Shown here piece after piece: positions 1 through 64,000 of a DNA stretch of 64,000 bases. The position numbers and the translations under genes were made by a program. Source of the DNA: a virus; IMG/VR virus record IMGVR_UViG_3300020469_003886, positions 28,103 to 92,102 of that record; one strand, 5' to 3'. The notes under the pieces are model-generated. The model had not been told where the DNA came from, ran no database searches, and was given only the letters and a program-made list of their open reading frames with translations. Each line of letters begins with the position of its first letter. Position 1 is the stretch's first letter.

Positions 1-1346
1 CCATAGCCTCCACGTTGTAACCAACCTTGAATATTTTTGCCTCTGTCATCAATCAATATATTTTGTGTGCCATCTGCCTGCACAGCATATGAATCTTTTC
101 TACCTACCACAATAATTTCATCTGGTTGTATTCCAAGTTCTCTTTTGATCCATTTGATCTTTTGTACTTTTGAATTTTCGTGATCGCCTCTCAATGGAGA
201 TGATAATATTTTGTAACTACCAAATTCTTTCACAACCATTTGTATCAATTTGTCGGTAGTTGGAAACTTTGGTAATCTATCAAAAAAATCTGTGCCAATC
301 ATTTTATCTAGTGTTGGGTCTGTTTTAGCAGGTGGAATATCTTTGTAATTTCCTGTAGTTACTCCTGCAAGTTTGGCATACTCGGCAAAAAAGTTTGCAA
401 GTACTCCATCCATATCAACATAAGCAATTGGTTTGCCTTGTGGTGCTTCGTCCATATCAAATGATTTACTTTTGTGTTTTGCATAACCTCTTTTGTCTAG
501 TGCTTTTTTATCTTTGTGTGATCCAGCCGCTCCACTTTTTCTAATGGCTTCCATATCTTTCCAATTTGGATCACGTGATTTGATATCTGGCTTCTTTGGC
601 ATTTTTGGTTTGTTTGCCATTTCTGATGTGTTATTTGATTTTTCTAAACTTTTTCTAATTATTTCAATTCTTTTTCCTGCTTCGCCTGTTCTTGATTGGA
701 TTTCATCATCTGTTTTGCCTTTTTTAATTAGTTTGATGATAAGCTCTTTTGTCATTGTTGCATAATTTTCTTGTACTTGTTCTTGAATTCCCATACCTTG
801 TCTTACTTTTGTGTATAATTGTTGTTTTAATTTTTCGCCCCCGTCAATGGTTTGTGAAAATGTTTTAAAGTCACCTGCTTTTGCAAGTGCTCTTGCCTTA
901 GATGCTGACACCCCAGATACATCAGTAGCATCTGCATCTCGTTCACCTGAGCTTACTATTGAAAATTTTTCAATGCCAAAATCTTTTAGGTATGGTCTCA
1001 TTTGTGATTCAAAGTCTTGTTTTCGATCTGAACCAACCACCATAATAACTTCATTGTATTGTTTGCCTAATTCTTCAAGAGCTTCCCACGGTGTGCGAAT
1101 AGATGGGTCATCCATGATATTCATGTGTGGGAACATTGCTCTTAAAAATGTAATTTTATCTTTGTATTGTAATGGATTCTTTTTTGGGTCATTAGTTTTA
1201 CCCGTGAATACATAATGGTCAGCACCACTGGCGGCGTTTTTCACTACGTCCATCAATCGTGCGTGTCCTTTGGTTGGCGGATTGAATCTGCCAAATGTAA
1301 ACACTGCCTTTTCTGCGTTTGGTTCTAATAACTCATTTAAAATCAT
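1..1346 (-). CDS. Nucleotidyltransferase (NMNAT-like) fused to 5'-nucleotidase domain, 3' end cut by window edge
   Basis: The reading frame is open from an ATG at 1346 to the left edge, so the C-terminus is missing. The N-terminal part carries GRFNPPTKGH, the HxGH-type signature of the nucleotidyltransferase fold used by NMN adenylyltransferases and cytidylyltransferases. The C-terminal part carries YVDMDGVLANFF, the HAD-like motif of 5'(3')-deoxyribonucleotidases. Between them lies a charged linker rich in Lys. The start at 1346 is one base after the stop of the small gene 1348-1494; an in-frame ATG at 1373 also exists but lies inside that gene. Domain calls are family knowledge; the substrate is unknown. 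NadE (34553) and PRPP synthetase (9151) in the window make NAD metabolism a reasonable guess. Confidence 0.8.
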   Translation of the reverse strand, partial: MILNELLEPNAEKAVFTFGRFNPPTKGHARLMDVVKNAASGADHYVFTGKTNDPKKNPLQYKDKITFLRAMFPHMNIMDDPSIRTPWEALEELGKQYNEVIMVVGSDRKQDFESQMRPYLKDFGIEKFSIVSSGERDADATDVSGVSASKARALAKAGDFKTFSQTIDGGEKLKQQLYTKVRQGMGIQEQVQENYATMTKELIIKLIKKGKTDDEIQSRTGEAGKRIEIIRKSLEKSNNTSEMANKPKMPKKPDIKSRDPNWKDMEAIRKSGAAGSHKDKKALDKRGYAKHKSKSFDMDEAPQGKPIAYVDMDGVLANFFAEYAKLAGVTTGNYKDIPPAKTDPTLDKMIGTDFFDRLPKFPTTDKLIQMVVKEFGSYKILSSPLRGDHENSKVQKIKWIKRELGIQPDEIIVVGRKDSYAVQADGTQNILIDDRGKNIQGWLQRGGY

Positions 1347-1347
1347 A

Positions 1348-1494
1348 TTATCTTCTTTTACCTTGTCCAGCATATGGTTTGTAAGAACGTCTTTTACTTT
1401 TGTTCATCGATGACATTTTCAATCTGCCGCGACCAATTGTTGTTCTTTTTGCTACATGCTCGATACTAGAGGATTGCCCCATCATCTTTGCCAT
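1348..1494 (-). CDS. Small basic protein, 48 aa
   Basis: ATG at 1494 opens a 48-codon frame ending in TAA at 1348-1350. The product is rich in Lys, Arg and Ser, with a basic C-terminus, and could bind nucleic acid. It starts just after the upstream gene stop at 1496 and its stop abuts the next start at 1346, so the three genes look translationally coupled. I do not recognise a family. Support is the tight fit between neighbours, not homology. Confidence 0.6.
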   Translation of the reverse strand: MAKMMGQSSSIEHVAKRTTIGRGRLKMSSMNKSKRRSYKPYAGQGKRR

Positions 1495-1495
1495 T

Positions 1496-1867
1496 TTATG
1501 CTCCTATTTTTAAATCTACTTCGCTGTACTCATTATCGTCCATCTTTTGTAGTTCCATGTCAGCAATTGATTTGGCCGCTAAATTCCTCACAAGTCCTGG
1601 AAACTTAATTCTTGCCATCGGGCCTGCTTCTTTTTTGGCTACGTTATCAATTAAGTAACGCCATAATTTAATTGCTAGATTGTGATCGTAAACACCTTTG
1701 GCACGTTTACGCATAAGATTTTTGATGATTGGCATATACTGACGTCTATAAAGGTCACCATCATTGGTTGCTAACAGTTCTAATTCATCAGCAAGATCTT
1801 GAACTTTATCAGGGTCAGTAGAACCGTCCTGTACTTCTAGTAAATAATCTTTAAATTGTTTAGTCAT
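1496..1867 (-). CDS. Conserved-type phage protein, 123 aa, function unknown
   Basis: Soluble, mostly helical-looking protein with a charged N-terminal half and an RRQYMPIIKNL segment. No catalytic motif is visible. It has its own leader of about 20 nt with AGGA upstream of the ATG and a probable promoter (1887-1915). It is the first gene of a run that continues into the small basic protein and the nucleotidyltransferase fusion. Confidence 0.75.
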   Translation of the reverse strand: MTKQFKDYLLEVQDGSTDPDKVQDLADELELLATNDGDLYRRQYMPIIKNLMRKRAKGVYDHNLAIKLWRYLIDNVAKKEAGPMARIKFPGLVRNLAAKSIADMELQKMDDNEYSEVDLKIGA

Positions 1868-1886
1868 AACTAATTCCTAAATGTAA

Positions 1887-1915
1887 TGTATATACATCTA
1901 TATTTATGCTGTCAA
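1887..1915 (-). promoter_or_regulatory. Probable sigma70-type promoter overlapping a late-type box
   Basis: On the minus strand TTGACA (1910-1915), 17 nt spacer, TATACA (1887-1892). A late-type CATAAATA (1901-1908) lies inside the spacer. It precedes the 123-aa gene at 1867. Confidence 0.5.
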
Positions 1916-1933
1916 CAATTAAATGATATCTTA

Positions 1934-2527
1934 TTAACTCCAGGGTTTTTTATCAAGATCAACTGTGATGCCCTGTGCTTTTAACCCTTTTATTACATTT
2001 TGTACACCAATTACCTGTCTAAATGTGTCATGTAGTGCATGGTGCTTGTCTGCTTGTGGCATTTGTGCTTGGATTCCAAAGCCAAACAGTGTTCTAGTAT
2101 CTCTTATGTCGTAATAACTCCATGGAACTCCAACTTCCATCTTACGCATAATATTGTCAACAATCATTAGATCAAAGCATGATCCGTGGCTCCAAGGACG
2201 TTTTACACCAAATGAAAACTTACGCAACTCTTTCATTGCGTCTTGTATTGTGATCCTATCACCGTTGTCACCAAATGCTTCATCCTGTGCTTCTTTTGAT
2301 TGTGTTGACCACCAATTGATTGTTTCTTCGTTGACTTTACATCCAAGTGCTGTACATGAATCCAAATCAATTCTTCTGTACATCACTTGATGTGGTGGAA
2401 GATCTGAAACTTTAATTTTGCTGTAATCTGCATGTGGATCAAATCTAATTGCGGCCATAGTAACAATTGCCGCATCGTTAGATGTAGCCAATGTTTCTAA
2501 ATCAATCATTAAATCTGTGTTTGCCAT
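1934..2527 (-). CDS. dexA: DexA-like 3'-5' exonuclease (DnaQ fold)
   Basis: The N-terminus has LMIDLETLAT, the first DEDD motif (D-x-E) of DnaQ-fold exonucleases. HGSCFDLMIV fits the second Asp motif and HHALHDTFRQV the last (H-x4-D). Length of 197 aa is close to T4 exonuclease A and the Rv2179c-like exoribonuclease family. I take ATG 2527 rather than the upstream ATG at 2545, because a strong promoter -10 box lies at 2534-2539 and would overlap the longer N-terminus. The resulting mRNA would start at or next to the ATG. It probably degrades nucleic acid 3' ends; whether RNA or DNA cannot be told from sequence. Confidence 0.82.
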   Translation of the reverse strand: MANTDLMIDLETLATSNDAAIVTMAAIRFDPHADYSKIKVSDLPPHQVMYRRIDLDSCTALGCKVNEETINWWSTQSKEAQDEAFGDNGDRITIQDAMKELRKFSFGVKRPWSHGSCFDLMIVDNIMRKMEVGVPWSYYDIRDTRTLFGFGIQAQMPQADKHHALHDTFRQVIGVQNVIKGLKAQGITVDLDKKPWS

Positions 2528-2533
2528 AGTATT

Positions 2534-2561
2534 AATATAGCACAATTTTCCAGAATGTCAA
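2534..2561 (-). promoter_or_regulatory. Sigma70-type promoter placing +1 at the dexA ATG
   Basis: TTGACA (2556-2561), 16 nt, extended TGC plus TATATT (2534-2539), then 6 nt to ATG 2527. The -35 box lies just beyond the stop of the upstream gene (2565). Confidence 0.8.
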
Positions 2562-2564
2562 GAG

Positions 2565-3176
2565 CTATTTTACGAAAGCACCAATTCTTCCATGCACGTC
2601 AGGATAATCAATATATCTATATCCTTTTGGAGGATCAATTGACTGTCCTTCCCAAACAGGAATAAATTCTACTATGTTTTGTTCAAAATCTGGATTTGGT
2701 CTAAAATGAACTTCTATAAGTTTACTACCTATAAATTCACAATTGATGTTCGGCTTATTTGCAAATTGTTCCAATACTTTTGGAAAAGGTATTTGATCAT
2801 CAGTTGCTACCCATTTATCCCATTTGGTAAATGTATCTTCGCTTTTGAATCCTTCAACACACAGCACTTGTTTGCCGTATTGATAATCAACTGACAAATG
2901 TTTTCCTTCGAACCATTCACACCAAAAATATCCAGGATCTAAATCTATTGTGTACTGTGACAGGTACATTTTTTTTGCACCTAATCCTAAGCCCATAACA
3001 TTAACACAAGGTCGTACAATATACCATGCTGGTTCAGGAACATCTATTCCTGCTGGACCACTTTTGTATCCTAACTTTCGAGAAAGTATTAATTTATCGT
3101 AGACCCAAATTTCGTCAGCATCTGCGGTCTTCCAGTAAATGTCTTCTGGTGTGTCTTCATAAATCTTCTTGTTCAT
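2565..3176 (-). CDS. Hypothetical phage protein, about 203 aa
   Basis: A soluble protein rich in aromatic residues (many W, Y and F). The C-terminal part has LIEVHFRPNPDF, which loosely resembles the E-x-R-x-N end of ATP-grasp enzymes; this is weak. The longest frame starts at 3200, but ATG 3176 (MNKKIYED) is as plausible and shortens the overlap with the upstream gene. It pairs with the following 216-aa gene and overlaps it, suggesting linked function. Confidence 0.7.
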   Translation of the reverse strand: MNKKIYEDTPEDIYWKTADADEIWVYDKLILSRKLGYKSGPAGIDVPEPAWYIVRPCVNVMGLGLGAKKMYLSQYTIDLDPGYFWCEWFEGKHLSVDYQYGKQVLCVEGFKSEDTFTKWDKWVATDDQIPFPKVLEQFANKPNINCEFIGSKLIEVHFRPNPDFEQNIVEFIPVWEGQSIDPPKGYRYIDYPDVHGRIGAFVK

Positions 3177-3807
3177 CTTTTGTTTTGTATGACCATTCAT
3201 CTGTGTGACCTACTGACCATTTAGGTGTGTTTTCGACTGTGTAGTTCTGTGAACATACTTTAAAGTCTGGCATCTTTCTATCTGGGTGTACTAAACTTTG
3301 ATCTGTAAATATTACCCTGTTGTTTGGCTGTGCCGCAAACTGACCATTTTCCATTTTAATCATGTTGAATGATTTGTGTTCCGGATCATGCTCTGAAAAA
3401 TTTGTGTTCAACACATTTTGATCTCTGTGACAGTTGTCAATTGTAAAAATGTATTCGCCTTTATGCATTTTTTTATCTTTGCCAAAAAATTCACAATCGC
3501 ATAACAATGGTTTTTTGATCACTGTGATATCATAATCAAAACAATCCCATATCTGTAAATGATCCAATGGCAATTGATTGTCTTTGTCGTAGTCTGTTTT
3601 CCAGACGAATGCTGATAATGGCAACTTATCAAAAGAAGCACCATAGTCTGTTAGTAGTGTTTCAAAGTATAATGCTTTGCCCATTACACTTTTTACTGAT
3701 ACCCATATTCCTGGTGTAAGTTCTCCATGACCTTTTTGTAGATCATATAGATACTCTTTTTTAACGTATACTTCTTGAGGTGGAAGATTGTGGACTAGGA
3801 AGCTCAT
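3157..3807 (-). CDS. Hypothetical phage protein, 216 aa
   Basis: Soluble, Asp/Lys-rich, no membrane segment and no motif I recognise. It lies 12 nt after the DUF5872-like gene and overlaps the next gene by about 20 nt, so these genes are probably co-translated. Confidence 0.72.
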   Translation of the reverse strand: MSFLVHNLPPQEVYVKKEYLYDLQKGHGELTPGIWVSVKSVMGKALYFETLLTDYGASFDKLPLSAFVWKTDYDKDNQLPLDHLQIWDCFDYDITVIKKPLLCDCEFFGKDKKMHKGEYIFTIDNCHRDQNVLNTNFSEHDPEHKSFNMIKMENGQFAAQPNNRVIFTDQSLVHPDRKMPDFKVCSQNYTVENTPKWSVGHTDEWSYKTKDEQEDL

Positions 3808-3819
3808 CTGGTGCCTCCG

Positions 3820-5058
3820 TTACCATGCTCTACAACTCCAGTATCTTGCCTTTGTTCTTGGCCCTGGATTTGAGCAGTTATGTCTTGCACGGAAACTTTT
3901 TCTACGTGCTGGGTTTGATTTTTTGATACGCATTGTTTTTGAATCTTTGTTCTTGCCGCCGCCTTGGTGACCAAAACGTACCATTTTTACGTTTCCTGTT
4001 TTAGGATCTTTTACATAAACTTTAAATTTACCTGGCTCATCTGTGCCAGTTCTAATTGGCTTACTTAACTTAACTGTTTTGCCTTTGTACTTGGCTTCAA
4101 ATGTTTGACCAAAATTTCGTTTGTTTTTATCTTTTTTAAAGTAAGGCTCTTTTGCACCTTTTGGTTTGTCGTATGTTTTAGCACCAATTTTAGAGTCTGT
4201 GTCTTTGTATATTGGTTTTGGATTTTTGCCGGGGACCATAAATCCTAATACGCCGCCTTCATCGACACCAAAACCTACAATGTCGTCGCCTAAGATCTTT
4301 GCCGCCTCTGTACAGTTGTCTTCATCAATTTCTGATACACCCATAACTTTCATAAATTCTTCGTGCATAGATTTAGTAATTGGCATCATAGCATAAAAAG
4401 GTTCTAATCCTTTTTCAGTAACAGCATCTTGACCGTACTTTGATGTAACTTTGTTGTATTCGTTAATTTCAGCGCCATCTGAAAGTATACCAGTATCAAT
4501 ATAACCTTTTAGCATTCCTGCTGGTAATTCGTCTCCGTTGCTTCCTTCATAATTTTTGTATTTGTTGTACCAAGCCTCTAATGCTGATTTGTCAACTGCT
4601 TCATTAACATCTTGTTCGTTTTTATCAAAGCCTGCTTGTACCATTTCGTATTCTAAATAATCTTTTACCACTTTTAAGTAATCTGATGCTTTGGTTAGTT
4701 TTGATGCTACCCAACCTTCAATACCTTCACGTTCAGAAACTTTTTGCAACATATCATGAACTGCTTTTGCGTTTTTCATTGCATGGTACATTTGTGATTT
4801 GCCCATGTTCACTTCATGATCTTGTTCTTGTGATTCTTGCTCTTGTGGTTCTTGTTCCATTTCGCAACCACATGCTTCTTCTAAATCTGAAATAAATTTT
4901 AGTGCTTTGTCATCTGCTAGTACAGTAACAGAGTTTTCATCAATTTTTTCGATTGTAGTTGAAATTAATGCTGTGCTTTCGCCAAACTCAAGATCAATTG
5001 CATCACCAACTTGTGGTGTTGCTGATAGAATATCAATATATTTTCTTATATCTTGCAT
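3820..5058 (-). CDS. 412-aa phage protein with C-terminal Cys/Arg-rich DUF5872-like domain
   Basis: Three parts are visible: an acidic Glu/Gln-rich stretch near residues 65-85 (EQEPQEQESQEQ), a helical middle segment containing EGWVASKLTKASDYL, and a basic C-terminus with FRARHNC and ARYWSCRAW. The basic Cys/Trp tail is common in marine T4-like phage proteins, and I associate it with DUF5872; the family name is from memory. It may bind nucleic acid or be a virion or core component. The start ATG 5058 is 5 nt from the upstream gene stop, with AGGAG about 13 nt before it. Confidence 0.7.
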   Translation of the reverse strand: MQDIRKYIDILSATPQVGDAIDLEFGESTALISTTIEKIDENSVTVLADDKALKFISDLEEACGCEMEQEPQEQESQEQDHEVNMGKSQMYHAMKNAKAVHDMLQKVSEREGIEGWVASKLTKASDYLKVVKDYLEYEMVQAGFDKNEQDVNEAVDKSALEAWYNKYKNYEGSNGDELPAGMLKGYIDTGILSDGAEINEYNKVTSKYGQDAVTEKGLEPFYAMMPITKSMHEEFMKVMGVSEIDEDNCTEAAKILGDDIVGFGVDEGGVLGFMVPGKNPKPIYKDTDSKIGAKTYDKPKGAKEPYFKKDKNKRNFGQTFEAKYKGKTVKLSKPIRTGTDEPGKFKVYVKDPKTGNVKMVRFGHQGGGKNKDSKTMRIKKSNPARRKSFRARHNCSNPGPRTKARYWSCRAW

Positions 5059-5062
5059 AATT

Positions 5063-5434
5063 TTATTTATCTCCTACTGCTTGTTTGTAAGCATCTAAGC
5101 CCATTTCCATAGCATCACGTTCTGAATCAGTAAAATTACCAATCACAGGAGTAGTTGATTCTACATCAAAGTCAATTGTCATTACATAATCAAGTGCATC
5201 AAACAACAATTCTGTTTCTTCCGGTGTTAAGTCTCTAGTTGTAGGCATGTCATATGCATGACGCCCATCTTTAATGTGATAAAATACATCTGTGTTTGAT
5301 TTACCAGGCTGACTTATGGTTCTTAGAATACCTTCTGGTACAATTAGTTCAATTGTTTTATATATTATCTGCAAAACTTCATTTGAAAGTTCTTCGTCAA
5401 CATATACTCTTATATGATGTTGATATGATCTCAT
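5063..5434 (-). CDS. Hypothetical protein, 123 aa
   Basis: Small soluble, acidic protein, rich in Asp and Glu at the C-terminus. No motif recognised. It sits between a membrane protein (5444) and the 412-aa gene with gaps under 12 nt, so it is probably in the same late transcript that starts near 5841. Confidence 0.72.
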   Translation of the reverse strand: MRSYQHHIRVYVDEELSNEVLQIIYKTIELIVPEGILRTISQPGKSNTDVFYHIKDGRHAYDMPTTRDLTPEETELLFDALDYVMTIDFDVESTTPVIGNFTDSERDAMEMGLDAYKQAVGDK

Positions 5435-5443
5435 TCTTAATCC

Positions 5444-5803
5444 TTAATCTTTTTTCTTGCTTGTGCCTGCATACAAACCAAACCAAGCCGCACCTGCACC
5501 AACAACCACTGAAACTAATCCTGATTGTTCTAATGTTGGACTTGCTAACTCCATATACCATACCACTACAGTATATAGTAGGTATATGTATGTTGTGATA
5601 AAAACTCTTGGAAAAATTCTCCAGGCATCAACAGCTCTAGCCAAATAGATTAACCATTTAAAAGGATTTTCTGAACTGTCTATAGTGTTAGTGTCAACTT
5701 CTAGATCAATCTGTACTTTTTTCTTTATATCTACTGACTTTGGTGCTTCTGCTGGTTTTGATACACTTTCTGTATTTTCTGTATTTTCTACATTTTTTGC
5801 CAT
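5444..5803 (-). CDS. Small two-helix membrane protein, 119 aa (holin candidate)
   Basis: The first about 40 residues are charged and Val/Glu-rich. Two hydrophobic segments follow: RVFITTYIYLLYTVVVWYM and GLVSVVVGAGAAWFGLYAG, with a KKKD tail. Similar two-TM proteins are common in T4-like marine phages and are often unassigned. Holin is a possibility from size and topology only. A late-type promoter box lies 30 nt upstream (5834-5841). Confidence 0.72.
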   Translation of the reverse strand: MAKNVENTENTESVSKPAEAPKSVDIKKKVQIDLEVDTNTIDSSENPFKWLIYLARAVDAWRIFPRVFITTYIYLLYTVVVWYMELASPTLEQSGLVSVVVGAGAAWFGLYAGTSKKKD

Positions 5804-5833
5804 GTGAATTACCTTTAAAATATTATATGCAGA

Positions 5834-5841
5834 TATTTATC
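5834..5841 (-). promoter_or_regulatory. T4-late-type promoter box GATAAATA
   Basis: Lies 30 nt before ATG 5803 and exactly 11 nt after the terminator stem 5853-5877. Confidence 0.6.
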
Positions 5842-5852
5842 TTTTTGAAAGA

Positions 5853-5877
5853 AGGTGCCCTAGGAACTAGAGCACCT
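5853..5877 (-). terminator. Hairpin terminator
   Basis: Eleven-base-pair stem with a TTC loop (one G-U pair in RNA), followed by a T-rich tail. It lies 8 nt after the stop of the gene at 5886. Confidence 0.75.
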
Positions 5878-5885
5878 ATAAAAGT

Positions 5886-6110
5886 TTATTTTTTAGTGAA
5901 AATCCAGTACAAAATCCATAGTGCTACTAGCCCTACCAAACCTTGACTGCCGATTTGATTTACAATTGCGATAATGTTTGCCACAACATCAAGGTCATAA
6001 AAACCAATCAGTTTGTCACCAAACAATACTTGCAATACAACACCAAATGAAATTAACGTAATTCCTACTTCAGTTAATTTTTTGACGCCATTGATTATTT
6101 TATCCCACAT
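5886..6110 (-). CDS. Small two-helix membrane protein, 74 aa
   Basis: Two hydrophobic segments (about residues 15-32 and 52-70), a short polar middle with FYDLD, and a basic KK end. This topology fits a class II holin-like protein, but nothing proves it. AAGGAG lies 7 nt before ATG 6110. It is the last gene before a strong terminator. Confidence 0.72.
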   Translation of the reverse strand: MWDKIINGVKKLTEVGITLISFGVVLQVLFGDKLIGFYDLDVVANIIAIVNQIGSQGLVGLVALWILYWIFTKK

Positions 6111-6349
6111 AAGTAATCTCCTTACTGCGTTGATGTACTCATCAACTGTGCTTTATTTAATGTAGAGTTAATTGACCATTAAAAACTATGTTTATGTAGG
6201 TAGTGTTTGTGATAAATGCATAGTTATCACGTACTGTAGGGCCCTTAAAATAGGATTAAGACACCAATATAGTGATATTTTAGCAAATTATATTATTGTT
6301 TTTAAACAATATTATTGTGGATAAGTTGGCCAAAGTTGACCTAGTTGAA
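6111..6349 (-). other. Non-coding spacer with inverted repeats, 239 nt
   Basis: No convincing gene on either strand. It holds three inverted repeats: 6209-6230 (GTGATAA arms, 8-nt loop), an 8-bp palindrome AGGGCCCT near 6238, and 6294-6311 (TATTGTTT/AAACAATA). No TATAAATA box or good sigma70 promoter is obvious upstream of the gene at 6110. Confidence 0.6.
6294..6311 (-). terminator. AT-only hairpin after the fibre gene
   Basis: Eight-base-pair stem TATTGTTT/AAACAATA with a 2-nt spacer, starting 39 nt after the fibre stop (6350). An AT-only stem is a weak terminator at best. Confidence 0.4.
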
Positions 6350-8431
6350 TTATGTTAGATCTTCGTAATCTATTGTGATTGTGTCTGCATCAGTGATTGC
6401 ACCATAATCATGATTACTAATTGCTGACTGTGTAACTGCACCATAGTTAGTTTCTTCACCTGTTGGCAATGTAGATCCAAGTATCACCCAACTTGCACCA
6501 TTGTAACCTTCAAATCTATCTGTGCTTGAATTAAATCTAAACATGCCAACCACTGGAGTAGTAGGTCTTTGTGCTGTTGTTCCCACCGGCAGTATCAATG
6601 CCCCAGTGCTTGTGATTTTTGCATTGCCAGTTCCGTTGGGTTCTATTTCAACATCACCATTTGATGTTGATACAATTTTGTTTCCATTAACATCTAAATC
6701 CCCACCAAGTTGTGGTGTTGTGTCTTCTACCACTGAAGTTGGCACTGTGGCAAAACTTAAACTGCCTGAGCCATCTGTTTGTAAAAATTGACTTGCTGTG
6801 CCGTCTGACGTTGGTAACGTATATGCTCCATTTACACTAACTGTTCCTGTAGTTTGTACGCCTGTTGGTGTTGTTTTAATTTTTTCACTTCCATAATGAT
6901 ACAATTTTGCTTCACCAGTTGAACCGTCTGCTTTAAAGTAATCTGCTGTACTGCCACTGCCATCATCTGAAACTATTGTAACATCGCTATCGTCAGCATA
7001 AGTTCTAATAATAATATTACCAGTTGTTTCGTTGATTACAAGATCACTGCCTGTGTGTTTTATATTTGCATCACTGTCAGTGCCAAGTATAATTTCATCA
7101 CTGTCAGCCATTTTAATGTTACTGCCGTTTGATTCTAAATGACCACCTAATTGTGGTGTTGTATCAAGTACTAAATCTGTACCAGGAATATCAACTGTTA
7201 ATGCAACTGTACCAGATGCATCTGGTAATGTAATTGTTCTGTCTGCTGTTGGATCAGTTGCTGTTATAGTTGTTTCGTATGCATCTGCTGTTGCACCTTC
7301 TAAAATAATATCTCCACCAGTACCAATATAAAAATCTGTACCATTTAATAGTTGAAATTGATCACTTCTAAATCTACCCGATATGTTTTGTGATCCACCC
7401 TTGATAAAAGAATACTCCAACATACCATCTTCGGAACCATCTGAAGCATCTAATATTTTACCAGTTATTTTAGCATAGGTAATTTCTTGATCGTTATCAT
7501 TTTCGGCTTTGAATTTAATCTGCCCAATATAGTCAGCATCTGTTGGACTTGCACTATTTCTTTTTAATGCAAAAACAGGTCCTGCTGTGCTTGAATCTTC
7601 TGTGGTTGTAATTAACAAACTATCATCTGTTGATGTGTTTGCAATTGCTAATGTTCCTGATGCTGTTCCTGAAAACGTTGGACTTGCTAGTGTTTTATTT
7701 GTTAATGTATCTGTAGTATCTTGCAATACAATTGTGCCTGTAGCATTTGGAATCGTAACTGTCCTGTCCGCTGTTGGATCTGCAACTGTTAGTGTTGTTT
7801 CGTGTGCATCTGCTGTGGCACCTTCGAACGTGAATGAATTCGTTACTGCTATTGTAGATGAATCAATTGTTGTTGTTGAACCTTGTACAGTTAAATCACC
7901 TGTTACTGTTAGGTTTGTCATCGATGACGTACCAGTTACTGATATTGGATCAGCGAACGTAATTGGATTTGCATTTGAAGAACTAATAGATTTAGTTGCA
8001 TTTACTATAACATCACCATCAAAATTAACTTGTCCTGATGCTGTAGTAAATGTAATATCACCTGTGCTTGATGTAGTGAAATTCAAACCTGCCGCACTTT
8101 GCATTGTGGTTTGACCTGTACCGTGCGTTTTTATGTGTAAACTTTGATCAACTGACGTTGATAGTGTAATTGATCCTGAATCATCTTCAAGAACTTTTTT
8201 ACCATTTATGTATAATGATCCTGGACCTACATATACATCACGCCACATTAGACTTGATGTACCTAGATCGTATGTAACGTTTGCTGATGGAACTAAATGT
8301 CCAGTAATTGAAGCAACTGACCCACTGGCACCACTGGCATTTATAGCCCCTGCTTTTAATGTGCCGTCGGCTGATTTGCCAACTTGAAAATCGGAATTAC
8401 TAGTTCCTTTTAAGTTATATGTTACTGCCAT
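6350..8431 (-). CDS. Tail-fibre-like structural protein, 693 aa
   Basis: Highly repetitive, rich in Ser, Thr, Gly and Asp and poor in Cys. It contains blocks such as TGTIVLQDTTDTLTNKTL and two copies of ATAD(A)xETT-x-T-x-DPTADRT. These patterns are typical of long fibre shafts in marine T4-like phages. DNA-level repeats follow the protein repeats (for example around 7240-7290 and 7750-7810). It is the only gene between a structured leader with a late-type promoter and a hairpin, so it is probably a late monocistron. Confidence 0.85.
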   Translation of the reverse strand: MAVTYNLKGTSNSDFQVGKSADGTLKAGAINASGASGSVASITGHLVPSANVTYDLGTSSLMWRDVYVGPGSLYINGKKVLEDDSGSITLSTSVDQSLHIKTHGTGQTTMQSAAGLNFTTSSTGDITFTTASGQVNFDGDVIVNATKSISSSNANPITFADPISVTGTSSMTNLTVTGDLTVQGSTTTIDSSTIAVTNSFTFEGATADAHETTLTVADPTADRTVTIPNATGTIVLQDTTDTLTNKTLASPTFSGTASGTLAIANTSTDDSLLITTTEDSSTAGPVFALKRNSASPTDADYIGQIKFKAENDNDQEITYAKITGKILDASDGSEDGMLEYSFIKGGSQNISGRFRSDQFQLLNGTDFYIGTGGDIILEGATADAYETTITATDPTADRTITLPDASGTVALTVDIPGTDLVLDTTPQLGGHLESNGSNIKMADSDEIILGTDSDANIKHTGSDLVINETTGNIIIRTYADDSDVTIVSDDGSGSTADYFKADGSTGEAKLYHYGSEKIKTTPTGVQTTGTVSVNGAYTLPTSDGTASQFLQTDGSGSLSFATVPTSVVEDTTPQLGGDLDVNGNKIVSTSNGDVEIEPNGTGNAKITSTGALILPVGTTAQRPTTPVVGMFRFNSSTDRFEGYNGASWVILGSTLPTGEETNYGAVTQSAISNHDYGAITDADTITIDYEDLT

Positions 8432-8436
8432 TTCAT

Positions 8437-8486
8437 CTCCATGTCAGCCCTTCTTTTCCACTTATGGACTGTCCGGGCATAAGCCC
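8437..8486 (-). promoter_or_regulatory. Structured leader of the fibre gene with competing hairpins
   Basis: GGGC at 8475-8478 can pair with GCCC at 8483-8486 (4-nt loop) or with GCCC at 8447-8450. CTTATG/CATAAG (8461-8466 with 8478-8483) overlaps the first hairpin, so these cannot all form at once. The ribosome binding site GGAG is at 8437-8440. Confidence 0.45.
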
Positions 8487-8515
8487 AAGTCATAGATAAT
8501 ATATGTACTTTAATT

Positions 8516-8523
8516 TATTTATC
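8516..8523 (-). promoter_or_regulatory. T4-late-type promoter box GATAAATA for the fibre gene
   Basis: About 85 nt before ATG 8431, in the gap after gene 8547-8783. Would give a leader of about 75 nt. Confidence 0.55.
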
Positions 8524-8546
8524 TATATAGTTTATTTTATTGGTTT

Positions 8547-8783
8547 TTATAAATTGAGTTGGTATCTTAGTTGCCAACGTTCTAACATCAACTTGTCCAT
8601 TTGGTCTTGGCTCTCATAACTAGATTTATGAGCAAGTTCTTGTATTTCAGCTTCTACCTGTATCAAACGTTGTTTTTTAGGATTCTTAGTTTGTTTAGAT
8701 GGTTGTTGGTCATAGTGTTTTACACTATTATTTGGTTTTGTATTCGTATTACGTTTCTGTATGTTTTTGCGTCTATATATCAT
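8547..8783 (-). CDS. Small basic hypothetical protein, 78 aa
   Basis: The N-terminal half is basic and rich in Lys, Asn and Gln; the C-terminal half is a likely helix (EAEIQELAH...LMLERWQLRYQ). It begins 7 nt after the tRNA-Asn 3' end, so translation would start on the trailer left by tRNA processing. No family recognised. Confidence 0.55.
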   Translation of the reverse strand: MIYRRKNIQKRNTNTKPNNSVKHYDQQPSKQTKNPKKQRLIQVEAEIQELAHKSSYESQDQMDKLMLERWQLRYQLNL

Positions 8784-8789
8784 AATTTG

Positions 8790-8865
8790 TGGCTCCGCAG
8801 GCAGGACTCGAACCTGCGACCAATTGATTAACAGTCAACTGCTCTACCAACTGAGCTACTGCGGA
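8790..8865 (-). tRNA. tRNA-Asn (GTT), CCA encoded
   Basis: Cloverleaf can be folded by eye: acceptor TCCGCAG/CTGCGGA, anticodon loop CTGTTAA, T-arm with GGTTCGAGTCC. Discriminator G then CCA encoded at 8790-8792. The 5' end overlaps the stop codon of the upstream gene. Confidence 0.96.
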
Positions 8866-9110
8866 ATAATATGAGCCTGAACTGTATTTGTTTCTTCATC
8901 GTATAACACATCAATTAATCTTCCTGTTCTACGACTTACAATAAATGGCATCATTTTGTGTTGACTATTTTCATAAACAACATCAACATCACAGTAGTAC
9001 ATCTTATCTATTCCTTGCTTTGCAAGTTCATCCTCAACACATTCGCGACAACGTCTTTGACGAATCAAAAGTGTAATATCAATGATATCTAAATTATTTT
9101 CTTCTGCCAT
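8856..9110 (-). CDS. Hypothetical protein, 84 aa, stop codon inside tRNA-Asn
   Basis: ATG 9110 (MAEENNLDII) is preferred over a GTG at 9131. The product has a CRECVEDEL segment, with the two Cys four apart, and no known family. Its TAG stop is bases 8-10 of tRNA-Asn, so 10 nt are shared. An inverted repeat AGTGTA-6 nt-TACACT (9115-9132) lies just before the start and may be an operator. Confidence 0.7.
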   Translation of the reverse strand: MAEENNLDIIDITLLIRQRRCRECVEDELAKQGIDKMYYCDVDVVYENSQHKMMPFIVSRRTGRLIDVLYDEETNTVQAHIIPQ

Positions 9111-9114
9111 AATG

Positions 9115-9132
9115 AGTGTAACTTTGTACACT
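9115..9132 (-). promoter_or_regulatory. Inverted repeat before gene 9110
   Basis: AGTGTA and TACACT arms, 6-nt spacer, ending 4 nt from the ATG. Operator-like; no regulator known. Confidence 0.35.
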
Positions 9133-9150
9133 ATTATTTAGCAAAAAAAA

Positions 9151-10086
9151 TTAAGAAAATAAACTGCTGACTGATTCCTCGTTGCTTACACGTCTTATGG
9201 CTTCGCCAATAAGTTGGTCGACTGACACTTGTCTAATCTTTGTGATATCATCTTCACAATGGTAAGCAATAGAATCTGTAATAATCACTTCGTCTAGTTT
9301 GCTATCTTGAATTCGCCTACATGACTTTCCTGTTAAGACTCCATGTGTAATATAAGCACGAACACTCAACGCACCTTTATCTAAAAGTATATTGGCGGCA
9401 TTACAAAGTGTTCCGCCCGAGTCAATCATATCGTCAACTAATATTGCATGTTTGTCTCTTACATTACCAATGACGTGCATGGCTTCACTTTCTCCTGGCT
9501 TTGATCTTCTTTTGTCAACAATAGCAATCATGCCATTAAATGAATCTGCAAACTTTCTAGCACGAACAACTCCGCCTGCATCTGGTGATACAAATACAGT
9601 TTTTGTTGCTTCTGATTTTAATTTCTTTTTTATGTCTTTGGTAAAAATAATTCTTGAAGTTAAATCGTCAACTGGTATATCAAAGAATCCTTGAATTTGT
9701 CCTGCATGTAAATCCATTGTTAAAATTCTATCAGCACCTGCTTTGGTAATTAAGTTGGCAACTAATTTAGCACTGATAGGAGTACGTGATGCACTCTTAC
9801 GATCCTGTCTTGCATATCCAAAATATGGCATAACTGCTGTAATTCTTTTTGCTGATGATCTTTTTAATGTATCAATAATAACCAATAACTCCATTAAGTT
9901 ATCGTTAACTGGTGTGCTTGTTGATTGAATTATAAAACAATCTTCTCCTCGAACATTCTCTAATAATTCAACAGAGCATTCGCCGTCTGCGAACCTTCCT
10001 ATTTTTGCTGGAACCACTTTAGTAAAACAGTGTTCGGCAATCGCTTGAGCCAGTTGTAGATTTGACTGTCCTGCAATAATTTTCAT
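9151..10086 (-). CDS. prs: Ribose-phosphate pyrophosphokinase (PRPP synthetase)
   Basis: Makes PRPP from ribose 5-phosphate and ATP, feeding purine, pyrimidine and NAD synthesis. Full length (311 aa, normal for class I). Visible signatures are the flexible loop [27 protein letters not shown], and the PRPP-binding loop [17 protein letters not shown] lies 5 nt before the ATG. It is 12 nt after gmp reductase and probably in the operon starting at 12161. PRPP synthetase genes are known in some large myophages, where they accompany NAD salvage genes. Confidence 0.96.
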
Positions 10087-10097
10087 GTATCCCCCTA

Positions 10098-11150
10098 TTA
10101 TTTCACTGTATAACTTTCATAAACTTTGTTTATGTTGTTATGCACTGTTACAAAACTTGCACACTTAGGCATGTCTTTTAATCTTCTTGCACCAATATAG
10201 GTACAAGCACTTCTTACCCCGCCGAGAATATCTTCTATAGTTGGTTCAACAGGACCACGATATGGCAGTTGAATAAATCTGCCTTCATTACCTCTGTAAC
10301 CATCTTTTCTTTTGCCATGCACTTCTCTTGCACGGTCTGAACTCATTCCATAAAATTCAACATTGCCATCAACCACAGGTTTTTCTGATTCATCATGACC
10401 TGCTAACATTCCGCCAACCATAACCATATGTGCTCCTGCACCAAAGGCTTTTGCAATATCTCCAGGATACACACAACCGCCGTCTGCAAGTATATGCCCG
10501 TCAACTCCGTTGGCCGCATCTGCACAATCAAGTATTGCTGAAAACTGCGGAACACCAACTCCTGTCATTGTTCTTGTAGTACATACTGATCCAGGGCCAA
10601 TACCAATCTTAACAACATCAGCACCATTTATAATAAGTTCTTCTGTCATTTCTGGTGTAACAACATTGCCAGCAATAATTACCTTTGTTGGATATTCATC
10701 TCTTACACGTTTTATAAAATCCACAAAGTTTTCATGATATGCGTTTGCAACATCAACTGTGATAAATTTAACATCAGGAAATGCTTTTAAAACTTCCTGC
10801 ATGTTTTTGTAATCAGGTGCATCATCATCCCACATTTTGTTTGTACCTGTACATACTGAAACACTTTGTAATCTTACACCATTTCCAACTGCCGTTCTCC
10901 ATTGTTCTAGTGTTGTTGACTTTGTGATCACTGTCATCATTTTATGTTCTTGTAATGCTTTGGCCATCGAAAATGTTCCAATGCCATCCATGTTTGAAGC
11001 AAAGATAGGTAAAAAGTTTACAACTTTACCAGAGTTTCTAAACGTAAATTTTCTTGTCATGTCAACATCTTTACGACTTGACAATGTAGAACGTTTTGGT
11101 TCTAACAATACATCATCAAAGTTAAGTTTAGGTTGTGTGTTAATACGCAT
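10098..11150 (-). CDS. guaC: GMP reductase
   Basis: Converts GMP to IMP with NADPH. The 350-aa IMPDH/GMPR barrel has no CBS insert, and has the catalytic Cys loop [15 protein letters not shown], followed by [17 protein letters not shown] and [11 protein letters not shown], which fit GMP reductase rather than IMP dehydrogenase. AAGGAT precedes the ATG. With PRPP synthetase next door it would recycle guanine nucleotides from degraded host nucleic acid into the adenine branch. Confidence 0.93.
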
Positions 11151-11154
11151 TTTG

Positions 11155-12126
11155 TTATCCTTCTAATTTACTTTTGACCTGAGGTCCTAGTAATTCATTT
11201 ATAAACATTGTGTATACTTCTGGTTTAAAATGAATCTTGTCTGAATGCATTTCATTAAATGCTTGTTTACTACCTGCTTTTTGTTTGGCCCAATCAAGAA
11301 ATGCCCAATCAATATCACCATTCAACCAATTTTCTTGTTTACCAACTATATTTTTATATGTGTCCTGATAAACATGATGATCTAAATATTGTTTACCACA
11401 ATGTGAAAACAACATAAATTTAACATTCAAAGACTTTAATGTATTGATAATATTCATAATATTTGCTAGATATAATGAAACGTCCATATCACTCAAATCC
11501 ATAAACACTGAATAGAAGTAGCAGTATATCAACATGTTTTTAAATTGTTCATCATTACTACCTAATGCTTTGTACAGTTCATTAAATTTCTTTTTTACAT
11601 TATCTCTTTCGTGATTACTGAGATTTGCATTTTTGTAAAAACTTTCAACTGTCCATGTTGTTTCACCTTTAAAAAAGTCTCGAACAGATGCTGTAGTATC
11701 AGCACCATGATAAAAATCAACACACTCTTGTTTTGAAATGCTTTTTCTATTGGGCCAAGCATACTGCTCTCCACGTTCCCAATCTTTAGTTAGTACACGT
11801 TGTCTTGAATATATTGGATGATAATTTTTTTGTTTGTTGATATATGTGCCTGTAATATGACTTGAAATTTCTACATCAACTTTGTCTGTGTCTGGCACTT
11901 CAATAACAAACATATCTGGTTTGTATTCATTATAAAAGTTTATAATCTTTGTTGGATAAAAGAACGAAGAAAAAGAACTTTCTCCTCCATTGTATACATA
12001 ATTTTCAATACCGTTTGTTTCTAAATGTTTTGACAGTTGTCCTGGCCAACCTTCATAAAATGTATAGTCGTTTGCTTCGGCTCCGCCGTAGGTATGACTA
12101 GTTCCTAAACATACAATTTTTTTCAT
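11155..12126 (-). CDS. SGNH/GDSL-hydrolase-like protein, 323 aa
   Basis: Begins KKIVCLGTSHTYGG, resembling block I of SGNH hydrolases (GDSxS) but with GTSHT. The C-terminal HSDKIHFKPEVY fits the D-x-x-H block. The family usually de-esterifies glycans or lipids. A paralogue with the same layout lies at 47872. The gene has a sigma70-type promoter with the -10 box 6 nt before the ATG and no ribosome binding site, so leaderless translation is expected. Substrate unknown; O-acetyl groups on surface glycan are a guess. Confidence 0.65.
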   Translation of the reverse strand: MKKIVCLGTSHTYGGAEANDYTFYEGWPGQLSKHLETNGIENYVYNGGESSFSSFFYPTKIINFYNEYKPDMFVIEVPDTDKVDVEISSHITGTYINKQKNYHPIYSRQRVLTKDWERGEQYAWPNRKSISKQECVDFYHGADTTASVRDFFKGETTWTVESFYKNANLSNHERDNVKKKFNELYKALGSNDEQFKNMLIYCYFYSVFMDLSDMDVSLYLANIMNIINTLKSLNVKFMLFSHCGKQYLDHHVYQDTYKNIVGKQENWLNGDIDWAFLDWAKQKAGSKQAFNEMHSDKIHFKPEVYTMFINELLGPQVKSKLEG

Positions 12127-12132
12127 ACTTTT

Positions 12133-12161
12133 ATACTACTACCTTTTGTTTTAAAAATCAA
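12133..12161 (-). promoter_or_regulatory. Sigma70-type promoter placing +1 at ATG 12126
   Basis: TTGATT (12156-12161), 17 nt, TAGTAT (12133-12138), 6 nt, ATG. Probably drives SGNH, guaC and prs. Confidence 0.65.
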
Positions 12162-12439
12162 GAATAATCATTCCACAATCTCCACTTTTCATCTTGTGGT
12201 ATCCATCCTTCAGGAATTGGAAAATCCCAATCTTTTTCTTCCATCTTGACCCAAATTTTTTCAAACATTTTTTCTAAACCACCTTCTAAAGGATTGTCTT
12301 CTCCTTCTTCTTTGGTCATTTTTTCAACACTGTCTAAAAATTCTTTTACACCTTCGTACACTTTTTCTCTGTTGTACTCTCGCAATCTTTGGTGGTCGTA
12401 GTATTCTTTATAATTATAGTATTCTTCTTTACTAATCAT
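12158..12439 (-). CDS. Hypothetical acidic protein, 93 aa
   Basis: N-terminus is very rich in Tyr and Glu (SKEEYYNYKEYYDHQ); the middle is acidic and the C-terminus has several Trp. Its ATG lies within the end of the 26-aa membrane peptide gene. No function can be assigned. Confidence 0.7.
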   Translation of the reverse strand: MISKEEYYNYKEYYDHQRLREYNREKVYEGVKEFLDSVEKMTKEEGEDNPLEGGLEKMFEKIWVKMEEKDWDFPIPEGWIPQDEKWRLWNDYS

Positions 12440-12512
12440 ATTTTCTAACGTGTATCAATACACCTAATACAATAACTGATACCACAATACCTAAAAAAAA
12501 TAATCCAATCAT
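12432..12512 (-). CDS. Tiny membrane peptide, 26 aa
   Basis: ATG 12512 overlaps the upstream TGA (ATGA), and the TAG overlaps the next ATG. The product is a single hydrophobic helix (LFFLGIVVSVIVLGVLI) with a short basic tail HVRKYD. The fit at both ends with neighbours is the main evidence that it is translated. Confidence 0.6.
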   Translation of the reverse strand: MIGLFFLGIVVSVIVLGVLIHVRKYD

Positions 12513-12739
12513 TCTACTATCTCAACTTTTGCTTCAGTTTCTATAACTACTCTAGCACCACAACTAAGAATAGGCTTATCATTACCACCATAACGTACAA
12601 CACTATCACCTAATATTCTAACAGCATGACAATAGTCATTTTTACTTCCACGTTTAACAGTGATAACTGGTTCATTGGTACCATGTTTTTTGTTACTTCT
12701 AATTTTATGTTGATTAACGTGTATGTAAGTTTTTACCAT
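12509..12739 (-). CDS. Small conserved marine-phage protein, 76 aa
   Basis: The pattern VNQHKIRSNKKHGTN...PVITVKRG...CGARVVIET is one I recognise from hypothetical proteins of T4-like marine phages; no function is known. ATG overlaps the end of the upstream gene. Confidence 0.75.
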   Translation of the reverse strand: MVKTYIHVNQHKIRSNKKHGTNEPVITVKRGSKNDYCHAVRILGDSVVRYGGNDKPILSCGARVVIETEAKVEIVE

Positions 12740-13008
12740 TTAACATCTTTTTTAAATTTATCAATCGCTTCATAGAACGGTGTTTCTAATCCAAACTGTT
12801 TAGATATTGCGGCATGAATAAACTTAAATGCTAATGCTAAATCTTTTTGAAAATCAGGATCGTCAATTGGAAAATTATTATGATGTAAAGAATGTACCAA
12901 CGATTCAACTCCATCTTTAGTAATAATTTCTGCGGACAATAAGTTGTTTAATGTTTTCTTTTTTTGATTTTTCTTAATGTGTTTTTTAATGTCAATAATA
13001 TCAGTCAT
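12733..13008 (-). CDS. Hypothetical protein, 91 aa
   Basis: Basic helical N-terminus, then a segment DPDFQKDLALAFKFIHAAISKQ typical of small T4-like marine phage proteins. Overlaps both neighbours by 7-8 nt, indicating coupled translation. Confidence 0.7.
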   Translation of the reverse strand: MTDIIDIKKHIKKNQKKKTLNNLLSAEIITKDGVESLVHSLHHNNFPIDDPDFQKDLALAFKFIHAAISKQFGLETPFYEAIDKFKKDVKW

Positions 13009-13174
13009 TTGTTTTCCATTTTTCTACTTCTCTAATAGAATGATTTAGATCAGTTAATTGTTCTTCTATTTGTTGTATTTTAGTATCACTGAAAGCATAT
13101 TCCAACTGTGATTCTAAATCTTTTCTTTCTTCGTTTAGTTTATCTAACTTATCGTTAATGTATTGTGTGTTCAT
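13001..13174 (-). CDS. Small coiled-coil protein, 57 aa
   Basis: ATG 13174 to TGA 13001, with GGAG 9 nt upstream of the ATG. The sequence is an uninterrupted helix with leucine and isoleucine heptads (INDKLDKLNEERKDLESQLE). Overlaps the next gene start by 8 nt. Function unknown. Confidence 0.65.
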   Translation of the reverse strand: MNTQYINDKLDKLNEERKDLESQLEYAFSDTKIQQIEEQLTDLNHSIREVEKWKTND

Positions 13175-13179
13175 TATAT

Positions 13180-13350
13180 TTACTCCTTGTTACATATAAA
13201 ACTAGTTGATTGTTCAGTACACTCACACCCACCGCCTATACTGCCACTACATGCCATGTTGTGTTCAAACCATTTTTCCGGATAATCTGTAAAAACTATT
13301 CCAGTAATCAATGCTATTGAAATAGCAATTGCTGTTAAAAATGGTTTCAT
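13180..13350 (-). CDS. Small membrane-anchored or exported Cys-rich protein, 56 aa
   Basis: The start at ATG 13350 overlaps the upstream TGA (ATGA). An N-terminal hydrophobic stretch (FLTAIAISIALITGIVF) looks like a signal anchor and is followed by a tail with four Cys (ACSGSIGGGCECTEQ, FICNKE). A longer in-frame start at 13425 would overlap the upstream gene and is less likely. Could be a small lipoprotein-like or spanin-like component; not proven. Confidence 0.6.
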   Translation of the reverse strand: MKPFLTAIAISIALITGIVFTDYPEKWFEHNMACSGSIGGGCECTEQSTSFICNKE

Positions 13351-13475
13351 GAGTAACTTACCCATACTATCCAAGAAATGATTGCAATAAATCCTGCTAT
13401 CAAAACGTGGTTGCCTAAGTTCCACGCACTCTTTCCTACTGTGTGTGGATTCTTTGGATCGATTATATTATTCAT
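13347..13475 (-). CDS. Small membrane protein, 42 aa
   Basis: ATG 13475 has a strong ribosome binding site (GGAGGAG, 2-3 nt upstream of ACATG). One hydrophobic helix (VLIAGFIAIISWIVWV) in the C-terminal half. Overlaps both neighbours. Unknown function. Confidence 0.65.
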   Translation of the reverse strand: MNNIIDPKNPHTVGKSAWNLGNHVLIAGFIAIISWIVWVSYS

Positions 13476-13839
13476 GTTCTCCTCCTGGATCATCTTTTGG
13501 CAAACTAACTCTAAAGGGATTGCCAAATTTATCCCTATATATCACATATTCACGTCCTCGACCATAACTGTGATATCCCCAATGGTATTTGTTTTTTTTA
13601 ACATTGTGAAATTGTTTGAATGTAAAATACATTGCAAATAAAATTGCTATGTGTCCTACCACTAGTCCTGTCCATACAGTTGCATATATTTGTCCCCAGA
13701 TGAATAAAGTAAATGCTGTAGACCAGACAAAACTTAATATAGTTAATAGTTGAAGCCTTACTGTTTTTGGTAAAGCACGGAGATCATTTTTTGAATCATC
13801 AAAAAGGATAGTCGCCGCAGATATCATCCATTGTTTCAT
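13468..13839 (-). CDS. Two-helix membrane protein, 123 aa
   Basis: Hydrophobic segments near residues 30-50 and 58-72, then a basic/Tyr-rich cytoplasmic-looking tail (YHWGYHSYGRGREYVIYRD). First of a set of five overlapping small genes, several in the membrane. The start overlaps the DNA ligase stop by one base. Confidence 0.7.
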   Translation of the reverse strand: MKQWMISAATILFDDSKNDLRALPKTVRLQLLTILSFVWSTAFTLFIWGQIYATVWTGLVVGHIAILFAMYFTFKQFHNVKKNKYHWGYHSYGRGREYVIYRDKFGNPFRVSLPKDDPGGEHE

Positions 13840-15155
13840 TATATTTTTTCTCCTTGTTCGAAACCTCTAAATCTTAAAAATCTAGGGAATCTTAAACTCC
13901 ATTCATTTTCTGCGTCTTGGTTTTTAGTAATAGCATCAGCTCTAACTTCTACTATCTGCCCAACTAGTTTTTCTTTACCAGCCCAAAACTCATCTCTGTT
14001 ATCATCAGTTAGTCCACTACCAACGTTGACTCTGATAAACTTATCATCATCAGTACCTTCACAAATAAGAGCACCTAGTTTACCTTCGTTTCTACCTGTG
14101 CCTTCTTCTGTTGCTATTACTTCTAATGAAACTTCAATAAAAGGTTTTGCTTTTAACATATAATGACTTCGCTTACACTCATATGGTGCATTTCTATCTT
14201 TGATCATTATACCTTCAAAACCTTTTTCAATAGCCATTGTGTTGTAATCTTTAAAAATCTTTTGTCCTTGTTCAGTATCAAAATTACATTCTATTTTTTC
14301 TACTGGAAAAATATTACTGTACAGTGGATTTAGATCTAAAAATAATGCTTCAAGTTGTTTGTGTCTATCCCAACATCCTAGTTCTGACGTTCCTGCTTTG
14401 AATTCTTTTAATGTCAGCACATCAAATACGGCAAACTTGGCGTCTGTTGCTTCTACATTGTCTTTTCTATGCACTTGTTTCATTAATGCTTGAAAAGAAC
14501 TTGATACCATTTCGCCATCCAATACCATTGACTCTGTAAACTTATCTGCAAATGCATCTACTATTTCTGTTTCAATATGACTAAAATTAATAAACTGCTT
14601 ACCATTACGTGAATACATAGTAACTGACTTTGATTCAACATCATATATTGCAAGTACTCTTACACCATCTAGTTTGTAATCTAATAGTTTTTCACCCACT
14701 AGTTTCTTTTCATGGTTAGCACTATCATGTGCCAGCATACATTTAAAAACAGGTATAGTGTAATCTTTGTTTACTTTTTTAACCACATTGTTAATTGTCT
14801 TTTCACTTACACCACAACGTAGGTCTTTAATAAGAATACGTCTATACCAACTGTTCCAATCAGATTCATTTGATTGATCCATTGCTTCAGCGACAGCATC
14901 TCTGGCCGCATGACCTGTAAGTTCACGTTTCATTAATTGATCAGCAAGATCACAAAATTGATTCCAACTAAATCCATTACCATTAGAATTTGTTTTTTCA
15001 GGAACTTGTTTAACACCAAATGAAACTAATGGATCAAGTGCAAGTTGACAACCTTGAAAAAACTCAATGTTGTTTGCTTTTGCTTCTCGTTTGATTACAT
15101 CTTCTTTAAACAATCTTGAATTGTTAGATTCTAATTCTTGTATTATGCTGTACAT
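13839..15155 (-). CDS. ATP-dependent DNA ligase (T4 gp30 type)
   Basis: Seals nicks, joining Okazaki fragments and repair gaps. 438 aa, with nucleotidyltransferase motif I YKLDGVRV (Lys about residue 161), motif III VLDGEMVSS, motif IV GFEGIMIKD and motif V KAKPF. Size and Lys position match T4 ligase. It overlaps the zinc-binding gene upstream by about 13 nt and is in the operon starting at 16343. Confidence 0.95.
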   Translation of the reverse strand: MYSIIQELESNNSRLFKEDVIKREAKANNIEFFQGCQLALDPLVSFGVKQVPEKTNSNGNGFSWNQFCDLADQLMKRELTGHAARDAVAEAMDQSNESDWNSWYRRILIKDLRCGVSEKTINNVVKKVNKDYTIPVFKCMLAHDSANHEKKLVGEKLLDYKLDGVRVLAIYDVESKSVTMYSRNGKQFINFSHIETEIVDAFADKFTESMVLDGEMVSSSFQALMKQVHRKDNVEATDAKFAVFDVLTLKEFKAGTSELGCWDRHKQLEALFLDLNPLYSNIFPVEKIECNFDTEQGQKIFKDYNTMAIEKGFEGIMIKDRNAPYECKRSHYMLKAKPFIEVSLEVIATEEGTGRNEGKLGALICEGTDDDKFIRVNVGSGLTDDNRDEFWAGKEKLVGQIVEVRADAITKNQDAENEWSLRFPRFLRFRGFEQGEKI

Positions 15156-15361
15156 ATTTTTTCTGCTACCTCTCTGCTGTGTTTACATTTACCGTGATTT
15201 GCGAAGCCAATACAACTACACACAAAACCCTGTTCAGTCATTTCAACTCCATATGAATTGCCTGTTGATCCTGTGATTGGCCACTCAACACCAACAAACG
15301 GATGACCTTTAAAATCAATCTCTTGCGGTGTGTAATATCTTGGTTTGTATTTTTTATTCAT
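15143..15361 (-). CDS. SWIM-type zinc-binding small protein
   Basis: FVCSCIGFANHGKCKHSREV matches the CxC...CxH spacing of SWIM zinc fingers, which bind DNA or protein. I use ATG 15361, 7 nt after the upstream stop; a TTG at 15394 would be earlier but overlaps. Placed next to DNA ligase, so a role in DNA processing is plausible. Confidence 0.75.
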   Translation of the reverse strand: MNKKYKPRYYTPQEIDFKGHPFVGVEWPITGSTGNSYGVEMTEQGFVCSCIGFANHGKCKHSREVAEKICTA

Positions 15362-15368
15362 TTTTATA

Positions 15369-15617
15369 TTAGATTTTATCCCCAGTGATATCAAATGCCC
15401 ATTGATCCCACGGTTCAGTTTTAGTTGCTTTTAAGCAAGACTTAATAACTTTGTAACCTGTAAATGTTTCTAATGATTCTACAATTGTTTGTGCTGTTGT
15501 TTGATTGACATAATCACACCACATAGTTCCATTTGAAAACCATGGATCAATCTTTTCTTGGTGTTCAACTGCAACATCATATTTCACTTGGTCCATTGCC
15601 ATTTTTTCAAAAGCCAT
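15369..15617 (-). CDS. Hypothetical protein, 82 aa
   Basis: Soluble, mixed composition, contains WFSNGTMWCDYVNQ. Abuts both neighbours. No motif recognised. Confidence 0.7.
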   Translation of the reverse strand: MAFEKMAMDQVKYDVAVEHQEKIDPWFSNGTMWCDYVNQTTAQTIVESLETFTGYKVIKSCLKATKTEPWDQWAFDITGDKI

Positions 15618-16309
15618 TATTTGTCTCCTATTCTTAGAACTTTAATTCTATTAACAATAGTTTCCTTACCACCATTGTATTTGTTAACTTGATGATCTTT
15701 AACGTATGCACTGATTTGCAAACTAGCACCTTCAACTATTCCATCATCTTCTGGATTGCTTGGTGTAAAATGTTTAAGTATGTTTTTGCCTTGCATAAAA
15801 CTTACAATGTATAAACCTTTGTGTGGTAAAGGCTTAACCATTTCAACTACAACATCAAATACATTTCTTTTCTTTACATCACCTGTAAACATACTGTTGG
15901 AAGCCATTTGTTCTTCTTTGACTTTTCTTGCTTCTTTGTCAAGTGTTGTTTTGTAAGTGTGTGGAAGTGAAGCAATAATACCAATGTCTTTTGCTTTCAC
16001 AGTATTTTGTGCAATACAACCTAATACTGCTTCTTGGAAATTGTTATTTGTTTCACCAAGTTTAAACAACAGTAGTCCTTGATAATGTTCAATTATTTCA
16101 TCTGCAAATGCTAGATCTTTTTTAGCATGTTTTGGATTTTCTTTTGCAAGTTCTTCAATAACCAATGTTTTGTTAGATTTTCTTTCATTATAATCTGCTT
16201 CTGTAGTTCTAACATAACCTGATTTACGGTATATTGCGTTAGCAACTGCAAGAGCAGTTTTTGTGTTATATACTATTTTTTCCATTTTCTGTGCCTTTCT
16301 GCTGTTCAT
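15617..16309 (-). CDS. Possible nucleic-acid-binding (OB-fold-like) protein, about 230 aa
   Basis: N-terminal half is helical; C-terminal part (FDVVVEMVKPL...GLYIVSFMQG...NRIKVLRIGD) has alternating strands that could be an OB fold. Situated at the head of the ligase operon, so an ssDNA-binding or repair role is plausible but unproven. Two starts compete: ATG 16309, which is +1 of a strong promoter (leaderless), and ATG 16285, which has AAGG 8 nt upstream inside the first reading. A longer frame from 16327 overlaps the -10 box and is unlikely. Confidence 0.6.
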   Translation of the reverse strand: MNSRKAQKMEKIVYNTKTALAVANAIYRKSGYVRTTEADYNERKSNKTLVIEELAKENPKHAKKDLAFADEIIEHYQGLLLFKLGETNNNFQEAVLGCIAQNTVKAKDIGIIASLPHTYKTTLDKEARKVKEEQMASNSMFTGDVKKRNVFDVVVEMVKPLPHKGLYIVSFMQGKNILKHFTPSNPEDDGIVEGASLQISAYVKDHQVNKYNGGKETIVNRIKVLRIGDK

Positions 16310-16315
16310 ATTATT

Positions 16316-16343
16316 AATATAACACAAATTAGGATTCTGTCAA
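16316..16343 (-). promoter_or_regulatory. Sigma70-type promoter placing +1 at ATG 16309
   Basis: TTGACA (16338-16343), 16 nt, TATATT (16316-16321), 6 nt, ATG. Near-identical layout to the dexA promoter. Confidence 0.8.
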
Positions 16344-16426
16344 CCAGAAAAATAGGTAAAAAAATGTAGTAAAATCAATGGTTTAATGATAGTTAAGGAA
16401 CTGAATCTGCCTTCTTCTGCTATATC

Positions 16427-16434
16427 TATTTATC
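16427..16434 (-). promoter_or_regulatory. Late-type box GATAAATA
   Basis: Lies in the 115-nt gap after gene 16459; would give a leader of about 115 nt to gene 16309. Confidence 0.4.
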
Positions 16435-16458
16435 AAATTGGCCAGAAAATATAGAGTG

Positions 16459-17709
16459 CTATGCTGACATAGACTTTGTTAAGGATTGTAAAGTATTATG
16501 ATTTTTCATATATGGCGAAAAATACCCAATTTTTTTAGATAATTGTTCGTCATCGTATGGAATCTTTCGAGAAATCCAACCTACAATATTATCTGCATCT
16601 TCTGTTTCTGGATGATAATAATGTCGATGATCGCATATCTCATATCTAATATCTGTGTAATTGTCAATGCATTCAGCAAAAAATTTATTATATGCAAAAT
16701 CTTCTTTAATAGAATCTAACATATCTAAATTTATAATGAAACATTGTCTTACTAATTCTTTTTCACTGCCTGTTTTCCAACCAGCAATTGGTGTTGTCAT
16801 ATCTAAATTATTAACATAATCAATTATACTGTTGTCAGTCCAAACATACCCACCAAACGCAACCAGCACTTTTTTGAATCCTTTTTTCTTTAAACCTTTT
16901 AAAAATTTTAAATCTCCTTTAAAAGGCTGAGTTGTTACTGCAATATTTTCAAATCCATGATCTATCATATTAAGAATTGTCATTGTTGCCATCCAATCAG
17001 TTTGCTTTGGAAGTACATGCATATCTTTATTCCATACTGCATAACATACGTCATTATCAGAATTATAGTTGTAAACTGTTTTTGTTTCAGCATAATCTAA
17101 ATTTACAGTTAATCTAATTACTAAAGAATTACGTTCTACACCCAACGTTGGCTTATGCCAAGAATTATTATTCGATATCATAATGTATCCTTGATTTGGC
17201 AAGAATTTTTTTCTATACATTTCATTATCAGCATTATCAACAAACTGTGTTCCATATTGTTCTAGATTGTTGTCTTTAGGAAGATAAATTTGCAATGTTA
17301 TTGTTGATAAACTATTTTTTTGGTCTGTATGTGCTTTATCAATTTGATGCTCATATTCAGTATGAAAACTTATCCTTGATGATGTTAATTCAGCAACTTG
17401 ATCAATATTATCAAAATTAAATTTTTTAAGTATTTGTTTTTTAAAGTCATTTGTTTTTGTGTAGTTCCATAATTCTTTGTAAAAAGAATCTTTGTTTGCT
17501 ATTTCATCAAATATTATAATTGACGGTTCTGTTCCTTGGGGAGGAGCATCTGAATGTGTATACAATTTTTTAAAGTCTTCAATATCATGTGCAATCTTTT
17601 GATAATGCTCATTTGTAAAAAAATCACATATATCAAATGCTGTTACATGATGCTCGACTTCACTAATTGTGTCTGCTTCTTTTATTTTTTTATCAATATA
17701 ATCAAACAT
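16459..17709 (-). CDS. 2-oxoglutarate/Fe(II) oxygenase-like protein, 416 aa
   Basis: Residues about 125-205 hold HTDQ (H-x-D) and, about 60 residues later, SWHKPTLGVERNSLVIRL, the distal His and Arg of the 2OG oxygenase double-stranded helix. The C-terminal half (about residues 220-416) is a separate, unidentified domain with strand-rich segments. A perfect TATAAATA box lies 6 nt from the ATG. Substrate unknown. Confidence 0.65.
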   Translation of the reverse strand: MFDYIDKKIKEADTISEVEHHVTAFDICDFFTNEHYQKIAHDIEDFKKLYTHSDAPPQGTEPSIIIFDEIANKDSFYKELWNYTKTNDFKKQILKKFNFDNIDQVAELTSSRISFHTEYEHQIDKAHTDQKNSLSTITLQIYLPKDNNLEQYGTQFVDNADNEMYRKKFLPNQGYIMISNNNSWHKPTLGVERNSLVIRLTVNLDYAETKTVYNYNSDNDVCYAVWNKDMHVLPKQTDWMATMTILNMIDHGFENIAVTTQPFKGDLKFLKGLKKKGFKKVLVAFGGYVWTDNSIIDYVNNLDMTTPIAGWKTGSEKELVRQCFIINLDMLDSIKEDFAYNKFFAECIDNYTDIRYEICDHRHYYHPETEDADNIVGWISRKIPYDDEQLSKKIGYFSPYMKNHNTLQSLTKSMSA

Positions 17710-17715
17710 TTTAAA

Positions 17716-17723
17716 TATTTATA
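17716..17723 (-). promoter_or_regulatory. Perfect T4-late promoter box TATAAATA
   Basis: Between tRNA-Glu and ATG 17709, with 6 nt to the ATG, so a late transcript would start about at the start codon. Confidence 0.65.
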
Positions 17724-17724
17724 C

Positions 17725-17799
17725 TGGCATTCCCTAGGAGAATCGAACTCCTCTTTCCTGGATGAAAACCAGGTGTCCTAACCGATAGACGAAGGGAAC
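17725..17799 (-). tRNA. tRNA-Glu (TTC), CCA encoded
   Basis: Acceptor GTTCCCT/AGGGAAT, anticodon loop TTTTCAT, T-arm GGAGTTCGATTCTCC, discriminator G, CCA at 17725-17727. Confidence 0.95.
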
Positions 17800-17807
17800 A
17801 AATCCAT

Positions 17808-18026
17808 TTACTTATTATACTTTATATCTGTTTTTGCTTGGCTATAAGCATAATATACTGCACCTACTAGGAATATGAATCCCATAGCAACTATATGCCC
17901 CCATGCTTCACTTTGCATTTGGCCACCTACAAATTTGCCAATTTCAATTCCAGCATAGCCAAAACCAAATATTGCCACTAAAAATAATAATGCATGTGTA
18001 AGATGTTTTAAAAAATATTTCGTCAT
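17808..18026 (-). CDS. Two-helix membrane protein, 72 aa
   Basis: Hydrophobic segments about residues 10-32 and 43-61, separated by KFVGGQMQSEAWGH; basic ends. GAGAGG precedes the ATG. It has its own promoter and is followed by tRNA-Glu 9 nt later, so protein and tRNA probably share a transcript. Confidence 0.72.
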   Translation of the reverse strand: MTKYFLKHLTHALLFLVAIFGFGYAGIEIGKFVGGQMQSEAWGHIVAMGFIFLVGAVYYAYSQAKTDIKYNK

Positions 18027-18062
18027 AGTAACCTCTCGTGTTAATTTGTTAATATGTATAGT

Positions 18063-18090
18063 ATAATAACATGATACTATATATTGTCAA
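18063..18090 (-). promoter_or_regulatory. Sigma70-type promoter with leader
   Basis: TTGACA (18085-18090), 16 nt, TGT plus TATTAT (18063-18068). Leader of about 30 nt with a Shine-Dalgarno to ATG 18026. Confidence 0.7.
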
Positions 18091-19288
18091 GAGATTCTTT
18101 TAACAAAGGTGAAACTTTTTCTAAAGATTCATTTCTTGATTTATCAACCCCATCAGTATATTCTTTGAACCTTGGAATATATTTACTCCAATCTTCTGCC
18201 ATCATGTAATTTATAAGTCCTTCAACTTTGTCTTGTTTAATCCAAGGTTGTAATCGTTTTGCCGCTTCTTCTTTTAAGTTTTGTGGCAGTACTCTAACAT
18301 TTAAATAATCAGGATGATCGAGTATGTTTAAATATGGAAAATACCCAAACTGCATTGTGTATTCAAATAATTCATTTAAATCTAGTACATTGTATATTTG
18401 TACTGTAGAATGGACTTGTACTCTCATTTTACCTTGTTTTTCCATTTCAGCGAATGCTGATAAATTTTTATGTACAGATTTCCAGTTAGTTGGATATCTA
18501 ATATATCTGTTTAATTGATCATATCCGTCTATAGATGCATTTATTTTAATTTTTTTAAAATGTTTCCAATAGTCAATCATCTTTGGTGGAATATTTGTTA
18601 AGTTTGTATTGTATTTTAAAATAATATCTTTTGCTTTGTTTAGTTCAATACAACGATCAAATAGTTTATATTGTTCAAGTGCAAGTGTAGGCTCACCACC
18701 TGTAAGATATATTTCTTCTACAGTATCGATTATTGGCATAAGATTTTCCCAAGTACTTTCATTTGTTGGCCAATTCATATGTGCTAATCTATCACGTTCT
18801 TGTTGATCAATTGTTGATCCATCATATGATGTTGTTGTGTTCCATTCTTCTACCCATTGATTTGATGCCCATGGGTTACACATTCTACATCTTAAATTAC
18901 ACAAGTTACCTAAACGTAAATCAACATATACACCTTTAACAGGTGCTGTTCCATCTTCTTTGGTATTTTCTAATGCTTCTTGAATATGTTCTTTATAAGA
19001 TTCGTTAAAACCTTCACGTGCAGATTTTATACCTGTTGCTTCTTCTCTCCAACATCTCACGCACATCTTTGGTTTTTTTCCATCCAGTAAGTCTTTACGT
19101 AAATCTTTGTATACTTTTGTATTCCATATTTCGTCTGGAGAATTTTTGTAAATTTTATATGGTGCACCAGATTCATCTGTGATAAAATTTTCTCCAGGAG
19201 TTGAATTACAGCACACACGATAATTTCCACTTGAATTAGTAGCAACGTGCATCCATGGTAATATACAAAAAGTATTAGACTGTTTCAT
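18077..19288 (-). CDS. Twitch-type radical SAM enzyme A
   Basis: Radical SAM cluster Cys motif CNLRCRMC at about residues 130-137 (C-x3-C-x2-C), then YLTGGEPTL, which binds SAM. The N-terminus has FCILPWMHV...YRVCC and a CVRCWRE motif, the pattern of the small auxiliary Fe-S (twitch/SPASM-like) domain here placed before the barrel. Start ATG 19288 has GAAGGA 4 nt upstream; ATG 19300 is possible. Overlaps the upstream homologue by 14 nt. Such enzymes usually alter peptides or glycans; the target here is unknown. Confidence 0.85.
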   Translation of the reverse strand: MKQSNTFCILPWMHVATNSSGNYRVCCNSTPGENFITDESGAPYKIYKNSPDEIWNTKVYKDLRKDLLDGKKPKMCVRCWREEATGIKSAREGFNESYKEHIQEALENTKEDGTAPVKGVYVDLRLGNLCNLRCRMCNPWASNQWVEEWNTTTSYDGSTIDQQERDRLAHMNWPTNESTWENLMPIIDTVEEIYLTGGEPTLALEQYKLFDRCIELNKAKDIILKYNTNLTNIPPKMIDYWKHFKKIKINASIDGYDQLNRYIRYPTNWKSVHKNLSAFAEMEKQGKMRVQVHSTVQIYNVLDLNELFEYTMQFGYFPYLNILDHPDYLNVRVLPQNLKEEAAKRLQPWIKQDKVEGLINYMMAEDWSKYIPRFKEYTDGVDKSRNESLEKVSPLLKESLDNI

Positions 19289-20558
19289 ATGTTCCTTCAA
19301 ATAATTCTGTTAGTTGTGGTACAACATTTTTAATATTTGTATTTCTTATACTATCTAGTTTGTTGGTAAACCATAAAAATTCTTTTAAATGTCTTTGCTG
19401 TTGGTCTTGTGTAAAGTGTTTACTGTTCGCTAAATTACTTATCAAATCACCAAATCCTATATCACCTTGCCCTATTGGTTCTCCAGGTGGGAAATAATCA
19501 CCAATTGGTAAATCAGCATTTTTTAATATTTCGTGAGCTTGTAATCTATATTTTTCTGGCAATACATGAATGTTCAAGTATCGAGGATTTGCTACAATAT
19601 TTCTAAAATAAATTTCGTCATGTGGTTTTCTATTCTTAATATACCATTTCCAAATATTAACAAGATCAAAAATATTATAAACCTGTACTGTTACTGTGTA
19701 TATTAAAGTTGTATTTGCTAACCTATTAAAAAAGTTTTTAATATTATTTTCTAATTGGTCAATATCAAAACTATCCCCGCCACGTATATACTCATAAAGT
19801 TTACCTGTACCTTCAATACTCACATGAAACTTTACTGCTTTAAATTCGTTTGTAATATGTTTTAATCTTTCATTTATAACTGTTCCGTTTGTGTTGATAT
19901 CCAAAGTAACATTCTTAGCAATTCCCCATTCTATAAATTTTTCCATGATCTGATAATTTTGGTCTTCCATCAACGGCTCGCCGCCAGTTAATTTTAAAAC
20001 TTCTAAATTTAAAAAATAATTTTTGTTTTCTAATAAATTTTCAATAATACTGAATTCTAATTTAAAATATTCGCCCTTGTCTCTGTCAGGCATCCAATCT
20101 GGTTTGTTTGATGCTAGTTTAACTTCATCTTTTATCCATGAACTAGAAACTGGTCCGCAACACATACGACATTTAAGATTACACTTGTTTGATGAATTAA
20201 TTTCTAAATATAATATATCTGGTAGTGCATTAGGATCGTATGACGTTTGTTTTGCTATTTCAGGATCTATATTGTTATAAAAATATAGTCTACGAGAATA
20301 ACCTGAAGAAGTTTCTTTTAAAATACATTGTTGACACACAGGATTATCTGTTTTTCCATTACTCCAGTCTGATCTTAACTTGACTGCTATATCATTGCTC
20401 CACATCTGTGATAACGTGTTTTTATATAAATTACCATATGGAAACCTAGCCACAGCATCAGCATACACATTGCCTTCCCAGTTAATGGTTAAACTGTGCC
20501 ACGGTGCTAGACATTTTTTGTCTATTTCTTTATGCCAATTCCAATCACGCTGTGCCAT
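19275..20558 (-). CDS. Twitch-type radical SAM enzyme B
   Basis: CNLKCRMC at residues 126-133 for the SAM cluster, LKLTGGEPLM for SAM binding. Upstream are CLAPWHSLTI and CQQC, the N-terminal auxiliary cluster pattern; NVYADAVARF replaces the usual VCC site, so the auxiliary cluster may differ from enzymes A and C. No ribosome binding site is evident at ATG 20558, 1 nt after the upstream stop, suggesting coupling. Confidence 0.84.
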   Translation of the reverse strand: MAQRDWNWHKEIDKKCLAPWHSLTINWEGNVYADAVARFPYGNLYKNTLSQMWSNDIAVKLRSDWSNGKTDNPVCQQCILKETSSGYSRRLYFYNNIDPEIAKQTSYDPNALPDILYLEINSSNKCNLKCRMCCGPVSSSWIKDEVKLASNKPDWMPDRDKGEYFKLEFSIIENLLENKNYFLNLEVLKLTGGEPLMEDQNYQIMEKFIEWGIAKNVTLDINTNGTVINERLKHITNEFKAVKFHVSIEGTGKLYEYIRGGDSFDIDQLENNIKNFFNRLANTTLIYTVTVQVYNIFDLVNIWKWYIKNRKPHDEIYFRNIVANPRYLNIHVLPEKYRLQAHEILKNADLPIGDYFPPGEPIGQGDIGFGDLISNLANSKHFTQDQQQRHLKEFLWFTNKLDSIRNTNIKNVVPQLTELFEGTYETV

Positions 20559-20559
20559 A

Positions 20560-21645
20560 TTAAAAATAATTTTCTTGCTTACCTTTACGTCTTACATCAG
20601 ATGTTAAACAATGAATACCACCATCCCAAAAATACTGATGCCTAAACTTCCAATATATTGGTGTAACACCTTTGCTTTCTAATTGTTTAAATACTTCTTT
20701 ATCTGCACCTGTACAAATAACTTTATCTTCTGATAAACTTAATGTGTTTACATCAAACACCGTTTCGTCTACATATCCAATCCAATGTGACAACCAACGT
20801 TCAATGTATTCTTTATAAAATCTTTGCTTACGTGTGTTTTTAAAATCTTCTGGAAACTTTGTGCCTTTGCCACCAACAACAATACAATCCCATGATTTAA
20901 GTTTTTCTGGTAACCAATCTTTTTTCCATGTCATTAATAGTCCTGGTTTGAGCAATGCAATCTTTCCATCGACATGTCCACCTACAGGAACTTCATTAAA
21001 TGTAAACTCAGGCAATTGCTGTTTATACCAGTGTAAACCTTGTTCAGTGCCTTTGCCTTTTTCAGGGTCTTTTTGATTTGATTGCGAATGAAATATGTCT
21101 TTACCACATTTGATTAAATTTGCTGAATGAAATAATATTTCGCCATGCCTCCAATAATCGTGATAGGTTTTTTGATTGAGTTGAGGTTGTGGCATAGATA
21201 TCCACTCTGCACCATACGTATGATATTCTTTTAATATATCTCTTGAACACAGTGTTTCTAAATATCTTGAAGTATCTTTTGTGTATGCTTCAATAATCTT
21301 ATTGCCAAAGAATCCAATTAAATCCCTTGGTTGTAATGGTTGATTAATCCAATCAATTTCAAACTCGCCTACTGTATATTTTTGCAAAGGGTTATGTAAA
21401 GGTGTTGGTCTTTGTACAATTATGCTTTCTTTTTTTAATATATCAACTAATACTTCTAAATCTTCTGCTGTTTCTGTTAATACTTTTTTTAATAAGTCTT
21501 TTGCTTCTTGACTAAACTGGTCACTTGAATCAAAAGTATTAGGGTCATATGCTGTTCCTACAATCACTTCTTCGAGTGGTTGAAACTCTGTATATGAACT
21601 TACTAAAGATTTATCACTAAAAAAACTGCTGTAATCATTTACCAT
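20560..21645 (-). CDS. Amidinotransferase (glycine amidinotransferase-like), 361 aa
   Basis: The C-terminal GGIHCLTSDVRRKG matches the catalytic Cys site of arginine:glycine amidinotransferases and inosamine-phosphate amidinotransferases. VGGHVDGKIALLKPG gives the catalytic His. EVIVGTAYD near the N-terminus is the usual first strand. One oddity: the family's FDAAD stretch (which holds the catalytic Asp, as I recall it) reads FHSAN here, so activity may differ. GGAG lies 6-8 nt before the ATG. Sits between radical SAM enzymes in one operon, so it probably works on the same product. Confidence 0.85.
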   Translation of the reverse strand: MVNDYSSFFSDKSLVSSYTEFQPLEEVIVGTAYDPNTFDSSDQFSQEAKDLLKKVLTETAEDLEVLVDILKKESIIVQRPTPLHNPLQKYTVGEFEIDWINQPLQPRDLIGFFGNKIIEAYTKDTSRYLETLCSRDILKEYHTYGAEWISMPQPQLNQKTYHDYWRHGEILFHSANLIKCGKDIFHSQSNQKDPEKGKGTEQGLHWYKQQLPEFTFNEVPVGGHVDGKIALLKPGLLMTWKKDWLPEKLKSWDCIVVGGKGTKFPEDFKNTRKQRFYKEYIERWLSHWIGYVDETVFDVNTLSLSEDKVICTGADKEVFKQLESKGVTPIYWKFRHQYFWDGGIHCLTSDVRRKGKQENYF

Positions 21646-21647
21646 TA

Positions 21648-22208
21648 TTAAACTCCATCTATATCATATTTGCTATCATGATATCTTCTTTTTACTATTG
21701 CATCATAATATCTCTTGTCCCAATTATCATAGTATTTTGTGCTTCTATGAATCCATTCTGATTTTTCATTTAAGTCTGAAAGTACTTGTATTTGTATAAT
21801 TGCTAAACCTTTATTACCAGAACCTAACCCAGGAATAAGTTTATCAGTATTTTTTTCAACTCCTACAGATCCTTGCTTTTCTTCAGACTTGTATGATGTG
21901 TAAATGTATAAATCATCAGCAACTGCTGTTGGTTGATTATCATTTTCCCATTCTTCAAGTTCTGTTAAAGAATAGTCTTTTGGATCACCAATACATAATA
22001 CCAACTGCTTATCTTTAGGATAATTTTTAATAACATCATCTGCAATTTTAAACATATCTTTTTTTACCCATCTAACTTCAACTTCATTACGTCTAAATCC
22101 CATTTTTGCAAATGGACAAATAGCCATACCATTAAGCTCTGGTCTTGGTTTAGTGACATGTTCTTTCATGTCTTCCCATTTTTTTTCTAAATCAGATTGT
22201 TCCGCCAT
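21648..22208 (-). CDS. Hypothetical protein of the radical SAM operon, 186 aa
   Basis: Contains GMAICPFAKMGFRRNEVEV, a Cys-Pro-Phe motif, and a conserved-looking LVLCIGDPKDY. No membrane segment. Its start overlaps the upstream enzyme by 17 nt. It might be a substrate-binding partner or a small enzyme; unknown. Confidence 0.68.
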   Translation of the reverse strand: MAEQSDLEKKWEDMKEHVTKPRPELNGMAICPFAKMGFRRNEVEVRWVKKDMFKIADDVIKNYPKDKQLVLCIGDPKDYSLTELEEWENDNQPTAVADDLYIYTSYKSEEKQGSVGVEKNTDKLIPGLGSGNKGLAIIQIQVLSDLNEKSEWIHRSTKYYDNWDKRYYDAIVKRRYHDSKYDIDGV

Positions 22209-23661
22209 GCTCTAATTCTTTTTCTAACTTGGCACTAATTTTTTCTCCAAGTTCGGATTGTTTTGCATTGTCTTTTGTTTCGTCAAGTAATCCAGCCATT
22301 TCAGGAAATACTTTGGTAAAATCAGTTCCTCGTTGTTTATCAAATTTTATAATGTATTCTCTAAACTGTGGCATACGTTGTGACCAGTCTTCACTCATCA
22401 TAAACTTAACCATACCTTGCAATCGTTTAATACCATAACTTGCTTCCATAAATTTTTCTTTTGACGGGGCTCCAGACATTTTCCAATTTTCTTCTAACCA
22501 TGGATAAAAATCTTCATACTTTTGTTTTACTTCATCTTTAAACCATTGTGGAAATACTTTTACATTTAATTGACCAGGCCAGTATACAAAGTGATAATTA
22601 ATCATTCCAGCACCAAAAGGCCATATGTTAATTTTTTTAAAGTTTTGTTTTAATTTCCATTTAATAAAATCTGGAACGTAATAAATGTTTAGTGCCTGTA
22701 CAGCACACGCCACAGTAACTTCAACATTGTCACCTGTGTTATCTAGCAAATGAAACTGTTTTACAGTGTGTTCCCATTCACTTGGATATCTAATATAGTC
22801 ATTCATTTCACCAATTGAATCTACTGAATAATGAAATATTACTTTTTTAAAATGACTCCATATTTCAAATAATCTTGGTGGCATTTCTAATCCATTTGAA
22901 TTATATCTTATTTCAATTTGTTTAGCATATCCACGTTTAATAACTTCTTCTAATAGTGTGTAGTGTTCTTCAATAATGGTTGATTCACCACCTGCAAAAT
23001 ATAGTTGATACATGTGTGGTATTTGTTCATACAATTGATCCCAGAACTTTGGATTATCTTTGTGCCAGTTATATGTTGCACCGTCGTTTTTTCCTTTGTT
23101 ATCCCAACCCATTGTTTGCTTTAAATCTTTATTTTCAATAGTAGGATAAACATCCAACCAATCTTTAATCCATAAAGATGAATCATGTGGCGAACACATA
23201 ATACATTTCAGATTACATTTAGATCCCATACGTAGATCTAAGTATCTAATTTTAGGAGGTATCCCACCATCTTCTGCTGTTTCACCTATAATTTCATCAA
23301 TAGAATAAATGCTGGTCCATTTGTCTGTTTCCCATTGACGTTTACTTAAATGTCCTGCCGCTTCTTCTTTGTAGCACTTTAAACATGATGCAGGCATTTC
23401 GCCATTAAGCATCTGCTTACGAACATTTTTCATATAGTCGTTGTTCCAGGCTTCCATCAAATTTGAATTGTTTAAGTTTGCAGGTTTACCACTTTCAGTT
23501 TTTAATACACCTACTTGCCCGCCGTGTTTTTTGTCATTGGTTGCTCCAACTGAACTTGCATTCGCTGTACAGCATACTCGCATGTTACCGTCTGGTCTTG
23601 TTGATAAATGCATCCAAGGCAAAGCACAAAATGTTTTTGATGGTAAGTTTTTTTCACTCAT
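22192..23661 (-). CDS. Twitch-type radical SAM enzyme C, 489 aa
   Basis: N-terminal FCALPWMHL...MRVCC and SCLKCYKEE auxiliary cluster pattern, then CNLKCIMC at residues 149-156 and YFAGGESTII for SAM. The longest of the three paralogues, with extra sequence after the VCC site (about residues 32-70). It starts 17 nt after the previous stop; GGAAGG lies about 9 nt before the ATG. Confidence 0.85.
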   Translation of the reverse strand: MSEKNLPSKTFCALPWMHLSTRPDGNMRVCCTANASSVGATNDKKHGGQVGVLKTESGKPANLNNSNLMEAWNNDYMKNVRKQMLNGEMPASCLKCYKEEAAGHLSKRQWETDKWTSIYSIDEIIGETAEDGGIPPKIRYLDLRMGSKCNLKCIMCSPHDSSLWIKDWLDVYPTIENKDLKQTMGWDNKGKNDGATYNWHKDNPKFWDQLYEQIPHMYQLYFAGGESTIIEEHYTLLEEVIKRGYAKQIEIRYNSNGLEMPPRLFEIWSHFKKVIFHYSVDSIGEMNDYIRYPSEWEHTVKQFHLLDNTGDNVEVTVACAVQALNIYYVPDFIKWKLKQNFKKINIWPFGAGMINYHFVYWPGQLNVKVFPQWFKDEVKQKYEDFYPWLEENWKMSGAPSKEKFMEASYGIKRLQGMVKFMMSEDWSQRMPQFREYIIKFDKQRGTDFTKVFPEMAGLLDETKDNAKQSELGEKISAKLEKELEHGGTI

Positions 23662-23678
23662 TTTAAATATTTACCTTC

Positions 23679-24797
23679 CTATTGTGTAACAAAATTATCT
23701 TCAAATTGTGCTCCAAACGGATCAAATTCTGTACCGCATTTTACTGAACAAACTTTTAGTTTTCCGTCTCCGCCTGAACAAGATTTCTTTTTCCAACTTG
23801 ATTTAATGTCATTAAAAAATTCACCGTCTAATACTTTTTTAAATCCGTGCTGTAGAACTGACATCTCGTCAAGACCACCTGCGTTGTCAATAAATTTCCA
23901 AATCTGATTTTGTCCTGGCTTTTCCCACCATTTGTACATTTGTCCTGCTACCCAGCAACATGGCATCAAATGTCCTGATGCACTAACATACACATTCATG
24001 TCTTTCAATACTTTACAATTAATTCTTGCTTGATTGTAGTATTCGTCCATAGAGCCGTATTTTTCTATTAATGGATCTACTTTTTTAAGAGCTTTGTTTA
24101 CATACTTTTCGTTTGGCTTTGTTAATTTTTGTGTTTCTTTACCTTTGCGATTAACACCTTGATGTTCTTCTTTACCTTTTGCTTTCACGTTACTAAAAAA
24201 TCTACCAGTTTTTTTACTCATAAATTTTTCAAAACCCATACGTTCTGATAATGCTTCTGCTTCTTCTACTTGATGTTGATTGTGTCCAAATATTAAGTAA
24301 TCCCATCTTGCTCTACCACCAGCATCAATAAATGCCTGTGCTGAATCCATACATATATCCCAATTAACATTTTGTCTGTATAAATGATTAGTATCTTTTA
24401 ATCCATCTAAACTAAAAATTACATGACCTTTTCTTCCTATTACTCGTGCAAGTTCTCTCCACCATTCAGATTTTTTAGCACCAGCATTGGTGTTCATGCT
24501 CAACCAAATATTTGGATTTTGACTACGTAGATATTCCATTACTTCTAATGAGTCTTTAGCCACTACAGGATCTCCAAGATTTCCGCACATAAACAAACTG
24601 TCTAATTGTTTTACAAATTCAGAAGGGAAAATTTTTTTGCAATCTTCTAAAGATAGTTCATCTAAAGTTATGTTAGGATTAATGTCACCACCGTTTATAT
24701 TTCTGTCACATTGTAGGCAAGCGGCTTGGCATTTGGCCGTAATTTCTAAGTGAACTGTGCGTATATCTTCATATCTATACATATCATTTGATTCCAA
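23679..24797 (-). CDS. Radical SAM enzyme D, 372 aa
   Basis: CQAACLQC at residues 23-30 (C-x3-C-x2-C), then a barrel with MCGNLGDPVV and a C-terminal Cys region (NCKVLKD, PCCWVAG, CSGGDGKLKVCSVKC) suggesting SPASM-type auxiliary clusters. It is of a different subfamily from enzymes A-C and resembles the distant gene at 58030. Overlaps the methyltransferase gene by 14 nt. Confidence 0.84.
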   Translation of the reverse strand: MESNDMYRYEDIRTVHLEITAKCQAACLQCDRNINGGDINPNITLDELSLEDCKKIFPSEFVKQLDSLFMCGNLGDPVVAKDSLEVMEYLRSQNPNIWLSMNTNAGAKKSEWWRELARVIGRKGHVIFSLDGLKDTNHLYRQNVNWDICMDSAQAFIDAGGRARWDYLIFGHNQHQVEEAEALSERMGFEKFMSKKTGRFFSNVKAKGKEEHQGVNRKGKETQKLTKPNEKYVNKALKKVDPLIEKYGSMDEYYNQARINCKVLKDMNVYVSASGHLMPCCWVAGQMYKWWEKPGQNQIWKFIDNAGGLDEMSVLQHGFKKVLDGEFFNDIKSSWKKKSCSGGDGKLKVCSVKCGTEFDPFGAQFEDNFVTQ

Positions 24798-25848
24798 TAA
24801 TCATATATCTTATGTATTTACCGAGAATTAGATGACCTCCATATAGGTGTGTTGTCATAGGTGCAATTGATTTAAAATGGTCAACATTATCTACGCAGTT
24901 AATATGTTCTGGTAATTCTTTATAATCGTTTGATTGTAAAATGCACAATTTTCCTTTAGGAATATTGTTCCACCATTCATTCCAATTTTCAATATGCTCA
25001 CAACTTGTATTGATAATAGTGTTTGGAGAATCATGCAATTCTCTTTCTGTTCCATTTGATCTTAGAGTATTAAATGTATATTCATTAAAATTAATTTTGT
25101 GTATGTCTTGCGTTGTTGCTTTAAACTGCCAATCTTTCATAACCCATGGTTTATTAATTGACTCAGCAATTTGCCAACATGTTGGATCAATATCAAAACT
25201 TCTTATTTTATCTAAATGTATTTTTTTAGATTCAAACAGCATAGTTGCTAATGTACCATACCAACCTGCACATAAAAATACAGTGCCTAGATGCATACCA
25301 ATTTTTTCAACTTCAGATACCAACCACTTTTTACTATGCAATTGTCCTCTTGCATACGCATCTTTAACATTAAGTCTTGGAAAACTTCTGATAGTTTTTG
25401 GTAATGTTGTTAATACCTCACTATCAACAAACAATCTCAATACATCAAAACTTTCACCTTTATTAATAATTGCTTTTCTAAGCATTTCCATTTTTGGATT
25501 ATTTTCAATATATTCTAATACTCTAAATATTGCATGTACATTTTTTTCAAGTACTGCTTTTCTAAATTCATCATAATGCTCATTATCTAATTCATCAATA
25601 ATTCTAAAAACTGAATGTAAATTAGATTCAATAATTGCTTTTCTAAATTCTTCAAATTTTTCTGGATTGTCAGATATAGATTGTGCCAGTCTAAATATTG
25701 ATGACAAGTCTTCATCAATTACTGCACGTCTAAGATCTTTTAACTCATCAATATTGTCATACAATAATTCAAATCTATCTAATAACTCGTGCGTCTCTAG
25801 ATGAGATTTGGATTTTGTTGAACTGTTGTCCAAGCCAGCCAAAGTCAT
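24784..25848 (-). CDS. SAM-dependent methyltransferase-like protein with N-terminal helical repeats
   Basis: Residues about 30-150 hold four imperfect copies of a roughly 25-residue repeat with the core FRKAI...SVFRII. The C-terminal part has a Rossmann-like start (TVFLCAGWYGTLATML) and RSFDIDPTCWQIAE, the acidic site binding SAM ribose. The N-terminal repeats may bind a partner. The frame overlaps the upstream glycosyltransferase by 74 nt, so the real start might be further in. Confidence 0.72.
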   Translation of the reverse strand: MTLAGLDNSSTKSKSHLETHELLDRFELLYDNIDELKDLRRAVIDEDLSSIFRLAQSISDNPEKFEEFRKAIIESNLHSVFRIIDELDNEHYDEFRKAVLEKNVHAIFRVLEYIENNPKMEMLRKAIINKGESFDVLRLFVDSEVLTTLPKTIRSFPRLNVKDAYARGQLHSKKWLVSEVEKIGMHLGTVFLCAGWYGTLATMLFESKKIHLDKIRSFDIDPTCWQIAESINKPWVMKDWQFKATTQDIHKINFNEYTFNTLRSNGTERELHDSPNTIINTSCEHIENWNEWWNNIPKGKLCILQSNDYKELPEHINCVDNVDHFKSIAPMTTHLYGGHLILGKYIRYMIIGIK

Positions 25849-26506
25849 TTATCTTACTCAATGCCTCCATATTATTTTTGTTTGTTTCACCATATTCTCT
25901 ACCAGCAATGGCCCCTGCTATAGCATATTCGCCAAAGCCTCTTTCATTACCAACAGAGCACCATATATCTAATCTCTGCTCTGTTTCTGCATCTTTTTGT
26001 TTATCAATTACTTTTGATGCCAGTTTAGTGCATTCTCTAAATGCAGATTTAAATGTATTAAAAGGATCTGTGTTAAATGCTGTTGTGTTGCTTATAGTTG
26101 GCATGGCTTTAAATGCACCTTTTTTACCTTCTTTGTTTGCAACTGATGTTGTAAAATCAATTCTCCAATCTTTTGCATCACGCAAGGATTGTGTTGGAAA
26201 CAATTTAACACCACCATATCCATACACTAAATCGTTAATAGGATTTCTACATCTCCATACATGTACACAGTGTTCATCCCATTTATCTGGTTTAAATGAA
26301 AAATCAAACTGATCTTCTAATTCTGCATCAGCATCAACTACATAAAAACTTTTTGTATATGCCAATTCTGCACAACGTTTGTGTGCTTCAAAAATTCCTT
26401 TTACTCCTTGCACTCTGCGAGCATAAGGAAATCTACTTACAAGTTTTTCCCATGTTTGATCAGCATAAGGTTCTTGGTAACTTAAATGAAATATATCTAG
26501 TGCCAT
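25775..26506 (-). CDS. Glycosyltransferase-like protein, 243 aa, first gene of radical SAM operon
   Basis: FYVVDADAELED (about residues 54-65) is a DxD-type nucleotide-sugar motif at the end of a GT-A-like strand, with no other family signature certain. Led by a sigma70 promoter whose -10 box ends 6 nt before ATG 26506, so the operon mRNA should be leaderless. If it is a glycosyltransferase, the operon may build or decorate a glycan or glycopeptide. Confidence 0.6.
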   Translation of the reverse strand: MALDIFHLSYQEPYADQTWEKLVSRFPYARRVQGVKGIFEAHKRCAELAYTKSFYVVDADAELEDQFDFSFKPDKWDEHCVHVWRCRNPINDLVYGYGGVKLFPTQSLRDAKDWRIDFTTSVANKEGKKGAFKAMPTISNTTAFNTDPFNTFKSAFRECTKLASKVIDKQKDAETEQRLDIWCSVGNERGFGEYAIAGAIAGREYGETNKNNMEALSKINDFGWLGQQFNKIQISSRDARVIR

Positions 26507-26512
26507 ATGTTT

Positions 26513-26541
26513 ATTATACTTGTTTTATTTGAAATAATCAA
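26513..26541 (-). promoter_or_regulatory. Sigma70-type promoter of the radical SAM operon
   Basis: TTGATT (26536-26541), 17 nt, TATAAT (26513-26518), 6 nt, ATG 26506. Only clear promoter for the eight genes down to 18077. Confidence 0.75.
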
Positions 26542-26725
26542 GAGGAAATGAATAAATTCCTAATATTTCTATGTCTGGGTGTGCTAGTTTAATTAGAACA
26601 AATTGCTCATCTGTTACAGCAATAATATTATCTGCATGATTAGGAATATATGTTCTTGGTAAACTTTTGTCTTTTGCTAACCGATTGTGTTTAGTTTGGT
26701 CTGTATATCCAACTAAGGTGTACAC
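26525..26725 (-). CDS. Hypothetical protein, 66 aa, GTG start
   Basis: GTG start overlaps the clpP TAG stop (TAGTG). Small soluble protein, no motif. Its 3' end overlaps the operon promoter 26513-26541. Confidence 0.6.
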   Translation of the reverse strand: MYTLVGYTDQTKHNRLAKDKSLPRTYIPNHADNIIAVTDEQFVLIKLAHPDIEILGIYSFPLDYFK

Positions 26726-27306
26726 TACCTTTTTTCAACAATTTTATCAATTAGACCAAATTCTAATGCTTGATCTGGATTCATGTAATTATCACGTTCC
26801 ATTGCATCTTCAACTGTTTTAAGATCTTTGCCACAGTGTTTTACATACAAATCATTTAATCTTTTCTTTGTGTCTAAAATGTCTTTTGCATGAATTTCAA
26901 TATCTGTTGCTTGTCCTTGGAATCCTGCTGATGGTTGGTGTATCATTATTTTTGAATTTGGTAATGATATCCTTTTGCCGGCTGTACCTGCCATTAATAA
27001 TAATGATCCTGCACTTGCTGATAAGCCAATACTTACTGTTGAAATATCTGGTTGTACATATTGCATAGTATCATACATTGCCAATCCTGCTGTTACAGAA
27101 CCGCCTGGCGAATTAATATACATGTAGATATCCTTATCTTTAGATTCAGATTCTAAAAACAATAACTGAGCACAAACCAAACTTGATGTTGCATCATTTA
27201 TTGGACCAGTAATAAAAATAATTCTTTCTTTTAATAAACGTGAAAAAATATCATAACTTCTTTCACCTCTTGACGATTGTTCAACAACCATTGGTACTAG
27301 ATTCAT
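26725..27306 (-). CDS. clpP: ClpP protease subunit
   Basis: Serine protease chambers of the Clp system. The catalytic triad is visible: SASAGS for Ser, KIMIHQP for His, and ERDNYMNPD for Asp; NSPGGSV is the substrate-binding strand. I choose ATG 27306 (MNLVPMVV), 6 nt after AAGGAG; ATGs at 27312 and 27333 are closer to or before that site. At 193 aa it equals the mature bacterial protein. Together with clpX (36289) and clpS (31026), the phage carries parts of a full Clp machine. Confidence 0.96.
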
Positions 27307-27316
27307 ATTCATCTCC

Positions 27317-28813
27317 TTAGACATTAAATTCAACTCCTTGTGCTAATGGCAAGTCTGTTGAGTAATTTACCGTTACTGTGCTTCTACGCATGTATTGTTT
27401 CCATGCATCTGAACCACTTTCTCTTCCACCTCCAGTGTGTTTTTCACCACCAAAGGCGCCGCCAATTTCAGCCCCACTAGGACCAATATTAACATTTACA
27501 ATACCACAATCAGATCCATTTGCTCCAATAAACAATTCTGCTTCTTGTAAATCTTTTGTAAAGATACAACTGCTTAAACCTTGTGGTACGTTATTGTTAA
27601 TTGCTATTGCTTCTGCTAGTTCATCATATGGCATGATGTAAAGCAATGGTGCAAAAGTTTCTGTTTTTGTAATTTCTTCTGCTTTAGTTAATTCAACTAT
27701 TGCTGGTGTTACATATACCCCATCACGTTCTAATTTTGTTCCGCCAGTAACAGTTCCAATACCTTGTTGCTCACATTGTGCCATTGTGTCTTTCATATTT
27801 TCATATGCTTGTTCACTAACCAAAGGTCCTACTAATGTGTTGCTGTCTAAAGGATCACCAACTGTAATTTTTGCGTAATATTTTTTAAGAATTTTTACCA
27901 ACTGTTCGTGAATTGATCTATGCACAATAACTCTACGTAATGTTGTACATCTTTGACCTGCTGTACCTACTGCACTAAACAATATAGCTCTAATTGCCAA
28001 CTTCATATCTGCATTTGGTGTAACTATCATTGCATTGTTGCCACCAAGTTCCATCAGCACTCTACCAAATCTTTCAGTAACTTGTTTACCTAATGTTTGC
28101 CCCATTGCTGTTGATCCTGTTAGTGAAACAAGATTAATATGTTTATCATTTGCTAACCATTCTGCAGGTTCGTTAGCACCTACAACAAGTTCTAATATGT
28201 TTTGTGCTTGGGGTATGCCAGAACGTTCAACTGCTTTTTTAAATATTGCCTCACAAGCATAAGATACCAAAGGTGTCTTAGGTGACGGCTTCCAAAGTGT
28301 TGTGTTACCACACACTGTTGCAATAGCAAAGTTCCAACTCCACACTGCTACAGGAAAGTTAAATGCTGAAACAACTCCAACTACTCCTAATGGATTCCAC
28401 ATCTCTTGCATACGGTGTCCTGGTCTTTCACTTGGCATTGTTAATCCGTATAACTGTCTTGATAATCCAACTGCGAAATCGCAGATATCTATCATTTCTT
28501 GTACTTCACCTAAACCTTCTTGAAATATTTTACCGTTTTCGATAGTAACTAATTTCCCAAGTTCGTTTTTGTGCTTACGAAGTTCTTCACCAAACAATCT
28601 AATTACTTCACCTCTTTGTGGTGCTGGAATTGTTCTCCATTCTATTTGTGCTTGTTTTAAATTTAGTACCTTTGCTTCATACTCTTGTTTAGTAGTATGT
28701 TTTACTGTGGCAATTTCAGTAGCATCGATTGGGGATACTACTGAGTTGCCATTTGGTACTGTATATAAGTTTTGATCTACGCCTATAGATTCTAATATTT
28801 GTTTTACATTCAT
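27317..28813 (-). CDS. Aldehyde dehydrogenase, ALDH7 (aminoadipate-semialdehyde type)
   Basis: NAD-dependent aldehyde oxidation. Visible: [15 protein letters not shown], general-base ELGGNN, catalytic Cys in [12 protein letters not shown], and the ALDH7-typical [18 protein letters not shown]-like stretch ([18 protein letters not shown]) near the end. Full length (498 aa). ALDH7 members act on aminoadipate semialdehyde from lysine breakdown and related aldehydes; the phage substrate is unknown. It leads directly into clpP with the SD between. Confidence 0.93.
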
Positions 28814-28816
28814 AAA

Positions 28817-29035
28817 TTAACTTTTAAAATATTTTTCAATAACTTCTATTTGATCATGATATTTTGCAATAACTTCTAATTCCTTTTCAATTGCTTCTAA
28901 AATATCAGGATGCTCACCTACGCCAGCCGCGTTTGATAGATAAACTTCAACGTTCATTGAATGTTTAGCAATGTGTCCTTTTGCGTGTTCTATTACTGCT
29001 TCTAACATATTTTCTCTACTATATAAACCTGCCAT
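28817..29035 (-). CDS. Small conserved T4-like phage protein, 72 aa
   Basis: MAGLYSRENMLEAVIEHAKGHI and GVGEHPDILEAIEKELE resemble small hypothetical proteins of T4-like marine phages. AGGAG 8 nt before ATG 29035 decides the start over ATG 29053. Heads the operon to clpP, driven by promoter 29117-29144. Confidence 0.78.
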   Translation of the reverse strand: MAGLYSRENMLEAVIEHAKGHIAKHSMNVEVYLSNAAGVGEHPDILEAIEKELEVIAKYHDQIEVIEKYFKS

Positions 29036-29116
29036 TGTTTTTCTCCTATGCAATAAATGGTTTTACCTATCACACCGGACATGTAGACCTTTAAAAGTGC
29101 CTACGCCAATATAATT

Positions 29117-29144
29117 ATTATATACTATTTATTTGAAAAGTCAA
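29117..29144 (-). promoter_or_regulatory. Sigma70-type promoter with about 75-nt leader
   Basis: TTGACT (29139-29144), 16 nt, perfect TATAAT (29117-29122). Probably drives 29035, ALDH7, clpP and 26725. Confidence 0.75.
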
Positions 29145-29145
29145 G

Positions 29146-29454
29146 TTAAATTCCTAATGCTAATCTGGCCTCTTCACTCATCATATCTTGAGAAAAAGGT
29201 GGATCAAATGTTGTTTCAATAAAACAGGAATCAACTCCTTCAACATCCATAGCCGCATGTTTGATATCTGCTACAATTTGGTCTGCCGCTGGACAAAATG
29301 CTGATGTTAATGTATGTGTGATACAAGCCTTTGGTAGTTCTGATAGATCAATATTATATATCAATCCAAGATCATAAATGTTGATAGATATTTCAGGATC
29401 ATACACTTCACGTAAGTTTTCAATAATTTTTTCTTTTGTTTGGTCTGGGGTCAT
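29146..29454 (-). CDS. SufT/MIP18-like Fe-S assembly factor (DUF59)
   Basis: The DUF59 pattern DPEISINIYDLGLIYNI and a later TSAFCPAAD, where the family has a conserved Cys, are both present. 102 aa is the usual length. Members help insert or mature Fe-S clusters. ATG overlaps the Nfu stop by 4 nt, an operon with clear functional logic. Confidence 0.9.
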   Translation of the reverse strand: MTPDQTKEKIIENLREVYDPEISINIYDLGLIYNIDLSELPKACITHTLTSAFCPAADQIVADIKHAAMDVEGVDSCFIETTFDPPFSQDMMSEEARLALGI

Positions 29455-30020
29455 ACTGCTTCAACTGTATGTACTTCTGAGATGTAATGTTTTAACATAT
29501 TTTCAATGCCCATTTTGAGAGTTGCTGTCGAGCTCGGACAGCCTGAACAAGCACCATACATTTCTAAATACACAGTTCCATTTTCAAAACTGTGAAAAAT
29601 AATATCTCCGCCATCCATTGCTACTGCTGGTCTTACACGTTCATCAAGTAGTTGGACTATTTTTTTTGTGATTTTATCTGTACCTGCATCATCATTAATT
29701 GTTTCACAAGCAGGTTTTGTTTCTTCAACAATAAATGGTCCTTCACTGTGATATCTAATTGTTTCTGTAATATCGCTTTTGATATCTTCCCATTCTACTG
29801 TGTCGTCTTTACCTACTGTAATAAAGTCTGACCCAAAAAATACATCTTGTATTCCATTTATTTTAAACAGTGCGTATGCCACAGGAGCATCTGCAGATGG
29901 ATTACCTTCAGGATCTTTTTTATAAAAAAGTGGTGTTTTGTTGCCTCTGACATCTACGTTAGGTAAGAATTTTAAAGCATTTGGATTTGGGGTTAATTCT
30001 GTTTGTATCATCATTTCCAT
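29451..30020 (-). CDS. Nfu-type Fe-S cluster scaffold/carrier
   Basis: N-terminal Nfu_N-like domain (TELTPNPNALKFLP) and C-terminal NifU-like domain with YGACSGCPSSTATLK, the CxxC that binds a 4Fe-4S cluster. 189 aa, full length. It should deliver clusters to apoproteins; the phage's own radical SAM enzymes and ferredoxin are obvious clients. Promoter 30028-30055 leaves 7 nt between -10 and ATG. Confidence 0.93.
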   Translation of the reverse strand: MEMMIQTELTPNPNALKFLPNVDVRGNKTPLFYKKDPEGNPSADAPVAYALFKINGIQDVFFGSDFITVGKDDTVEWEDIKSDITETIRYHSEGPFIVEETKPACETINDDAGTDKITKKIVQLLDERVRPAVAMDGGDIIFHSFENGTVYLEMYGACSGCPSSTATLKMGIENMLKHYISEVHTVEAV

Positions 30021-30027
30021 ATTATTT

Positions 30028-30055
30028 ATTATAGTTGTTTTAATGTTTTTGTCAA
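30028..30055 (-). promoter_or_regulatory. Sigma70-type promoter placing +1 near the nfu ATG
   Basis: TTGACA (30050-30055), 16 nt, TATAAT (30028-30033), 7 nt, ATG 30020. Confidence 0.78.
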
Positions 30056-30058
30056 GTA

Positions 30059-31024
30059 TTATTTTAATTTTGATTCAAATTCTCTCAAACGTTTGTATAC
30101 ACTTGCAAGTTCAATAATAGTAGGCCATGCTTTTAATAGATATTGCATTGATCCTTCAACTCTTCCAAATGCTCTTATGATTTGTTGCATCACACCAAGT
30201 GTAACAACACCTGCTACAATGGCTGGTGCTAAAAATACATAAGCACTTAAAACGTTTGCTTGTAAATATGCCATACGTCCTACGTTAAAATACAAATAAC
30301 GTACATAACTTTTAAAGTGAATACTACGAACATCTGCAAACAGTTCATCAATTTTTTTTGGTCTTACATTTCCATCGTCTTCTGCAATAACTAATATTTT
30401 TCTGTATGCCGCTTCTTGTTTTTGAAGATCATATTCTACACCAACTAGTCGTAATACCCAACCTAGTCCTATTAAAAATATTGTTCCACCAAGTGTCCAA
30501 ACTAATGCACCTGTAATTAATCCATATTGCCAATCACCAAAAAAGAAAATTGGTATTCCAATTGATAATCCAAACAGTATAGGTATAAATTGTATTAATA
30601 TCATTACTGCTTCAATTAGACTTGTGCCTAGTGATTCCATAATACGTGAAAATTTAACTGTGTCTTCTTGTACCCTTTGTGATGCACCTTCTATTTTTCG
30701 TGCTTTGTCATAAACACTGTGATACCACTCAACCATTGCTGTTCTCCAACGGAATAAAAAATGTGCTGTAAAGAAACTTATTAAAACATAAAGTCCAACA
30801 TACATACCTGCTAAAGTAATAAAAGAAAGAAGGCTTGCAAAATACTCTTCGATTGTAATTGCATTTGGTTCTGCAAGTGCTTTTTGTATCATATCATAAA
30901 AAACACCAAACCATTCGTTAATTTTTACGTCAATTTCTACTTGGACCCACAATGAAGATAAAATAATTGCTGATCCGAGCCATGCCCACAATAACCACTT
31001 TCTGGTTGTAAAGAATCTAAACAT
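30059..31024 (-). CDS. SbmA/BacA-family inner-membrane peptide transporter
   Basis: Several membrane helices and the family core FRWRTAMVEWYHSVYDKARKIEG followed by ASQRVQEDTVKFSRIMESLG (split here only for length), which is diagnostic of SbmA/BacA. 321 aa, slightly shorter than E. coli SbmA (about 400 aa). Family members import proline-rich peptides, microcins and similar cargo using the proton gradient. A phage copy could import something or protect the host envelope. 2 nt gap to clpS upstream. Confidence 0.88.
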   Translation of the reverse strand: MFRFFTTRKWLLWAWLGSAIILSSLWVQVEIDVKINEWFGVFYDMIQKALAEPNAITIEEYFASLLSFITLAGMYVGLYVLISFFTAHFLFRWRTAMVEWYHSVYDKARKIEGASQRVQEDTVKFSRIMESLGTSLIEAVMILIQFIPILFGLSIGIPIFFFGDWQYGLITGALVWTLGGTIFLIGLGWVLRLVGVEYDLQKQEAAYRKILVIAEDDGNVRPKKIDELFADVRSIHFKSYVRYLYFNVGRMAYLQANVLSAYVFLAPAIVAGVVTLGVMQQIIRAFGRVEGSMQYLLKAWPTIIELASVYKRLREFESKLK

Positions 31025-31025
31025 A

Positions 31026-31337
31026 CTAGGCTTTTTCTACTGTACAGTTCAATGGATGACCTTGCGATCTAGCCTGTGCTGTAGTTTCAATTGCTTTTTG
31101 TTCTGCAATTTCGTGTGTGAATGTTCCGGCAACACCTTTGCCTTCTTCGTGAATCTGCATCATTACTGCTTCAGCGTCTTTTGGAGATTTTCTAAAAATT
31201 GTTTTTAAAATTTCTGTAACAAAATCCATTGGTGTGTAATCATCATTCAACAAATACACATTAAACATACTAGGCTCATCTATTGTTGTCTTTGTACTTG
31301 TTGACGCTTGTACGTTTGCATTTCCTTGTTCTGTCAT
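31026..31337 (-). CDS. clpS: ClpS adaptor (N-end rule)
   Basis: NVYLLNDDYTPMDFVTEIL and HEEGKGVAGTFTHEIAE are the ClpS signatures, including the acidic pocket and GxAG-like loop for N-degrons. 103 aa, as in bacteria. It normally feeds ClpAP, but no ClpA is in this window; it may redirect host ClpA or work with the phage enzymes. Confidence 0.94.
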   Translation of the reverse strand: MTEQGNANVQASTSTKTTIDEPSMFNVYLLNDDYTPMDFVTEILKTIFRKSPKDAEAVMMQIHEEGKGVAGTFTHEIAEQKAIETTAQARSQGHPLNCTVEKA

Positions 31338-31346
31338 TTTTTATCC

Positions 31347-31913
31347 TTATTGTATTTTATCTATTATTATTGCATCTGGCATGATATAAGGAACATATTC
31401 TTGTCTATCTTCTCTATCGTTACCTTGATGAACTTCCATTTGCTCTTTACCTTGATCTTCTTTAATCAAATTAATTGGCATTGGTTGTCCTTTTCTCATT
31501 TCTTCCATTTTTGCAACTTGTTCATGCATTTCTCTATTGTATTGTATAACATAAACACGAGGTTGTCTACCATTAATTGTGTATGCTACAATATCTACCC
31601 AAGATTTTCCTTTTACATCCTTATTGTTGTCTATCAACCAAAGATATATTGCACCAGATCCTGGTTCTTTTATTTCTGGTTCTTCAACAAACGACCCAAT
31701 CATTATATATTTTTCGTTGTTTGGCCAATCATGATATGGATATCCATACATTGTTTTTAATCCTATCCAAGCACTAAGAATTGAAAACAATACTAATGTA
31801 GTAAGTGTGGCTTTTAAATACCATTTTGTTGTTGATGATGATATAAATATCCAAAGAACTGTTGCACCAATCAACATTAATAATAAAACTAAAAATACGT
31901 GTCCTTGTATCAT
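31347..31913 (-). CDS. Membrane protein, about 188 aa, of the proton-channel operon
   Basis: Two hydrophobic segments near the N-terminus (GHVFLVLLLMLIGATVLWIF and LKATLTTLVLFSIL), then a soluble C-terminal domain (PGSGAIYLWLID) rich in charge. GGAGGA 5-6 nt before ATG 31913 decides the start over 31952. It follows the ExbB/ExbD-like pair and may be a third component. Confidence 0.68.
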   Translation of the reverse strand: MIQGHVFLVLLLMLIGATVLWIFISSSTTKWYLKATLTTLVLFSILSAWIGLKTMYGYPYHDWPNNEKYIMIGSFVEEPEIKEPGSGAIYLWLIDNNKDVKGKSWVDIVAYTINGRQPRVYVIQYNREMHEQVAKMEEMRKGQPMPINLIKEDQGKEQMEVHQGNDREDRQEYVPYIMPDAIIIDKIQ

Positions 31914-31914
31914 T

Positions 31915-32583
31915 CTATAATCCTCCCGGGCTCCATGCACCAGAGTTTGCATCTACTAATTTTCCAACTATTCCATAATTTAAAGTGTTGAAATTACTGA
32001 CTGAGCCATCTTCATTTACTGTAAACCTTACCACTGTTGTCTCTACACCTTTTCTATCTAAATTTACTTCTCTTGCATACACAACATTATATGGATTTAT
32101 TTTTTCAACTTGTACTTGAATTGGTAAAGGCACATAGTTCTTTTCACCCATTTGCTCTACAGCAATTTTTTTGTTGTACCAATGCACATTAACAATGTAT
32201 TCGCCAGGTACTATACCTCTTATAGTAACCATTTCTTCATTTCTAAAGACAGTAATTATTTCTCCTTTTGGACCGTACACTGTATCATTTGATGTTCCTA
32301 AATCATCTCTACTAAGACTCATTAATCCAACGTCTTTTGATTTAAATCCTACGTAATTTCCCAAAGGATCTCTCATCCATAAGTCAACATCAGACGGTGA
32401 ATCTGATGGCCAATTAATTTTTACAATAAATTCTGCAACCACTTCAACATTTGATTTTTTTGCTACTGGGTTGATTAATATAAATGCCATAACAAACAAA
32501 AATACAAAGCCAACAAGTGTATTGAATAATAGATCTATGAATGCTACCTGTGAACCGTAACTACGATGACGATTGGTTGCCAT
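31915..32583 (-). CDS. ExbD/MotB-like single-helix protein with periplasmic domain
   Basis: One N-terminal helix, AFIDLLFNTLVGFVFLFVMA, with Asp17 at the position where ExbD, TolR and MotB carry their proton-accepting Asp. The rest is a beta-rich domain (WPSDSPSDVDLWMRDP; EYIVNVHWY), not a typical OmpA peptidoglycan domain. Directly after the ExbB-like gene, so a stator pair is likely. Function unknown. Confidence 0.72.
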   Translation of the reverse strand: MATNRHRSYGSQVAFIDLLFNTLVGFVFLFVMAFILINPVAKKSNVEVVAEFIVKINWPSDSPSDVDLWMRDPLGNYVGFKSKDVGLMSLSRDDLGTSNDTVYGPKGEIITVFRNEEMVTIRGIVPGEYIVNVHWYNKKIAVEQMGEKNYVPLPIQVQVEKINPYNVVYAREVNLDRKGVETTVVRFTVNEDGSVSNFNTLNYGIVGKLVDANSGAWSPGGL

Positions 32584-32584
32584 T

Positions 32585-33148
32585 TTAGTTACCTTTCTGC
32601 TCTACAACTCGCTCAACTAATTTTTCTGCTTGTAATGTTCTATAACGTTCTAGATCTTGATCTAATCTAAAGTATTGAACTTTAAGAATTGTACTTGTAA
32701 TCAAACCTGTTAGGGTTGTATATAATGCTGTTGACATGCCAACTGCCATACTTGCTAATGCAGTTTGTACCGATGAAACGTTTGCAATATTAATTCCTGT
32801 AAAAGCACCTGCCAACATGAGAATAAACCCTGCTACTGTTCCTATCAAACCAAGTGTTAGTAGTACATCTGATGCAAACCAACCTGGTTCGTGTCTTGTA
32901 TCTAAATTTTCTAATTTGTGTAACTCGCCATTTGCAAGTTGGCTTAATTTCCAACTTTCATACCCACAATGTAATGTCATTGAATAAAATATAAAAAGAA
33001 TAAAAAATGATAATTTAGTTTTGTCGTTTGTCCATAAATCTTCGTGTACACCAAAACCTACTAAAACAACTGTCAATGCTATAATAAGTGTAAAGAACCA
33101 CCACCATTTAAGAAATATACTGTGTTTAGTTAATGATTTAATTGCCAT
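32585..33148 (-). CDS. ExbB/TolQ/MotA-family proton channel protein
   Basis: Four or so hydrophobic segments (about 13-33, 44-60, 93-118, 128-155). LLTLGLIGTVAGFILML and ALASMAVGMSTALYTTLTG match the pore helices of the MotA/TolQ/ExbB family. 187 aa. Paired with the next gene it would form a proton-driven motor. The gene is led by a terminator plus a late-type promoter (33174-33181). Confidence 0.82.
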   Translation of the reverse strand: MAIKSLTKHSIFLKWWWFFTLIIALTVVLVGFGVHEDLWTNDKTKLSFFILFIFYSMTLHCGYESWKLSQLANGELHKLENLDTRHEPGWFASDVLLTLGLIGTVAGFILMLAGAFTGINIANVSSVQTALASMAVGMSTALYTTLTGLITSTILKVQYFRLDQDLERYRTLQAEKLVERVVEQKGN

Positions 33149-33173
33149 GAGCCTCTTTTCCTAATACTACAAT

Positions 33174-33181
33174 TATTTATC
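33174..33181 (-). promoter_or_regulatory. Late-type promoter box GATAAATA for the ExbB/ExbD-like operon
   Basis: 25 nt before ATG 33148, 11 nt after the terminator stem 33193-33217. Confidence 0.6.
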
Positions 33182-33192
33182 GTATTAAGAGA

Positions 33193-33217
33193 AACCCCGG
33201 CTGTGTTTACCGGGGTT
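33193..33217 (-). terminator. Strong GC-rich hairpin terminator after hsp20
   Basis: AACCCCGG/CCGGGGTT 8-bp stem with 9-nt loop, followed by a TCTCTT-containing tail. It is the most GC-rich stem in the window, 28 nt after the stop of hsp20. Confidence 0.85.
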
Positions 33218-33244
33218 CCGCATAAAGTAGTGTGTTAATTAAGA

Positions 33245-33685
33245 TTACTTAATATCAATAGTTTTTGGCTTTTTGTTCTCTGGAATAATTCTTTCCATAG
33301 ATACTCTAAGCAAACCATCTTTAAGTTCAGCACCTTTTATTTCTACATCATCTGCAATCGTAAATGCTTTTGTAAATTGTCTTTTAGAGATTCCTTTGTG
33401 GATAACTCCGTCTGTAGACTCTTTATCTTCATCAGATTTTACAGATTTAATAGTAAGTGTATTTTCAGCATACTCTACATTGATGTCTTTTTTGCTAAAA
33501 CCAGCAAGTGCGACTTCAATATCGTAGGTATTATCACCTGTTCTTACAATATTGTAAGGTGGGTAATTTACTGTGGGTGCTGTGAAAACGTCACCTTCAA
33601 ACATTCTTTCAAAATGGTCAAAAACGTCATCAAACCCAATAGTTACAGGACGTAACTGATTAAAAATAGATAGATTTCTTGTCAT
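33245..33685 (-). CDS. Small heat-shock protein (Hsp20/IbpA type)
   Basis: The alpha-crystallin domain spans about residues 35-130: YPPYNIVRTGDNTYDIEVALAG, GISKRQFTKAF, then GLLRVSMERIIPENKKP and the IXI-like IDIK end. 146 aa, normal length. ATG follows a strong AAGGAGGAG site in a leader of about 80 nt with two hairpins. Hsp20 genes are common in T4-like marine phages and may help folding of virion proteins. Confidence 0.93.
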   Translation of the reverse strand: MTRNLSIFNQLRPVTIGFDDVFDHFERMFEGDVFTAPTVNYPPYNIVRTGDNTYDIEVALAGFSKKDINVEYAENTLTIKSVKSDEDKESTDGVIHKGISKRQFTKAFTIADDVEIKGAELKDGLLRVSMERIIPENKKPKTIDIK

Positions 33686-33717
33686 AATAACTCCTCCTTT
33701 AAAGCAAGTTGTTTTAA

Positions 33718-33770
33718 TGTAGATCCTATCAAAGCAATCTACATGTGTATTTATACAGTTTTTTACTGTA
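33718..33770 (-). promoter_or_regulatory. Hairpins in the hsp20 leader
   Basis: TACAGT/ACTGTA (33754-33770) at the expected 5' end and TGTAGAT/ATCTACA (33718-33743, 12-nt loop) in mid-leader. No clear pairing with the ribosome binding site (33689-33700) is seen. Confidence 0.4.
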
Positions 33771-33775
33771 TGTAT

Positions 33776-33805
33776 ATTATATAAGCATGAATTTTAAAAA
33801 GTCAA
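33776..33805 (-). promoter_or_regulatory. Sigma70-type promoter of hsp20
   Basis: TTGACT (33800-33805) and TATAAT (33776-33781) with 18 nt spacer; an overlapping TATATA gives 16 nt. Confidence 0.6.
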
Positions 33806-33809
33806 GAGT

Positions 33810-34058
33810 CTAAGAGGATTTTTTTTCTATTTTATCTGAAAAAAGTTCAATATGTTGTCCTGGACCTGTTTTGCTTGGCAAATCACCATATGTTTCTGCA
33901 TATTTTTTTATCACTTCTATGTAGAATACAGTAGAATTATGATGACATTTTTTATTAATTTCTGATAGTCCATTGTTTGTACCATCAATGTGTGTTGCTA
34001 GAGCTCTTGCGGCTTCTTTTTGTAGTGTACGTAAATCTAATGTTTCTAATTCTATCAT
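33810..34058 (-). CDS. Hypothetical protein, 82 aa
   Basis: Small soluble protein, N-terminal helix (LRTLQKEAARALATHIDG). It starts 13 nt after tRNA-Asp, so probably in the same transcript as the tRNAs. No function recognised. Confidence 0.65.
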   Translation of the reverse strand: MIELETLDLRTLQKEAARALATHIDGTNNGLSEINKKCHHNSTVFYIEVIKKYAETYGDLPSKTGPGQHIELFSDKIEKKSS

Positions 34059-34070
34059 ATTATTTCTTTC

Positions 34071-34147
34071 TGGCGGGAGTGAAGGGACTCGAACCCTCGG
34101 CCTTCCGCGTGACAGGCGGACGCTCTAACCAACTGAGCTACACCCCC
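34071..34147 (-). tRNA. tRNA-Asp (GTC), CCA encoded
   Basis: Acceptor GGGGGTG/CACTCCC, anticodon loop CTGTCAC, T-arm GAGGGTTCGAGTCCCTT, discriminator G, CCA at 34071-34073. Two nt separate it from tRNA-Val. Confidence 0.96.
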
Positions 34148-34149
34148 AA

Positions 34150-34225
34150 TGGTGGGTAATACAGGACTCGAACCTATGACCCTCTCGGTGTAAACGAGAT
34201 GCTCTACCAACTGAGCTAATCACCC
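34150..34225 (-). tRNA. tRNA-Val (TAC), CCA encoded
   Basis: Acceptor GGGTGAT/ATTACCC, anticodon loop TTTACAC, T-arm ATAGGTTCGAGTCCTGT, discriminator A, CCA at 34150-34152. Its first 10 nt are also the end of speD, including the TAG stop. Confidence 0.96.
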
Positions 34226-34596
34226 TTGATGTCAATTTCTGTTAATCCTCGTTCTCTATTTAAATACTTATATTCAACCTTGGTAGGATCAAATTGTTTA
34301 ATTTCTTCAAATATTATATCTGTAGGTAAATCACCACAAGTATAGACATCAAGTTGTAATAACCCAGGATCTGTTTCATCCCAACAATGCAATGCTATGT
34401 GAGAAGTTTCAATAATTACTAAACCAGTTAAGCCCCTGTTACCTGGCATATCTAAATATGTTGTAATAGGACCTTGACATATTTGCATACCAATTTTAGA
34501 TACTAAATCTGTTAACCAAGTGTGAGCCCACTTCTGATTAGTAGGTGGCTTATTAACTTCGGCTCTTACTATTAGATGTTTGTGTTGTACCGTCAT
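34216..34596 (-). CDS. speD: S-adenosylmethionine decarboxylase (SpeD-like)
   Basis: Makes decarboxylated SAM for spermidine synthesis; matures by self-cleavage to a pyruvoyl enzyme. The site TSHIALHCWDE (Ser65) matches the bacterial SHISIHTWPE motif, though the residue before Ser is Thr instead of the usual Glu. LDVYTCGDL is also typical. 126 aa, normal for the short bacterial type. It overlaps nadE by 44 nt and its stop lies inside tRNA-Val. The MTA made downstream would be handled by the nucleosidase at 45780. Confidence 0.9.
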   Translation of the reverse strand: MTVQHKHLIVRAEVNKPPTNQKWAHTWLTDLVSKIGMQICQGPITTYLDMPGNRGLTGLVIIETSHIALHCWDETDPGLLQLDVYTCGDLPTDIIFEEIKQFDPTKVEYKYLNRERGLTEIDIKGD

Positions 34597-35338
34597 TTTT
34601 AAATACTGGGATTGGTTCCATTTTATGTAAATTCATACTTCTTATTTGACGATATTTATTCAACAACTCCACGTCACTGCCTATTGCAATAGCACCTTTT
34701 TCATCTAGTTCCATTGCTCGTTCCATTTGATCATACGTAAGACCTCCAAGTTGGTCTTTGTCTGTTCTTCCATCTTCCCACAAACCATCTGTTGGTGGTG
34801 CATCAATAATTTCTTGCATAATTCCTAAGTCTTTTCCTAATTGCCAAACTTCTGATTTCATTAAGTCTGCTAATGGAGATATATCAACACCGCCATCTCC
34901 ATATTTTGTGTAAAAACCTACGCCAAAGTCTTCTACTTTATTACCTGTACCTACAACAATTCCTTGTTTAGCACCTGATATATGATGTAGTGTCATCATT
35001 CTAAGTCTTGCTTTTGTATTTGCAAATGCATGTTCACTGCCGTAATCATTAAATGTATCTAACCAAAATCGTTCATACGTTCTGTTCAAATCAATTACTT
35101 CATGTGTCACATTATTGAACTTTTGTTCTAACCAGGATCCATGTTCCATACTTAAATCATGTTGTGATTCGATTTGATTTATTGGCATAGAAACTGCAAT
35201 AGTTTTCATTCTAGTCATAGCACACAATGTACTAACCACTGACGAATCAATACCGCCTGAAATTCCTACAACTAATGTTTTACGATTATTTTCGTTAGCA
35301 TATCTTTTTATCCATTTAGAAATTTTGTCTTGCAACAT
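34553..35338 (-). CDS. nadE: NAD+ synthetase (NadE), NH3- or Gln-dependent
   Basis: Amidates nicotinate adenine dinucleotide to NAD. The PP-loop VGISGGIDSSVV and NKVEDFGVGFYTKYGDGGVDI, then PPTDGLWEDGRTDKDQ are clear. 261 aa fits the NH3-dependent form with no glutaminase domain. A small gap separates it from bS21. With the NMNAT-like fusion (1-1346) and PRPP synthetase it suggests NAD supply during infection. Confidence 0.92.
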   Translation of the reverse strand: MLQDKISKWIKRYANENNRKTLVVGISGGIDSSVVSTLCAMTRMKTIAVSMPINQIESQHDLSMEHGSWLEQKFNNVTHEVIDLNRTYERFWLDTFNDYGSEHAFANTKARLRMMTLHHISGAKQGIVVGTGNKVEDFGVGFYTKYGDGGVDISPLADLMKSEVWQLGKDLGIMQEIIDAPPTDGLWEDGRTDKDQLGGLTYDQMERAMELDEKGAIAIGSDVELLNKYRQIRSMNLHKMEPIPVFKNDGTTQTSNSKSRS

Positions 35339-35344
35339 AAAGGA

Positions 35345-35701
35345 TTAACTCCTTCTTGATTTTTTCTTTGGAGAGATACCAAACTCAGCCGCTTCTGCTT
35401 CTTTTCTCAATTTATGAGCTCTTCTTACTGCACGTTTTTTATCTTCACGTTTTACAAAAGACGGTTTCATGTAATATCTTCTATCACGAAGCTCTTGCAT
35501 AACACCTTCTTTTAACAACATTTTTTTAAGTTTACGCATGGCTTTTTCAACGTTGTTATCAACAACTGCAACTGCCATTCCTGGTAACTTAGGTGGACGT
35601 GGTCTTTTTTCTTTATTGTCTCTACCGTCTTTTTTGTTATAGCCTATGTCAAAAGACTTAACATCATATTTTTGTCTAGGTTTTCCTGTTTTCATATTCA
35701 T
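35345..35701 (-). CDS. rpsU: Ribosomal protein bS21 homologue with long extensions
   Basis: Residues about 50-95 read as bS21: NVEKAMRKLKKMLLKEGV, then QELRDRRYYMKPSFVKRE and a basic tail. Bacterial bS21 is about 70 aa; here about 48 residues precede the domain, so the N-terminus is unusual. bS21 lies near the anti-Shine-Dalgarno helix and aids initiation; phage copies are known, and a swap could favour phage mRNAs. Own promoter 35711-35738. Downstream of infC and clpX. Confidence 0.9.
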   Translation of the reverse strand: MNMKTGKPRQKYDVKSFDIGYNKKDGRDNKEKRPRPPKLPGMAVAVVDNNVEKAMRKLKKMLLKEGVMQELRDRRYYMKPSFVKREDKKRAVRRAHKLRKEAEAAEFGISPKKKSRRS

Positions 35702-35710
35702 AATACTCTT

Positions 35711-35738
35711 ATATTAACATCTTTATAATATTTGTCAA
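35711..35738 (-). promoter_or_regulatory. Sigma70-type promoter for bS21-nadE-speD-tRNA transcript
   Basis: TTGACA (35733-35738), 16 nt, TGT plus TAATAT (35711-35716), 9 nt to the first ATG. Overlaps the IF-3 stop. Confidence 0.68.
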
Positions 35739-36289
35739 CTCTTTTTTGCATCTGCGTCTTTACAAATGACTGCTATAATTCTGTTTCCGGCTTGTTTTGG
35801 TGGTGAATCATATTTGGTTTGCTCTAATTTTTTAACCATCATATTAATTTGATCAATAAACATTTTGCCGTTAGGTATTTCCCTACCTCGCAACCTCATA
35901 ACTATTTTTACTTTATCGCCATCATCAATAAATTCTTGTGCTTTTTTAAGTTTCACATTTAAATCATGCACATCAATATTTGGCCTAAATTGTAATTCAC
36001 GCAATTCGACTCTGTTTTGTCTTTCAAGTTTTTTCTTCTGTTTGTCTTTTTTTTGTTTTTCGTAATTCCATTTACCAAAATCTTGTATTTTACACACAGG
36101 CGGATTTGCTTTTACAGTTGTACAAATTAAATCTAATCCAAATTCCTTGGCTTTAGAAAGTGCAGTTTTACTATCAACTATTCCTATAAATGCTCCATTA
36201 GGATCAATTAACCTAATTTTAGGAAAAGTAATTGCTGTGTTTAATAGCACACTTGGTTGAGAAAACTTATTGCGAAATGGTTTTTTCAC
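35735..36289 (-). CDS. infC: Translation initiation factor IF-3
   Basis: Full two-domain IF-3 (184 aa): N-domain PKIRLIDPNGAFIGIVDSK, basic linker, and C-domain with VRELQFRP-like VELRELQFRPNID and KVKIVMRLRGREI. IF-3 splits ribosomes and proofreads the start codon and initiator tRNA. GTG start overlaps the clpX stop by one base. With bS21 directly after and uL11 nearby, it suggests that the phage changes host initiation. It may explain tolerance of leaderless starts, an inference. Confidence 0.94.
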   Translation of the reverse strand: MKKPFRNKFSQPSVLLNTAITFPKIRLIDPNGAFIGIVDSKTALSKAKEFGLDLICTTVKANPPVCKIQDFGKWNYEKQKKDKQKKKLERQNRVELRELQFRPNIDVHDLNVKLKKAQEFIDDGDKVKIVMRLRGREIPNGKMFIDQINMMVKKLEQTKYDSPPKQAGNRIIAVICKDADAKKS

Positions 36290-37548
36290 TATGCTCCGTT
36301 TTTCTCTTCTTTAGTTCTATACATTAACATTGGTTGTGTTTCTTCTGTAATCACTTTGTCGTTGATAATAATTTTTTCAACATCTTGTGATTTTAATGTT
36401 GGTAATTCATATTGTAGTTGTAACAATATTTTTTCAAGTACAGAACGTAATCCTCTAGCACCAATTTCTTTTTCAAGTGCTAGTTTGGCTACACAGTCAA
36501 TTGCTTCTTTGGTAAATTCTAATTTAACACCATCTAACTTAAACATTTTTTCAAACTGTTTTAGTACAGCATTTTTTGGTTTGATTAAAACTTTCTTCAG
36601 ATCATCATGTGTTAGATTATGACAAGCAACCACTACAGGTAACCTACCTACCATTTCAGGTATTAATCCAAATTTAACAACATCATCTGGCTGTACTTTT
36701 GTAAGTATTTGATCTGTTTGTTCTTGTGATTCAAAGTTAGACATGAACCCCATAGACGTGTTTACGTTTAACCTACGTTTAACAATTTCATCTAAACCAA
36801 CAAATGCTCCGCCACACACAAACAATATATTTTTTGTATCAACTTCAATCATTTCTTGTTGTGGATGTTTTCTTCCACCTGCGGGTGGAACTCTTACTAT
36901 TGTACCTTCAAGTAATTTTAACAGTGCTTGTTGTACACCTTCACCTGATACATCTCTTGTGATTGATGTGTTTTCTGACTTACGTGATTTTTTGTCAACT
37001 TCATCTATATACACAATACCTCGTTGGGCACGATCAACGTCAAAATCACAACTTTGTAACAGTCTTAAAATAATGTTTTCAACATCGTCGCCAACATAAC
37101 CACTTTCAGTTAATGTTGTGGCATCTGCTTGAGCAAATGGTACGTCTAAATAATCTGCAATTTTTTGTGCCAATAATGTTTTACCACAACCACTTGGGCC
37201 AACTAATAATACATTTGATTTTTCTAATTCAACTCCATCAACAACAGGATTATTTAATCTTTTATAATGGTTATAAACAGCAACCGATAAAACTTTTTTT
37301 GCTTGGCTTTGTCCAATGACATGCCCGTCTAGATGTTTTTTTAATTCATCTGGAACAATTGTTTTTAATTCTTCACTTTGTGTACTGTTCTCTGCTTTTT
37401 GTAAATCATTTTCTTCTAATATAGAGTGACACAATTCTACACATTCGTTACATATATATACTTTAGGTCCTGCAATAAGTTTTCTTACTTTTGCTCTTTC
37501 CTTGCCACAGAATGAACAACAATAAGCATCATCTTTTTTCTTTACCAT
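36289..37548 (-). CDS. clpX: ClpX unfoldase ATPase
   Basis: Zinc-binding domain with C-x2-C (11/14, 33/36), Walker A GPSGCGKT (117-124), pore loop GYVGD, Walker B IDEVD, and EIGARGLRS sensor region. 419 aa, full length. The ClpP-contact loop has MGF where bacterial ClpX has IGF, so docking to ClpP may differ. With the phage's own ClpP it could form a phage ClpXP. AAGGA before the ATG lies in the -1-frame extension upstream, suggesting coupling. Confidence 0.96.
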
Positions 37549-37893
37549 TTAATCCTTCTTGTCTATTTTACCAACATAAGGTTTAATCCAACCAACTGAT
37601 TTTGGTTTATCTTTTGATTGTTTTAAACTGTCGGCTTTCATTGTTTTATTTATAATAACACGATTTGCGTCAATGTCAATCTCTTTTTTGATTTCTTTTA
37701 GATTAACATTAACATCTTCTCGAAACTTCATTATTACTTCTGGCCTACCAAGAAGTTGATTAACTTCAACTTGTTGTTTAGGTTTGATTTCAATTTCTTC
37801 AACTTTTATTTGATTGTTTTTAGGTTGTTCTTGCTTTGGAAGTTTAACTTTATCTTGAATGGATAAATTTATGCTATCCTTTGTCGTCAGTCT
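37549..37893 (-). CDS. -1-frame extension of the coiled-coil membrane protein (114 codons, no start codon in first 54)
   Basis: In the -1 frame from the nine-A run at 37893-37901, the frame is open to TAA at 37549 with coding-like composition (KVEEIEIKPK, QLLGRPEV, VGWIKPYVGK). There is no ATG, GTG or TTG until ATG 37731, so the first 54 codons can only be used by ribosomes that slip at the A run. A separate 60-aa gene from 37731 is possible. Its stop abuts the clpX start. Confidence 0.6.
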   Translation of the reverse strand, partial: RLTTKDSINLSIQDKVKLPKQEQPKNNQIKVEEIEIKPKQQVEVNQLLGRPEVIMKFREDVNVNLKEIKKEIDIDANRVIINKTMKADSLKQSKDKPKSVGWIKPYVGKIDKKD

Positions 37894-39248
37894 TTTTTTT
37901 TCTTAACTTGATCGCCTGGTTTAACATTAATTGTTTCATCAATATTGATTACTGTTTTGTTTGGTTTTTCTTCTAAACTTTTTTGATAATCTAATTGCTC
38001 TTGAAGTTCTTCTTTTGTTTCTGAAAGTTTTTCACGAAACTCATTTAATTCTTTTTCATGTCTTTTTTTTAGATCTTTAACTTCATTCTGTTTTTGATCT
38101 GGACCACTATATTTTTTAACTAAATCAGGATCATACTGTTTTTCAAATCCTCTTCCAAAACGTCTAATAAGTGACATGTTGGCCGCAATTAAAAGCAAGA
38201 CAGCAAGTGGATCAAACACAACTATAATGATAATAATTACCCAACGCACTGCCGCTTCTAATAAGTTTTGATTTGCTTCTTGACCATATACAAATTCTGC
38301 AATGTATTTTAATGGACCAACTTCAACTTCCAACTGTGCTTGTTTACTCATCAACACAATTTTATCTTCGTTAACTTGATCAATTTTATCTTGTTCTGCT
38401 TCAATTTGGTCTTCTAGTGCAATAATTTTACCTTCTATATCACCTGTCTTTGTGTTTGCTTGACTTTTGTAATTATTAATAATTTTTTCAATACTTGTAA
38501 TTTGGTCTACATATTTGGCATCAACACCAGCAAGATCTTCTTTTAATTTATTTTGTATTTTAACTATAAGTTTTTGTGCCGCTGATGCTACTGATAGTTC
38601 ATTTGCTGTTGCTTTTGCTATTGCTTCATCTAAACCTTTTTTGCTAAATGCACCTTTAAAACGTTCTTGTGCCGCGGCTATGTCAGCCTCTTTACGTTCT
38701 TGTGCTTGTTTTAATCTGTTGTTTTGTAGTTCAATATCTTTGTCTGCTTGATCTCTTAATGCTTGTTTTTCAACATCGATACGTGCATACAGTTTGTCTA
38801 GCTCTACTTGTTCTTTGTCAATTAATATATCAACTCTAACATCTTCACCAGAGACAAGTCTTTCAATATCAGATGACCAACGATCTATTCTGTTTTCAGA
38901 ACGTAATAACTTTTCTTCAATGGTTGCTAATTTTTCTGTGCCAATTGTACCTAGTGATGTTTGCTCAACGTGTGCTTTTGATAAGAAACCAAATATACCC
39001 ATTGACGTAATAAACATCAATACCACAACTGCTATCGATAGATATGCTTTTATAAACTTTGGTGCTACTTTCCAGTTTTGGTACAACCATGAGGCTGTCA
39101 CAAGTTTTCCAACTTCTAATACAGATCCCATCACCATGATTGGTATGGCCGCACCTGCAAAGATAGCCGCCAAGCCTAGTATGGAGTAGTATATTGCAAC
39201 TGCCGAAATACTCAAAGCAGTCAATAATGTTAATATTGCCATAAACAT
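37887..39248 (-). CDS. Membrane protein with long coiled coil, 453 aa
   Basis: About three hydrophobic segments in residues 1-90, a coiled coil of about 220 residues (110-330, Lys/Glu/Gln rich with heptads), then another hydrophobic segment (VIIIIIVVFDPLAVLLLIA, about 335-355) and a charged tail. Ends KKKKD then TGA, next to nine A. The pattern resembles coil-containing membrane proteins found in T4-like marine phages. Start at 39248 or 39242. A late-type box CATAAATA lies 8 nt upstream. Confidence 0.75.
   Translation of the reverse strand: MFMAILTLLTALSISAVAIYYSILGLAAIFAGAAIPIMVMGSVLEVGKLVTASWLYQNWKVAPKFIKAYLSIAVVVLMFITSMGIFGFLSKAHVEQTSLGTIGTEKLATIEEKLLRSENRIDRWSSDIERLVSGEDVRVDILIDKEQVELDKLYARIDVEKQALRDQADKDIELQNNRLKQAQERKEADIAAAQERFKGAFSKKGLDEAIAKATANELSVASAAQKLIVKIQNKLKEDLAGVDAKYVDQITSIEKIINNYKSQANTKTGDIEGKIIALEDQIEAEQDKIDQVNEDKIVLMSKQAQLEVEVGPLKYIAEFVYGQEANQNLLEAAVRWVIIIIIVVFDPLAVLLLIAANMSLIRRFGRGFEKQYDPDLVKKYSGPDQKQNEVKDLKKRHEKELNEFREKLSETKEELQEQLDYQKSLEEKPNKTVINIDETINVKPGDQVKKKKD
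37893..37904 (-). other. Slippery run AAG plus nine A before an in-frame stop
   Basis: Zero-frame codons AAG AAA AAA AAA GAC TGA. A -1 slip on A AAA AAA joins to AGA CTG ACG and then 112 open codons. Either programmed frameshifting or a miscalled homopolymer. Confidence 0.6.
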
Positions 39249-39256
39249 AACAATAT

Positions 39257-39264
39257 TATTTATG
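39257..39264 (-). promoter_or_regulatory. Late-type box CATAAATA
   Basis: 8 nt before ATG 39248. Confidence 0.45.
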
Positions 39265-39280
39265 TAAAAAAACGGTGGTT

Positions 39281-39733
39281 TTATTCAATGCTGTAGATTG
39301 CACTGTTGGCTCCATGCTCTGCACATTCAACACTTACAACATAACAACGATTGTCTGTTGCTTCTCTTATAAGCCCATCTGCATATTCAAAGGCATGTTG
39401 AGCAAACTTTTCTGCACCAACACCATCAAATAATCTAACTTCTGCAAGGTCTTTGTCTTGCAGTTCCATGAACGTTGATAAGTGTGGATCATTTTTGTCT
39501 AAACAAAGTTTGTGATCAAAATGATCTTCAAGCCATTTTTTCAAAGGTTTTAGTCCACCAAAGTCAACTGCCCAATTTTTATTATCAAGATCTGTACATC
39601 CAAAAGTAAATTTAAATGCTAAACTATATCCATGTAATAAGTGACAGTGAGAATGGTCTGCGTTAGGTTGTCTGAACACTGCTGATAAGCCAATGTTGTG
39701 TCCGTATGTTTTTGTACTATAATGTTTTGCCAT
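39281..39733 (-). CDS. 6-pyruvoyl-tetrahydropterin synthase / QueD-like enzyme
   Basis: ADHSHCHLLHGYSLAFKF holds the family's Cys and His region; NWAVDFGGLK and DHFDHKLCL are also typical. One difference: the usual HGH reads HGY, so zinc ligation may be unlike classic QueD. QueD makes 6-carboxy-tetrahydropterin, early in queuosine synthesis and in phage 7-deazaguanine DNA modification, but no QueE, QueC or FolE is in the window. AGGAGG precedes the ATG in a structured leader of about 80 nt. Confidence 0.82.
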   Translation of the reverse strand: MAKHYSTKTYGHNIGLSAVFRQPNADHSHCHLLHGYSLAFKFTFGCTDLDNKNWAVDFGGLKPLKKWLEDHFDHKLCLDKNDPHLSTFMELQDKDLAEVRLFDGVGAEKFAQHAFEYADGLIREATDNRCYVVSVECAEHGANSAIYSIE

Positions 39734-39798
39734 AATGGCCTCCTATTTCTAACGGCAGAGTGTTTAGTGAGGGTTGACGTTTAGTCCTCAAATGCAAA

Positions 39799-39839
39799 AT
39801 GCGTTGTAGCATATTGTTATAATACACTAAACAACGCAT
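39799..39839 (-). promoter_or_regulatory. 9-bp inverted repeat around the queD-like promoter -10
   Basis: ATGCGTTGT (39799-39807) and ACAACGCAT (39831-39839), perfect 9-bp arms, 23-bp gap. One arm lies in the promoter spacer, the other just after the expected +1, as for a repressor operator. Confidence 0.5.
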
Positions 39840-39847
39840 CTTGTCAA
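39819..39847 (-). promoter_or_regulatory. Sigma70-type promoter of the queD-like gene
   Basis: TTGACA (39842-39847), 17 nt, TATTAT (39819-39824). Confidence 0.72.
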
Positions 39848-39852
39848 GAAGA

Positions 39853-40056
39853 TTACTTATGTGGGTCAAAATCTTTAGTTATTTTAGATTCTTTACCCTT
39901 AAAGTAGTGTTTTGATGGTTCGTAGGATAACCACCTTTTAAAACTCTTCACCTGATCCGACTGGTCGGCTGGTTCTCGCAATGATCTTCGCTGTTTACTA
40001 AACACAGCACCGAACATTAAGATCCCGTCGCCCATGGATCTAAATATCTTTTCCAT
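39853..40056 (-). CDS. Hypothetical basic protein, 67 aa
   Basis: Soluble, basic, has FSKQRRSLREPADQS and FKRWLSYEPS. GGAGA precedes the ATG by 8 nt. Leader of about 100 nt before it has no gene. Unknown. Confidence 0.62.
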   Translation of the reverse strand: MEKIFRSMGDGILMFGAVFSKQRRSLREPADQSDQVKSFKRWLSYEPSKHYFKGKESKITKDFDPHK

Positions 40057-40160
40057 AGACTGTCTCCAAATTATTGTTAATGGGATCGCTTACCGTCTTT
40101 TGATGTGATCTGAGGCGTTGGGCTTTCTACCAAATGTACTTATATTTTTTTCTCAAAAGA

Positions 40161-40175
40161 AGCCTATAATAGGCT
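40161..40175 (-). terminator. Hairpin terminator after the DUF3563 gene
   Basis: AGCCTA/TAGGCT 6-bp stem with 3-nt loop, followed by TCTTTTG. 6 nt after the TAA at 40182. Confidence 0.6.
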
Positions 40176-40181
40176 GGTTTC

Positions 40182-40352
40182 TTAAAGATAAAATCTGTTG
40201 TACAATGAACGGAAACTTCCTCCGTTAAATTGACGTCTATCTAACTCACGTTGACGTCTTTCTAAGTCAGCGAGATCATTTGCTTTTGACAAATATACTT
40301 CTTCCTGTGTCATTGATAGTTTACGTAACCAATTTTTTACTGCTTTAATCAT
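40182..40352 (-). CDS. DUF3563-family small protein, 56 aa
   Basis: EEVYLSKANDLADLERRQREL is the DUF3563 signature found in proteobacteria. N-terminus basic (IKAVKNWLRKL). Overlaps the upstream TGA (ATGA). Function unknown; family members are short and often unannotated. Confidence 0.75.
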   Translation of the reverse strand: MIKAVKNWLRKLSMTQEEVYLSKANDLADLERRQRELDRRQFNGGSFRSLYNRFYL

Positions 40353-40501
40353 TTAACTTTTTTTCCTCTTTTCAACATTTGGTAAGCATACAGTGGGTCG
40401 TTTCTAAATTCTGTTACTGCATACTGCCACAATGGGTCTGCTGTGTTACTGTGCATTGGAGCACTTGTTAGGCTACTCCAAAGTTCTTTTAAATATTTCA
40501 T
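40349..40501 (-). CDS. Small protein upstream of DUF3563, 50 aa
   Basis: ATG 40501 overlaps the upstream stop by one base; TGA overlaps the next ATG. Contains MKYLKELWSSL...DPLWQYAVTEFRNDP and a basic end. Often paired with the DUF3563 gene here by coupling; family unknown. Confidence 0.65.
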   Translation of the reverse strand: MKYLKELWSSLTSAPMHSNTADPLWQYAVTEFRNDPLYAYQMLKRGKKVK

Positions 40502-40557
40502 TACCTGTTCTTTCTCTTACTGATCCAATCGATCTCTTCTTCTGTATAAGGCCACAT
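40501..40557 (-). CDS. Tiny peptide, 18 aa
   Basis: ATG 40557 with AGAGGAG 8-10 nt upstream. Sequence MWPYTEEEIDWISKRKNR. Its stop overlaps the next ATG. The good ribosome binding site is the reason to list it. Confidence 0.45.
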   Translation of the reverse strand: MWPYTEEEIDWISKRKNR

Positions 40558-40619
40558 TGCCTATTCTCCTCTGTCATTAATGATAGATTATATGATATGT
40601 GTGGTATCACTACCAAACA

Positions 40620-40627
40620 TATTTATA
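40620..40627 (-). promoter_or_regulatory. Perfect late promoter box TATAAATA
   Basis: Just after the sigma70-type promoter 40631-40658, upstream of the small-gene trio. Confidence 0.5.
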
Positions 40628-40630
40628 GTT

Positions 40631-40658
40631 AATATAACACAAAAAATAGGATTTACAA
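40631..40658 (-). promoter_or_regulatory. Sigma70-type promoter for the DUF3563 cluster
   Basis: TTGTAA (40653-40658), 16 nt, TATATT (40631-40636), with TTGTGT before it as in the dexA promoter. A 10-codon frame opening with ATG 40620 may be a leader peptide. Confidence 0.65.
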
Positions 40659-40730
40659 CTGTTTTTAACGCAAAGCAGATATGCGATTTTGCTATAGCAA
40701 GTTGCTTGTTACTATGCAGTTTTGTTATGT
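40659..40730 (-). other. Spacer with palindromes after uL11
   Basis: Contains TTGCTATAGCAA (12-nt palindrome) and GCAAA/TTTGC pairs that may form a weak terminator for the uL11 transcript. No gene. Confidence 0.35.
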
Positions 40731-41153
40731 CTACTCTTTTATAGATATACTCATAGAACGACACGATCCTTCTACCTGAGCCATTGCTTGTTCTATAGTA
40801 AAAGCATTCATGTCTTCCATTTTTTCTTCTGCAATTTTTTTAATTTGTTCTCTAGTAATATACTTAATTGTTCCTCGACCAGGTGTTTTACCACCTTTTT
40901 TAAGACCAACTGCTTTTAGTATAAAATAGGTAACGGGTGGTTTTTTAAGAACAAATGTAAAGCTCTTGTCTTTATAAACTGTGATTAGGCAGGGTATAGG
41001 TCCTTCTAGGGCTTTTGTCTTGTCATTAAAGCTCTTACAAAAGTCCATGATGTTAACACCACGTTGGCCAAGAGCTGGTCCAACTGGTGGGGCTGGTTTA
41101 GCCTGTCCTGCCTCTATGATTAACTTTAGAGTACCAGTTACTTCTTTCGCCAT
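40731..41153 (-). CDS. rplK: Ribosomal protein uL11 homologue
   Basis: 140 aa, full length. N-domain has AKPAPPVGPALGQRGVNIMDFC (split: PPVGPALGQRG and VNIMDFCK), the thiostrepton-site proline region, and C-domain KTPGRGTIKYIT with EQAMAQVEGSCRSMSI binding 23S rRNA. uL11 forms the stalk base used by factors and RelA. AGG-rich SD (TTGGAGG) lies before the ATG. Next to Csp, Smr and nuclease genes. Phage-encoded uL11 is rare to my knowledge. Confidence 0.96.
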   Translation of the reverse strand: MAKEVTGTLKLIIEAGQAKPAPPVGPALGQRGVNIMDFCKSFNDKTKALEGPIPCLITVYKDKSFTFVLKKPPVTYFILKAVGLKKGGKTPGRGTIKYITREQIKKIAEEKMEDMNAFTIEQAMAQVEGSCRSMSISIKE

Positions 41154-41172
41154 AAACCTCCAAGGTTATGTA

Positions 41173-41427
41173 TTATGCTGATTCAGTATTTGATTCAGCA
41201 GGTTGTTCGTCACTAGTTGCTTCAGCAATTACTTTTAATTGTGTTGCAACAGGCTTACCTTTGTGTTCAGCAACAACAAATTCCATTGCTTGACCTTGAT
41301 CTACTTTCGTAATGTTTGCTTCTTTAAATGCAGAAACATGTACGAAAACATCGTTACCGCCTTCATCTGGTACTATGAATCCAAAACCTTTTGCCGCATT
41401 GTACCATTTTAATTTACCTGTACTCAT
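41173..41427 (-). CDS. Cold-shock domain protein (CspA-like)
   Basis: GKLKWYNAAKGFGFIVPDEGG and DVFVHVSAF give the RNP1 and RNP2 RNA-binding motifs. 84 aa, with an acidic C-terminal tail beyond the 67-aa core. Binds single-stranded RNA or DNA, likely as an RNA chaperone. Overlaps smr by 4 nt. Confidence 0.95.
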   Translation of the reverse strand: MSTGKLKWYNAAKGFGFIVPDEGGNDVFVHVSAFKEANITKVDQGQAMEFVVAEHKGKPVATQLKVIAEATSDEQPAESNTESA

Positions 41428-41657
41428 CTGTACTCCTTATTATAGTATACTCTGTAAGCACCGTTTGTAGGCAGTAGCTCACAATTTTTTAAACTGTCGT
41501 TGGCTTCAACCCACAGTTCAAATTCTTCTTTGATCTTACCTTGTCCTGTAATAACAGTAACATACTTAAGACCTTGATGCTTGTTTTCGTGTACAAACTT
41601 TGTGAACACTCTCCAAGCGTCTTGTACATAATAACCGTGTAAATCTATTCTCGCCAT
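41424..41657 (-). CDS. Smr-domain nuclease, 77 aa
   Basis: RIDLHGYYVQDAWRVF and VTVITGQGKIKEEF are the DLHG and TGxG motifs of Smr domains. Stand-alone Smr proteins of bacteria cut mRNA at collided ribosomes; the phage copy lies in a row with uL11 and Csp. Late box TATAAATA is 13 nt upstream. Confidence 0.9.
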   Translation of the reverse strand: MARIDLHGYYVQDAWRVFTKFVHENKHQGLKYVTVITGQGKIKEEFELWVEANDSLKNCELLPTNGAYRVYYNKEYR

Positions 41658-41670
41658 TATATACTAACTT

Positions 41671-41678
41671 TATTTATA
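41671..41678 (-). promoter_or_regulatory. Perfect T4-late box TATAAATA before smr
   Basis: 13 nt before ATG 41657; may drive smr, csp and uL11 late. Confidence 0.6.
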
Positions 41679-41683
41679 GCAAC

Positions 41684-42094
41684 CTATATTTTTCCAGCCT
41701 CTAACAACCGTTTACGGTTCTTTAAATGCTGTTCTTCTATATCTTCTTTGCTTTGTCCATTATATAATACTGCATAGTGTTCGTCAACCATTATTTTATT
41801 AATAGTTGAATCTTTCCAAACTAGCTCTGCTAGGATTCGGCCAAACTTACCAGTTGCGTCTTTGTATGTTCTTAATGTTGCCATACTGCCTACAGGATAA
41901 TGATCTTTTAGATATTGTTTTGATAATAGGCCAAAACGTTTTTCTTCTTTATCTCTGGTTCTTGATTCTGGAGTATCTATGCCTAATAATCTTAGACGTT
42001 CTTTGTGTCTCCAAATTCCAAAACCAAGATCAATATCAACATCAACAGTATCACCGTCAATCACTCTTAGTATTTTACATTTATATTCGTGCAT
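41684..42094 (-). CDS. Staphylococcal-nuclease-like protein, 136 aa
   Basis: VIDGDTVDVDIDLG, RLLGIDTPESR (catalytic Arg), and KFGRILAEL match SNase-fold nucleases with Ca-binding Asp. No signal peptide, so it acts in the cell. Overlaps its neighbour by 14 nt. Confidence 0.92.
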   Translation of the reverse strand: MHEYKCKILRVIDGDTVDVDIDLGFGIWRHKERLRLLGIDTPESRTRDKEEKRFGLLSKQYLKDHYPVGSMATLRTYKDATGKFGRILAELVWKDSTINKIMVDEHYAVLYNGQSKEDIEEQHLKNRKRLLEAGKI

Positions 42095-42791
42095 GTGTTT
42101 TTATATTTCCTATCGTTTCCTTTATTTCTTCATTTTTAGGATCAAATGTATTTATTTGAGCTACAACATAATATACTGTTTGCTCACTTAAATTCCTTGC
42201 TGTAAAATAGTTACCAGAATCTAGCAATAATGCTTTGCCAGGTTGACAAGGTATTTTACCTATATAGTCTTTATCTTTTAATTTAGTTTTATCCATTGGA
42301 TTAGGATTAAACATAGCCACATTGTAATATTGTGGCTTATCAAACATAAATTTAACTACGTTAAAATTGTGTTTATCAGTTTCTTTGTTTTTGTGAAGTT
42401 CTATGTAACCTTGAGTTTCTAATGCCATAATTTCTATTTTTTGATTTGGCCCTACGTTACATTTAGTTGAAAATATTTCTTTAAACCAAGTTGTCATTGC
42501 AAAACAGTTTTCAGTTACTGTTTGATTCCATTCACCGTCATACAATGTGAGACTTTTCCAACCTTGACTGTATTCATTTTTATGAACATTAAAAAAGTTA
42601 AGAGTTTCTAAATTTTTTATTTCTTTTTCCCAAGTTTGCCAACTGTATCCAATATCTAATTCTATCCAAGGTAAATTTTTAATTGGCATTTCATCGTTTT
42701 CAGATTCAATAACTTTTTGTATCTTGTAGTGCTCTCTATTTATTAAAGGAAGAGTCCAGACACCATTGCCTAAATAATCAGGTATAAACAT
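42081..42791 (-). CDS. Possible aspartyl hydroxylase-like or cupin protein, 236 aa
   Basis: The C-terminal half shows EIMALETQGYIELHKNKETD and GKALLLDSGNYFTARNLSE, resembling the double-stranded helix of Fe(II)/2OG hydroxylases, but a clean H-x-D...H triad is not certain. The ATG overlaps none; it is one of many such folds in this genome. Low confidence in function. Confidence 0.55.
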   Translation of the reverse strand: MFIPDYLGNGVWTLPLINREHYKIQKVIESENDEMPIKNLPWIELDIGYSWQTWEKEIKNLETLNFFNVHKNEYSQGWKSLTLYDGEWNQTVTENCFAMTTWFKEIFSTKCNVGPNQKIEIMALETQGYIELHKNKETDKHNFNVVKFMFDKPQYYNVAMFNPNPMDKTKLKDKDYIGKIPCQPGKALLLDSGNYFTARNLSEQTVYYVVAQINTFDPKNEEIKETIGNIKTHARI

Positions 42792-42797
42792 TTTATT

Positions 42798-42980
42798 TTA
42801 TGTGTTTTGTAATTCAGAAGTAGTTTCAATATCAGATATTTTATCTTTTAACCAAAGTTTATGTTTTTTCATTACTATAAGTCTGTTGTCATCTACTTGA
42901 TTTGTGTCTAACATTTTTTCAATTGCTGTGTGCAATTTTGCATGTTGTTGTTTTAACTTTTCCAATTCTGGATTAGACAT
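42798..42980 (-). CDS. DUF465/YdcH-like small helical protein, 60 aa
   Basis: KLKQQHAKLHTAIEKML and MKKHKLWLKDKI resemble the DUF465 pattern (LKKxKLxLKDEI). Two-helix protein of unknown function found widely in proteobacteria. TGA overlaps nothing and the gene lies 6 nt from its neighbours. Confidence 0.65.
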   Translation of the reverse strand: MSNPELEKLKQQHAKLHTAIEKMLDTNQVDDNRLIVMKKHKLWLKDKISDIETTSELQNT

Positions 42981-42982
42981 GG

Positions 42983-43180
42983 TTATTTTAAATCCTTGTC
43001 TTCTTTTTCGTTAACAGTTAAAATAACTTTGGCGCCATTGTTTTCAGATAATTCATAAACTAACTCGCCTGTTGCTTCACCGTTTCCAAGTTCTCCAGTA
43101 TCATATAGATATTGTGCAAACGCATCTACCACTTGTTGATTTGTTAGTTCAAACGTTTTTTTATTTTTATTTTTTGCCAT
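42983..43180 (-). CDS. Small hypothetical protein, 65 aa
   Basis: Lys/Asn-rich start (AKNKNKKTFEL), then an acidic body. AGTAGGATATTTAAA precedes the ATG, a context shared with ATGs at 23661. Unknown. Confidence 0.6.
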   Translation of the reverse strand: MAKNKNKKTFELTNQQVVDAFAQYLYDTGELGNGEATGELVYELSENNGAKVILTVNEKEDKDLK

Positions 43181-43211
43181 TTTAAATATCCTACTAGTTG
43201 TTATTTATCAA

Positions 43212-43703
43212 TTACAAATAATTTCTTACTTGGATTAATCTCAACAACATTTTTGTGTCCTCATTAATATATAATGTTTGTAGTTTTTCAGCATATCGAC
43301 ATTTGTCCATATACTCTTTGTACTCAATGTTTTTATCTTCTGTTGTGTGTAACCATTCTTCTTTAAACTGACTGTAGGTTGTATCCACATCTTTCCATGC
43401 ATCTGTACGTTGTGTTCTTAAATCAGCCCACCAGTTATATAGTATTTTAATTTCTTGTAATGCAGATTGATAATGAGGCTCTTTGGCTTTTTGTGAGTGT
43501 AGCCATTCAATACCTTGTAGACCTTTTTCTTTGTTTTTGTAAGATGTATCTTGTGTGCCTGTGTATATCTGTGCAATATAATATTCAACAAAATTTTGTA
43601 AATGAGTAAAACTGTCGTATAGTATTTGATCACCAGTAGAAATTGGTTCAGACTTATCCGGAACTGTGTGAAACCACTGGCGAAGAATATTTACTATTGA
43701 CAT
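43212..43703 (-). CDS. Hypothetical protein, 163 aa
   Basis: Aromatic-rich helical protein (ALQEIKILYNWWADLRTQRTD). Promoter 43709-43737 lies 5 nt from the ATG, with no ribosome binding site, so leaderless. Unknown. Confidence 0.7.
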   Translation of the reverse strand: MSIVNILRQWFHTVPDKSEPISTGDQILYDSFTHLQNFVEYYIAQIYTGTQDTSYKNKEKGLQGIEWLHSQKAKEPHYQSALQEIKILYNWWADLRTQRTDAWKDVDTTYSQFKEEWLHTTEDKNIEYKEYMDKCRYAEKLQTLYINEDTKMLLRLIQVRNYL

Positions 43704-43708
43704 AACTT

Positions 43709-43737
43709 ATTGTAGCATAAAAACAGATTTAAATCAA
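43709..43737 (-). promoter_or_regulatory. Sigma70-type promoter placing +1 at ATG 43703
   Basis: TTGATT (43732-43737), 17 nt, TGC plus TACAAT (43709-43714), 5 nt, ATG. Confidence 0.65.
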
Positions 43738-44594
43738 TCGTCTTTTTTGACCAAAGTAAATTGTTCTGCTATATTGCCTTGGAATTGATAAGATCCATAA
43801 TGATCTAAATTTATAGAAGGATCCATCCAAATTTCTCCACCCATTTTTTGCCAACGTCTACAAAATGTATAATCTTCTGAAAGATAACGTCTTGTTTCTG
43901 GTTCAATCATTGTGTCAAACAATGCATAAAAATATGGATTCAATACTGGGTCTGTATTGAGATCATTGTTGTATCTTGTTTCAGGATATTCGTTAATCAT
44001 TTTATCAATAACTTCTCTCTTGATCATCATAAATCCTGTACCTGCATCTAACACAGGAATTAATCCTTGAACTAGCGGAATTTCTTGAGAATCAGTATGC
44101 TCACGTTTTATATTCAAAGCATACGATGCCTGAAACTTTGCAAGTTCAAATGGATCAGTTGGTTTTTGATTTGTTGCTACTCCATGCACTGCTGGCCAAT
44201 TAATTGATTTTTTAGGATATGCTCCAGTGACAATTTCTTTGTTTCTGTGCAATAACTTAATGATATCTTGAGGATCAAATCCAACATCAGCATCAATAAA
44301 CATTAAATGTGTAAACTGTGGATCTTTTAAAAACATTGCTGTAAGAGTATTACGAGCTCTTGTAACTAGACTTTCATTTGATAGTGTTGCTAGTGTAAAA
44401 TTTAGTCCATAGTGTTTAAAAAGAATTGCAAGACCTGTCATTGCTTTTAAAAATGGTTCACCAACCATACCACCGTAACACGGTGTTGCAACCATAACGT
44501 GAGCTTTTCTTAACTCCTCTATGTCAACGTCAATACGTGTATTCATGTTTTGACTCAGTGGTTGGTTTAATTTTGTTTTATCTTTTTTACTCAT
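43734..44594 (-). CDS. Glycosyltransferase-like protein, 286 aa
   Basis: HVMVATPCYGG opening strand, LMFIDADVGFDPQDI with the DxD motif (Asp101/103), and late EDYTFCRRWQKMGGEIW are a GT-A glycosyltransferase pattern found in marine T4-like phages. May glycosylate virion proteins, DNA or host surface. Ends near a palindrome GATTTAAATC within the next promoter. Confidence 0.8.
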   Translation of the reverse strand: MSKKDKTKLNQPLSQNMNTRIDVDIEELRKAHVMVATPCYGGMVGEPFLKAMTGLAILFKHYGLNFTLATLSNESLVTRARNTLTAMFLKDPQFTHLMFIDADVGFDPQDIIKLLHRNKEIVTGAYPKKSINWPAVHGVATNQKPTDPFELAKFQASYALNIKREHTDSQEIPLVQGLIPVLDAGTGFMMIKREVIDKMINEYPETRYNNDLNTDPVLNPYFYALFDTMIEPETRRYLSEDYTFCRRWQKMGGEIWMDPSINLDHYGSYQFQGNIAEQFTLVKKDD

Positions 44595-44597
44595 TTA

Positions 44598-44963
44598 TTA
44601 ATCTCCTGTTCCAGGGTTTTCAGAAAGAAGATCTCTTTTGGATTTTTGGTCTGGCATTTTATCTGGACCATATTCTTCTGCTTCTGGTAACGCATCTTTC
44701 TTTTTTGTTATATTTGGCCATGTCTTACTGTACTCAGTATTTATGTGTATCCAATAGTCTAATTCACTTTTTGCAATATTTGGATCTGTATCTGCCACAA
44801 TTGCATCAACAGGACACTCTGGTTCGCATACACCACAGTCTATACATTCATCTGGATTGATTGCTAAAAAGTTTTCACCTTCGTAAAAACAATCAACTGG
44901 ACAAACTTCAACACAGTCTGTATGTTTACATTTTATACACTCATCTTTTACTATGTACGTCAT
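44598..44963 (-). CDS. 7Fe ferredoxin (3Fe-4S/4Fe-4S, FdxA type)
   Basis: Cys spacing 9, 12, 17, 21, 25, 40, 43, 46, 50 equals that of Azotobacter ferredoxin I shifted by one, so one 3Fe-4S and one 4Fe-4S cluster are expected. The long C-terminal tail ([17 protein letters not shown]) is the FdxA type. Likely electron donor for radical SAM or other redox enzymes of the phage. Leaderless-type promoter upstream. Confidence 0.95.
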
Positions 44964-44969
44964 ACTGAT

Positions 44970-44998
44970 ATACTACTATAGATTATTAAAAAAGTCAA
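44970..44998 (-). promoter_or_regulatory. Sigma70-type promoter placing +1 at the ferredoxin ATG
   Basis: TTGACT (44993-44998), 17 nt, TAGTAT (44970-44975), 6 nt, ATG 44963. Confidence 0.68.
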
Positions 44999-45002
44999 GG
45001 AT

Positions 45003-45632
45003 TTAACTAATAATTTGATCCCACTGTGGTCTTGGCTTGTCAGGATGTTTATGTTCATTTGATTCTGTTTCATTTGCAAAACCAAATCCTACCATTACTA
45101 CAGGTGAACCTTTTATGTCTAAATATTCTTTTAAACAATCATTGTCAAAACAACCACAAAAACCACTTTGTACTCCAAGTGACTCTGCTGTTATAATTGA
45201 ATTCCAGCAAGACAATCCAACATCTAAATAATCATTATCAATTGGATCACCATCGTCAAAATACCAAACAAATAGTAAAGGTGCAAGTGTTTGCCCATTT
45301 ATTTGTGTTCTCAATATTTTTTGGTCTCTCCAACTATGTGCTTCACTAACTGATCTTGGTGATCTTGAAACCATTAAATCAGTGTTGTCATCACTGTAGT
45401 GAACTTCTTTATCAGACACTGTACAAACATATTCATACAAACCTAATTTAGCACGTCTGTGTTCTAAACTTTGTCCTAGTATTTTAACTTTAAAGTTGTA
45501 TCTATTATTACAAGATGGTGTTTGTGCTACTGATTTTTTTATCAGCTCTGTAATATGTTCTGGTATAGGATTGCCGTCAAAATATTTAACTGTAGTTCTG
45601 TTTTCTAGTATTTTTTCTAATTGTTCTAACAT
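45003..45632 (-). CDS. Nitroreductase-family flavoprotein, 209 aa
   Basis: FMN-binding start RTTVKYFDGNPIP and PSCNNRYNF resemble the RRSxRxF and PSxxNxQ patterns; late DVGLSCWNSIITAESLGVQSGFCG is the usual flavin and dimer helix. Substrate unknown. A late box CATAAATA lies 5 nt before the ATG. Next to ferredoxin; could share a redox role. Confidence 0.85.
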   Translation of the reverse strand: MLEQLEKILENRTTVKYFDGNPIPEHITELIKKSVAQTPSCNNRYNFKVKILGQSLEHRRAKLGLYEYVCTVSDKEVHYSDDNTDLMVSRSPRSVSEAHSWRDQKILRTQINGQTLAPLLFVWYFDDGDPIDNDYLDVGLSCWNSIITAESLGVQSGFCGCFDNDCLKEYLDIKGSPVVMVGFGFANETESNEHKHPDKPRPQWDQIIS

Positions 45633-45637
45633 GCAAA

Positions 45638-45645
45638 TATTTATG
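45638..45645 (-). promoter_or_regulatory. Late-type box CATAAATA 5 nt before ATG 45632
   Basis: Downstream of tRNA-Ser, would start the transcript near the nitroreductase ATG. Confidence 0.5.
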
Positions 45646-45677
45646 TATTAAGTGTTGCTATTATATACTTTTATATC

Positions 45678-45767
45678 TGGCGGAGAGAGTGAGATTCGAA
45701 CTCACGAAAGAGTTGCCCCTTTGCCGGTTTTCAAGACCGGTGCTTTCAACCGCTCAGCCATCTCTCC
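45678..45767 (-). tRNA. tRNA-Ser (TGA), CCA encoded
   Basis: 90 nt with long variable arm; acceptor GGAGAGA/TCTCTCC, anticodon loop CTTGAAA, T-arm GAGTTCGAATCTC, discriminator G, CCA at 45678-45680. Confidence 0.95.
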
Positions 45768-45779
45768 GTATAATAATAC

Positions 45780-46325
45780 TTATGTCATCATAGGTTGTGA
45801 TAACTTGTCTAGTACTTCTTCCTTAAACAGTTTACAACCTTTGGCAACATTTTTTTCCCATTCATTTGATGCGTTGTCATCTGCTGAATCAGAAATATAT
45901 TTGTAACATAAAAATTCAACGTTGTGTTTTTTACAAATTTTTGCTATGGCGTATGCTTCCATATCTACAATATCACAATCTATTTTTGGCTTTGATGTAG
46001 CAAATGTATCTCCTGTACCACAAACAACTTCTGGTGTACCTAACATAATATCTTTTTCAAAAGGTGTTTGTCCTAATTTAAAACCTTGAGGTGTTGCATC
46101 CATATCTCTATCAACAAAACCAGTTACTTGAACTAATCCATTAATTTCTTTTTTTAAAGTGCCCGCGGTACCATAATTAATGATTAACTTTGGTTTGTAA
46201 TCTTTTATTATTTGTTCTGTTGTTGCGGCCGCATTTACTTTTCCAACGCCTGTGAAAAAAACTTCTGTATTATACAGTCCATCTACTTCTTGGGGTAAAG
46301 CACAAAGTATTTTTACGTTATTCAT
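45780..46325 (-). CDS. MTA/SAH nucleosidase (Pfs/MtnN-like)
   Basis: Cleaves methylthioadenosine, S-adenosylhomocysteine and 5'-deoxyadenosine. Motifs: FFTGVGKVNAA, INYGTAGTL, VCGTGDTF, VDMEAYAIAKIC with catalytic Glu, and SDSADDNA with Asp. About 181 aa from ATG 46325, shorter than E. coli MTAN (232). The ATG overlaps the upstream stop region; a longer frame to 46370 exists but is less likely. This would clear by-products of radical SAM enzymes, SpeD and methyltransferases. Confidence 0.88.
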   Translation of the reverse strand: MNNVKILCALPQEVDGLYNTEVFFTGVGKVNAAATTEQIIKDYKPKLIINYGTAGTLKKEINGLVQVTGFVDRDMDATPQGFKLGQTPFEKDIMLGTPEVVCGTGDTFATSKPKIDCDIVDMEAYAIAKICKKHNVEFLCYKYISDSADDNASNEWEKNVAKGCKLFKEEVLDKLSQPMMT

Positions 46326-46326
46326 G

Positions 46327-47232
46327 TTATGAGAATTTTTTAATTGTCTGTAATAATCCGTATCCAGCAATACCGGCTGTGAGTAAATGTCTTAAACATG
46401 GATCACTTAATAAACTTTCAATTAATCCAGAAAGAGCCGCATTTGTAACTCTTTGTACTGCTCCGGCAAGTTTCGCTAAATCTTCTAAAATCATTCTTGC
46501 TAACTGAGTTATGTATCCAATTATTCCAGCAATTAAATTTAATAACCCAAGTGCTGAACTAAGGAAATTTAATATTTGGTTTAGTATTGCTCCGCCTTTA
46601 GATAATGCTCCAAACAACTCATCAAGAAAAGCACAAGGTCCTGTGCCAACTGCGGCCGCGGCACCTAAGGCTGTGTTTATTGCATTTATACTTTGTCCAA
46701 TTGACAACATTTGTCCAATTGGTTGAGGACGATGACCATTTGGTAAAGAGTAAGTTGATCCGCCTTGTACTCCTCCTATAAACGAAAATGGATTTGCTTG
46801 TCCATAGTCTGTTTGGTTAACACCACTTTGTATATTTGTGTGCATGTTAAAATCATTTAATATGCCATTAACAGATTGTAAACTAAAAATTTCAGCATCC
46901 GTCATTGGACGGCCAAGTTCTGTAACTGTTGCTCTTGTTGAGAAACTTGAACTGTCCCAACCAAATGGTAAACTGTTTAGTCCATTCCATCCTGATCCAC
47001 CATTGCCATTATACAAACTAGAGTGAATCTGAGACATTTTTTCTGTGTGTGGATTTTTAAATGCGGCCATAGTTTTAATATCGTTACCCCACAAATCTTT
47101 GGTATCAGTAACATCGAACAAACCATTCTGTAAACTTTCTTTTGCAATTGGGCCAAGGCTTTGACTAATTGCTGTGCCTTCAAAGTCTTTAAAAAGTCCT
47201 TGATCTTCTCCTGTTAATATTGTTTGTACCAT
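46327..47232 (-). CDS. Virion or baseplate-like structural protein, 301 aa
   Basis: N-terminal half is Gly/Asn/Ser-rich; C-terminal half has long Ala/Leu/Ile hydrophobic helices (ILNFLSSALGLLNLIAGIIGYI). Located next to a PAAR protein, a hint of a spike or hub partner. Rich in Gly and Ala, unlike membrane enzymes. Function unknown. Confidence 0.65.
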   Translation of the reverse strand: MVQTILTGEDQGLFKDFEGTAISQSLGPIAKESLQNGLFDVTDTKDLWGNDIKTMAAFKNPHTEKMSQIHSSLYNGNGGSGWNGLNSLPFGWDSSSFSTRATVTELGRPMTDAEIFSLQSVNGILNDFNMHTNIQSGVNQTDYGQANPFSFIGGVQGGSTYSLPNGHRPQPIGQMLSIGQSINAINTALGAAAAVGTGPCAFLDELFGALSKGGAILNQILNFLSSALGLLNLIAGIIGYITQLARMILEDLAKLAGAVQRVTNAALSGLIESLLSDPCLRHLLTAGIAGYGLLQTIKKFS

Positions 47233-47244
47233 AACTTATCCTAA

Positions 47245-47532
47245 TTAATTTGCAATCACATTTGGTGATCCTGCATTAACTTGTATGCCGCACGAGTAAG
47301 AATCTCCAACTCTGCCAACTGGTTGAAAGTTTGCATAGACATTTGGTGATCCTGATGTAAGTGCTGTAGAGTGTGGCACACAAAGGATATAACCATGTGG
47401 AGTATTTGTATCACCAACTCTGTGTACTGGTATGTTGTTTGCTATCACATTAGGTGATCCAGTTGAACACGATCCTGCTGGGCATGGTGCATGATTCGTA
47501 TCAGCATCTCCAATTCTTGCTACCTGTGGCAT
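47245..47532 (-). CDS. PAAR-repeat spike tip protein
   Basis: Three PAAR-like repeats (GSPNVIANNIPVHRVGD; GSPNVYANFQPVGRVGD; GSPNVIAN) with Cys and His that bind metal, forming the sharp tip of the contractile-tail spike, as in T4 gp5.4. 95 aa, normal size. Confidence 0.94.
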   Translation of the reverse strand: MPQVARIGDADTNHAPCPAGSCSTGSPNVIANNIPVHRVGDTNTPHGYILCVPHSTALTSGSPNVYANFQPVGRVGDSYSCGIQVNAGSPNVIAN

Positions 47533-47560
47533 TTTGCTTCTCCTATTATAATAGTATTTA

Positions 47561-47869
47561 TTACGTAACTAATGACGGTGTACTAGGAGTAACTAATTTA
47601 GAAGTACTTTGTGTATAAGCATCTTTGGCTTGTTTATTAGCCAAAACTGCTGTAATTATAGTACTTTTTAAAAACTCAAAGGTTGCTTCAGGATCAGCCA
47701 TAATTACGTATGCTGTCATTCCAACACCTTGTTGAGTCATTGCAAGTGCTAGTGGCTTAGATACTTTATAAGAAGTGTCTGTTTCTTCTATCAATTTACC
47801 AATTACTTCATCGCTACCTACAGTACGAAATACCACAATATCATCTTTTTTTAGTTTTTGTATTAACAT
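47561..47869 (-). CDS. Small Sm-like protein, 102 aa
   Basis: IVVFRTVGSDEVIGKLIEETDTSYKVSK reads as an Sm-like strand pattern. Similar small proteins occur in T4-like marine phages. RNA binding is possible but not shown. Confidence 0.6.
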   Translation of the reverse strand: MLIQKLKKDDIVVFRTVGSDEVIGKLIEETDTSYKVSKPLALAMTQQGVGMTAYVIMADPEATFEFLKSTIITAVLANKQAKDAYTQSTSKLVTPSTPSLVT

Positions 47870-47871
47870 GT

Positions 47872-48777
47872 TTACTTTCCTTTTCCTGTTTTGTTCAAAT
47901 ATGGAACAAAAACATCATCAACCAGCATTTTCCAATAATTGCTGTTCAAATGCATTCCATCTGCTAAAAATCCTACTTCTGGATGTTTTTTATAATTGTT
48001 AATGGCATACTCACACAATGATTGATTGTTGATTATTTCATTAACATACTCAATATTATAGCGTCTAAATAACGCTGTGTCAAATTCAAAACTATTTACT
48101 TCTTGAATATCTGATCTATCAAAGGCAAAATTAAAATTAAACCAAGCATGATCGATATTGTTGTTTTTTAGATAACCAGATATCAAAACAACCTGAGCAA
48201 AAATAAAGTCCGTATAATATTGTTTATTTCTAACCAGTTCTATTTTTGTCATTTCTTTTATTGTTTTTGGATCAAGTTCTGCACTTTTTGTTACTTGTAA
48301 GTTGTTGAATTTTTCAAAAGATTTTGGATCTAATCCTGCTTCAGCATGACTAAGATGATATAGATATTTTTTAAGGTATTGTTTATCATTCCAGTGTTTG
48401 TCAGTATAAACGTGTTGATGTGCCAATTCAGGAAATACCTCAAGTGCAATATCTACTCTACTATAGGATGGAATTTCTAAAAGAAGTAAATTTGGTTTTA
48501 GATCATTGACTATTGATAATACTCTTAATGGATAAGTATCTTTCCCATACCCACTTAATCCTCTATTAAAATCATCATATCCTATCTTATCTGAAAGTGC
48601 GTGAGTCCAAGTTTTTTGTTTGCCCCAATCAATATAATATTTTAATTTATTTACTGTTCTACCATTTTTAAAAAAATGAGTATTATCTCTGTCAGATGCA
48701 TCTGATTGTGCGTGTTTTTCTTCAACGTGGCTTGTTCCAACTACTACAAGTTTTTTTTTATGTAATTGCCATTCCAT
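47872..48777 (-). CDS. SGNH-like protein, 301 aa (paralogue of 11155)
   Basis: KLVVVGTSHVEEKH opens with the same GTSH-type block I as gene 11155, and ends with ADGMHLNSNYW, the His block. YSRVDI and a Tyr/Asp-rich middle also match. Probable hydrolase acting on glycans or lipids; substrate unknown. Confidence 0.62.
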   Translation of the reverse strand: MEWQLHKKKLVVVGTSHVEEKHAQSDASDRDNTHFFKNGRTVNKLKYYIDWGKQKTWTHALSDKIGYDDFNRGLSGYGKDTYPLRVLSIVNDLKPNLLLLEIPSYSRVDIALEVFPELAHQHVYTDKHWNDKQYLKKYLYHLSHAEAGLDPKSFEKFNNLQVTKSAELDPKTIKEMTKIELVRNKQYYTDFIFAQVVLISGYLKNNNIDHAWFNFNFAFDRSDIQEVNSFEFDTALFRRYNIEYVNEIINNQSLCEYAINNYKKHPEVGFLADGMHLNSNYWKMLVDDVFVPYLNKTGKGK

Positions 48778-48788
48778 GATAAATCATG

Positions 48789-49889
48789 TTATAGTTCAAA
48801 GTTTTCAAATGTTTTGTCGTCAACGTCTTGTTTTAGTCCGCCAATTACATAACTTTCAACTTCTGTTTCTTGTGGAGCAACCTGTAGTCCAGCACTCGAT
48901 AACCAGTGTGCTGTCCATGGTAACGGATTTGCGTTAGCAGGTTGATCATAAATTGGATCATATCCAATTGCTTTTAATCTTTTGTTTGCAATCCACTCTA
49001 CATAATCGCCTAACAATTTTTCATTAAGTCCAATGATAGAACCATCTTTAAATAAATGTTTTGCCCATGCTTTTTCTTCTTCAACACAGTCTTTAAACAT
49101 TTTGATAACTGTTTTATCTAAACCTTTAATTGCTTTGATCATTTGTTTGTCATCACCTTTGTGCCAATTTTTAATGACCTGTGTAGACAAGTTTAAGTGT
49201 GTTGCTTCATCACGTGCAATGAGTGAAATGATTTTTGCTGAGCCTTCCATAAGTTTAAGCTCGCCAAATGCAAATGTACAAGCAAATGATACATAAAATC
49301 TTAAACCTTCTAAAATATTTACGTTAATCATTGCAAGATATAATTGTTTTTTAACATCAAGTATATCGCCTTCATTTTTAACAAAATAGTTTTCAGCCAT
49401 TTTAGAAAATGTATCATAATTTTCTGTAACTGATATTGCACGTTTTAAAATTTCTTCATCATTTAAAATTGTGTCAAATACTTCTGATGGATCTGAATAC
49501 ACATTTTTCATAATATGTGTATATGAACGTGAATGAATTGTTTCAAAAAAGTCCCAAGTAACAATACAGCCTTCTAGTTCAGGATTTGAAACATAAGGTA
49601 AAAAGGCCAAACTTGGACCTCTACCCTGTACTGAATCTAGCAGTGTTTGATACTTTAAGTTTGATGTAAAAATATGCTTTTGTTCTGGACGGAAGTTTTG
49701 AAAATCTGAACGATCTTTCTGTAATGAAACTTCTTCTGGTCTCCAAAAATACCCAAGCATAGTTTGGTTAAGTTTATCTAAAGCAGGATATTTAAATATG
49801 TCATATCTCTGCACACTCTGATCTTCTCCAAAGAACATTGGTTCTTTAGTAAAATCTACTTCATTTCTATTGAATACTGTTTTTGCCAT
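48789..49889 (-). CDS. nrdB: Ribonucleotide reductase small subunit (class Ia)
   Basis: Holds the diiron and tyrosyl radical. Visible iron ligands: WDFFETIHSRSY and RDEATHL; FACTFAFGE helix also fits. 366 aa. The C-terminal end (DDKTFENFEL) resembles the NrdA-binding tail. The leaderless sigma70 promoter and a late box precede it. Separated from nrdA by a 2OG oxygenase gene. Confidence 0.95.
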   Translation of the reverse strand: MAKTVFNRNEVDFTKEPMFFGEDQSVQRYDIFKYPALDKLNQTMLGYFWRPEEVSLQKDRSDFQNFRPEQKHIFTSNLKYQTLLDSVQGRGPSLAFLPYVSNPELEGCIVTWDFFETIHSRSYTHIMKNVYSDPSEVFDTILNDEEILKRAISVTENYDTFSKMAENYFVKNEGDILDVKKQLYLAMINVNILEGLRFYVSFACTFAFGELKLMEGSAKIISLIARDEATHLNLSTQVIKNWHKGDDKQMIKAIKGLDKTVIKMFKDCVEEEKAWAKHLFKDGSIIGLNEKLLGDYVEWIANKRLKAIGYDPIYDQPANANPLPWTAHWLSSAGLQVAPQETEVESYVIGGLKQDVDDKTFENFEL

Positions 49890-49895
49890 GTTTCT

Positions 49896-49923
49896 ATTAT
49901 ATACTCTTTTACTACCTTGTCAA
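49896..49923 (-). promoter_or_regulatory. Perfect sigma70-type promoter placing +1 at the nrdB ATG
   Basis: TTGACA (49918-49923), 16 nt, TATAAT (49896-49901), 6 nt, ATG 49889. Best consensus in the window. Confidence 0.85.
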
Positions 49924-49931
49924 TATTTATA
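49924..49931 (-). promoter_or_regulatory. T4-late box TATAAATA next to the nrdB promoter
   Basis: Abuts the -35 box, so nrdB may have early and late promoters in tandem. Confidence 0.5.
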
Positions 49932-49936
49932 TCACA

Positions 49937-50758
49937 TTAGTCATGATTTATACTAATATTTAATGCAATTGCTATTCTACGTTTGTTTGATTTTTGTATA
50001 GGAACTATATGTTTAAGCCATGCCGGAAACCATATAATTTCACCTTGTTTCATTTTTGGTGCTTTAATTAATTTTTTAAAATAATCAGGAACCAAATTTG
50101 GATCTTCTGAAGGATATGTTGCTCTCATTATCTGTTCTTGTGGATTAATAAAGTATGCCGCTTCATGATCTTCTTCATACTCAACATAGTGTATTCCGCA
50201 AAAAGTTAAAATCGATGGGCCAGTTGTATGATCATGTGTATCTTGGAATCCACCTTTTTGTGTAATAGCATACCAAAAATATCCACTGAAGTGCCATGGA
50301 ACTTCCTGGTTAAATCCAACTTTACTCATCAAAGCCTCAATGTCAGGTTTGTATAAGTCTAACAACAATGGTTGATTTGTTTTCAAAGCACCGTCAAAAT
50401 AATCTGAATATACTGTGCTTAATCCGTTAATCCCTTCATTGTAATCATTTTTGTTTTCTCCATCTAGTGAATCCAAAAGAGAAAGATGTTTCATTGATCC
50501 ACCTCTTACTGCTCCTTCATAGAAATCGTCTTTATCAATTAAATTGTTGTTTTGCTGTTCCATGTATCTTTTGGAATTTTCTAAATATGCTGGAACTATT
50601 TCTTCATCAACATACTTTTTTATTTCAGTATTGTTCTTAGCAGAAGTAACAAAAATAGGAATATCAAATAATGATTTTTCTACTGTACTGCTATCATCAG
50701 CATTTTTTAAATCAACTGTTTCTTTCTTTGTATATGTTTTTGATACGAATTTTTTCAT
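49937..50758 (-). CDS. 2OG-Fe(II) oxygenase (PF13759-type), 273 aa
   Basis: FQDTHDHTTGPSIL gives the H-x-D/H region and FPAWLKHIVPIQKSNKRRIAIALN gives the distal His and Arg that bind 2OG. Such oxygenases are numerous in marine T4-like phages. Here it lies between nrdA and nrdB. Substrate unknown; could modify proteins or nucleobases. Confidence 0.8.
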   Translation of the reverse strand: MKKFVSKTYTKKETVDLKNADDSSTVEKSLFDIPIFVTSAKNNTEIKKYVDEEIVPAYLENSKRYMEQQNNNLIDKDDFYEGAVRGGSMKHLSLLDSLDGENKNDYNEGINGLSTVYSDYFDGALKTNQPLLLDLYKPDIEALMSKVGFNQEVPWHFSGYFWYAITQKGGFQDTHDHTTGPSILTFCGIHYVEYEEDHEAAYFINPQEQIMRATYPSEDPNLVPDYFKKLIKAPKMKQGEIIWFPAWLKHIVPIQKSNKRRIAIALNISINHD

Positions 50759-50782
50759 GATTTTATTTTGCTTTATTTTATT

Positions 50783-53146
50783 TTAGATTGCACACGAATC
50801 GCAGTATTCATCATACTCTTCGTCTGTGCCTTGAAATTCTTTTCTATCTATTGGTCCGCTTAATGCTTCGTCAATAGTCATAGTGTTTTCATTATCAGTT
50901 ATGTTTGGTTCTTCTTCCATGCCTTTGAAGTCATAGGTGTTTTGATAATATGATGTTTTCCAACCAAGTTTATAAGTTGTTAGTAAGTCTTTTGTTAACA
51001 CACTCATAGGAACTTCATTGTTGTCAAATTTTGTTGGATTGTAACTCCAGTTTCCACTGATTGCTTGATCAAAATATTTTTGCATTGCCGCAACAACATT
51101 AATGTATCCTTCGTTGTCAGGCATTTCCCATAATAGTGTGTAGTATTTTTTGTAAGTTTCATACTGTGGTACTATTTGTTTTAATGGACCTTTTTTGGAT
51201 TTTTTAACTGACAAATAACCTCTTGGTGGTTCAATACCATTTGTTGCATTACCTACCACACTTGATGATTCTGAAGGCATTTGTGCTGAAAGTGTTGAGT
51301 GTCTTAATCCATGTTCAACAATATCTTTTCTTAATGCTTCCCAATCCATATTTAATTTAGAAGATACAATTGTATCAACATCTTTTTTATATGTGTCAAT
51401 TGGCAATATTCCTTTTGAATATTTTGTTTTCTTAAAATATGTACATGGACCTTTTTCTTTTGCAATTTGATTTGATGCTTTTAGCAAGTAATACTGAAAT
51501 GCTTCTGACAGTTCATTTACCATCTGCCATGCTTGTTTGTCGCTGTACATAACTTTGTTCTTAGCCAAGTAGTGTGCTAAACCAATATATCCAATACCCA
51601 ATGAACGTCTTGCTTTGGTTGAAATTTCTGCCGCTTTAACTGGATATTTTTGATGATCAATAATCTGTTCTAATCCACGTACAGCAAGATCACACAACGA
51701 TTCTAATTCTCTAGTATCTTTTAATGTTCCAACATTAATAGCACTTAAAATACAAAGTGCAATTTCACCTTTGCCATCAATGTGTTGTAGAGGGTCAGTT
51801 GGCAATGTGATTTCTTGACACAAGTTAGACATACGTACAGGATCAATAAATGAACTGTGATCATTTGTATGATCAACATTCATAAGATATATCCGCCCTG
51901 TTTCAGCACGTTCTTTTAAAATGTCTCCAATTAGTGTGCGAGCCTGAATAGTTTTCTTTGGTATTTTTTTATCTTGTTCGTATTGCTTGTATAACTTATC
52001 AAATTTTGGTGTGCCAAATGCTTCATATAATCCTGGCACTTCATGTGGTGAGAACAAAGTAATGTCTCCACCTTTAATAAATCTTTCATAAAATATTTTT
52101 GATAGTTGTATTGAATAATCTAATTTTCTTACTCTGTTGTCTTCTGTACCTTTATTATTTTTTAATACAAGAATGTCTTCAATTTCTTGATGCCATATTG
52201 GGAAATGCACAGTTGCACTACCCCCACGTACTCCGTTTTGTGTACAACATCTCACAGTTGCTTCAAACTTTTTAAGGAATGGAACAACACCAGTGTGTGC
52301 TACTTCACCTCCTCTAATACGTGAATTAATGCCACGTATTCTACCTGCATTAATACCAATGCCGGCTCTTTGTGCAATGTATTTTCCAATTGCCATATCT
52401 GAAGCGAAAATAGAATCTAATGTATCATCAACATCAACAAGTACACAACTTGCAAATTGTCTTAATGGTGTACGCACACCTGCCATAACAGGTGTAGGAA
52501 TATTAATCTTAAATTTTGAAACTGCATCATAGTATCTTTTGATATATCCTAATCTTGTTTCTTTTGGATAATCATGAAACAAGGTTGCCGCAATCAACAT
52601 ATACATATACTGAGGTGTTTCAAAAACTTTACCAGAACTTCTATCTTGTACAAGATATTTGTCAGCAACTTGTCTTAAGCCTGCGTAGGTAAAATCATAA
52701 TCTCTATCGTGCTTAATGTATGAGTCTAATGTTTTAAACTCTTCATCAGTGTACCATTTCATAATGTTTGAGTCATACAAACCTTTTTCAATATTTCTAC
52801 CAACTAAAAATTGTAGTGGAACTTGATATGCATGGTCAATGTGTTTGCCAAATACTTCTTTTCTAATTGTGAATAATAAAAGTCTAGCCGCAACATATTG
52901 ATAGTTTGGTGCTTCTAGTGTGATTAAGTCGTTTGCTGACTTAATTAAAATTTCTTGAATTTGTTGTGTTGTCATTTGATTTGAAAACTGTAAACCAGAG
53001 TTCATTTCAACCAACGACGGAGAAACTCCTGACAGCCCATCACATGCGGCTTCTGTCATTTTATGTACTTTGTTGATGTCTAAGGGCTCTTGTTGTCCGT
53101 CCCTTTTAATAATGAATATATCTTTTTGATTTTTTGTTGCGTTCAT
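50783..53146 (-). CDS. nrdA: Ribonucleotide reductase large subunit (class Ia)
   Basis: 787 aa with an ATP-cone at residues about 10-95 (IKRDGQQEPLDINKVHKM), the catalytic core with FASCVLVDVDDTLDSI, NLCQEITLP and PSESSSVVGNATNGIEPPRG, and a C-terminal redox pair CDSC. Allosteric control by ATP/dATP is thus expected. The leader contains an operator-like repeat (53187-53206). Confidence 0.97.
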   Translation of the reverse strand: MNATKNQKDIFIIKRDGQQEPLDINKVHKMTEAACDGLSGVSPSLVEMNSGLQFSNQMTTQQIQEILIKSANDLITLEAPNYQYVAARLLLFTIRKEVFGKHIDHAYQVPLQFLVGRNIEKGLYDSNIMKWYTDEEFKTLDSYIKHDRDYDFTYAGLRQVADKYLVQDRSSGKVFETPQYMYMLIAATLFHDYPKETRLGYIKRYYDAVSKFKINIPTPVMAGVRTPLRQFASCVLVDVDDTLDSIFASDMAIGKYIAQRAGIGINAGRIRGINSRIRGGEVAHTGVVPFLKKFEATVRCCTQNGVRGGSATVHFPIWHQEIEDILVLKNNKGTEDNRVRKLDYSIQLSKIFYERFIKGGDITLFSPHEVPGLYEAFGTPKFDKLYKQYEQDKKIPKKTIQARTLIGDILKERAETGRIYLMNVDHTNDHSSFIDPVRMSNLCQEITLPTDPLQHIDGKGEIALCILSAINVGTLKDTRELESLCDLAVRGLEQIIDHQKYPVKAAEISTKARRSLGIGYIGLAHYLAKNKVMYSDKQAWQMVNELSEAFQYYLLKASNQIAKEKGPCTYFKKTKYSKGILPIDTYKKDVDTIVSSKLNMDWEALRKDIVEHGLRHSTLSAQMPSESSSVVGNATNGIEPPRGYLSVKKSKKGPLKQIVPQYETYKKYYTLLWEMPDNEGYINVVAAMQKYFDQAISGNWSYNPTKFDNNEVPMSVLTKDLLTTYKLGWKTSYYQNTYDFKGMEEEPNITDNENTMTIDEALSGPIDRKEFQGTDEEYDEYCDSCAI

Positions 53147-53186
53147 GTTTTTACTTACTTTTACTACCTTATTATCTTTTTATTTC

Positions 53187-53206
53187 AGTATAATATTAAT
53201 TATACT
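53187..53206 (-). promoter_or_regulatory. 8-bp inverted repeat upstream of nrdA
   Basis: AGTATAAT and ATTATACT arms with 4-nt spacer, about 40-60 nt before ATG 53146. Contains TATAAT on the minus strand, so could be a -10 within an operator. It does not match the NrdR consensus. Confidence 0.45.
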
Positions 53207-53243
53207 ATCACAACTATGATAAAAGCAATAGTTAAATCTATAA

Positions 53244-53261
53244 TAACAGAAAAATCTGTTA
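53244..53261 (-). terminator. Small hairpin after the fibre-like gene
   Basis: TAACAG/CTGTTA 6-bp stem with 6-nt loop, followed by TTATAGATTT. Lies 12 nt after the stop at 53273. Weak. Confidence 0.45.
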
Positions 53262-53272
53262 ACAACCTAAGG

Positions 53273-54544
53273 TTAGGCTTGTAACCAGCGTTCTATCTTG
53301 TATGATAAATTAGCATCAGTTGAAGCGTTTGCGTTTTGATAATTAAACTGCAATTTTGCACTGCTGATTGCCGCATGAAATGTTACTTCTGATGTAGTAC
53401 CAGTTTCAACGTGCGAATCGTTAATTACTGTGTCTGTACCATCAGTTGTAATGTTTATTGTTCCAGTTCTAAATTCAGAACCAAACTTTAAACTATAATC
53501 AATTTTGTAAACATTTGATTCTGCATATGGATACTCAATTATTAGAGTATCTGTTGTTTTATTTTTAATCAATGTTTTTGTTTGCATATGACTAATGTAT
53601 TGATTAGTCAAATAACGTGGATAACTTGCTTCAGTAAATAGTTCAATGTTACTTGCTACTCTTGAAACTGATCCTCTTTTTTTATTAATAAAATTTGAAA
53701 TATTAAATGCTTGTTCTGGAGTATCTAAATCAATTTTTAAATTAGCATCAATTTCAACATCTCTCACAGGTGTATGTATTGTAGAATTTTCTCCTAAGAA
53801 ACTGTAAGTACTAGGTTCATTGATTGTGCTAATACTATCATTTGCGTTTGCTACCAGTAATGCATTTTTCTCAGTTAGTGTTACAAACTGCACAAAACCT
53901 GTTCCTGTTGATACATCGCAATAAACTTGGTTAGTTGCTAGTTTGTTATACTGCCATTTGTCATATGATGCAATTGTGTTATCACTTGCTTCCCAACCTG
54001 CTCTAGCTCTTACGTGTTCAGTTATTTGTGCTTTAGTCCATTTTGTAACTAGTAACTTTGATCCTACTTCAGGTATGTTAGATCCTGTAAAGTTAAGATA
54101 TGTTGTTGTGCCATTAAATGCTAAACTATATTGTGAAGTATTATATGTTGTTGGCATACCGTTTAAATATTTTGTAACCACTAAATCTGATGCTACTAGT
54201 CCTCCTGATAATTTTGGATGACCGGTTGGTAAACCATAGTTACCTGAAAATGCAAGTGCAACATTTGATGAAGGATTTAATACTTCTGTGCCTGTGATAT
54301 TAAAATTTAAAATACCATTGTTAGTAGAGGATGATGTTAAGTTACCTAAATCATCTGCTACTACAGATTGTGCATCTAAAAAAGGTGTTACCTGCACATC
54401 TGTGTTTAATAGGTCTTGACTACCTGCTCCAATATAAACTTCACGTGTGTCTAATGCTAGACCAATTTCACCATCAGCCAAAGGCTGTGGGAGGTCTACT
54501 TTATTTCCACGTCTGTTTTTAATTCTAGTGTATGTTGTTGCCAC
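53273..54544 (-). CDS. Fibre-like structural protein, 423 aa, GTG start
   Basis: The N-terminus has RRGNKVDLPQPLADGEIGLAL and TREVYIGA, typical of T4-like marine phage fibre and decoration proteins; the rest is Ser/Thr/Asn-rich and beta-like. GTG 54544 has GGAG 7 nt upstream. Confidence 0.8.
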   Translation of the reverse strand: MATTYTRIKNRRGNKVDLPQPLADGEIGLALDTREVYIGAGSQDLLNTDVQVTPFLDAQSVVADDLGNLTSSSTNNGILNFNITGTEVLNPSSNVALAFSGNYGLPTGHPKLSGGLVASDLVVTKYLNGMPTTYNTSQYSLAFNGTTTYLNFTGSNIPEVGSKLLVTKWTKAQITEHVRARAGWEASDNTIASYDKWQYNKLATNQVYCDVSTGTGFVQFVTLTEKNALLVANANDSISTINEPSTYSFLGENSTIHTPVRDVEIDANLKIDLDTPEQAFNISNFINKKRGSVSRVASNIELFTEASYPRYLTNQYISHMQTKTLIKNKTTDTLIIEYPYAESNVYKIDYSLKFGSEFRTGTINITTDGTDTVINDSHVETGTTSEVTFHAAISSAKLQFNYQNANASTDANLSYKIERWLQA

Positions 54545-54564
54545 GTTAGTACTCCAATATACTA

Positions 54565-55272
54565 CTATTTATTCATTTTGTAATAAGTTTCTACTCTATC
54601 TAACCACTTATTTGTAAATGTTTGAAATTCATCACCTTCAACAACAAATTGTTGGTACTGATTATCGTGTGTAACCATAAAAATAACGCCTTTTTGTATG
54701 TTTGTGCCATATACTTCATTATGTGCCAATGCGTATGCTGATGCCTGCATAAAATAATCTTCAACCCACTCTTTTTTCTTAAATTTGCGTGATGTTTTAA
54801 AGTCACCTATAGCAGGTTCACCTTCGTGTACACATATCAAATCTGCTGTGCCGCCATACAGTCCTGGAAATGTTAGATGTGTTTCAATACCCCACACTTC
54901 ATCAACACTTTTAAGCCCTTGTTCTATCACAGTTTCACTTAAATTTTTGGCTTGTACATACACTTGATTAGTTCCACTAGGACGCTCTACACCTTCAATA
55001 TAACATTCAAGGTGTTTGTGCATGATTGTACCTAAGTTTGCTGATTCAGTTACAATCCGTTGTGCTTCTGCGGCTCCTACTCGCTTTTTCCAAGCATTTA
55101 AAGCCGTCATATCTTTAGTTTTAGATAATATTGATGTTACTGACGGCACAGGATCGCCGTCAGCATTCACGTAATATCTTTGTCCTTCAAGATTTTTTCT
55201 TTTAAATTCTTGATACTTGAACTTTTCTATTAATAAAGATTTATTTTCTACTTTTTGGTTTTCTTCCAACAT
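54565..55272 (-). CDS. PD-(D/E)XK nuclease (Cas4/RecB-like), 235 aa
   Basis: GGTADLICVHEGEPAIGDFKTSRK holds the Asp, Asp and Lys of a PD-(D/E)XK core, and FMQASAYALAHNE the trailing Gln helix. Similar nucleases are common in marine T4-like phages for recombination or repair. Overlaps the basic protein gene upstream. Confidence 0.85.
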   Translation of the reverse strand: MLEENQKVENKSLLIEKFKYQEFKRKNLEGQRYYVNADGDPVPSVTSILSKTKDMTALNAWKKRVGAAEAQRIVTESANLGTIMHKHLECYIEGVERPSGTNQVYVQAKNLSETVIEQGLKSVDEVWGIETHLTFPGLYGGTADLICVHEGEPAIGDFKTSRKFKKKEWVEDYFMQASAYALAHNEVYGTNIQKGVIFMVTHDNQYQQFVVEGDEFQTFTNKWLDRVETYYKMNK

Positions 55273-55423
55273 AATTTTTAATCACATTCTTCTTTTTTGC
55301 TGTTGCTTTTATTTTAGCAACTTTTTTCCCTTTGGCAGAAGATTTCTTTTTTGCTGGATTTTTCGTTTTTTTGGTTTTACCTGTTAAAAACAAATCTAAT
55401 AACCGATCAAATACATTTGCCAT
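55241..55423 (-). CDS. Small Lys-rich histone-like protein, 60 aa
   Basis: Rich in Lys, Ala and Ser (AKKKSSAKGKKVAKIKATAKK), resembles the tail of histone H1-like bacterial proteins. Likely binds DNA nonspecifically. Driven by one of the best promoters, 55442-55470, with SD AAGGAG. Confidence 0.7.
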   Translation of the reverse strand: MANVFDRLLDLFLTGKTKKTKNPAKKKSSAKGKKVAKIKATAKKKNVIKNYVGRKPKSRK

Positions 55424-55441
55424 AATATTACTCCTTGTCTT

Positions 55442-55470
55442 ATTATAGCAATTTATTTACAATTTGTCAA
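55442..55470 (-). promoter_or_regulatory. Strong sigma70-type promoter of the histone-like and nuclease genes
   Basis: TTGACA (55465-55470), 17 nt, TGC plus TATAAT (55442-55447), leader of about 15 nt with AAGGAG. Confidence 0.85.
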
Positions 55471-55800
55471 TTAATTATCTATGCCGGATTTGGCCGCTTG
55501 TGAAGCCATCTTAGATACTTGATTAGCAGTATCATCTTTCTTACTAAATGCTGATCCACTGTTAGGAACATCTAACATTATTGTATCACCAGTAATTGAT
55601 TTTATTTTTCCGTTATTAAGCAAATGACTTCTTAATGCTTGAACATCAACACTAGATCCTAAACCTTGTAATTGTTTTTGGAATTCTTCTAAAGAAATTT
55701 CTGCTATATCATTAGCCATCATAGTAATAATTACTGTGTTGATATCAGCATCTAACTGATCAACGTATTTGTCTTCACCTATGACTTCTGTGATTTTCAT
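55471..55800 (-). CDS. Hypothetical protein, 109 aa
   Basis: Soluble, rich in Asp, Ile and Ser; no motif. Its stop lies just before the promoter 55442-55470. 3 nt after the scaffold-like gene, so late. Confidence 0.65.
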   Translation of the reverse strand: MKITEVIGEDKYVDQLDADINTVIITMMANDIAEISLEEFQKQLQGLGSSVDVQALRSHLLNNGKIKSITGDTIMLDVPNSGSAFSKKDDTANQVSKMASQAAKSGIDN

Positions 55801-55803
55801 TGG

Positions 55804-56706
55804 TTAAGCCTTTTCGGCTCTACCTAATGGATTTTCTTCTGGGCCACTTGCTGAATCATCGCCACCAGTTAAATCATCTGCTGGTGCTTCCAAATCTTCG
55901 CCATCAGTTGTATCAGTTTCCATATCACCCAAGTCTGAATCTGCTGGAGCCATATCTGATTGTGCTGGTGCTTCGCCAGTTAAAACTAGTACTTCGTTGT
56001 TGACTGCTTCTTTGGCTGTTTTAATTGATGCAAGTAGTGTTTCTAATTGTGATGCAACTGCTGTGTTGAATGATGCCGCCTTGTCTGCGCCATATTGGTA
56101 TGACATTTGATCAACAACTGCACCTAATTCATCATTTTGCATTTTGCCCATTTGTTCAATCATGTCTTGTAATTCATCAACAAGACTTTTTGCCGCAATA
56201 ACTATTTCAGCTTTTTCAACTTCTTGCTCTAGTAGAGCTTTTAATGAGTTTACTTTTTCTTCAACTTTGTCTTTTGGCTTGTCACCTTGTTTTTTAGCAA
56301 TTGCTTTTTGTAAGCCTGCTGGTAGTTTTTTCTGTTTATCAGTAAGTTCTTCTTTTACTTCTTTATCTTTACCCATTGCTTTTTTAATTGCTTTGTCTTT
56401 AGCCGCCATATAATCATCTGAATCAATATCACCGTCTTTGTCGTGATCTTTTTTCTTTGCTTCAATCATGTTATCAATTGCTTCTGCTAGTAATACATGC
56501 TTCATATATTTTGGATCTCTGTTTTGAGTATTAAAAGGAAGTGATGCTTCTAGTTCTTCTAATTTTGTCTTAAGATCTTTTTTAACGTCATATAAACGTT
56601 TAATGTCAATAGTGTCGTACACTTTAAAACCATATAGGGTGTCAAGTGTTTCGTTAATTTTTGCTAATTTTTCATTAGCGGGTTTTTCAAACTCTGATAT
56701 ATTCAT
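55804..56706 (-). CDS. Scaffold- or core-like protein with Ca-binding loop, 300 aa
   Basis: Highly charged, helical, with DHDKDGDIDSDDYMAAKD, an EF-hand-like or dockerin-like Ca loop around residue 90, and an acidic Ala/Asp/Glu-rich C-terminus. Features fit a prohead core or virion protein, not an enzyme. Late promoter TATAAATA 22 nt upstream. Confidence 0.65.
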   Translation of the reverse strand: MNISEFEKPANEKLAKINETLDTLYGFKVYDTIDIKRLYDVKKDLKTKLEELEASLPFNTQNRDPKYMKHVLLAEAIDNMIEAKKKDHDKDGDIDSDDYMAAKDKAIKKAMGKDKEVKEELTDKQKKLPAGLQKAIAKKQGDKPKDKVEEKVNSLKALLEQEVEKAEIVIAAKSLVDELQDMIEQMGKMQNDELGAVVDQMSYQYGADKAASFNTAVASQLETLLASIKTAKEAVNNEVLVLTGEAPAQSDMAPADSDLGDMETDTTDGEDLEAPADDLTGGDDSASGPEENPLGRAEKA

Positions 56707-56728
56707 AATGTTTCTACCTTACTTAACT

Positions 56729-56736
56729 TATTTATA
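56729..56736 (-). promoter_or_regulatory. Perfect T4-late promoter TATAAATA
   Basis: 22 nt before ATG 56706, leaving a normal late leader. Confidence 0.7.
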
Positions 56737-56748
56737 CTTTTCTTTATT

Positions 56749-57477
56749 TTATTCGGTATTTTTTTTGAACAGATCTGTGATTTTAGCCTTGCATTCAAGT
56801 GCTAGATCGCGATTTTTTTCAAACTCAAGCTGATTTTTTGCTTCTTTATTTTGTTCACCATGTTTTTTAGCATCAAAATACATTTTTTTGTAGTGAGATG
56901 CTGTATTTGAGTACTGTACATAGTCATTGTATATATTGTGTAACTCAATCATTTTATGATCAGTGTATAATATTTCATCATTTAAATAATTCACTAAACA
57001 AAACGCCATTTCGTAAACTTTTATATCTTTTGATACTGTTTCGTTTGTATCTAAATTAATCACATCATACAAGTATCTTTTTCTAAATGGACGCATCTTA
57101 ATCAGATAGTGACCTACTTTTACACCATGGTCTGTTCTTTCTGTAGTAAGTGCTTTTTTAAACTTTGGATTAGTTACAGCAACTTCTACTACTTCTTTTA
57201 ACACAGAATCATCTAATTTATTGAGATTATCAACTAGTGATTTTGCATTTTTTATAGTTTTTTCTTTGTTTTCAATAACTTCTTTTTTAGACACTTTATC
57301 AAGTTTTTTTTCTACTGCATTAAGAAACTCTGAGCTACCTTTAACTGGTTCTCCCCATTTATTCATTGTACACCAAAATCTATAGTGTTCTTTTAAACTC
57401 CTGGCTGTCATGCCATCAGTTAATTCGTCAACGTGTGCGGCGACTTCGTATCTTTGTTTTCTTTTCTGTCTAAACAT
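56749..57477 (-). CDS. Hypothetical protein, 242 aa
   Basis: Lys-rich, helical; segments such as RKRYLYDVINLDTNETV and YNDYVQYSNTASHYKKM. No motif. Leaderless sigma70 promoter 57484-57512. Confidence 0.68.
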   Translation of the reverse strand: MFRQKRKQRYEVAAHVDELTDGMTARSLKEHYRFWCTMNKWGEPVKGSSEFLNAVEKKLDKVSKKEVIENKEKTIKNAKSLVDNLNKLDDSVLKEVVEVAVTNPKFKKALTTERTDHGVKVGHYLIKMRPFRKRYLYDVINLDTNETVSKDIKVYEMAFCLVNYLNDEILYTDHKMIELHNIYNDYVQYSNTASHYKKMYFDAKKHGEQNKEAKNQLEFEKNRDLALECKAKITDLFKKNTE

Positions 57478-57483
57478 AAGTTT

Positions 57484-57512
57484 ATTATACTACTATTTTT
57501 TGTTTTTTGCAA
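57484..57512 (-). promoter_or_regulatory. Sigma70-type promoter placing +1 at ATG 57477
   Basis: TTGCAA (57507-57512), 17 nt, TATAAT (57484-57489), 6 nt, ATG. Confidence 0.62.
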
Positions 57513-58014
57513 CTATATCTGCAAACTTTATTATTTTAGCAAATTCTGGATCATTTTGCAACTTCTTTATTGATCCTGATATTTCTTTATCAACATTTTT
57601 CATCATGTCTTGTGCTTGATCTTTTGATGCTTGTTTTGTGCCTTGTGTGCCTTGTGTGCCTTGTGTTGATTTAGGTTCTGTGCTTGTATTACCTTGTATG
57701 TTTCCTGCTGATGCTGTGTTTTTTGACACTGTTTTACTTTTGTATCCTTGTTTAAATGCGTCTGCGACTGAATATTCATCAAGTAATGTTTTTGTATCAT
57801 CATCTAATCGGTCAAAACCGGATTGTAATATTTGTTTTGCACTTTCTGGATCTTCTTCGTCAACTGCTTTGGCTAGATTCATATAATCTCTAAGACCTAA
57901 TGGTTCTGTCAATGATTTAACCACACTAGTTGGCATGTGTACTAAATTACTAACTTGGTTAGTAAATGCTTTTGGGTCGTCAATTGTGTTTAATATATCG
58001 TCTTTTAAGCTCAT
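57493..58014 (-). CDS. Hypothetical protein, 173 aa, with short tandem repeat
   Basis: Soluble, with three copies of GTQ (encoded by a 9-nt tandem repeat near 57637-57666), so length may vary. Late box 5 nt before the ATG (58020-58027). Unknown function. Confidence 0.65.
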   Translation of the reverse strand: MSLKDDILNTIDDPKAFTNQVSNLVHMPTSVVKSLTEPLGLRDYMNLAKAVDEEDPESAKQILQSGFDRLDDDTKTLLDEYSVADAFKQGYKSKTVSKNTASAGNIQGNTSTEPKSTQGTQGTQGTKQASKDQAQDMMKNVDKEISGSIKKLQNDPEFAKIIKFADIVAKNKK

Positions 58015-58019
58015 ACTAA

Positions 58020-58027
58020 TATTTATA
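58020..58027 (-). promoter_or_regulatory. Perfect late promoter TATAAATA 5 nt before ATG 58014
   Basis: Lies between the radical SAM stop and the next ATG. Confidence 0.6.
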
Positions 58028-58029
58028 CT

Positions 58030-59097
58030 TTAAACGTACTTTGCACAATTAAACGCACAACTATAATGTGGATTTGTGTCAATTGATTCTTTTAAATTCG
58101 ATTTAAAAAATGGATTTTTTAATATATCCTCTAGACTTTTATGATATATGCTATTCCATTTTGGTCCATAGTACTGATCTAAATGGTGTAGATATTTTCC
58201 TGTAGATCTATATAATTTTGACCTATTTGGTCTAAGATAATAATCATGATAATGGTCTTGGAAATAACAACATGGCCACACTCTGCCATCAAAACCAATA
58301 AACAAAGATTGTTCTTTTAACCACCAACAGTCTATTACCTTTTCTTTTTTTGTATCAGTTACTTTTTCGTTGTTTAATAATTGTACTATTTGTTGTCTAA
58401 GTATAGGAGCATCTTTACTGTTATAATCTTTTATTTCTTCTACTTTTTTATGTACTTGTGTTTTTTGTTCAATTATTTTTTGAGTTGGCCAAGATTCGTC
58501 TGGAGTCCTATTATTTTGTTTTGTTACAAATTTTAAATTTAAATTATTTGCTTCTTGTTTTGCTTTTTCAAGTTCATGCTCATTGTGTGGAAATATAATG
58601 TACTTCCATTCTCCTCTACCACCGGCAGTTGTATATGCTTTCATATTTTCTAAAATTTTATCAAAGTTTGAATTTACTCTGTATAGGTGATTAGTTTCTC
58701 GATGTCCATCAACACTGAATTTTACTTTGATTCCATTTCTTCCGGTAGTAAAATGTTTCTTACTGAGCTTACCAAATTTTTTCCACCAAGCAGTTGATCT
58801 TAAACTGCCATTTGTATCTATTATCATCATTGCTCCTGCTTCTACACAATATTTTGCAATTTCAAAAAAATCTTTGTGCATCAGTGGGTCGCCAACTACT
58901 CCACAAAAAGATATTTTTTTATTTTTTATGATTGTAGGAGTAAATGTTTTAACAAATAATTCATAAGGCATAGAAGTTAATTCTAAACCTGAAGCAACTT
59001 TACCGCCATGTGTTCTTGTACAACCTGGACATAATAAATTACAGTGTGATGTTAATTCAATTTCAAATGCATTATAGCTCTTAATACCGTTCTTCAT
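58030..59097 (-). CDS. Radical SAM enzyme E, 355 aa
   Basis: CNLLCPGC at residues 19-26 (C-x3-C-x2-C); FCGVVGDPLMH near the SAM site and C-terminal Cys (CWWLKE, WPCCYFQ, CAFNCAKYV) point to auxiliary clusters. Like gene 23679, it shows a NHLYRxN motif and the same order of segments, so a paralogue outside the operon. Confidence 0.83.
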   Translation of the reverse strand: MKNGIKSYNAFEIELTSHCNLLCPGCTRTHGGKVASGLELTSMPYELFVKTFTPTIIKNKKISFCGVVGDPLMHKDFFEIAKYCVEAGAMMIIDTNGSLRSTAWWKKFGKLSKKHFTTGRNGIKVKFSVDGHRETNHLYRVNSNFDKILENMKAYTTAGGRGEWKYIIFPHNEHELEKAKQEANNLNLKFVTKQNNRTPDESWPTQKIIEQKTQVHKKVEEIKDYNSKDAPILRQQIVQLLNNEKVTDTKKEKVIDCWWLKEQSLFIGFDGRVWPCCYFQDHYHDYYLRPNRSKLYRSTGKYLHHLDQYYGPKWNSIYHKSLEDILKNPFFKSNLKESIDTNPHYSCAFNCAKYV

Positions 59098-59138
59098 AAC
59101 AGTATTTATTTTGGTGTGTATAATAATTATAAATTATT

Positions 59139-59435
59139 TTATTTTCTTCTTAGAGCTTTGTTCATTTGTGCTACACGTCTTGATGCTGGATTAAAACGTT
59201 TTGTACGCAGTGCTTTTCTTGTAATTCTAGCACCCATTCGTGATCTTGTTTTTTTAAGTGTGAATCTTTTTTTGATATCTAATGGAGCGGCACATACACT
59301 TGGATTAGATACTATTCTGCCTTTTTTTCTGCCAAATGTACAACGATATTTTTTGACTACTTTGTTTCCTTTACGGCCAAAGATCAATCTTGATTCTGGT
59401 AAATCAATGTTGTTGTCAATTTCAGCAATAATCAT
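59139..59435 (-). CDS. Basic small protein, 98 aa
   Basis: Arg/Lys-rich with KYRCTFGRKKGRIVSNPSVC, a pattern I recall from T4-like marine phage proteins. Probably nucleic-acid binding or virion-internal; unconfirmed. Confidence 0.68.
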   Translation of the reverse strand: MIIAEIDNNIDLPESRLIFGRKGNKVVKKYRCTFGRKKGRIVSNPSVCAAPLDIKKRFTLKKTRSRMGARITRKALRTKRFNPASRRVAQMNKALRRK

Positions 59436-59438
59436 TTT

Positions 59439-59696
59439 TTATGCCCTATACACAATTGTAAATAATGTTGTTAATAGTGTAAGAAATAATGTACCCATTG
59501 ACCAAATAATAATTCTTTCAATTTTAGTAAATTGTTTTTCAGTATTTTCTTCCATCTTGTCCATACGTATATGAACACGATCAAAACGTTTCTGTATTTC
59601 TTCATGCCTTTCATGAGAAACAACTACATGAGTTTCTAAACTTTGTGATTCAAGGCTTGCTAAATCTTTTGGTATTCTTTGTGGTTCGTTATCCAT
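59439..59696 (-). CDS. Small protein with C-terminal membrane helix, 85 aa
   Basis: Helical charged body (RFDRVHIRMDKMEENTE), then one TM helix IIIWSMGTLFLTLLTTLFTIV. Tail-anchored; could be a membrane regulator. Confidence 0.65.
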   Translation of the reverse strand: MDNEPQRIPKDLASLESQSLETHVVVSHERHEEIQKRFDRVHIRMDKMEENTEKQFTKIERIIIWSMGTLFLTLLTTLFTIVYRA

Positions 59697-59697
59697 T

Positions 59698-60102
59698 TTA
59701 TAATGTCTCCGACTGTGTAAATTCTATATTAACTGTTCCTGTTGTTGCAAGTGTTCCGCCATTTAATACTACTCCGTTCATAGAATTAGTTAATTTACCT
59801 AAAGGATCTCCATTGTCAGCAAATACGTCTGGATGTTCTACTGCAAACTTAAATACATATCCTGCACCAGTTAATGTTGGTGCACCATTGGCGTTTAAAT
59901 CTGAAACATTTACAGGATCATTTGAAATAATTACCTGTGAAAACATTGCAATCATTTGTACAATTGAGTCAAAATCTTTTTGAGTGTCATCACTATAACT
60001 TCCAGTTTGTGTGATATCAATATTAGTGTACATTATATAAAACTGTAAGTTACTACTAATAAACTCGCCACCTCTAGCCGCTCCATTAATTCTAACTGTC
60101 AT
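59698..60102 (-). CDS. Virion-like hypothetical protein, 134 aa
   Basis: Beta-rich, Gly/Asn/Thr-rich (LNANGAPTLTGAGYVFKF), few Lys; fits a structural component. Abuts the acyl carrier protein gene. Confidence 0.65.
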   Translation of the reverse strand: MTVRINGAARGGEFISSNLQFYIMYTNIDITQTGSYSDDTQKDFDSIVQMIAMFSQVIISNDPVNVSDLNANGAPTLTGAGYVFKFAVEHPDVFADNGDPLGKLTNSMNGVVLNGGTLATTGTVNIEFTQSETL

Positions 60103-60320
60103 TATTTCTTCTCCACTTCGTTAATCAAATCCTGTACTGTCTGGATTTTGTGTTCGTCGTCCTGTGAAATTTTTACACCTGTTGCTTTTTCTGTCTGTAT
60201 CACCAGTTCTACTATGTCAAATGAATCTGCACCTAAATCATCAACTAAATGTGCTTCCGGAATAACCTTGCTCTCCGCAACATCTAGATGTTCTGCTATG
60301 ATTTTAATTACAGTTTTCAT
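60102..60320 (-). CDS. acpP: Acyl carrier protein
   Basis: 72 aa, acidic, with the phosphopantetheine site GADSFDIVELV (Ser in DSF instead of DSL). Carries acyl chains for fatty-acid or other synthesis after host phosphopantetheinylation. No synthase genes are near, so it may act with host enzymes. Overlaps the next gene by 4 nt. Confidence 0.95.
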   Translation of the reverse strand: MKTVIKIIAEHLDVAESKVIPEAHLVDDLGADSFDIVELVIQTEKATGVKISQDDEHKIQTVQDLINEVEKK

Positions 60321-62302
60321 TGTTTTTTCTTTCTTAAATCTAAATTTTTTCTTGTGTCATTATAACTTGGACCTTTGCCTCTGCCTAACTTGTATCCAAT
60401 GTAAGCACCAGCCAATGCCGCACCCACTGCCATTGCTTTTGATGGTTTAACTTTTTCACCATCCACATAATCTCTTTCACGCGATAGTTTCTGTAGTGTT
60501 GACATCAACGAAGACTTAGGAGCATTTGCTCTAAAGTAATTGTATAAACTTGAAACCAATGTTCTTTTTTCTCTTGTTTTTAAATTTTCCCAATCACCTG
60601 CCAAACGTTTCATAGAACGTAACTTGCTGTCACTAATATAAAACATTGATTGCAATTGCTGAAGCATTCTTTTTTCTGCATCGGCATTTGCACCAGATGT
60701 TGCAACATGATTTAAAAAACCTTTGATTTGTGTCATGTTAGGTCTCATTCTTTTTAATAATATTTCGCTGTTTTTTTCATCGTCAAATTTTGTAATTGAT
60801 CCTTTACCAAACAAGGAGTGTAACATTGCATACAAGTCAGTACCATTTGATCTAAAATAATCAAAATTACCATAACTTGTAGTTCTACTAGCATAGGTAC
60901 TTGCTACGTTTGAATATTTAAATTCTCTGTTTAGTATCTGCAATGCAATCATATGAGCAAAGGCATTGTCAGCCATATCACGTGCTGAATAATTTGATAG
61001 CCCGTGTCGTGACCTAAACATTCTTGCTTCTGTCATTAAATCATTTACAAAATCTAATTCTATTGTTTCGCTTTTCATAAAATTTTTCCTACTAAAGTCT
61101 AATCTATCCACAACTTTTACTGCATTACCAATATGATCAACAGCAACAAAACCTTCTGGATCTCTTACTTTTAGTTCTCCATCTACTTCTTCAAAACTAT
61201 CAATTGCTTTAATATTTGATAGTTTCTTGTATAATACGTCTTTTATAGCACCTAATTTAAGCCACAGTGCGTAAAAGTTCATCATATTACTCTTATTAGT
61301 ATTTAAGTAATTTACGCCAATTTGTAGGGCATTTAAACGTCTTTGTCCTGCAGGGCCTTCTCGTCCTGTTTTTAATGATGCTATTTTTTCTTCTGCTCTT
61401 CGATTGTAATCAGCAAGGAACTGATTAAAAAATTGTTCTGGATCTTGTTGTATAGAATTCTGTTTAATATTGTTGTTCATATTTGCCGCAATGTTTATCT
61501 TTAAATCATTGCCAGCATCTGACCCATCTAAGAATTCAAATGCTTTACCAATTGCTCCTAGATGTTTTTGTGCATCAGCGATAGCCTTTTCAACTGCCGC
61601 TGATTCTTGTGACGTCATAGTTGCCATTCCTGAAAAATCTTTTATATAAGCATCATCAAACCAAACATCAGAAGTTTCAGATAGATCAGATAAGTTAACT
61701 TTAAATGATGCTGACATTTTATCTAAGCTCTCACCTTCATAAGCAGTATGAAATACAATTCCAACTTTTGCTGATTTTATTTTTTGTGCTAGTGCAGAAT
61801 CACTTGGTACTGCGTATGTAATTGTATTTGGTTTGAATGTAATGTATGATTTACCTTCAAAGGATCTCTCTTGTAAGTCACCTTGTGTAAACATTAAGTC
61901 ACCTTGAAGTACATTTTGTATATTTAATTTTGATAAATTTTGTAAAACTGCGTTGAGTTTACCACGTAAACCACTTTTGTCATTATCTCCAACATCAGCA
62001 TGATTTGTGTTAATGTCTTGTGCTGATTTATTTAACTTTGGAGATTTAGCAAATACACCTTTTGTGCCTACAAAAAATTTTCCATCAGCAGGATCACGCC
62101 CACAAACAATTGCAGGTGAACCGTCCCACTTTGTAGTGATATTAAACTTTTTAGGCGAATGCCCTTTTACTATTGTTGATAAATTTTTTAGGAAACGTAT
62201 GGCTTCTACAGCACCTTTTTTACCTTTGAAAAGAGATAAGTCTTCAAGATGTGTTAAATGCGTGTTTACATCTTCTGTAATATTAAGATCTGTCAGATTC
62301 AT
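60317..62302 (-). CDS. 661-aa protein with nucleotidyltransferase-like KxDG motif (DUF6267-like)
   Basis: Residues about 55-200 show TTKWDGSPAIVCG (K58, motif I), LQGDLMFTQGDL (like motif III) and VGIVFHTAYEGE (like IIIa) of the DNA/RNA ligase fold; no sure motif V. The rest is long, helical and unidentified. I associate it with the DUF6267 proteins of T4-like marine phages. Possible RNA ligase or adenylyltransferase. Confidence 0.68.
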   Translation of the reverse strand: MNLTDLNITEDVNTHLTHLEDLSLFKGKKGAVEAIRFLKNLSTIVKGHSPKKFNITTKWDGSPAIVCGRDPADGKFFVGTKGVFAKSPKLNKSAQDINTNHADVGDNDKSGLRGKLNAVLQNLSKLNIQNVLQGDLMFTQGDLQERSFEGKSYITFKPNTITYAVPSDSALAQKIKSAKVGIVFHTAYEGESLDKMSASFKVNLSDLSETSDVWFDDAYIKDFSGMATMTSQESAAVEKAIADAQKHLGAIGKAFEFLDGSDAGNDLKINIAANMNNNIKQNSIQQDPEQFFNQFLADYNRRAEEKIASLKTGREGPAGQRRLNALQIGVNYLNTNKSNMMNFYALWLKLGAIKDVLYKKLSNIKAIDSFEEVDGELKVRDPEGFVAVDHIGNAVKVVDRLDFSRKNFMKSETIELDFVNDLMTEARMFRSRHGLSNYSARDMADNAFAHMIALQILNREFKYSNVASTYASRTTSYGNFDYFRSNGTDLYAMLHSLFGKGSITKFDDEKNSEILLKRMRPNMTQIKGFLNHVATSGANADAEKRMLQQLQSMFYISDSKLRSMKRLAGDWENLKTREKRTLVSSLYNYFRANAPKSSLMSTLQKLSRERDYVDGEKVKPSKAMAVGAALAGAYIGYKLGRGKGPSYNDTRKNLDLRKKKQ

Positions 62303-62552
62303 TTATACTGTATATCTTTCTGATGCCTCGCTCAAACTTTGCAGGATCTGAACTTTTAATGCTGTTGACTAATCGTCTAGATAATTCACCAGCAGTGTTT
62401 TCATCATAAGATTCATACAGCATATCAATTAGATTGAGAGCAGATGATATAACGTGACTTGCACGTGATTCGATTAAAGCCTCTCTTGAACTTTTTGGTA
62501 CCGATTGGCTAATCTCTTCCAGGATTGATCTAGTATGTCGTTTCATTGTCAT
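62283..62552 (-). CDS. Small conserved T4-like phage protein, 89 aa
   Basis: KRHTRSILEEI and ESRASHVISSALNLIDML resemble small conserved proteins upstream of the gp41-related genes in T4-like marine phages. Late box 24 nt upstream. Overlaps the next gene by 20 nt. Confidence 0.72.
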   Translation of the reverse strand: MTMKRHTRSILEEISQSVPKSSREALIESRASHVISSALNLIDMLYESYDENTAGELSRRLVNSIKSSDPAKFERGIRKIYSINESDRS

Positions 62553-62576
62553 CAGCTCTTTACTTTCCTATACACT

Positions 62577-62584
62577 TATTTATA
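62577..62584 (-). promoter_or_regulatory. Perfect T4-late promoter TATAAATA
   Basis: 24 nt before ATG 62552, exactly 11 nt after the terminator stem. Confidence 0.65.
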
Positions 62585-62595
62585 CTAAAAAGAAG

Positions 62596-62618
62596 CCTAT
62601 ATAAACTCATACTATAGG
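62596..62618 (-). terminator. Hairpin terminator at the helicase stop
   Basis: CCTATA/TATAGG stem that includes the TAG stop codon, followed by CTTCTTTTT. 11 nt before the late box 62577-62584. Confidence 0.6.
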
Positions 62619-64000
62619 TCGCTTTCGCTAGAATATTGATGACGTTTTGATTTTAGTATACTACGTAGGTTTGCTACTTGTTCAACCTTTTCAGCCACCT
62701 GTGCGCCTTGATTTTCAGGTTTTTTAGGTGTTATTACACTGGTTCTTTTCTTTATAGTACTTGCTACATTGGCTGTTGTCATATTGTCATCTTCAGCCAG
62801 TTGTTCTTCTGTTAAGTCTGTGATTCTTAAGGTATCTATATTAAATGCCAAGTTAATTTTAGTTCCGACACCACCACTTGATCTTGTTTTCATAAGTTGA
62901 ATCAGATATCTTCCACGTTCACGCATAGCTCTACTTGTTTGAATACCTATAACATTATCTGCTGTTTGTATTTTACTCAAACCACCTGCAATATGCGAAT
63001 GATCAAACTCTGTTTCTTCAACACTAGCTCTGTTTAACTGAGATGCTGTGGCTAGTACAATCTGTTGTTCAACTGCTAAATTACGCAATTCCTCAGATAC
63101 ATATTTGTCTTTGATAAACAAATCACTTGGCGAAACTCTTTTTGATATTGGCATTAACAAGTCTAAATAGTCAACACAGATACAATCTGGTTTAGTGCCT
63201 GTCTGCACTTCATATTCTTTTAAGTAACTACGTAAATCATTTACTGTTGCACCACTGCTGATATATTTTAATTGAAACTTACCAGATTTTTGACCTTGCA
63301 TTCTAACCATCAAATCAATGTCATCAATTTTTTTAAATATTTCATTTGTTGATACACCAGTTGACATACTGTCAACTCTCATAGAACTTAATTCTTCACT
63401 TAATTCAAATGTAAAGTAGATTACATTCATTCCAACGTTTGCCCAGTTCAATGCAACGTTTTGTAAAAATAAACTTTTACCTGCACCAGACTGTCCTGCA
63501 AATATATTCAATTCACCTTTGTTAAATCCACCATACAGTTTTTGATCTAATGCTGACCAGCCTGTACTTACTGTGCCATTGTTATCTTTGAGTGATAGCA
63601 ATCTTGCTTTAGGATCTAAAAAGTAATCTGTACCTAAATCTTTTGTAAGTCCTATTCTCACTGCATTTTTAATTTTATCTTCTACTTGACCATAGTCGCC
63701 ATTTTCTAATAAATCTGCTGATTGTATGATGGCAAGTTCTAATGCCTTGTGTCTGCAAAAAGTTTCAAATTCATCAAAGAACCAATTTTTGTGTCTTTCA
63801 TCAATGTCAACTTTTTTAAGTTCAACACCACAGGTTGCTTGTATTTGTTCTGTGGTTGGAAGTGCATTATATTCTTCAGAATGCTCTAACATGAACTTTG
63901 TTACATTGGCTAGTTTACGTGAGAAATATTCTACTTTAACAATATTTTTTACTCTGACAAACAGTTCAGGATCTGTTGCACAAAACTCTAAAAATAGTTT
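62612..64000 (-). CDS. Replicative DNA helicase (T4 gp41 / DnaB type), 5' end beyond window
   Basis: Frame is open to the right edge, so the N-terminus is missing; the first ATG within the window (63892) is not the start since the upstream 36 codons are coding-like. Walker A AGQSGAGKS, Walker B CVDYLDLL, and the arginine-finger region RERGRYLIQLMKTRSSGG are visible. It unwinds DNA at the replication fork. Good match in order to T4 gp41. Confidence 0.92.
   Translation of the reverse strand, partial: KLFLEFCATDPELFVRVKNIVKVEYFSRKLANVTKFMLEHSEEYNALPTTEQIQATCGVELKKVDIDERHKNWFFDEFETFCRHKALELAIIQSADLLENGDYGQVEDKIKNAVRIGLTKDLGTDYFLDPKARLLSLKDNNGTVSTGWSALDQKLYGGFNKGELNIFAGQSGAGKSLFLQNVALNWANVGMNVIYFTFELSEELSSMRVDSMSTGVSTNEIFKKIDDIDLMVRMQGQKSGKFQLKYISSGATVNDLRSYLKEYEVQTGTKPDCICVDYLDLLMPISKRVSPSDLFIKDKYVSEELRNLAVEQQIVLATASQLNRASVEETEFDHSHIAGGLSKIQTADNVIGIQTSRAMRERGRYLIQLMKTRSSGGVGTKINLAFNIDTLRITDLTEEQLAEDDNMTTANVASTIKKRTSVITPKKPENQGAQVAEKVEQVANLRSILKSKRHQYSSESDL

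Follow-up and report, generated by a model that had tools for sequence, protein, structure and literature searches.

Translation genes have been described in several groups of phages. The huge phages characterised by Al-Shayeb et al. 2020 encode IF1, IF3, S1, S4, L7/L12, EF-G/Tu/Ts, a deformylase and tmRNA, together with S21 proteins that bear basic N-terminal extensions, and were proposed to redirect host translation (PMC7162821). However, uL11 is absent from the main text of that study, which presents neither a conserved two-module layout nor promoter classes. The Microcystis jumbo phage PhiMa05 (MaAM05; MW495066), a Saffermanviridae-like cyanophage, likewise carries several ribosomal proteins, namely bS1, bL21, bL27, bL33, uL11 and uL1, and its description lists no bS21, IF-3, EF-G or bL12 (PMC13157829). 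Among T4-like marine phages, the Pelagibacter phages HTVC008M and Mosig and the Methylophilales phage Melnitz have bS21, but their bS21 matches are short, they are without uL11, and no IF-3 is among the matches listed for them. In the Agrobacterium phage Atu_ph07 and the Sinorhizobium phage Phosso, infC directly follows a ClpX-type gene, an arrangement shared with the window, with no uL11 match for either in a search of named phages. With regard to marine uL11, the ALOHA 2.0 viral population study mentions in its methods one viral contig with L11, retained only since this gene adjoins L7/L12, and provides no analysis of it (PMC7174320).

The window analysed here, a stretch of 64,000 nucleotides, spans bases 28103-92102 of a 92,102-bp IMG/VR record (IMGVR_UViG_3300020469_003886), and its contig is thus a fragment. 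It combines intact ORFs for bS21 (rpsU), IF-3 (infC) and uL11 (rplK), all on the minus strand where the initial annotation had placed them. The same annotation considered this combination unusual, which holds for uL11 together with IF-3 and bS21, as neither a published description nor a further contig group combining the three was found, but not for the single parts, since IF-3, bS21, bL12 and EF-G are known from huge phages (PMC7162821) and uL11 from PhiMa05 (PMC13157829). Conversely, E. coli queries for uL1, bL21 and bL27, which belong to the PhiMa05 set, gave no match in any of the phages studied here. As far as found, the novelty lies in the conserved pairing of two modules, one for 30S initiation and one for the 50S GTPase centre, in the promoter layout of this pairing, and in the occurrence of uL11 in T4-like marine phages.

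Three translation genes in a phage background

Protein families were assigned with Pfam and the NCBIfam equivalog cut-offs. The bS21 gene (35345..35701) matches PF01165 (E 3.6e-14) and scores above the TIGR00030 cut-off, its core passing NCBIfam S21p with 59 bits against a cut-off of 29, and it is under purifying selection (omega 0.10-0.17 among close relatives). The N-terminal extension, previously given as 48 residues, is closer to 41, as the Pfam domain begins at residue 44 and bacterial bS21s at Met42 of the window protein. These ~41 residues are missing from the aligned bacterial bS21s, which distinguishes the phage protein from cellular bS21, and are truly coding, with an omega of 0.12-0.27 across the four closest phages; the bS21s of huge phages are known to bear such extensions (PMC7162821).

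The IF-3 gene (35735..36289) starts with GTG and shares one base with the end of clpX. Both the N- and the C-domain are present (PF05198, 9.6e-23; PF00707, 4.1e-21), with a TIGR00168 infC equivalog score of 155 bits against a cut-off of 60, 27 of the 30 conserved residues and an omega of 0.08-0.10 among close relatives. At the contact positions of the C-domain, the residues equivalent to E. coli R99, K110, R131 and R133 are kept, while R116 is replaced by E, R147 by M and R168 by N; R99, R131 and R168 correspond to start-codon-facing arginines (PMC5037330). The R168N change is not a hallmark of every phage IF-3, as R or K is retained in Atu_ph07, Phosso and 121Q, and the IF-3s of Atu_ph07 and Phosso form a separate phage group that keeps the arginine.

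uL11 (40731..41153; PF03946, 9.5e-27; PF00298, 4.2e-21; TIGR01632, 184 bits against 142) looks like a working replacement because it keeps 38 of the 39 positions at which 56 bacterial uL11s reach at least 90% conservation, including the N-terminal proline region (P20, P22, P23 and P26), with an omega of 0.07-0.10 among close relatives. In E. coli, uL11 is dispensable and acts through Pro22 in concert with EF-G and the C-terminal domain of bL12 (PMC4592705). The PhiMa05 protein is 49% identical to that of the window, its gene adjoins rplA and nusG, and it places elsewhere in the tree; a common origin of the two is not supported. In an AU test, common ancestry for every marine phage uL11 was neither rejected nor demonstrated (p 0.297), and a search for uL11 in three other IF-3 phages found none.

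The three genes sit amid T4-like phage genes, and their order is retained across independently assembled IMG/VR contigs, including the circular 328-kb relative G001. Since this order recurs in independent assemblies and dN/dS is 0.07-0.17 for the set among close members, the grouping is more than chance. The phylogenies suggested in the initial annotation recovered stable phage lineages for uL11 (support 100/100) and IF-3 (100/99), and the chimeric contig it had cautioned against, in which each gene would sit alone within a bacterial scaffold, is ruled out by the synteny and by the circular relative. T4-type core genes include a prohead protease S77 and a gp25 wedge protein in G001, as well as a DnaB-like helicase, and the window NrdB is nearest to pelagiphages. 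Core genes and late promoters mark these viruses as T4-like marine phages; they form an oceanic lineage of very large phages whose hosts are probably alphaproteobacteria. The uL11 and EF-G trees point to alphaproteobacterial sources and the tmRNA of G001 is of the alphaproteobacterial type; among the alphaproteobacterial tags read, none matched its own, ADENLALAA.

Transcription units and the wider translation set

The genes fall into two transcription units, absent from the initial annotation: clpX-infC-rpsU with host-type promoters, and (smr or fusA)-cspA-rplK behind a T4-type late promoter. The first unit, whose order is preserved in six of six phages, begins with clpX (36289..37548, minus strand; TIGR00382, 588 bits) as its first large gene. 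Upstream of it lies a sigma70-type promoter (TTGACA-16-TATTAT, 37652..37679, minus strand, 11/12 matches), identical in G000, G003, G004 and G009 at 103-104 nt before clpX and similar in G001. A second such promoter (TTGACA-16-TAATAT, 35711..35738, minus strand; 10/12 in the scan, with TG before the -10) ends 9 nt before the bS21 ATG. Its -35 and -10 are retained, with variable spacers, in G000, G001, G003, G004 and G009, and G002 has a similar element. As the conserved promoter ends 6-9 nt before the ATG, a leaderless bS21 mRNA is predicted. Furthermore, promoters at leaderless spacing (5-9 nt) are enriched in G001 (10 observed, 0.35 expected), G002 (6 against 0.15) and G000 (4 against 0.14).

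In the second unit, the late promoter TATAAATA (41671..41678, minus strand) stands 21 nt before smr-cspA-rplK. Motifs of the TATAAATA class lie 4-50 nt before gene starts at 6 of 10 sites in G000 (random mean 0.58) and 17 of 25 in G001 (1.24), preceding smr-cspA-uL11 in the former and both EF-G and cspA-uL11 in the latter. From these promoter sequences, the first unit would be early and the second late. In freshwater Bacteroidetes phages, bS21, proposed there to favour phage transcripts, is co-expressed late with structural genes (PMC9723584), whereas in the window a host-type, leaderless promoter serves bS21 and the late promoter serves uL11.

The CspA-type cold-shock protein (41173..41427, minus strand; PF00313, 8.6e-20) adjoins uL11, a linkage preserved in G001, G003 and G004, and is preceded by a small Smr-domain protein (41424..41657, minus strand; PF01713, 2.5e-9) whose slot is occupied by EF-G in the complete relative G001; Pfam bears out both as companions of the translation genes. 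The tRNAs named as further companions lie outside 35345-41153: of the five in the window, the nearest are tRNA-Val (TAC) and tRNA-Asp (GTC) at 34071..34225 (minus strand; ARAGORN, Rfam), at the end of the bS21/NadE block. This block also holds an NAD synthase (NadE, 34553..35338, minus strand; PF02540, 3.2e-48), which lies downstream of bS21 and adjoins it in G001, G003, G004 and G009 too, and an S-adenosylmethionine decarboxylase-like protein (34216..34596, minus strand; PF02675, 8.7e-14).

The three genes do occur together, but the full extent of the set had been missed, as relatives add IF-1, bL12, bL33, EF-G and tmRNA across the genome. All of these are encoded by G001, with a peptide deformylase, and a 242-kb relative carries five of the same proteins; EF-G was found in G001 only, and bL12 in G001 and G002 only. 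No SmpB partner of the tmRNA was found in G001 or G002. An E. coli homology search of G001, with partial queries for IF-2 and bS1 (the latter without its 3' end), gave no ribosomal proteins beyond those named, a weak L3 match (E 0.004) being disregarded; Pfam covered most small ORFs of this genome, with 25 matches listed for two family lists.

Retooling, supply or interference

The stable carriage of exchangeable ribosomal parts and factors suggests that the host ribosome is refitted rather than merely borrowed. We slightly favour the reading that large T4-like marine phages of Alphaproteobacteria carry working replacements for selected translation parts and retool the host ribosome with them. 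bS21 and bL12 of other phages have been shown to enter E. coli ribosomes (PMC6375957), and the proteins studied here would do the same, conferring a preference for phage mRNA. Early in infection, host RNA polymerase would transcribe clpX-infC-rpsU, with bS21 also made from its own leaderless transcript, for which Shine-Dalgarno pairing would be unneeded. The site of action of phage IF-3 (joined by IF-1 in G001) and of the extended bS21, whose annotated role in initiation is supported, would be that of 30S initiation, with bS21 next to the mRNA/anti-SD helix. They may give an advantage at initiation to phage mRNAs, of which several are predicted to be leaderless. Later, a gp55-type promoter would drive cspA-uL11, plus EF-G where present, and uL11 (with bL12 and EF-G in G001) might renew or replace the exchangeable GTPase-associated centre, leading to fast elongation during virion protein production.

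A stricter form, in which leaderless bS21 and IF-3/IF-1 re-target initiation early and uL11, bL12 and EF-G, having evolved together, replace the GTPase-associated centre late, is a tentative proposal that we consider rather improbable. Against the main retooling reading itself, SD-like motifs still stand before ~40-45% of phage genes. Leaderless mRNAs are also usually inhibited by IF-3 (PMC9031893), an awkward conflict that would be eased if the phage IF-3, with its altered residues, tolerated them.

The best-surviving alternative, to which we give roughly one chance in four, is that during host shutdown the phage simply adds those translation parts that turn over quickly or are weakly attached (bS21, bL12, bL33, uL11, IF-1, IF-3 and EF-G), so as to sustain protein synthesis, with no preference for its own mRNAs. 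The proteins resemble working orthologues, the ribosomal ones are mostly among those described as exchangeable (PMC6375957), and their companions (deformylase, tmRNA, tRNAs and ClpX/ClpP/ClpS) are likewise housekeeping genes. Such a supply, however, leaves aside the lineage-specific bS21 extension, the substitutions in IF-3 at positions that face the start codon and the rRNA, and the separate early and late control.

The altered IF-3 positions (Ec R116, R147 and R168) could instead reflect a poisoning of initiation on host mRNAs by phage bS21 and IF-3. E. coli extract ribosomes with a pelagiphage bS21 translate at ~5% of wild type (PMC6375957), a result that interference fits as well as retooling does. 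This value came from a heterologous ribosome, though, and the role of uL11, EF-G, IF-1 and tmRNA is to keep translation going, not to stop it; with the active residues conserved and purifying selection strong, shut-off seems unlikely.

Even less probable is an escape from the stringent response, proposed in the initial annotation, in which ribosomes with phage uL11 would fail to activate RelA. This activation requires the uL11 N-terminal domain (PMC4974054) and starvation is frequent in marine hosts, but every conserved N-terminal residue is retained, including Pro22 and Pro26, so the sequence lends that role no support; moreover, uL11 is accompanied by EF-G, bL12 and CspA and by no identifiable (p)ppGpp genes. 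Finally, although all the genes are of bacterial descent and contaminated uL11 records exist in the phage database, joined bacterial DNA or unselected passengers are scarcely credible, being already refuted by the synteny, the circular genome, the phage-only clades and the low dN/dS.

Phages are usually viewed as stealing the ribosome, not rebuilding it. Here, selection maintains parts for two sites of the ribosome throughout one lineage, and the timing predicted for the two differs. Under the retooling reading, incorporation of these proteins would make virus-specialised ribosomes directly testable in phages of marine Alphaproteobacteria, and the predicted leaderless early promoter class offers a concrete, testable means of distinguishing phage from host mRNAs. 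The two-stage ribosome, if true, would be the first known case of a virus that brings stalk base, stalk and translocase as a matched set.

Translation genes in the window and its relatives

The genes for bS21 (35345-35701), IF-3 (35735-36289) and uL11 (40731-41153) lie on the minus strand of the window (bases 28103-92102 within the 92,102-bp IMG/VR record). All three are full length, as the initial annotation had stated, and exceed the Pfam and NCBIfam cut-offs. They adjoin genes for ClpX, NadE, SpeD, a QueD-like protein, CspA, Smr and tRNAs; farther out on the same strand are T4-type phage genes for NrdA, NrdB, PAAR and a DnaB-like helicase. Phage bS21 and IF-3 families are present in PHROGs v4; the window uL11 finds no match there, so phage uL11 is little known.

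IMG/VR scans recovered 20 uL11 loci and 8 IF-3 loci, with both genes in five records: the window's own, G003 (65.6 kb), G004 (37 kb), G001 (328 kb) and the more distant G002 (243 kb). A further relative, G009 (38 kb), has IF-3 and bS21, and its contig stops short of uL11. The order clpX-infC-rpsU is kept in all six phages; the G002 uL11 sits at another place and belongs to a second phage uL11 clade, also found in further T4-like contigs. G001 ends in a 75-bp exact terminal repeat and is therefore probably a complete circular genome. Among close relatives, dN/dS resembles that of NrdB and ClpX, at 0.07-0.10 in uL11, 0.08-0.10 in IF-3 and 0.10-0.17 in bS21; these values are estimates because dS is near saturation. 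Chimeric assembly, the objection anticipated by the initial annotation, and unselected passenger genes are thus excluded by the synteny across records, the probable circular genome and the low dN/dS.

With 63 E. coli translation proteins as queries, bL12 and bL33 turned up in both G001 and G002, and G001 also yielded a 689-residue EF-G with intact motifs (E 9e-265). Pfam scans added IF-1 and peptide deformylase in G001, whose listed translation genes are those found by a non-exhaustive search. The EF-G gene follows a nuclease gene and precedes the cold-shock genes before uL11, a slot occupied by Smr in the window. Both genomes encode a tmRNA of alphaproteobacterial type (RF01849; 132 and 153 bits), permuted and with the tag ADENLALAA (L036:14937-15228 in G001, L076:12221-12515 in G002); its partner SmpB was sought in the two genomes and found in neither. 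As the window contig is a fragment, the absence of bL12, EF-G and IF-1 from it is uninformative. The translation set is larger than the three proteins first noted.

Other window genes include an SbmA/BacA peptide-uptake transporter (30059-31024, minus strand; PF05992, 454 bits), 90-93% identical even in G002, most of whose proteins are 30-80% alike, which possibly reflects recent transfer or very strong constraint. Several clustered radical-SAM/SPASM-type proteins (18077-25000 and 58030-59097), kept in relatives, may produce a modified peptide or cofactor; one cluster protein (20560-21645), amidinotransferase-like by reading, has no Pfam match. A MotA/ExbB-type proton channel protein and the two membrane proteins of unassigned family behind it (31347-33148) are conserved lineage-wide. 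PRPP synthetase, an IMP dehydrogenase/GMP reductase homologue, ClpX and candidate ClpP and ClpS ORFs, the latter two assigned by reading the sequence alone, form a broad host-supply set (9151-11150, 26725-27333, 31026-31337 and 36289-37548).

Protein features and origins

E. coli infC is subject to AUU-type self-repression, which should not apply to the phage gene, since its start codon is GTG (ATG in G002). A GTG start is not discriminated against by IF-3 (PMC4611024). The phage IF-3 retains most conserved residues, but each of the six clade members has Glu in place of E. coli R116 and Asn in place of R168. R168 maps to T. thermophilus Arg159, located near the start codon and initiator anticodon (PMC5037330). 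Both changes recur in three other IMG/VR phage IF-3s and are absent from those of Atu_ph07, Phosso and 121Q, which makes them a lineage trait, and they could loosen start-site control.

Of the 39 residues with at least 90% conservation across bacteria, uL11 keeps 38, among them Pro22, part of the proline switch linking uL11, EF-G and bL12 (PMC4592705), and should therefore be a functional replacement; the E. coli protein is non-essential (PMC4592705). The proposed blunting of the stringent response is unlikely and finds no support, because the N-terminus required for RelA activation (PMC4974054) is unchanged in the phage protein. The N-terminal extension of bS21, absent from the bacterial bS21s aligned, is real and coding, with a length of about 41 residues rather than the 48 initially given. 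A pelagiphage bS21 is known to enter E. coli ribosomes (PMC6375957).

The G001 EF-G falls inside the Alphaproteobacteria (SH-aLRT 99; best identities 60-67%). Whether uL11 and IF-3 form phage clades, a question left by the initial annotation, was addressed with trees that are short and partly weak: both phage uL11 clades cluster with a subset of Alphaproteobacteria whose genomes are mostly small (AT-rich in the closest two), and are joined with modest support by a few Patescibacteria and Omnitrophota rows; the window-clade IF-3 groups with other phage IF-3s, apart from bacterial ones. Together with the tmRNA, these trees point to an alphaproteobacterial host.

Comparison with known phages

Huge phages have been reported with IF1, IF3, S21, L7/L12, EF-G, deformylase and tmRNA, together with the proposal that they redirect translation (PMC7162821). 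PhiMa05 encodes uL11 as one of six ribosomal proteins (PMC13157829); its set differs and its uL11 lies on another branch; L11 on one marine viral contig is mentioned in the methods of a further study (PMC7174320). The ClpX-infC linkage is shared with Agrobacterium phage Atu_ph07 and Sinorhizobium phage Phosso, where infC follows a ClpX-type gene, and in E. coli phage 121Q infC precedes ClpS; Clp/IF-3 linkage is recurrent in jumbo phages. As far as found in the open-access literature, the fixation of uL11 in T4-like marine phages, the combination of uL11, IF-3 and bS21, and that of EF-G, uL11 and bL12 in one phage genome are new, as is the promoter layout.

Promoters and predicted timing

The genes form two transcription units, clpX-infC-rpsU and one that ends in cspA-uL11. 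A host-type promoter, TTGACA-16-TA...T, begins at the infC end upstream of bS21 and is kept in all five close phages with a varying spacer; G002 has a similar element. Its -10 stops 6-9 nt short of the ATG, so that transcription would begin on the start codon or directly beside it, giving a predicted leaderless bS21 mRNA. This start codon is not miscalled, because the extension behind it is coding. All promoters described here, of either type, were called as consensus sites, supported by conservation and position. Those of this host-type class (TTGACW, 15-18 nt, TAnnnT, ending 5-9 nt before start codons) number 10 in G001 against 0.35 expected (500 random placements gave at most 4), 6 in G002 against 0.15 and 4 in the window's record against 0.14, which would predict many leaderless phage mRNAs. 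Members include NrdB, a NifU-like protein and bS21; the class occurs at 48789-49889, 35345-35701 and 29451-30020 in the window and throughout G001 and G002.

The T4-type late promoter TATAAATA precedes smr-cspA-uL11 in the window, and both EF-G and cspA-uL11 in G001. Of its 25 sites in that genome, 17 lie 4-50 nt upstream of a start (1.24 expected), compared with about 5-19% of sites for six rearranged versions of the motif. Given host-type promotion of one unit and T4-type late promotion of the other, the initiation parts would be expressed early in infection and the GTPase-centre parts late.
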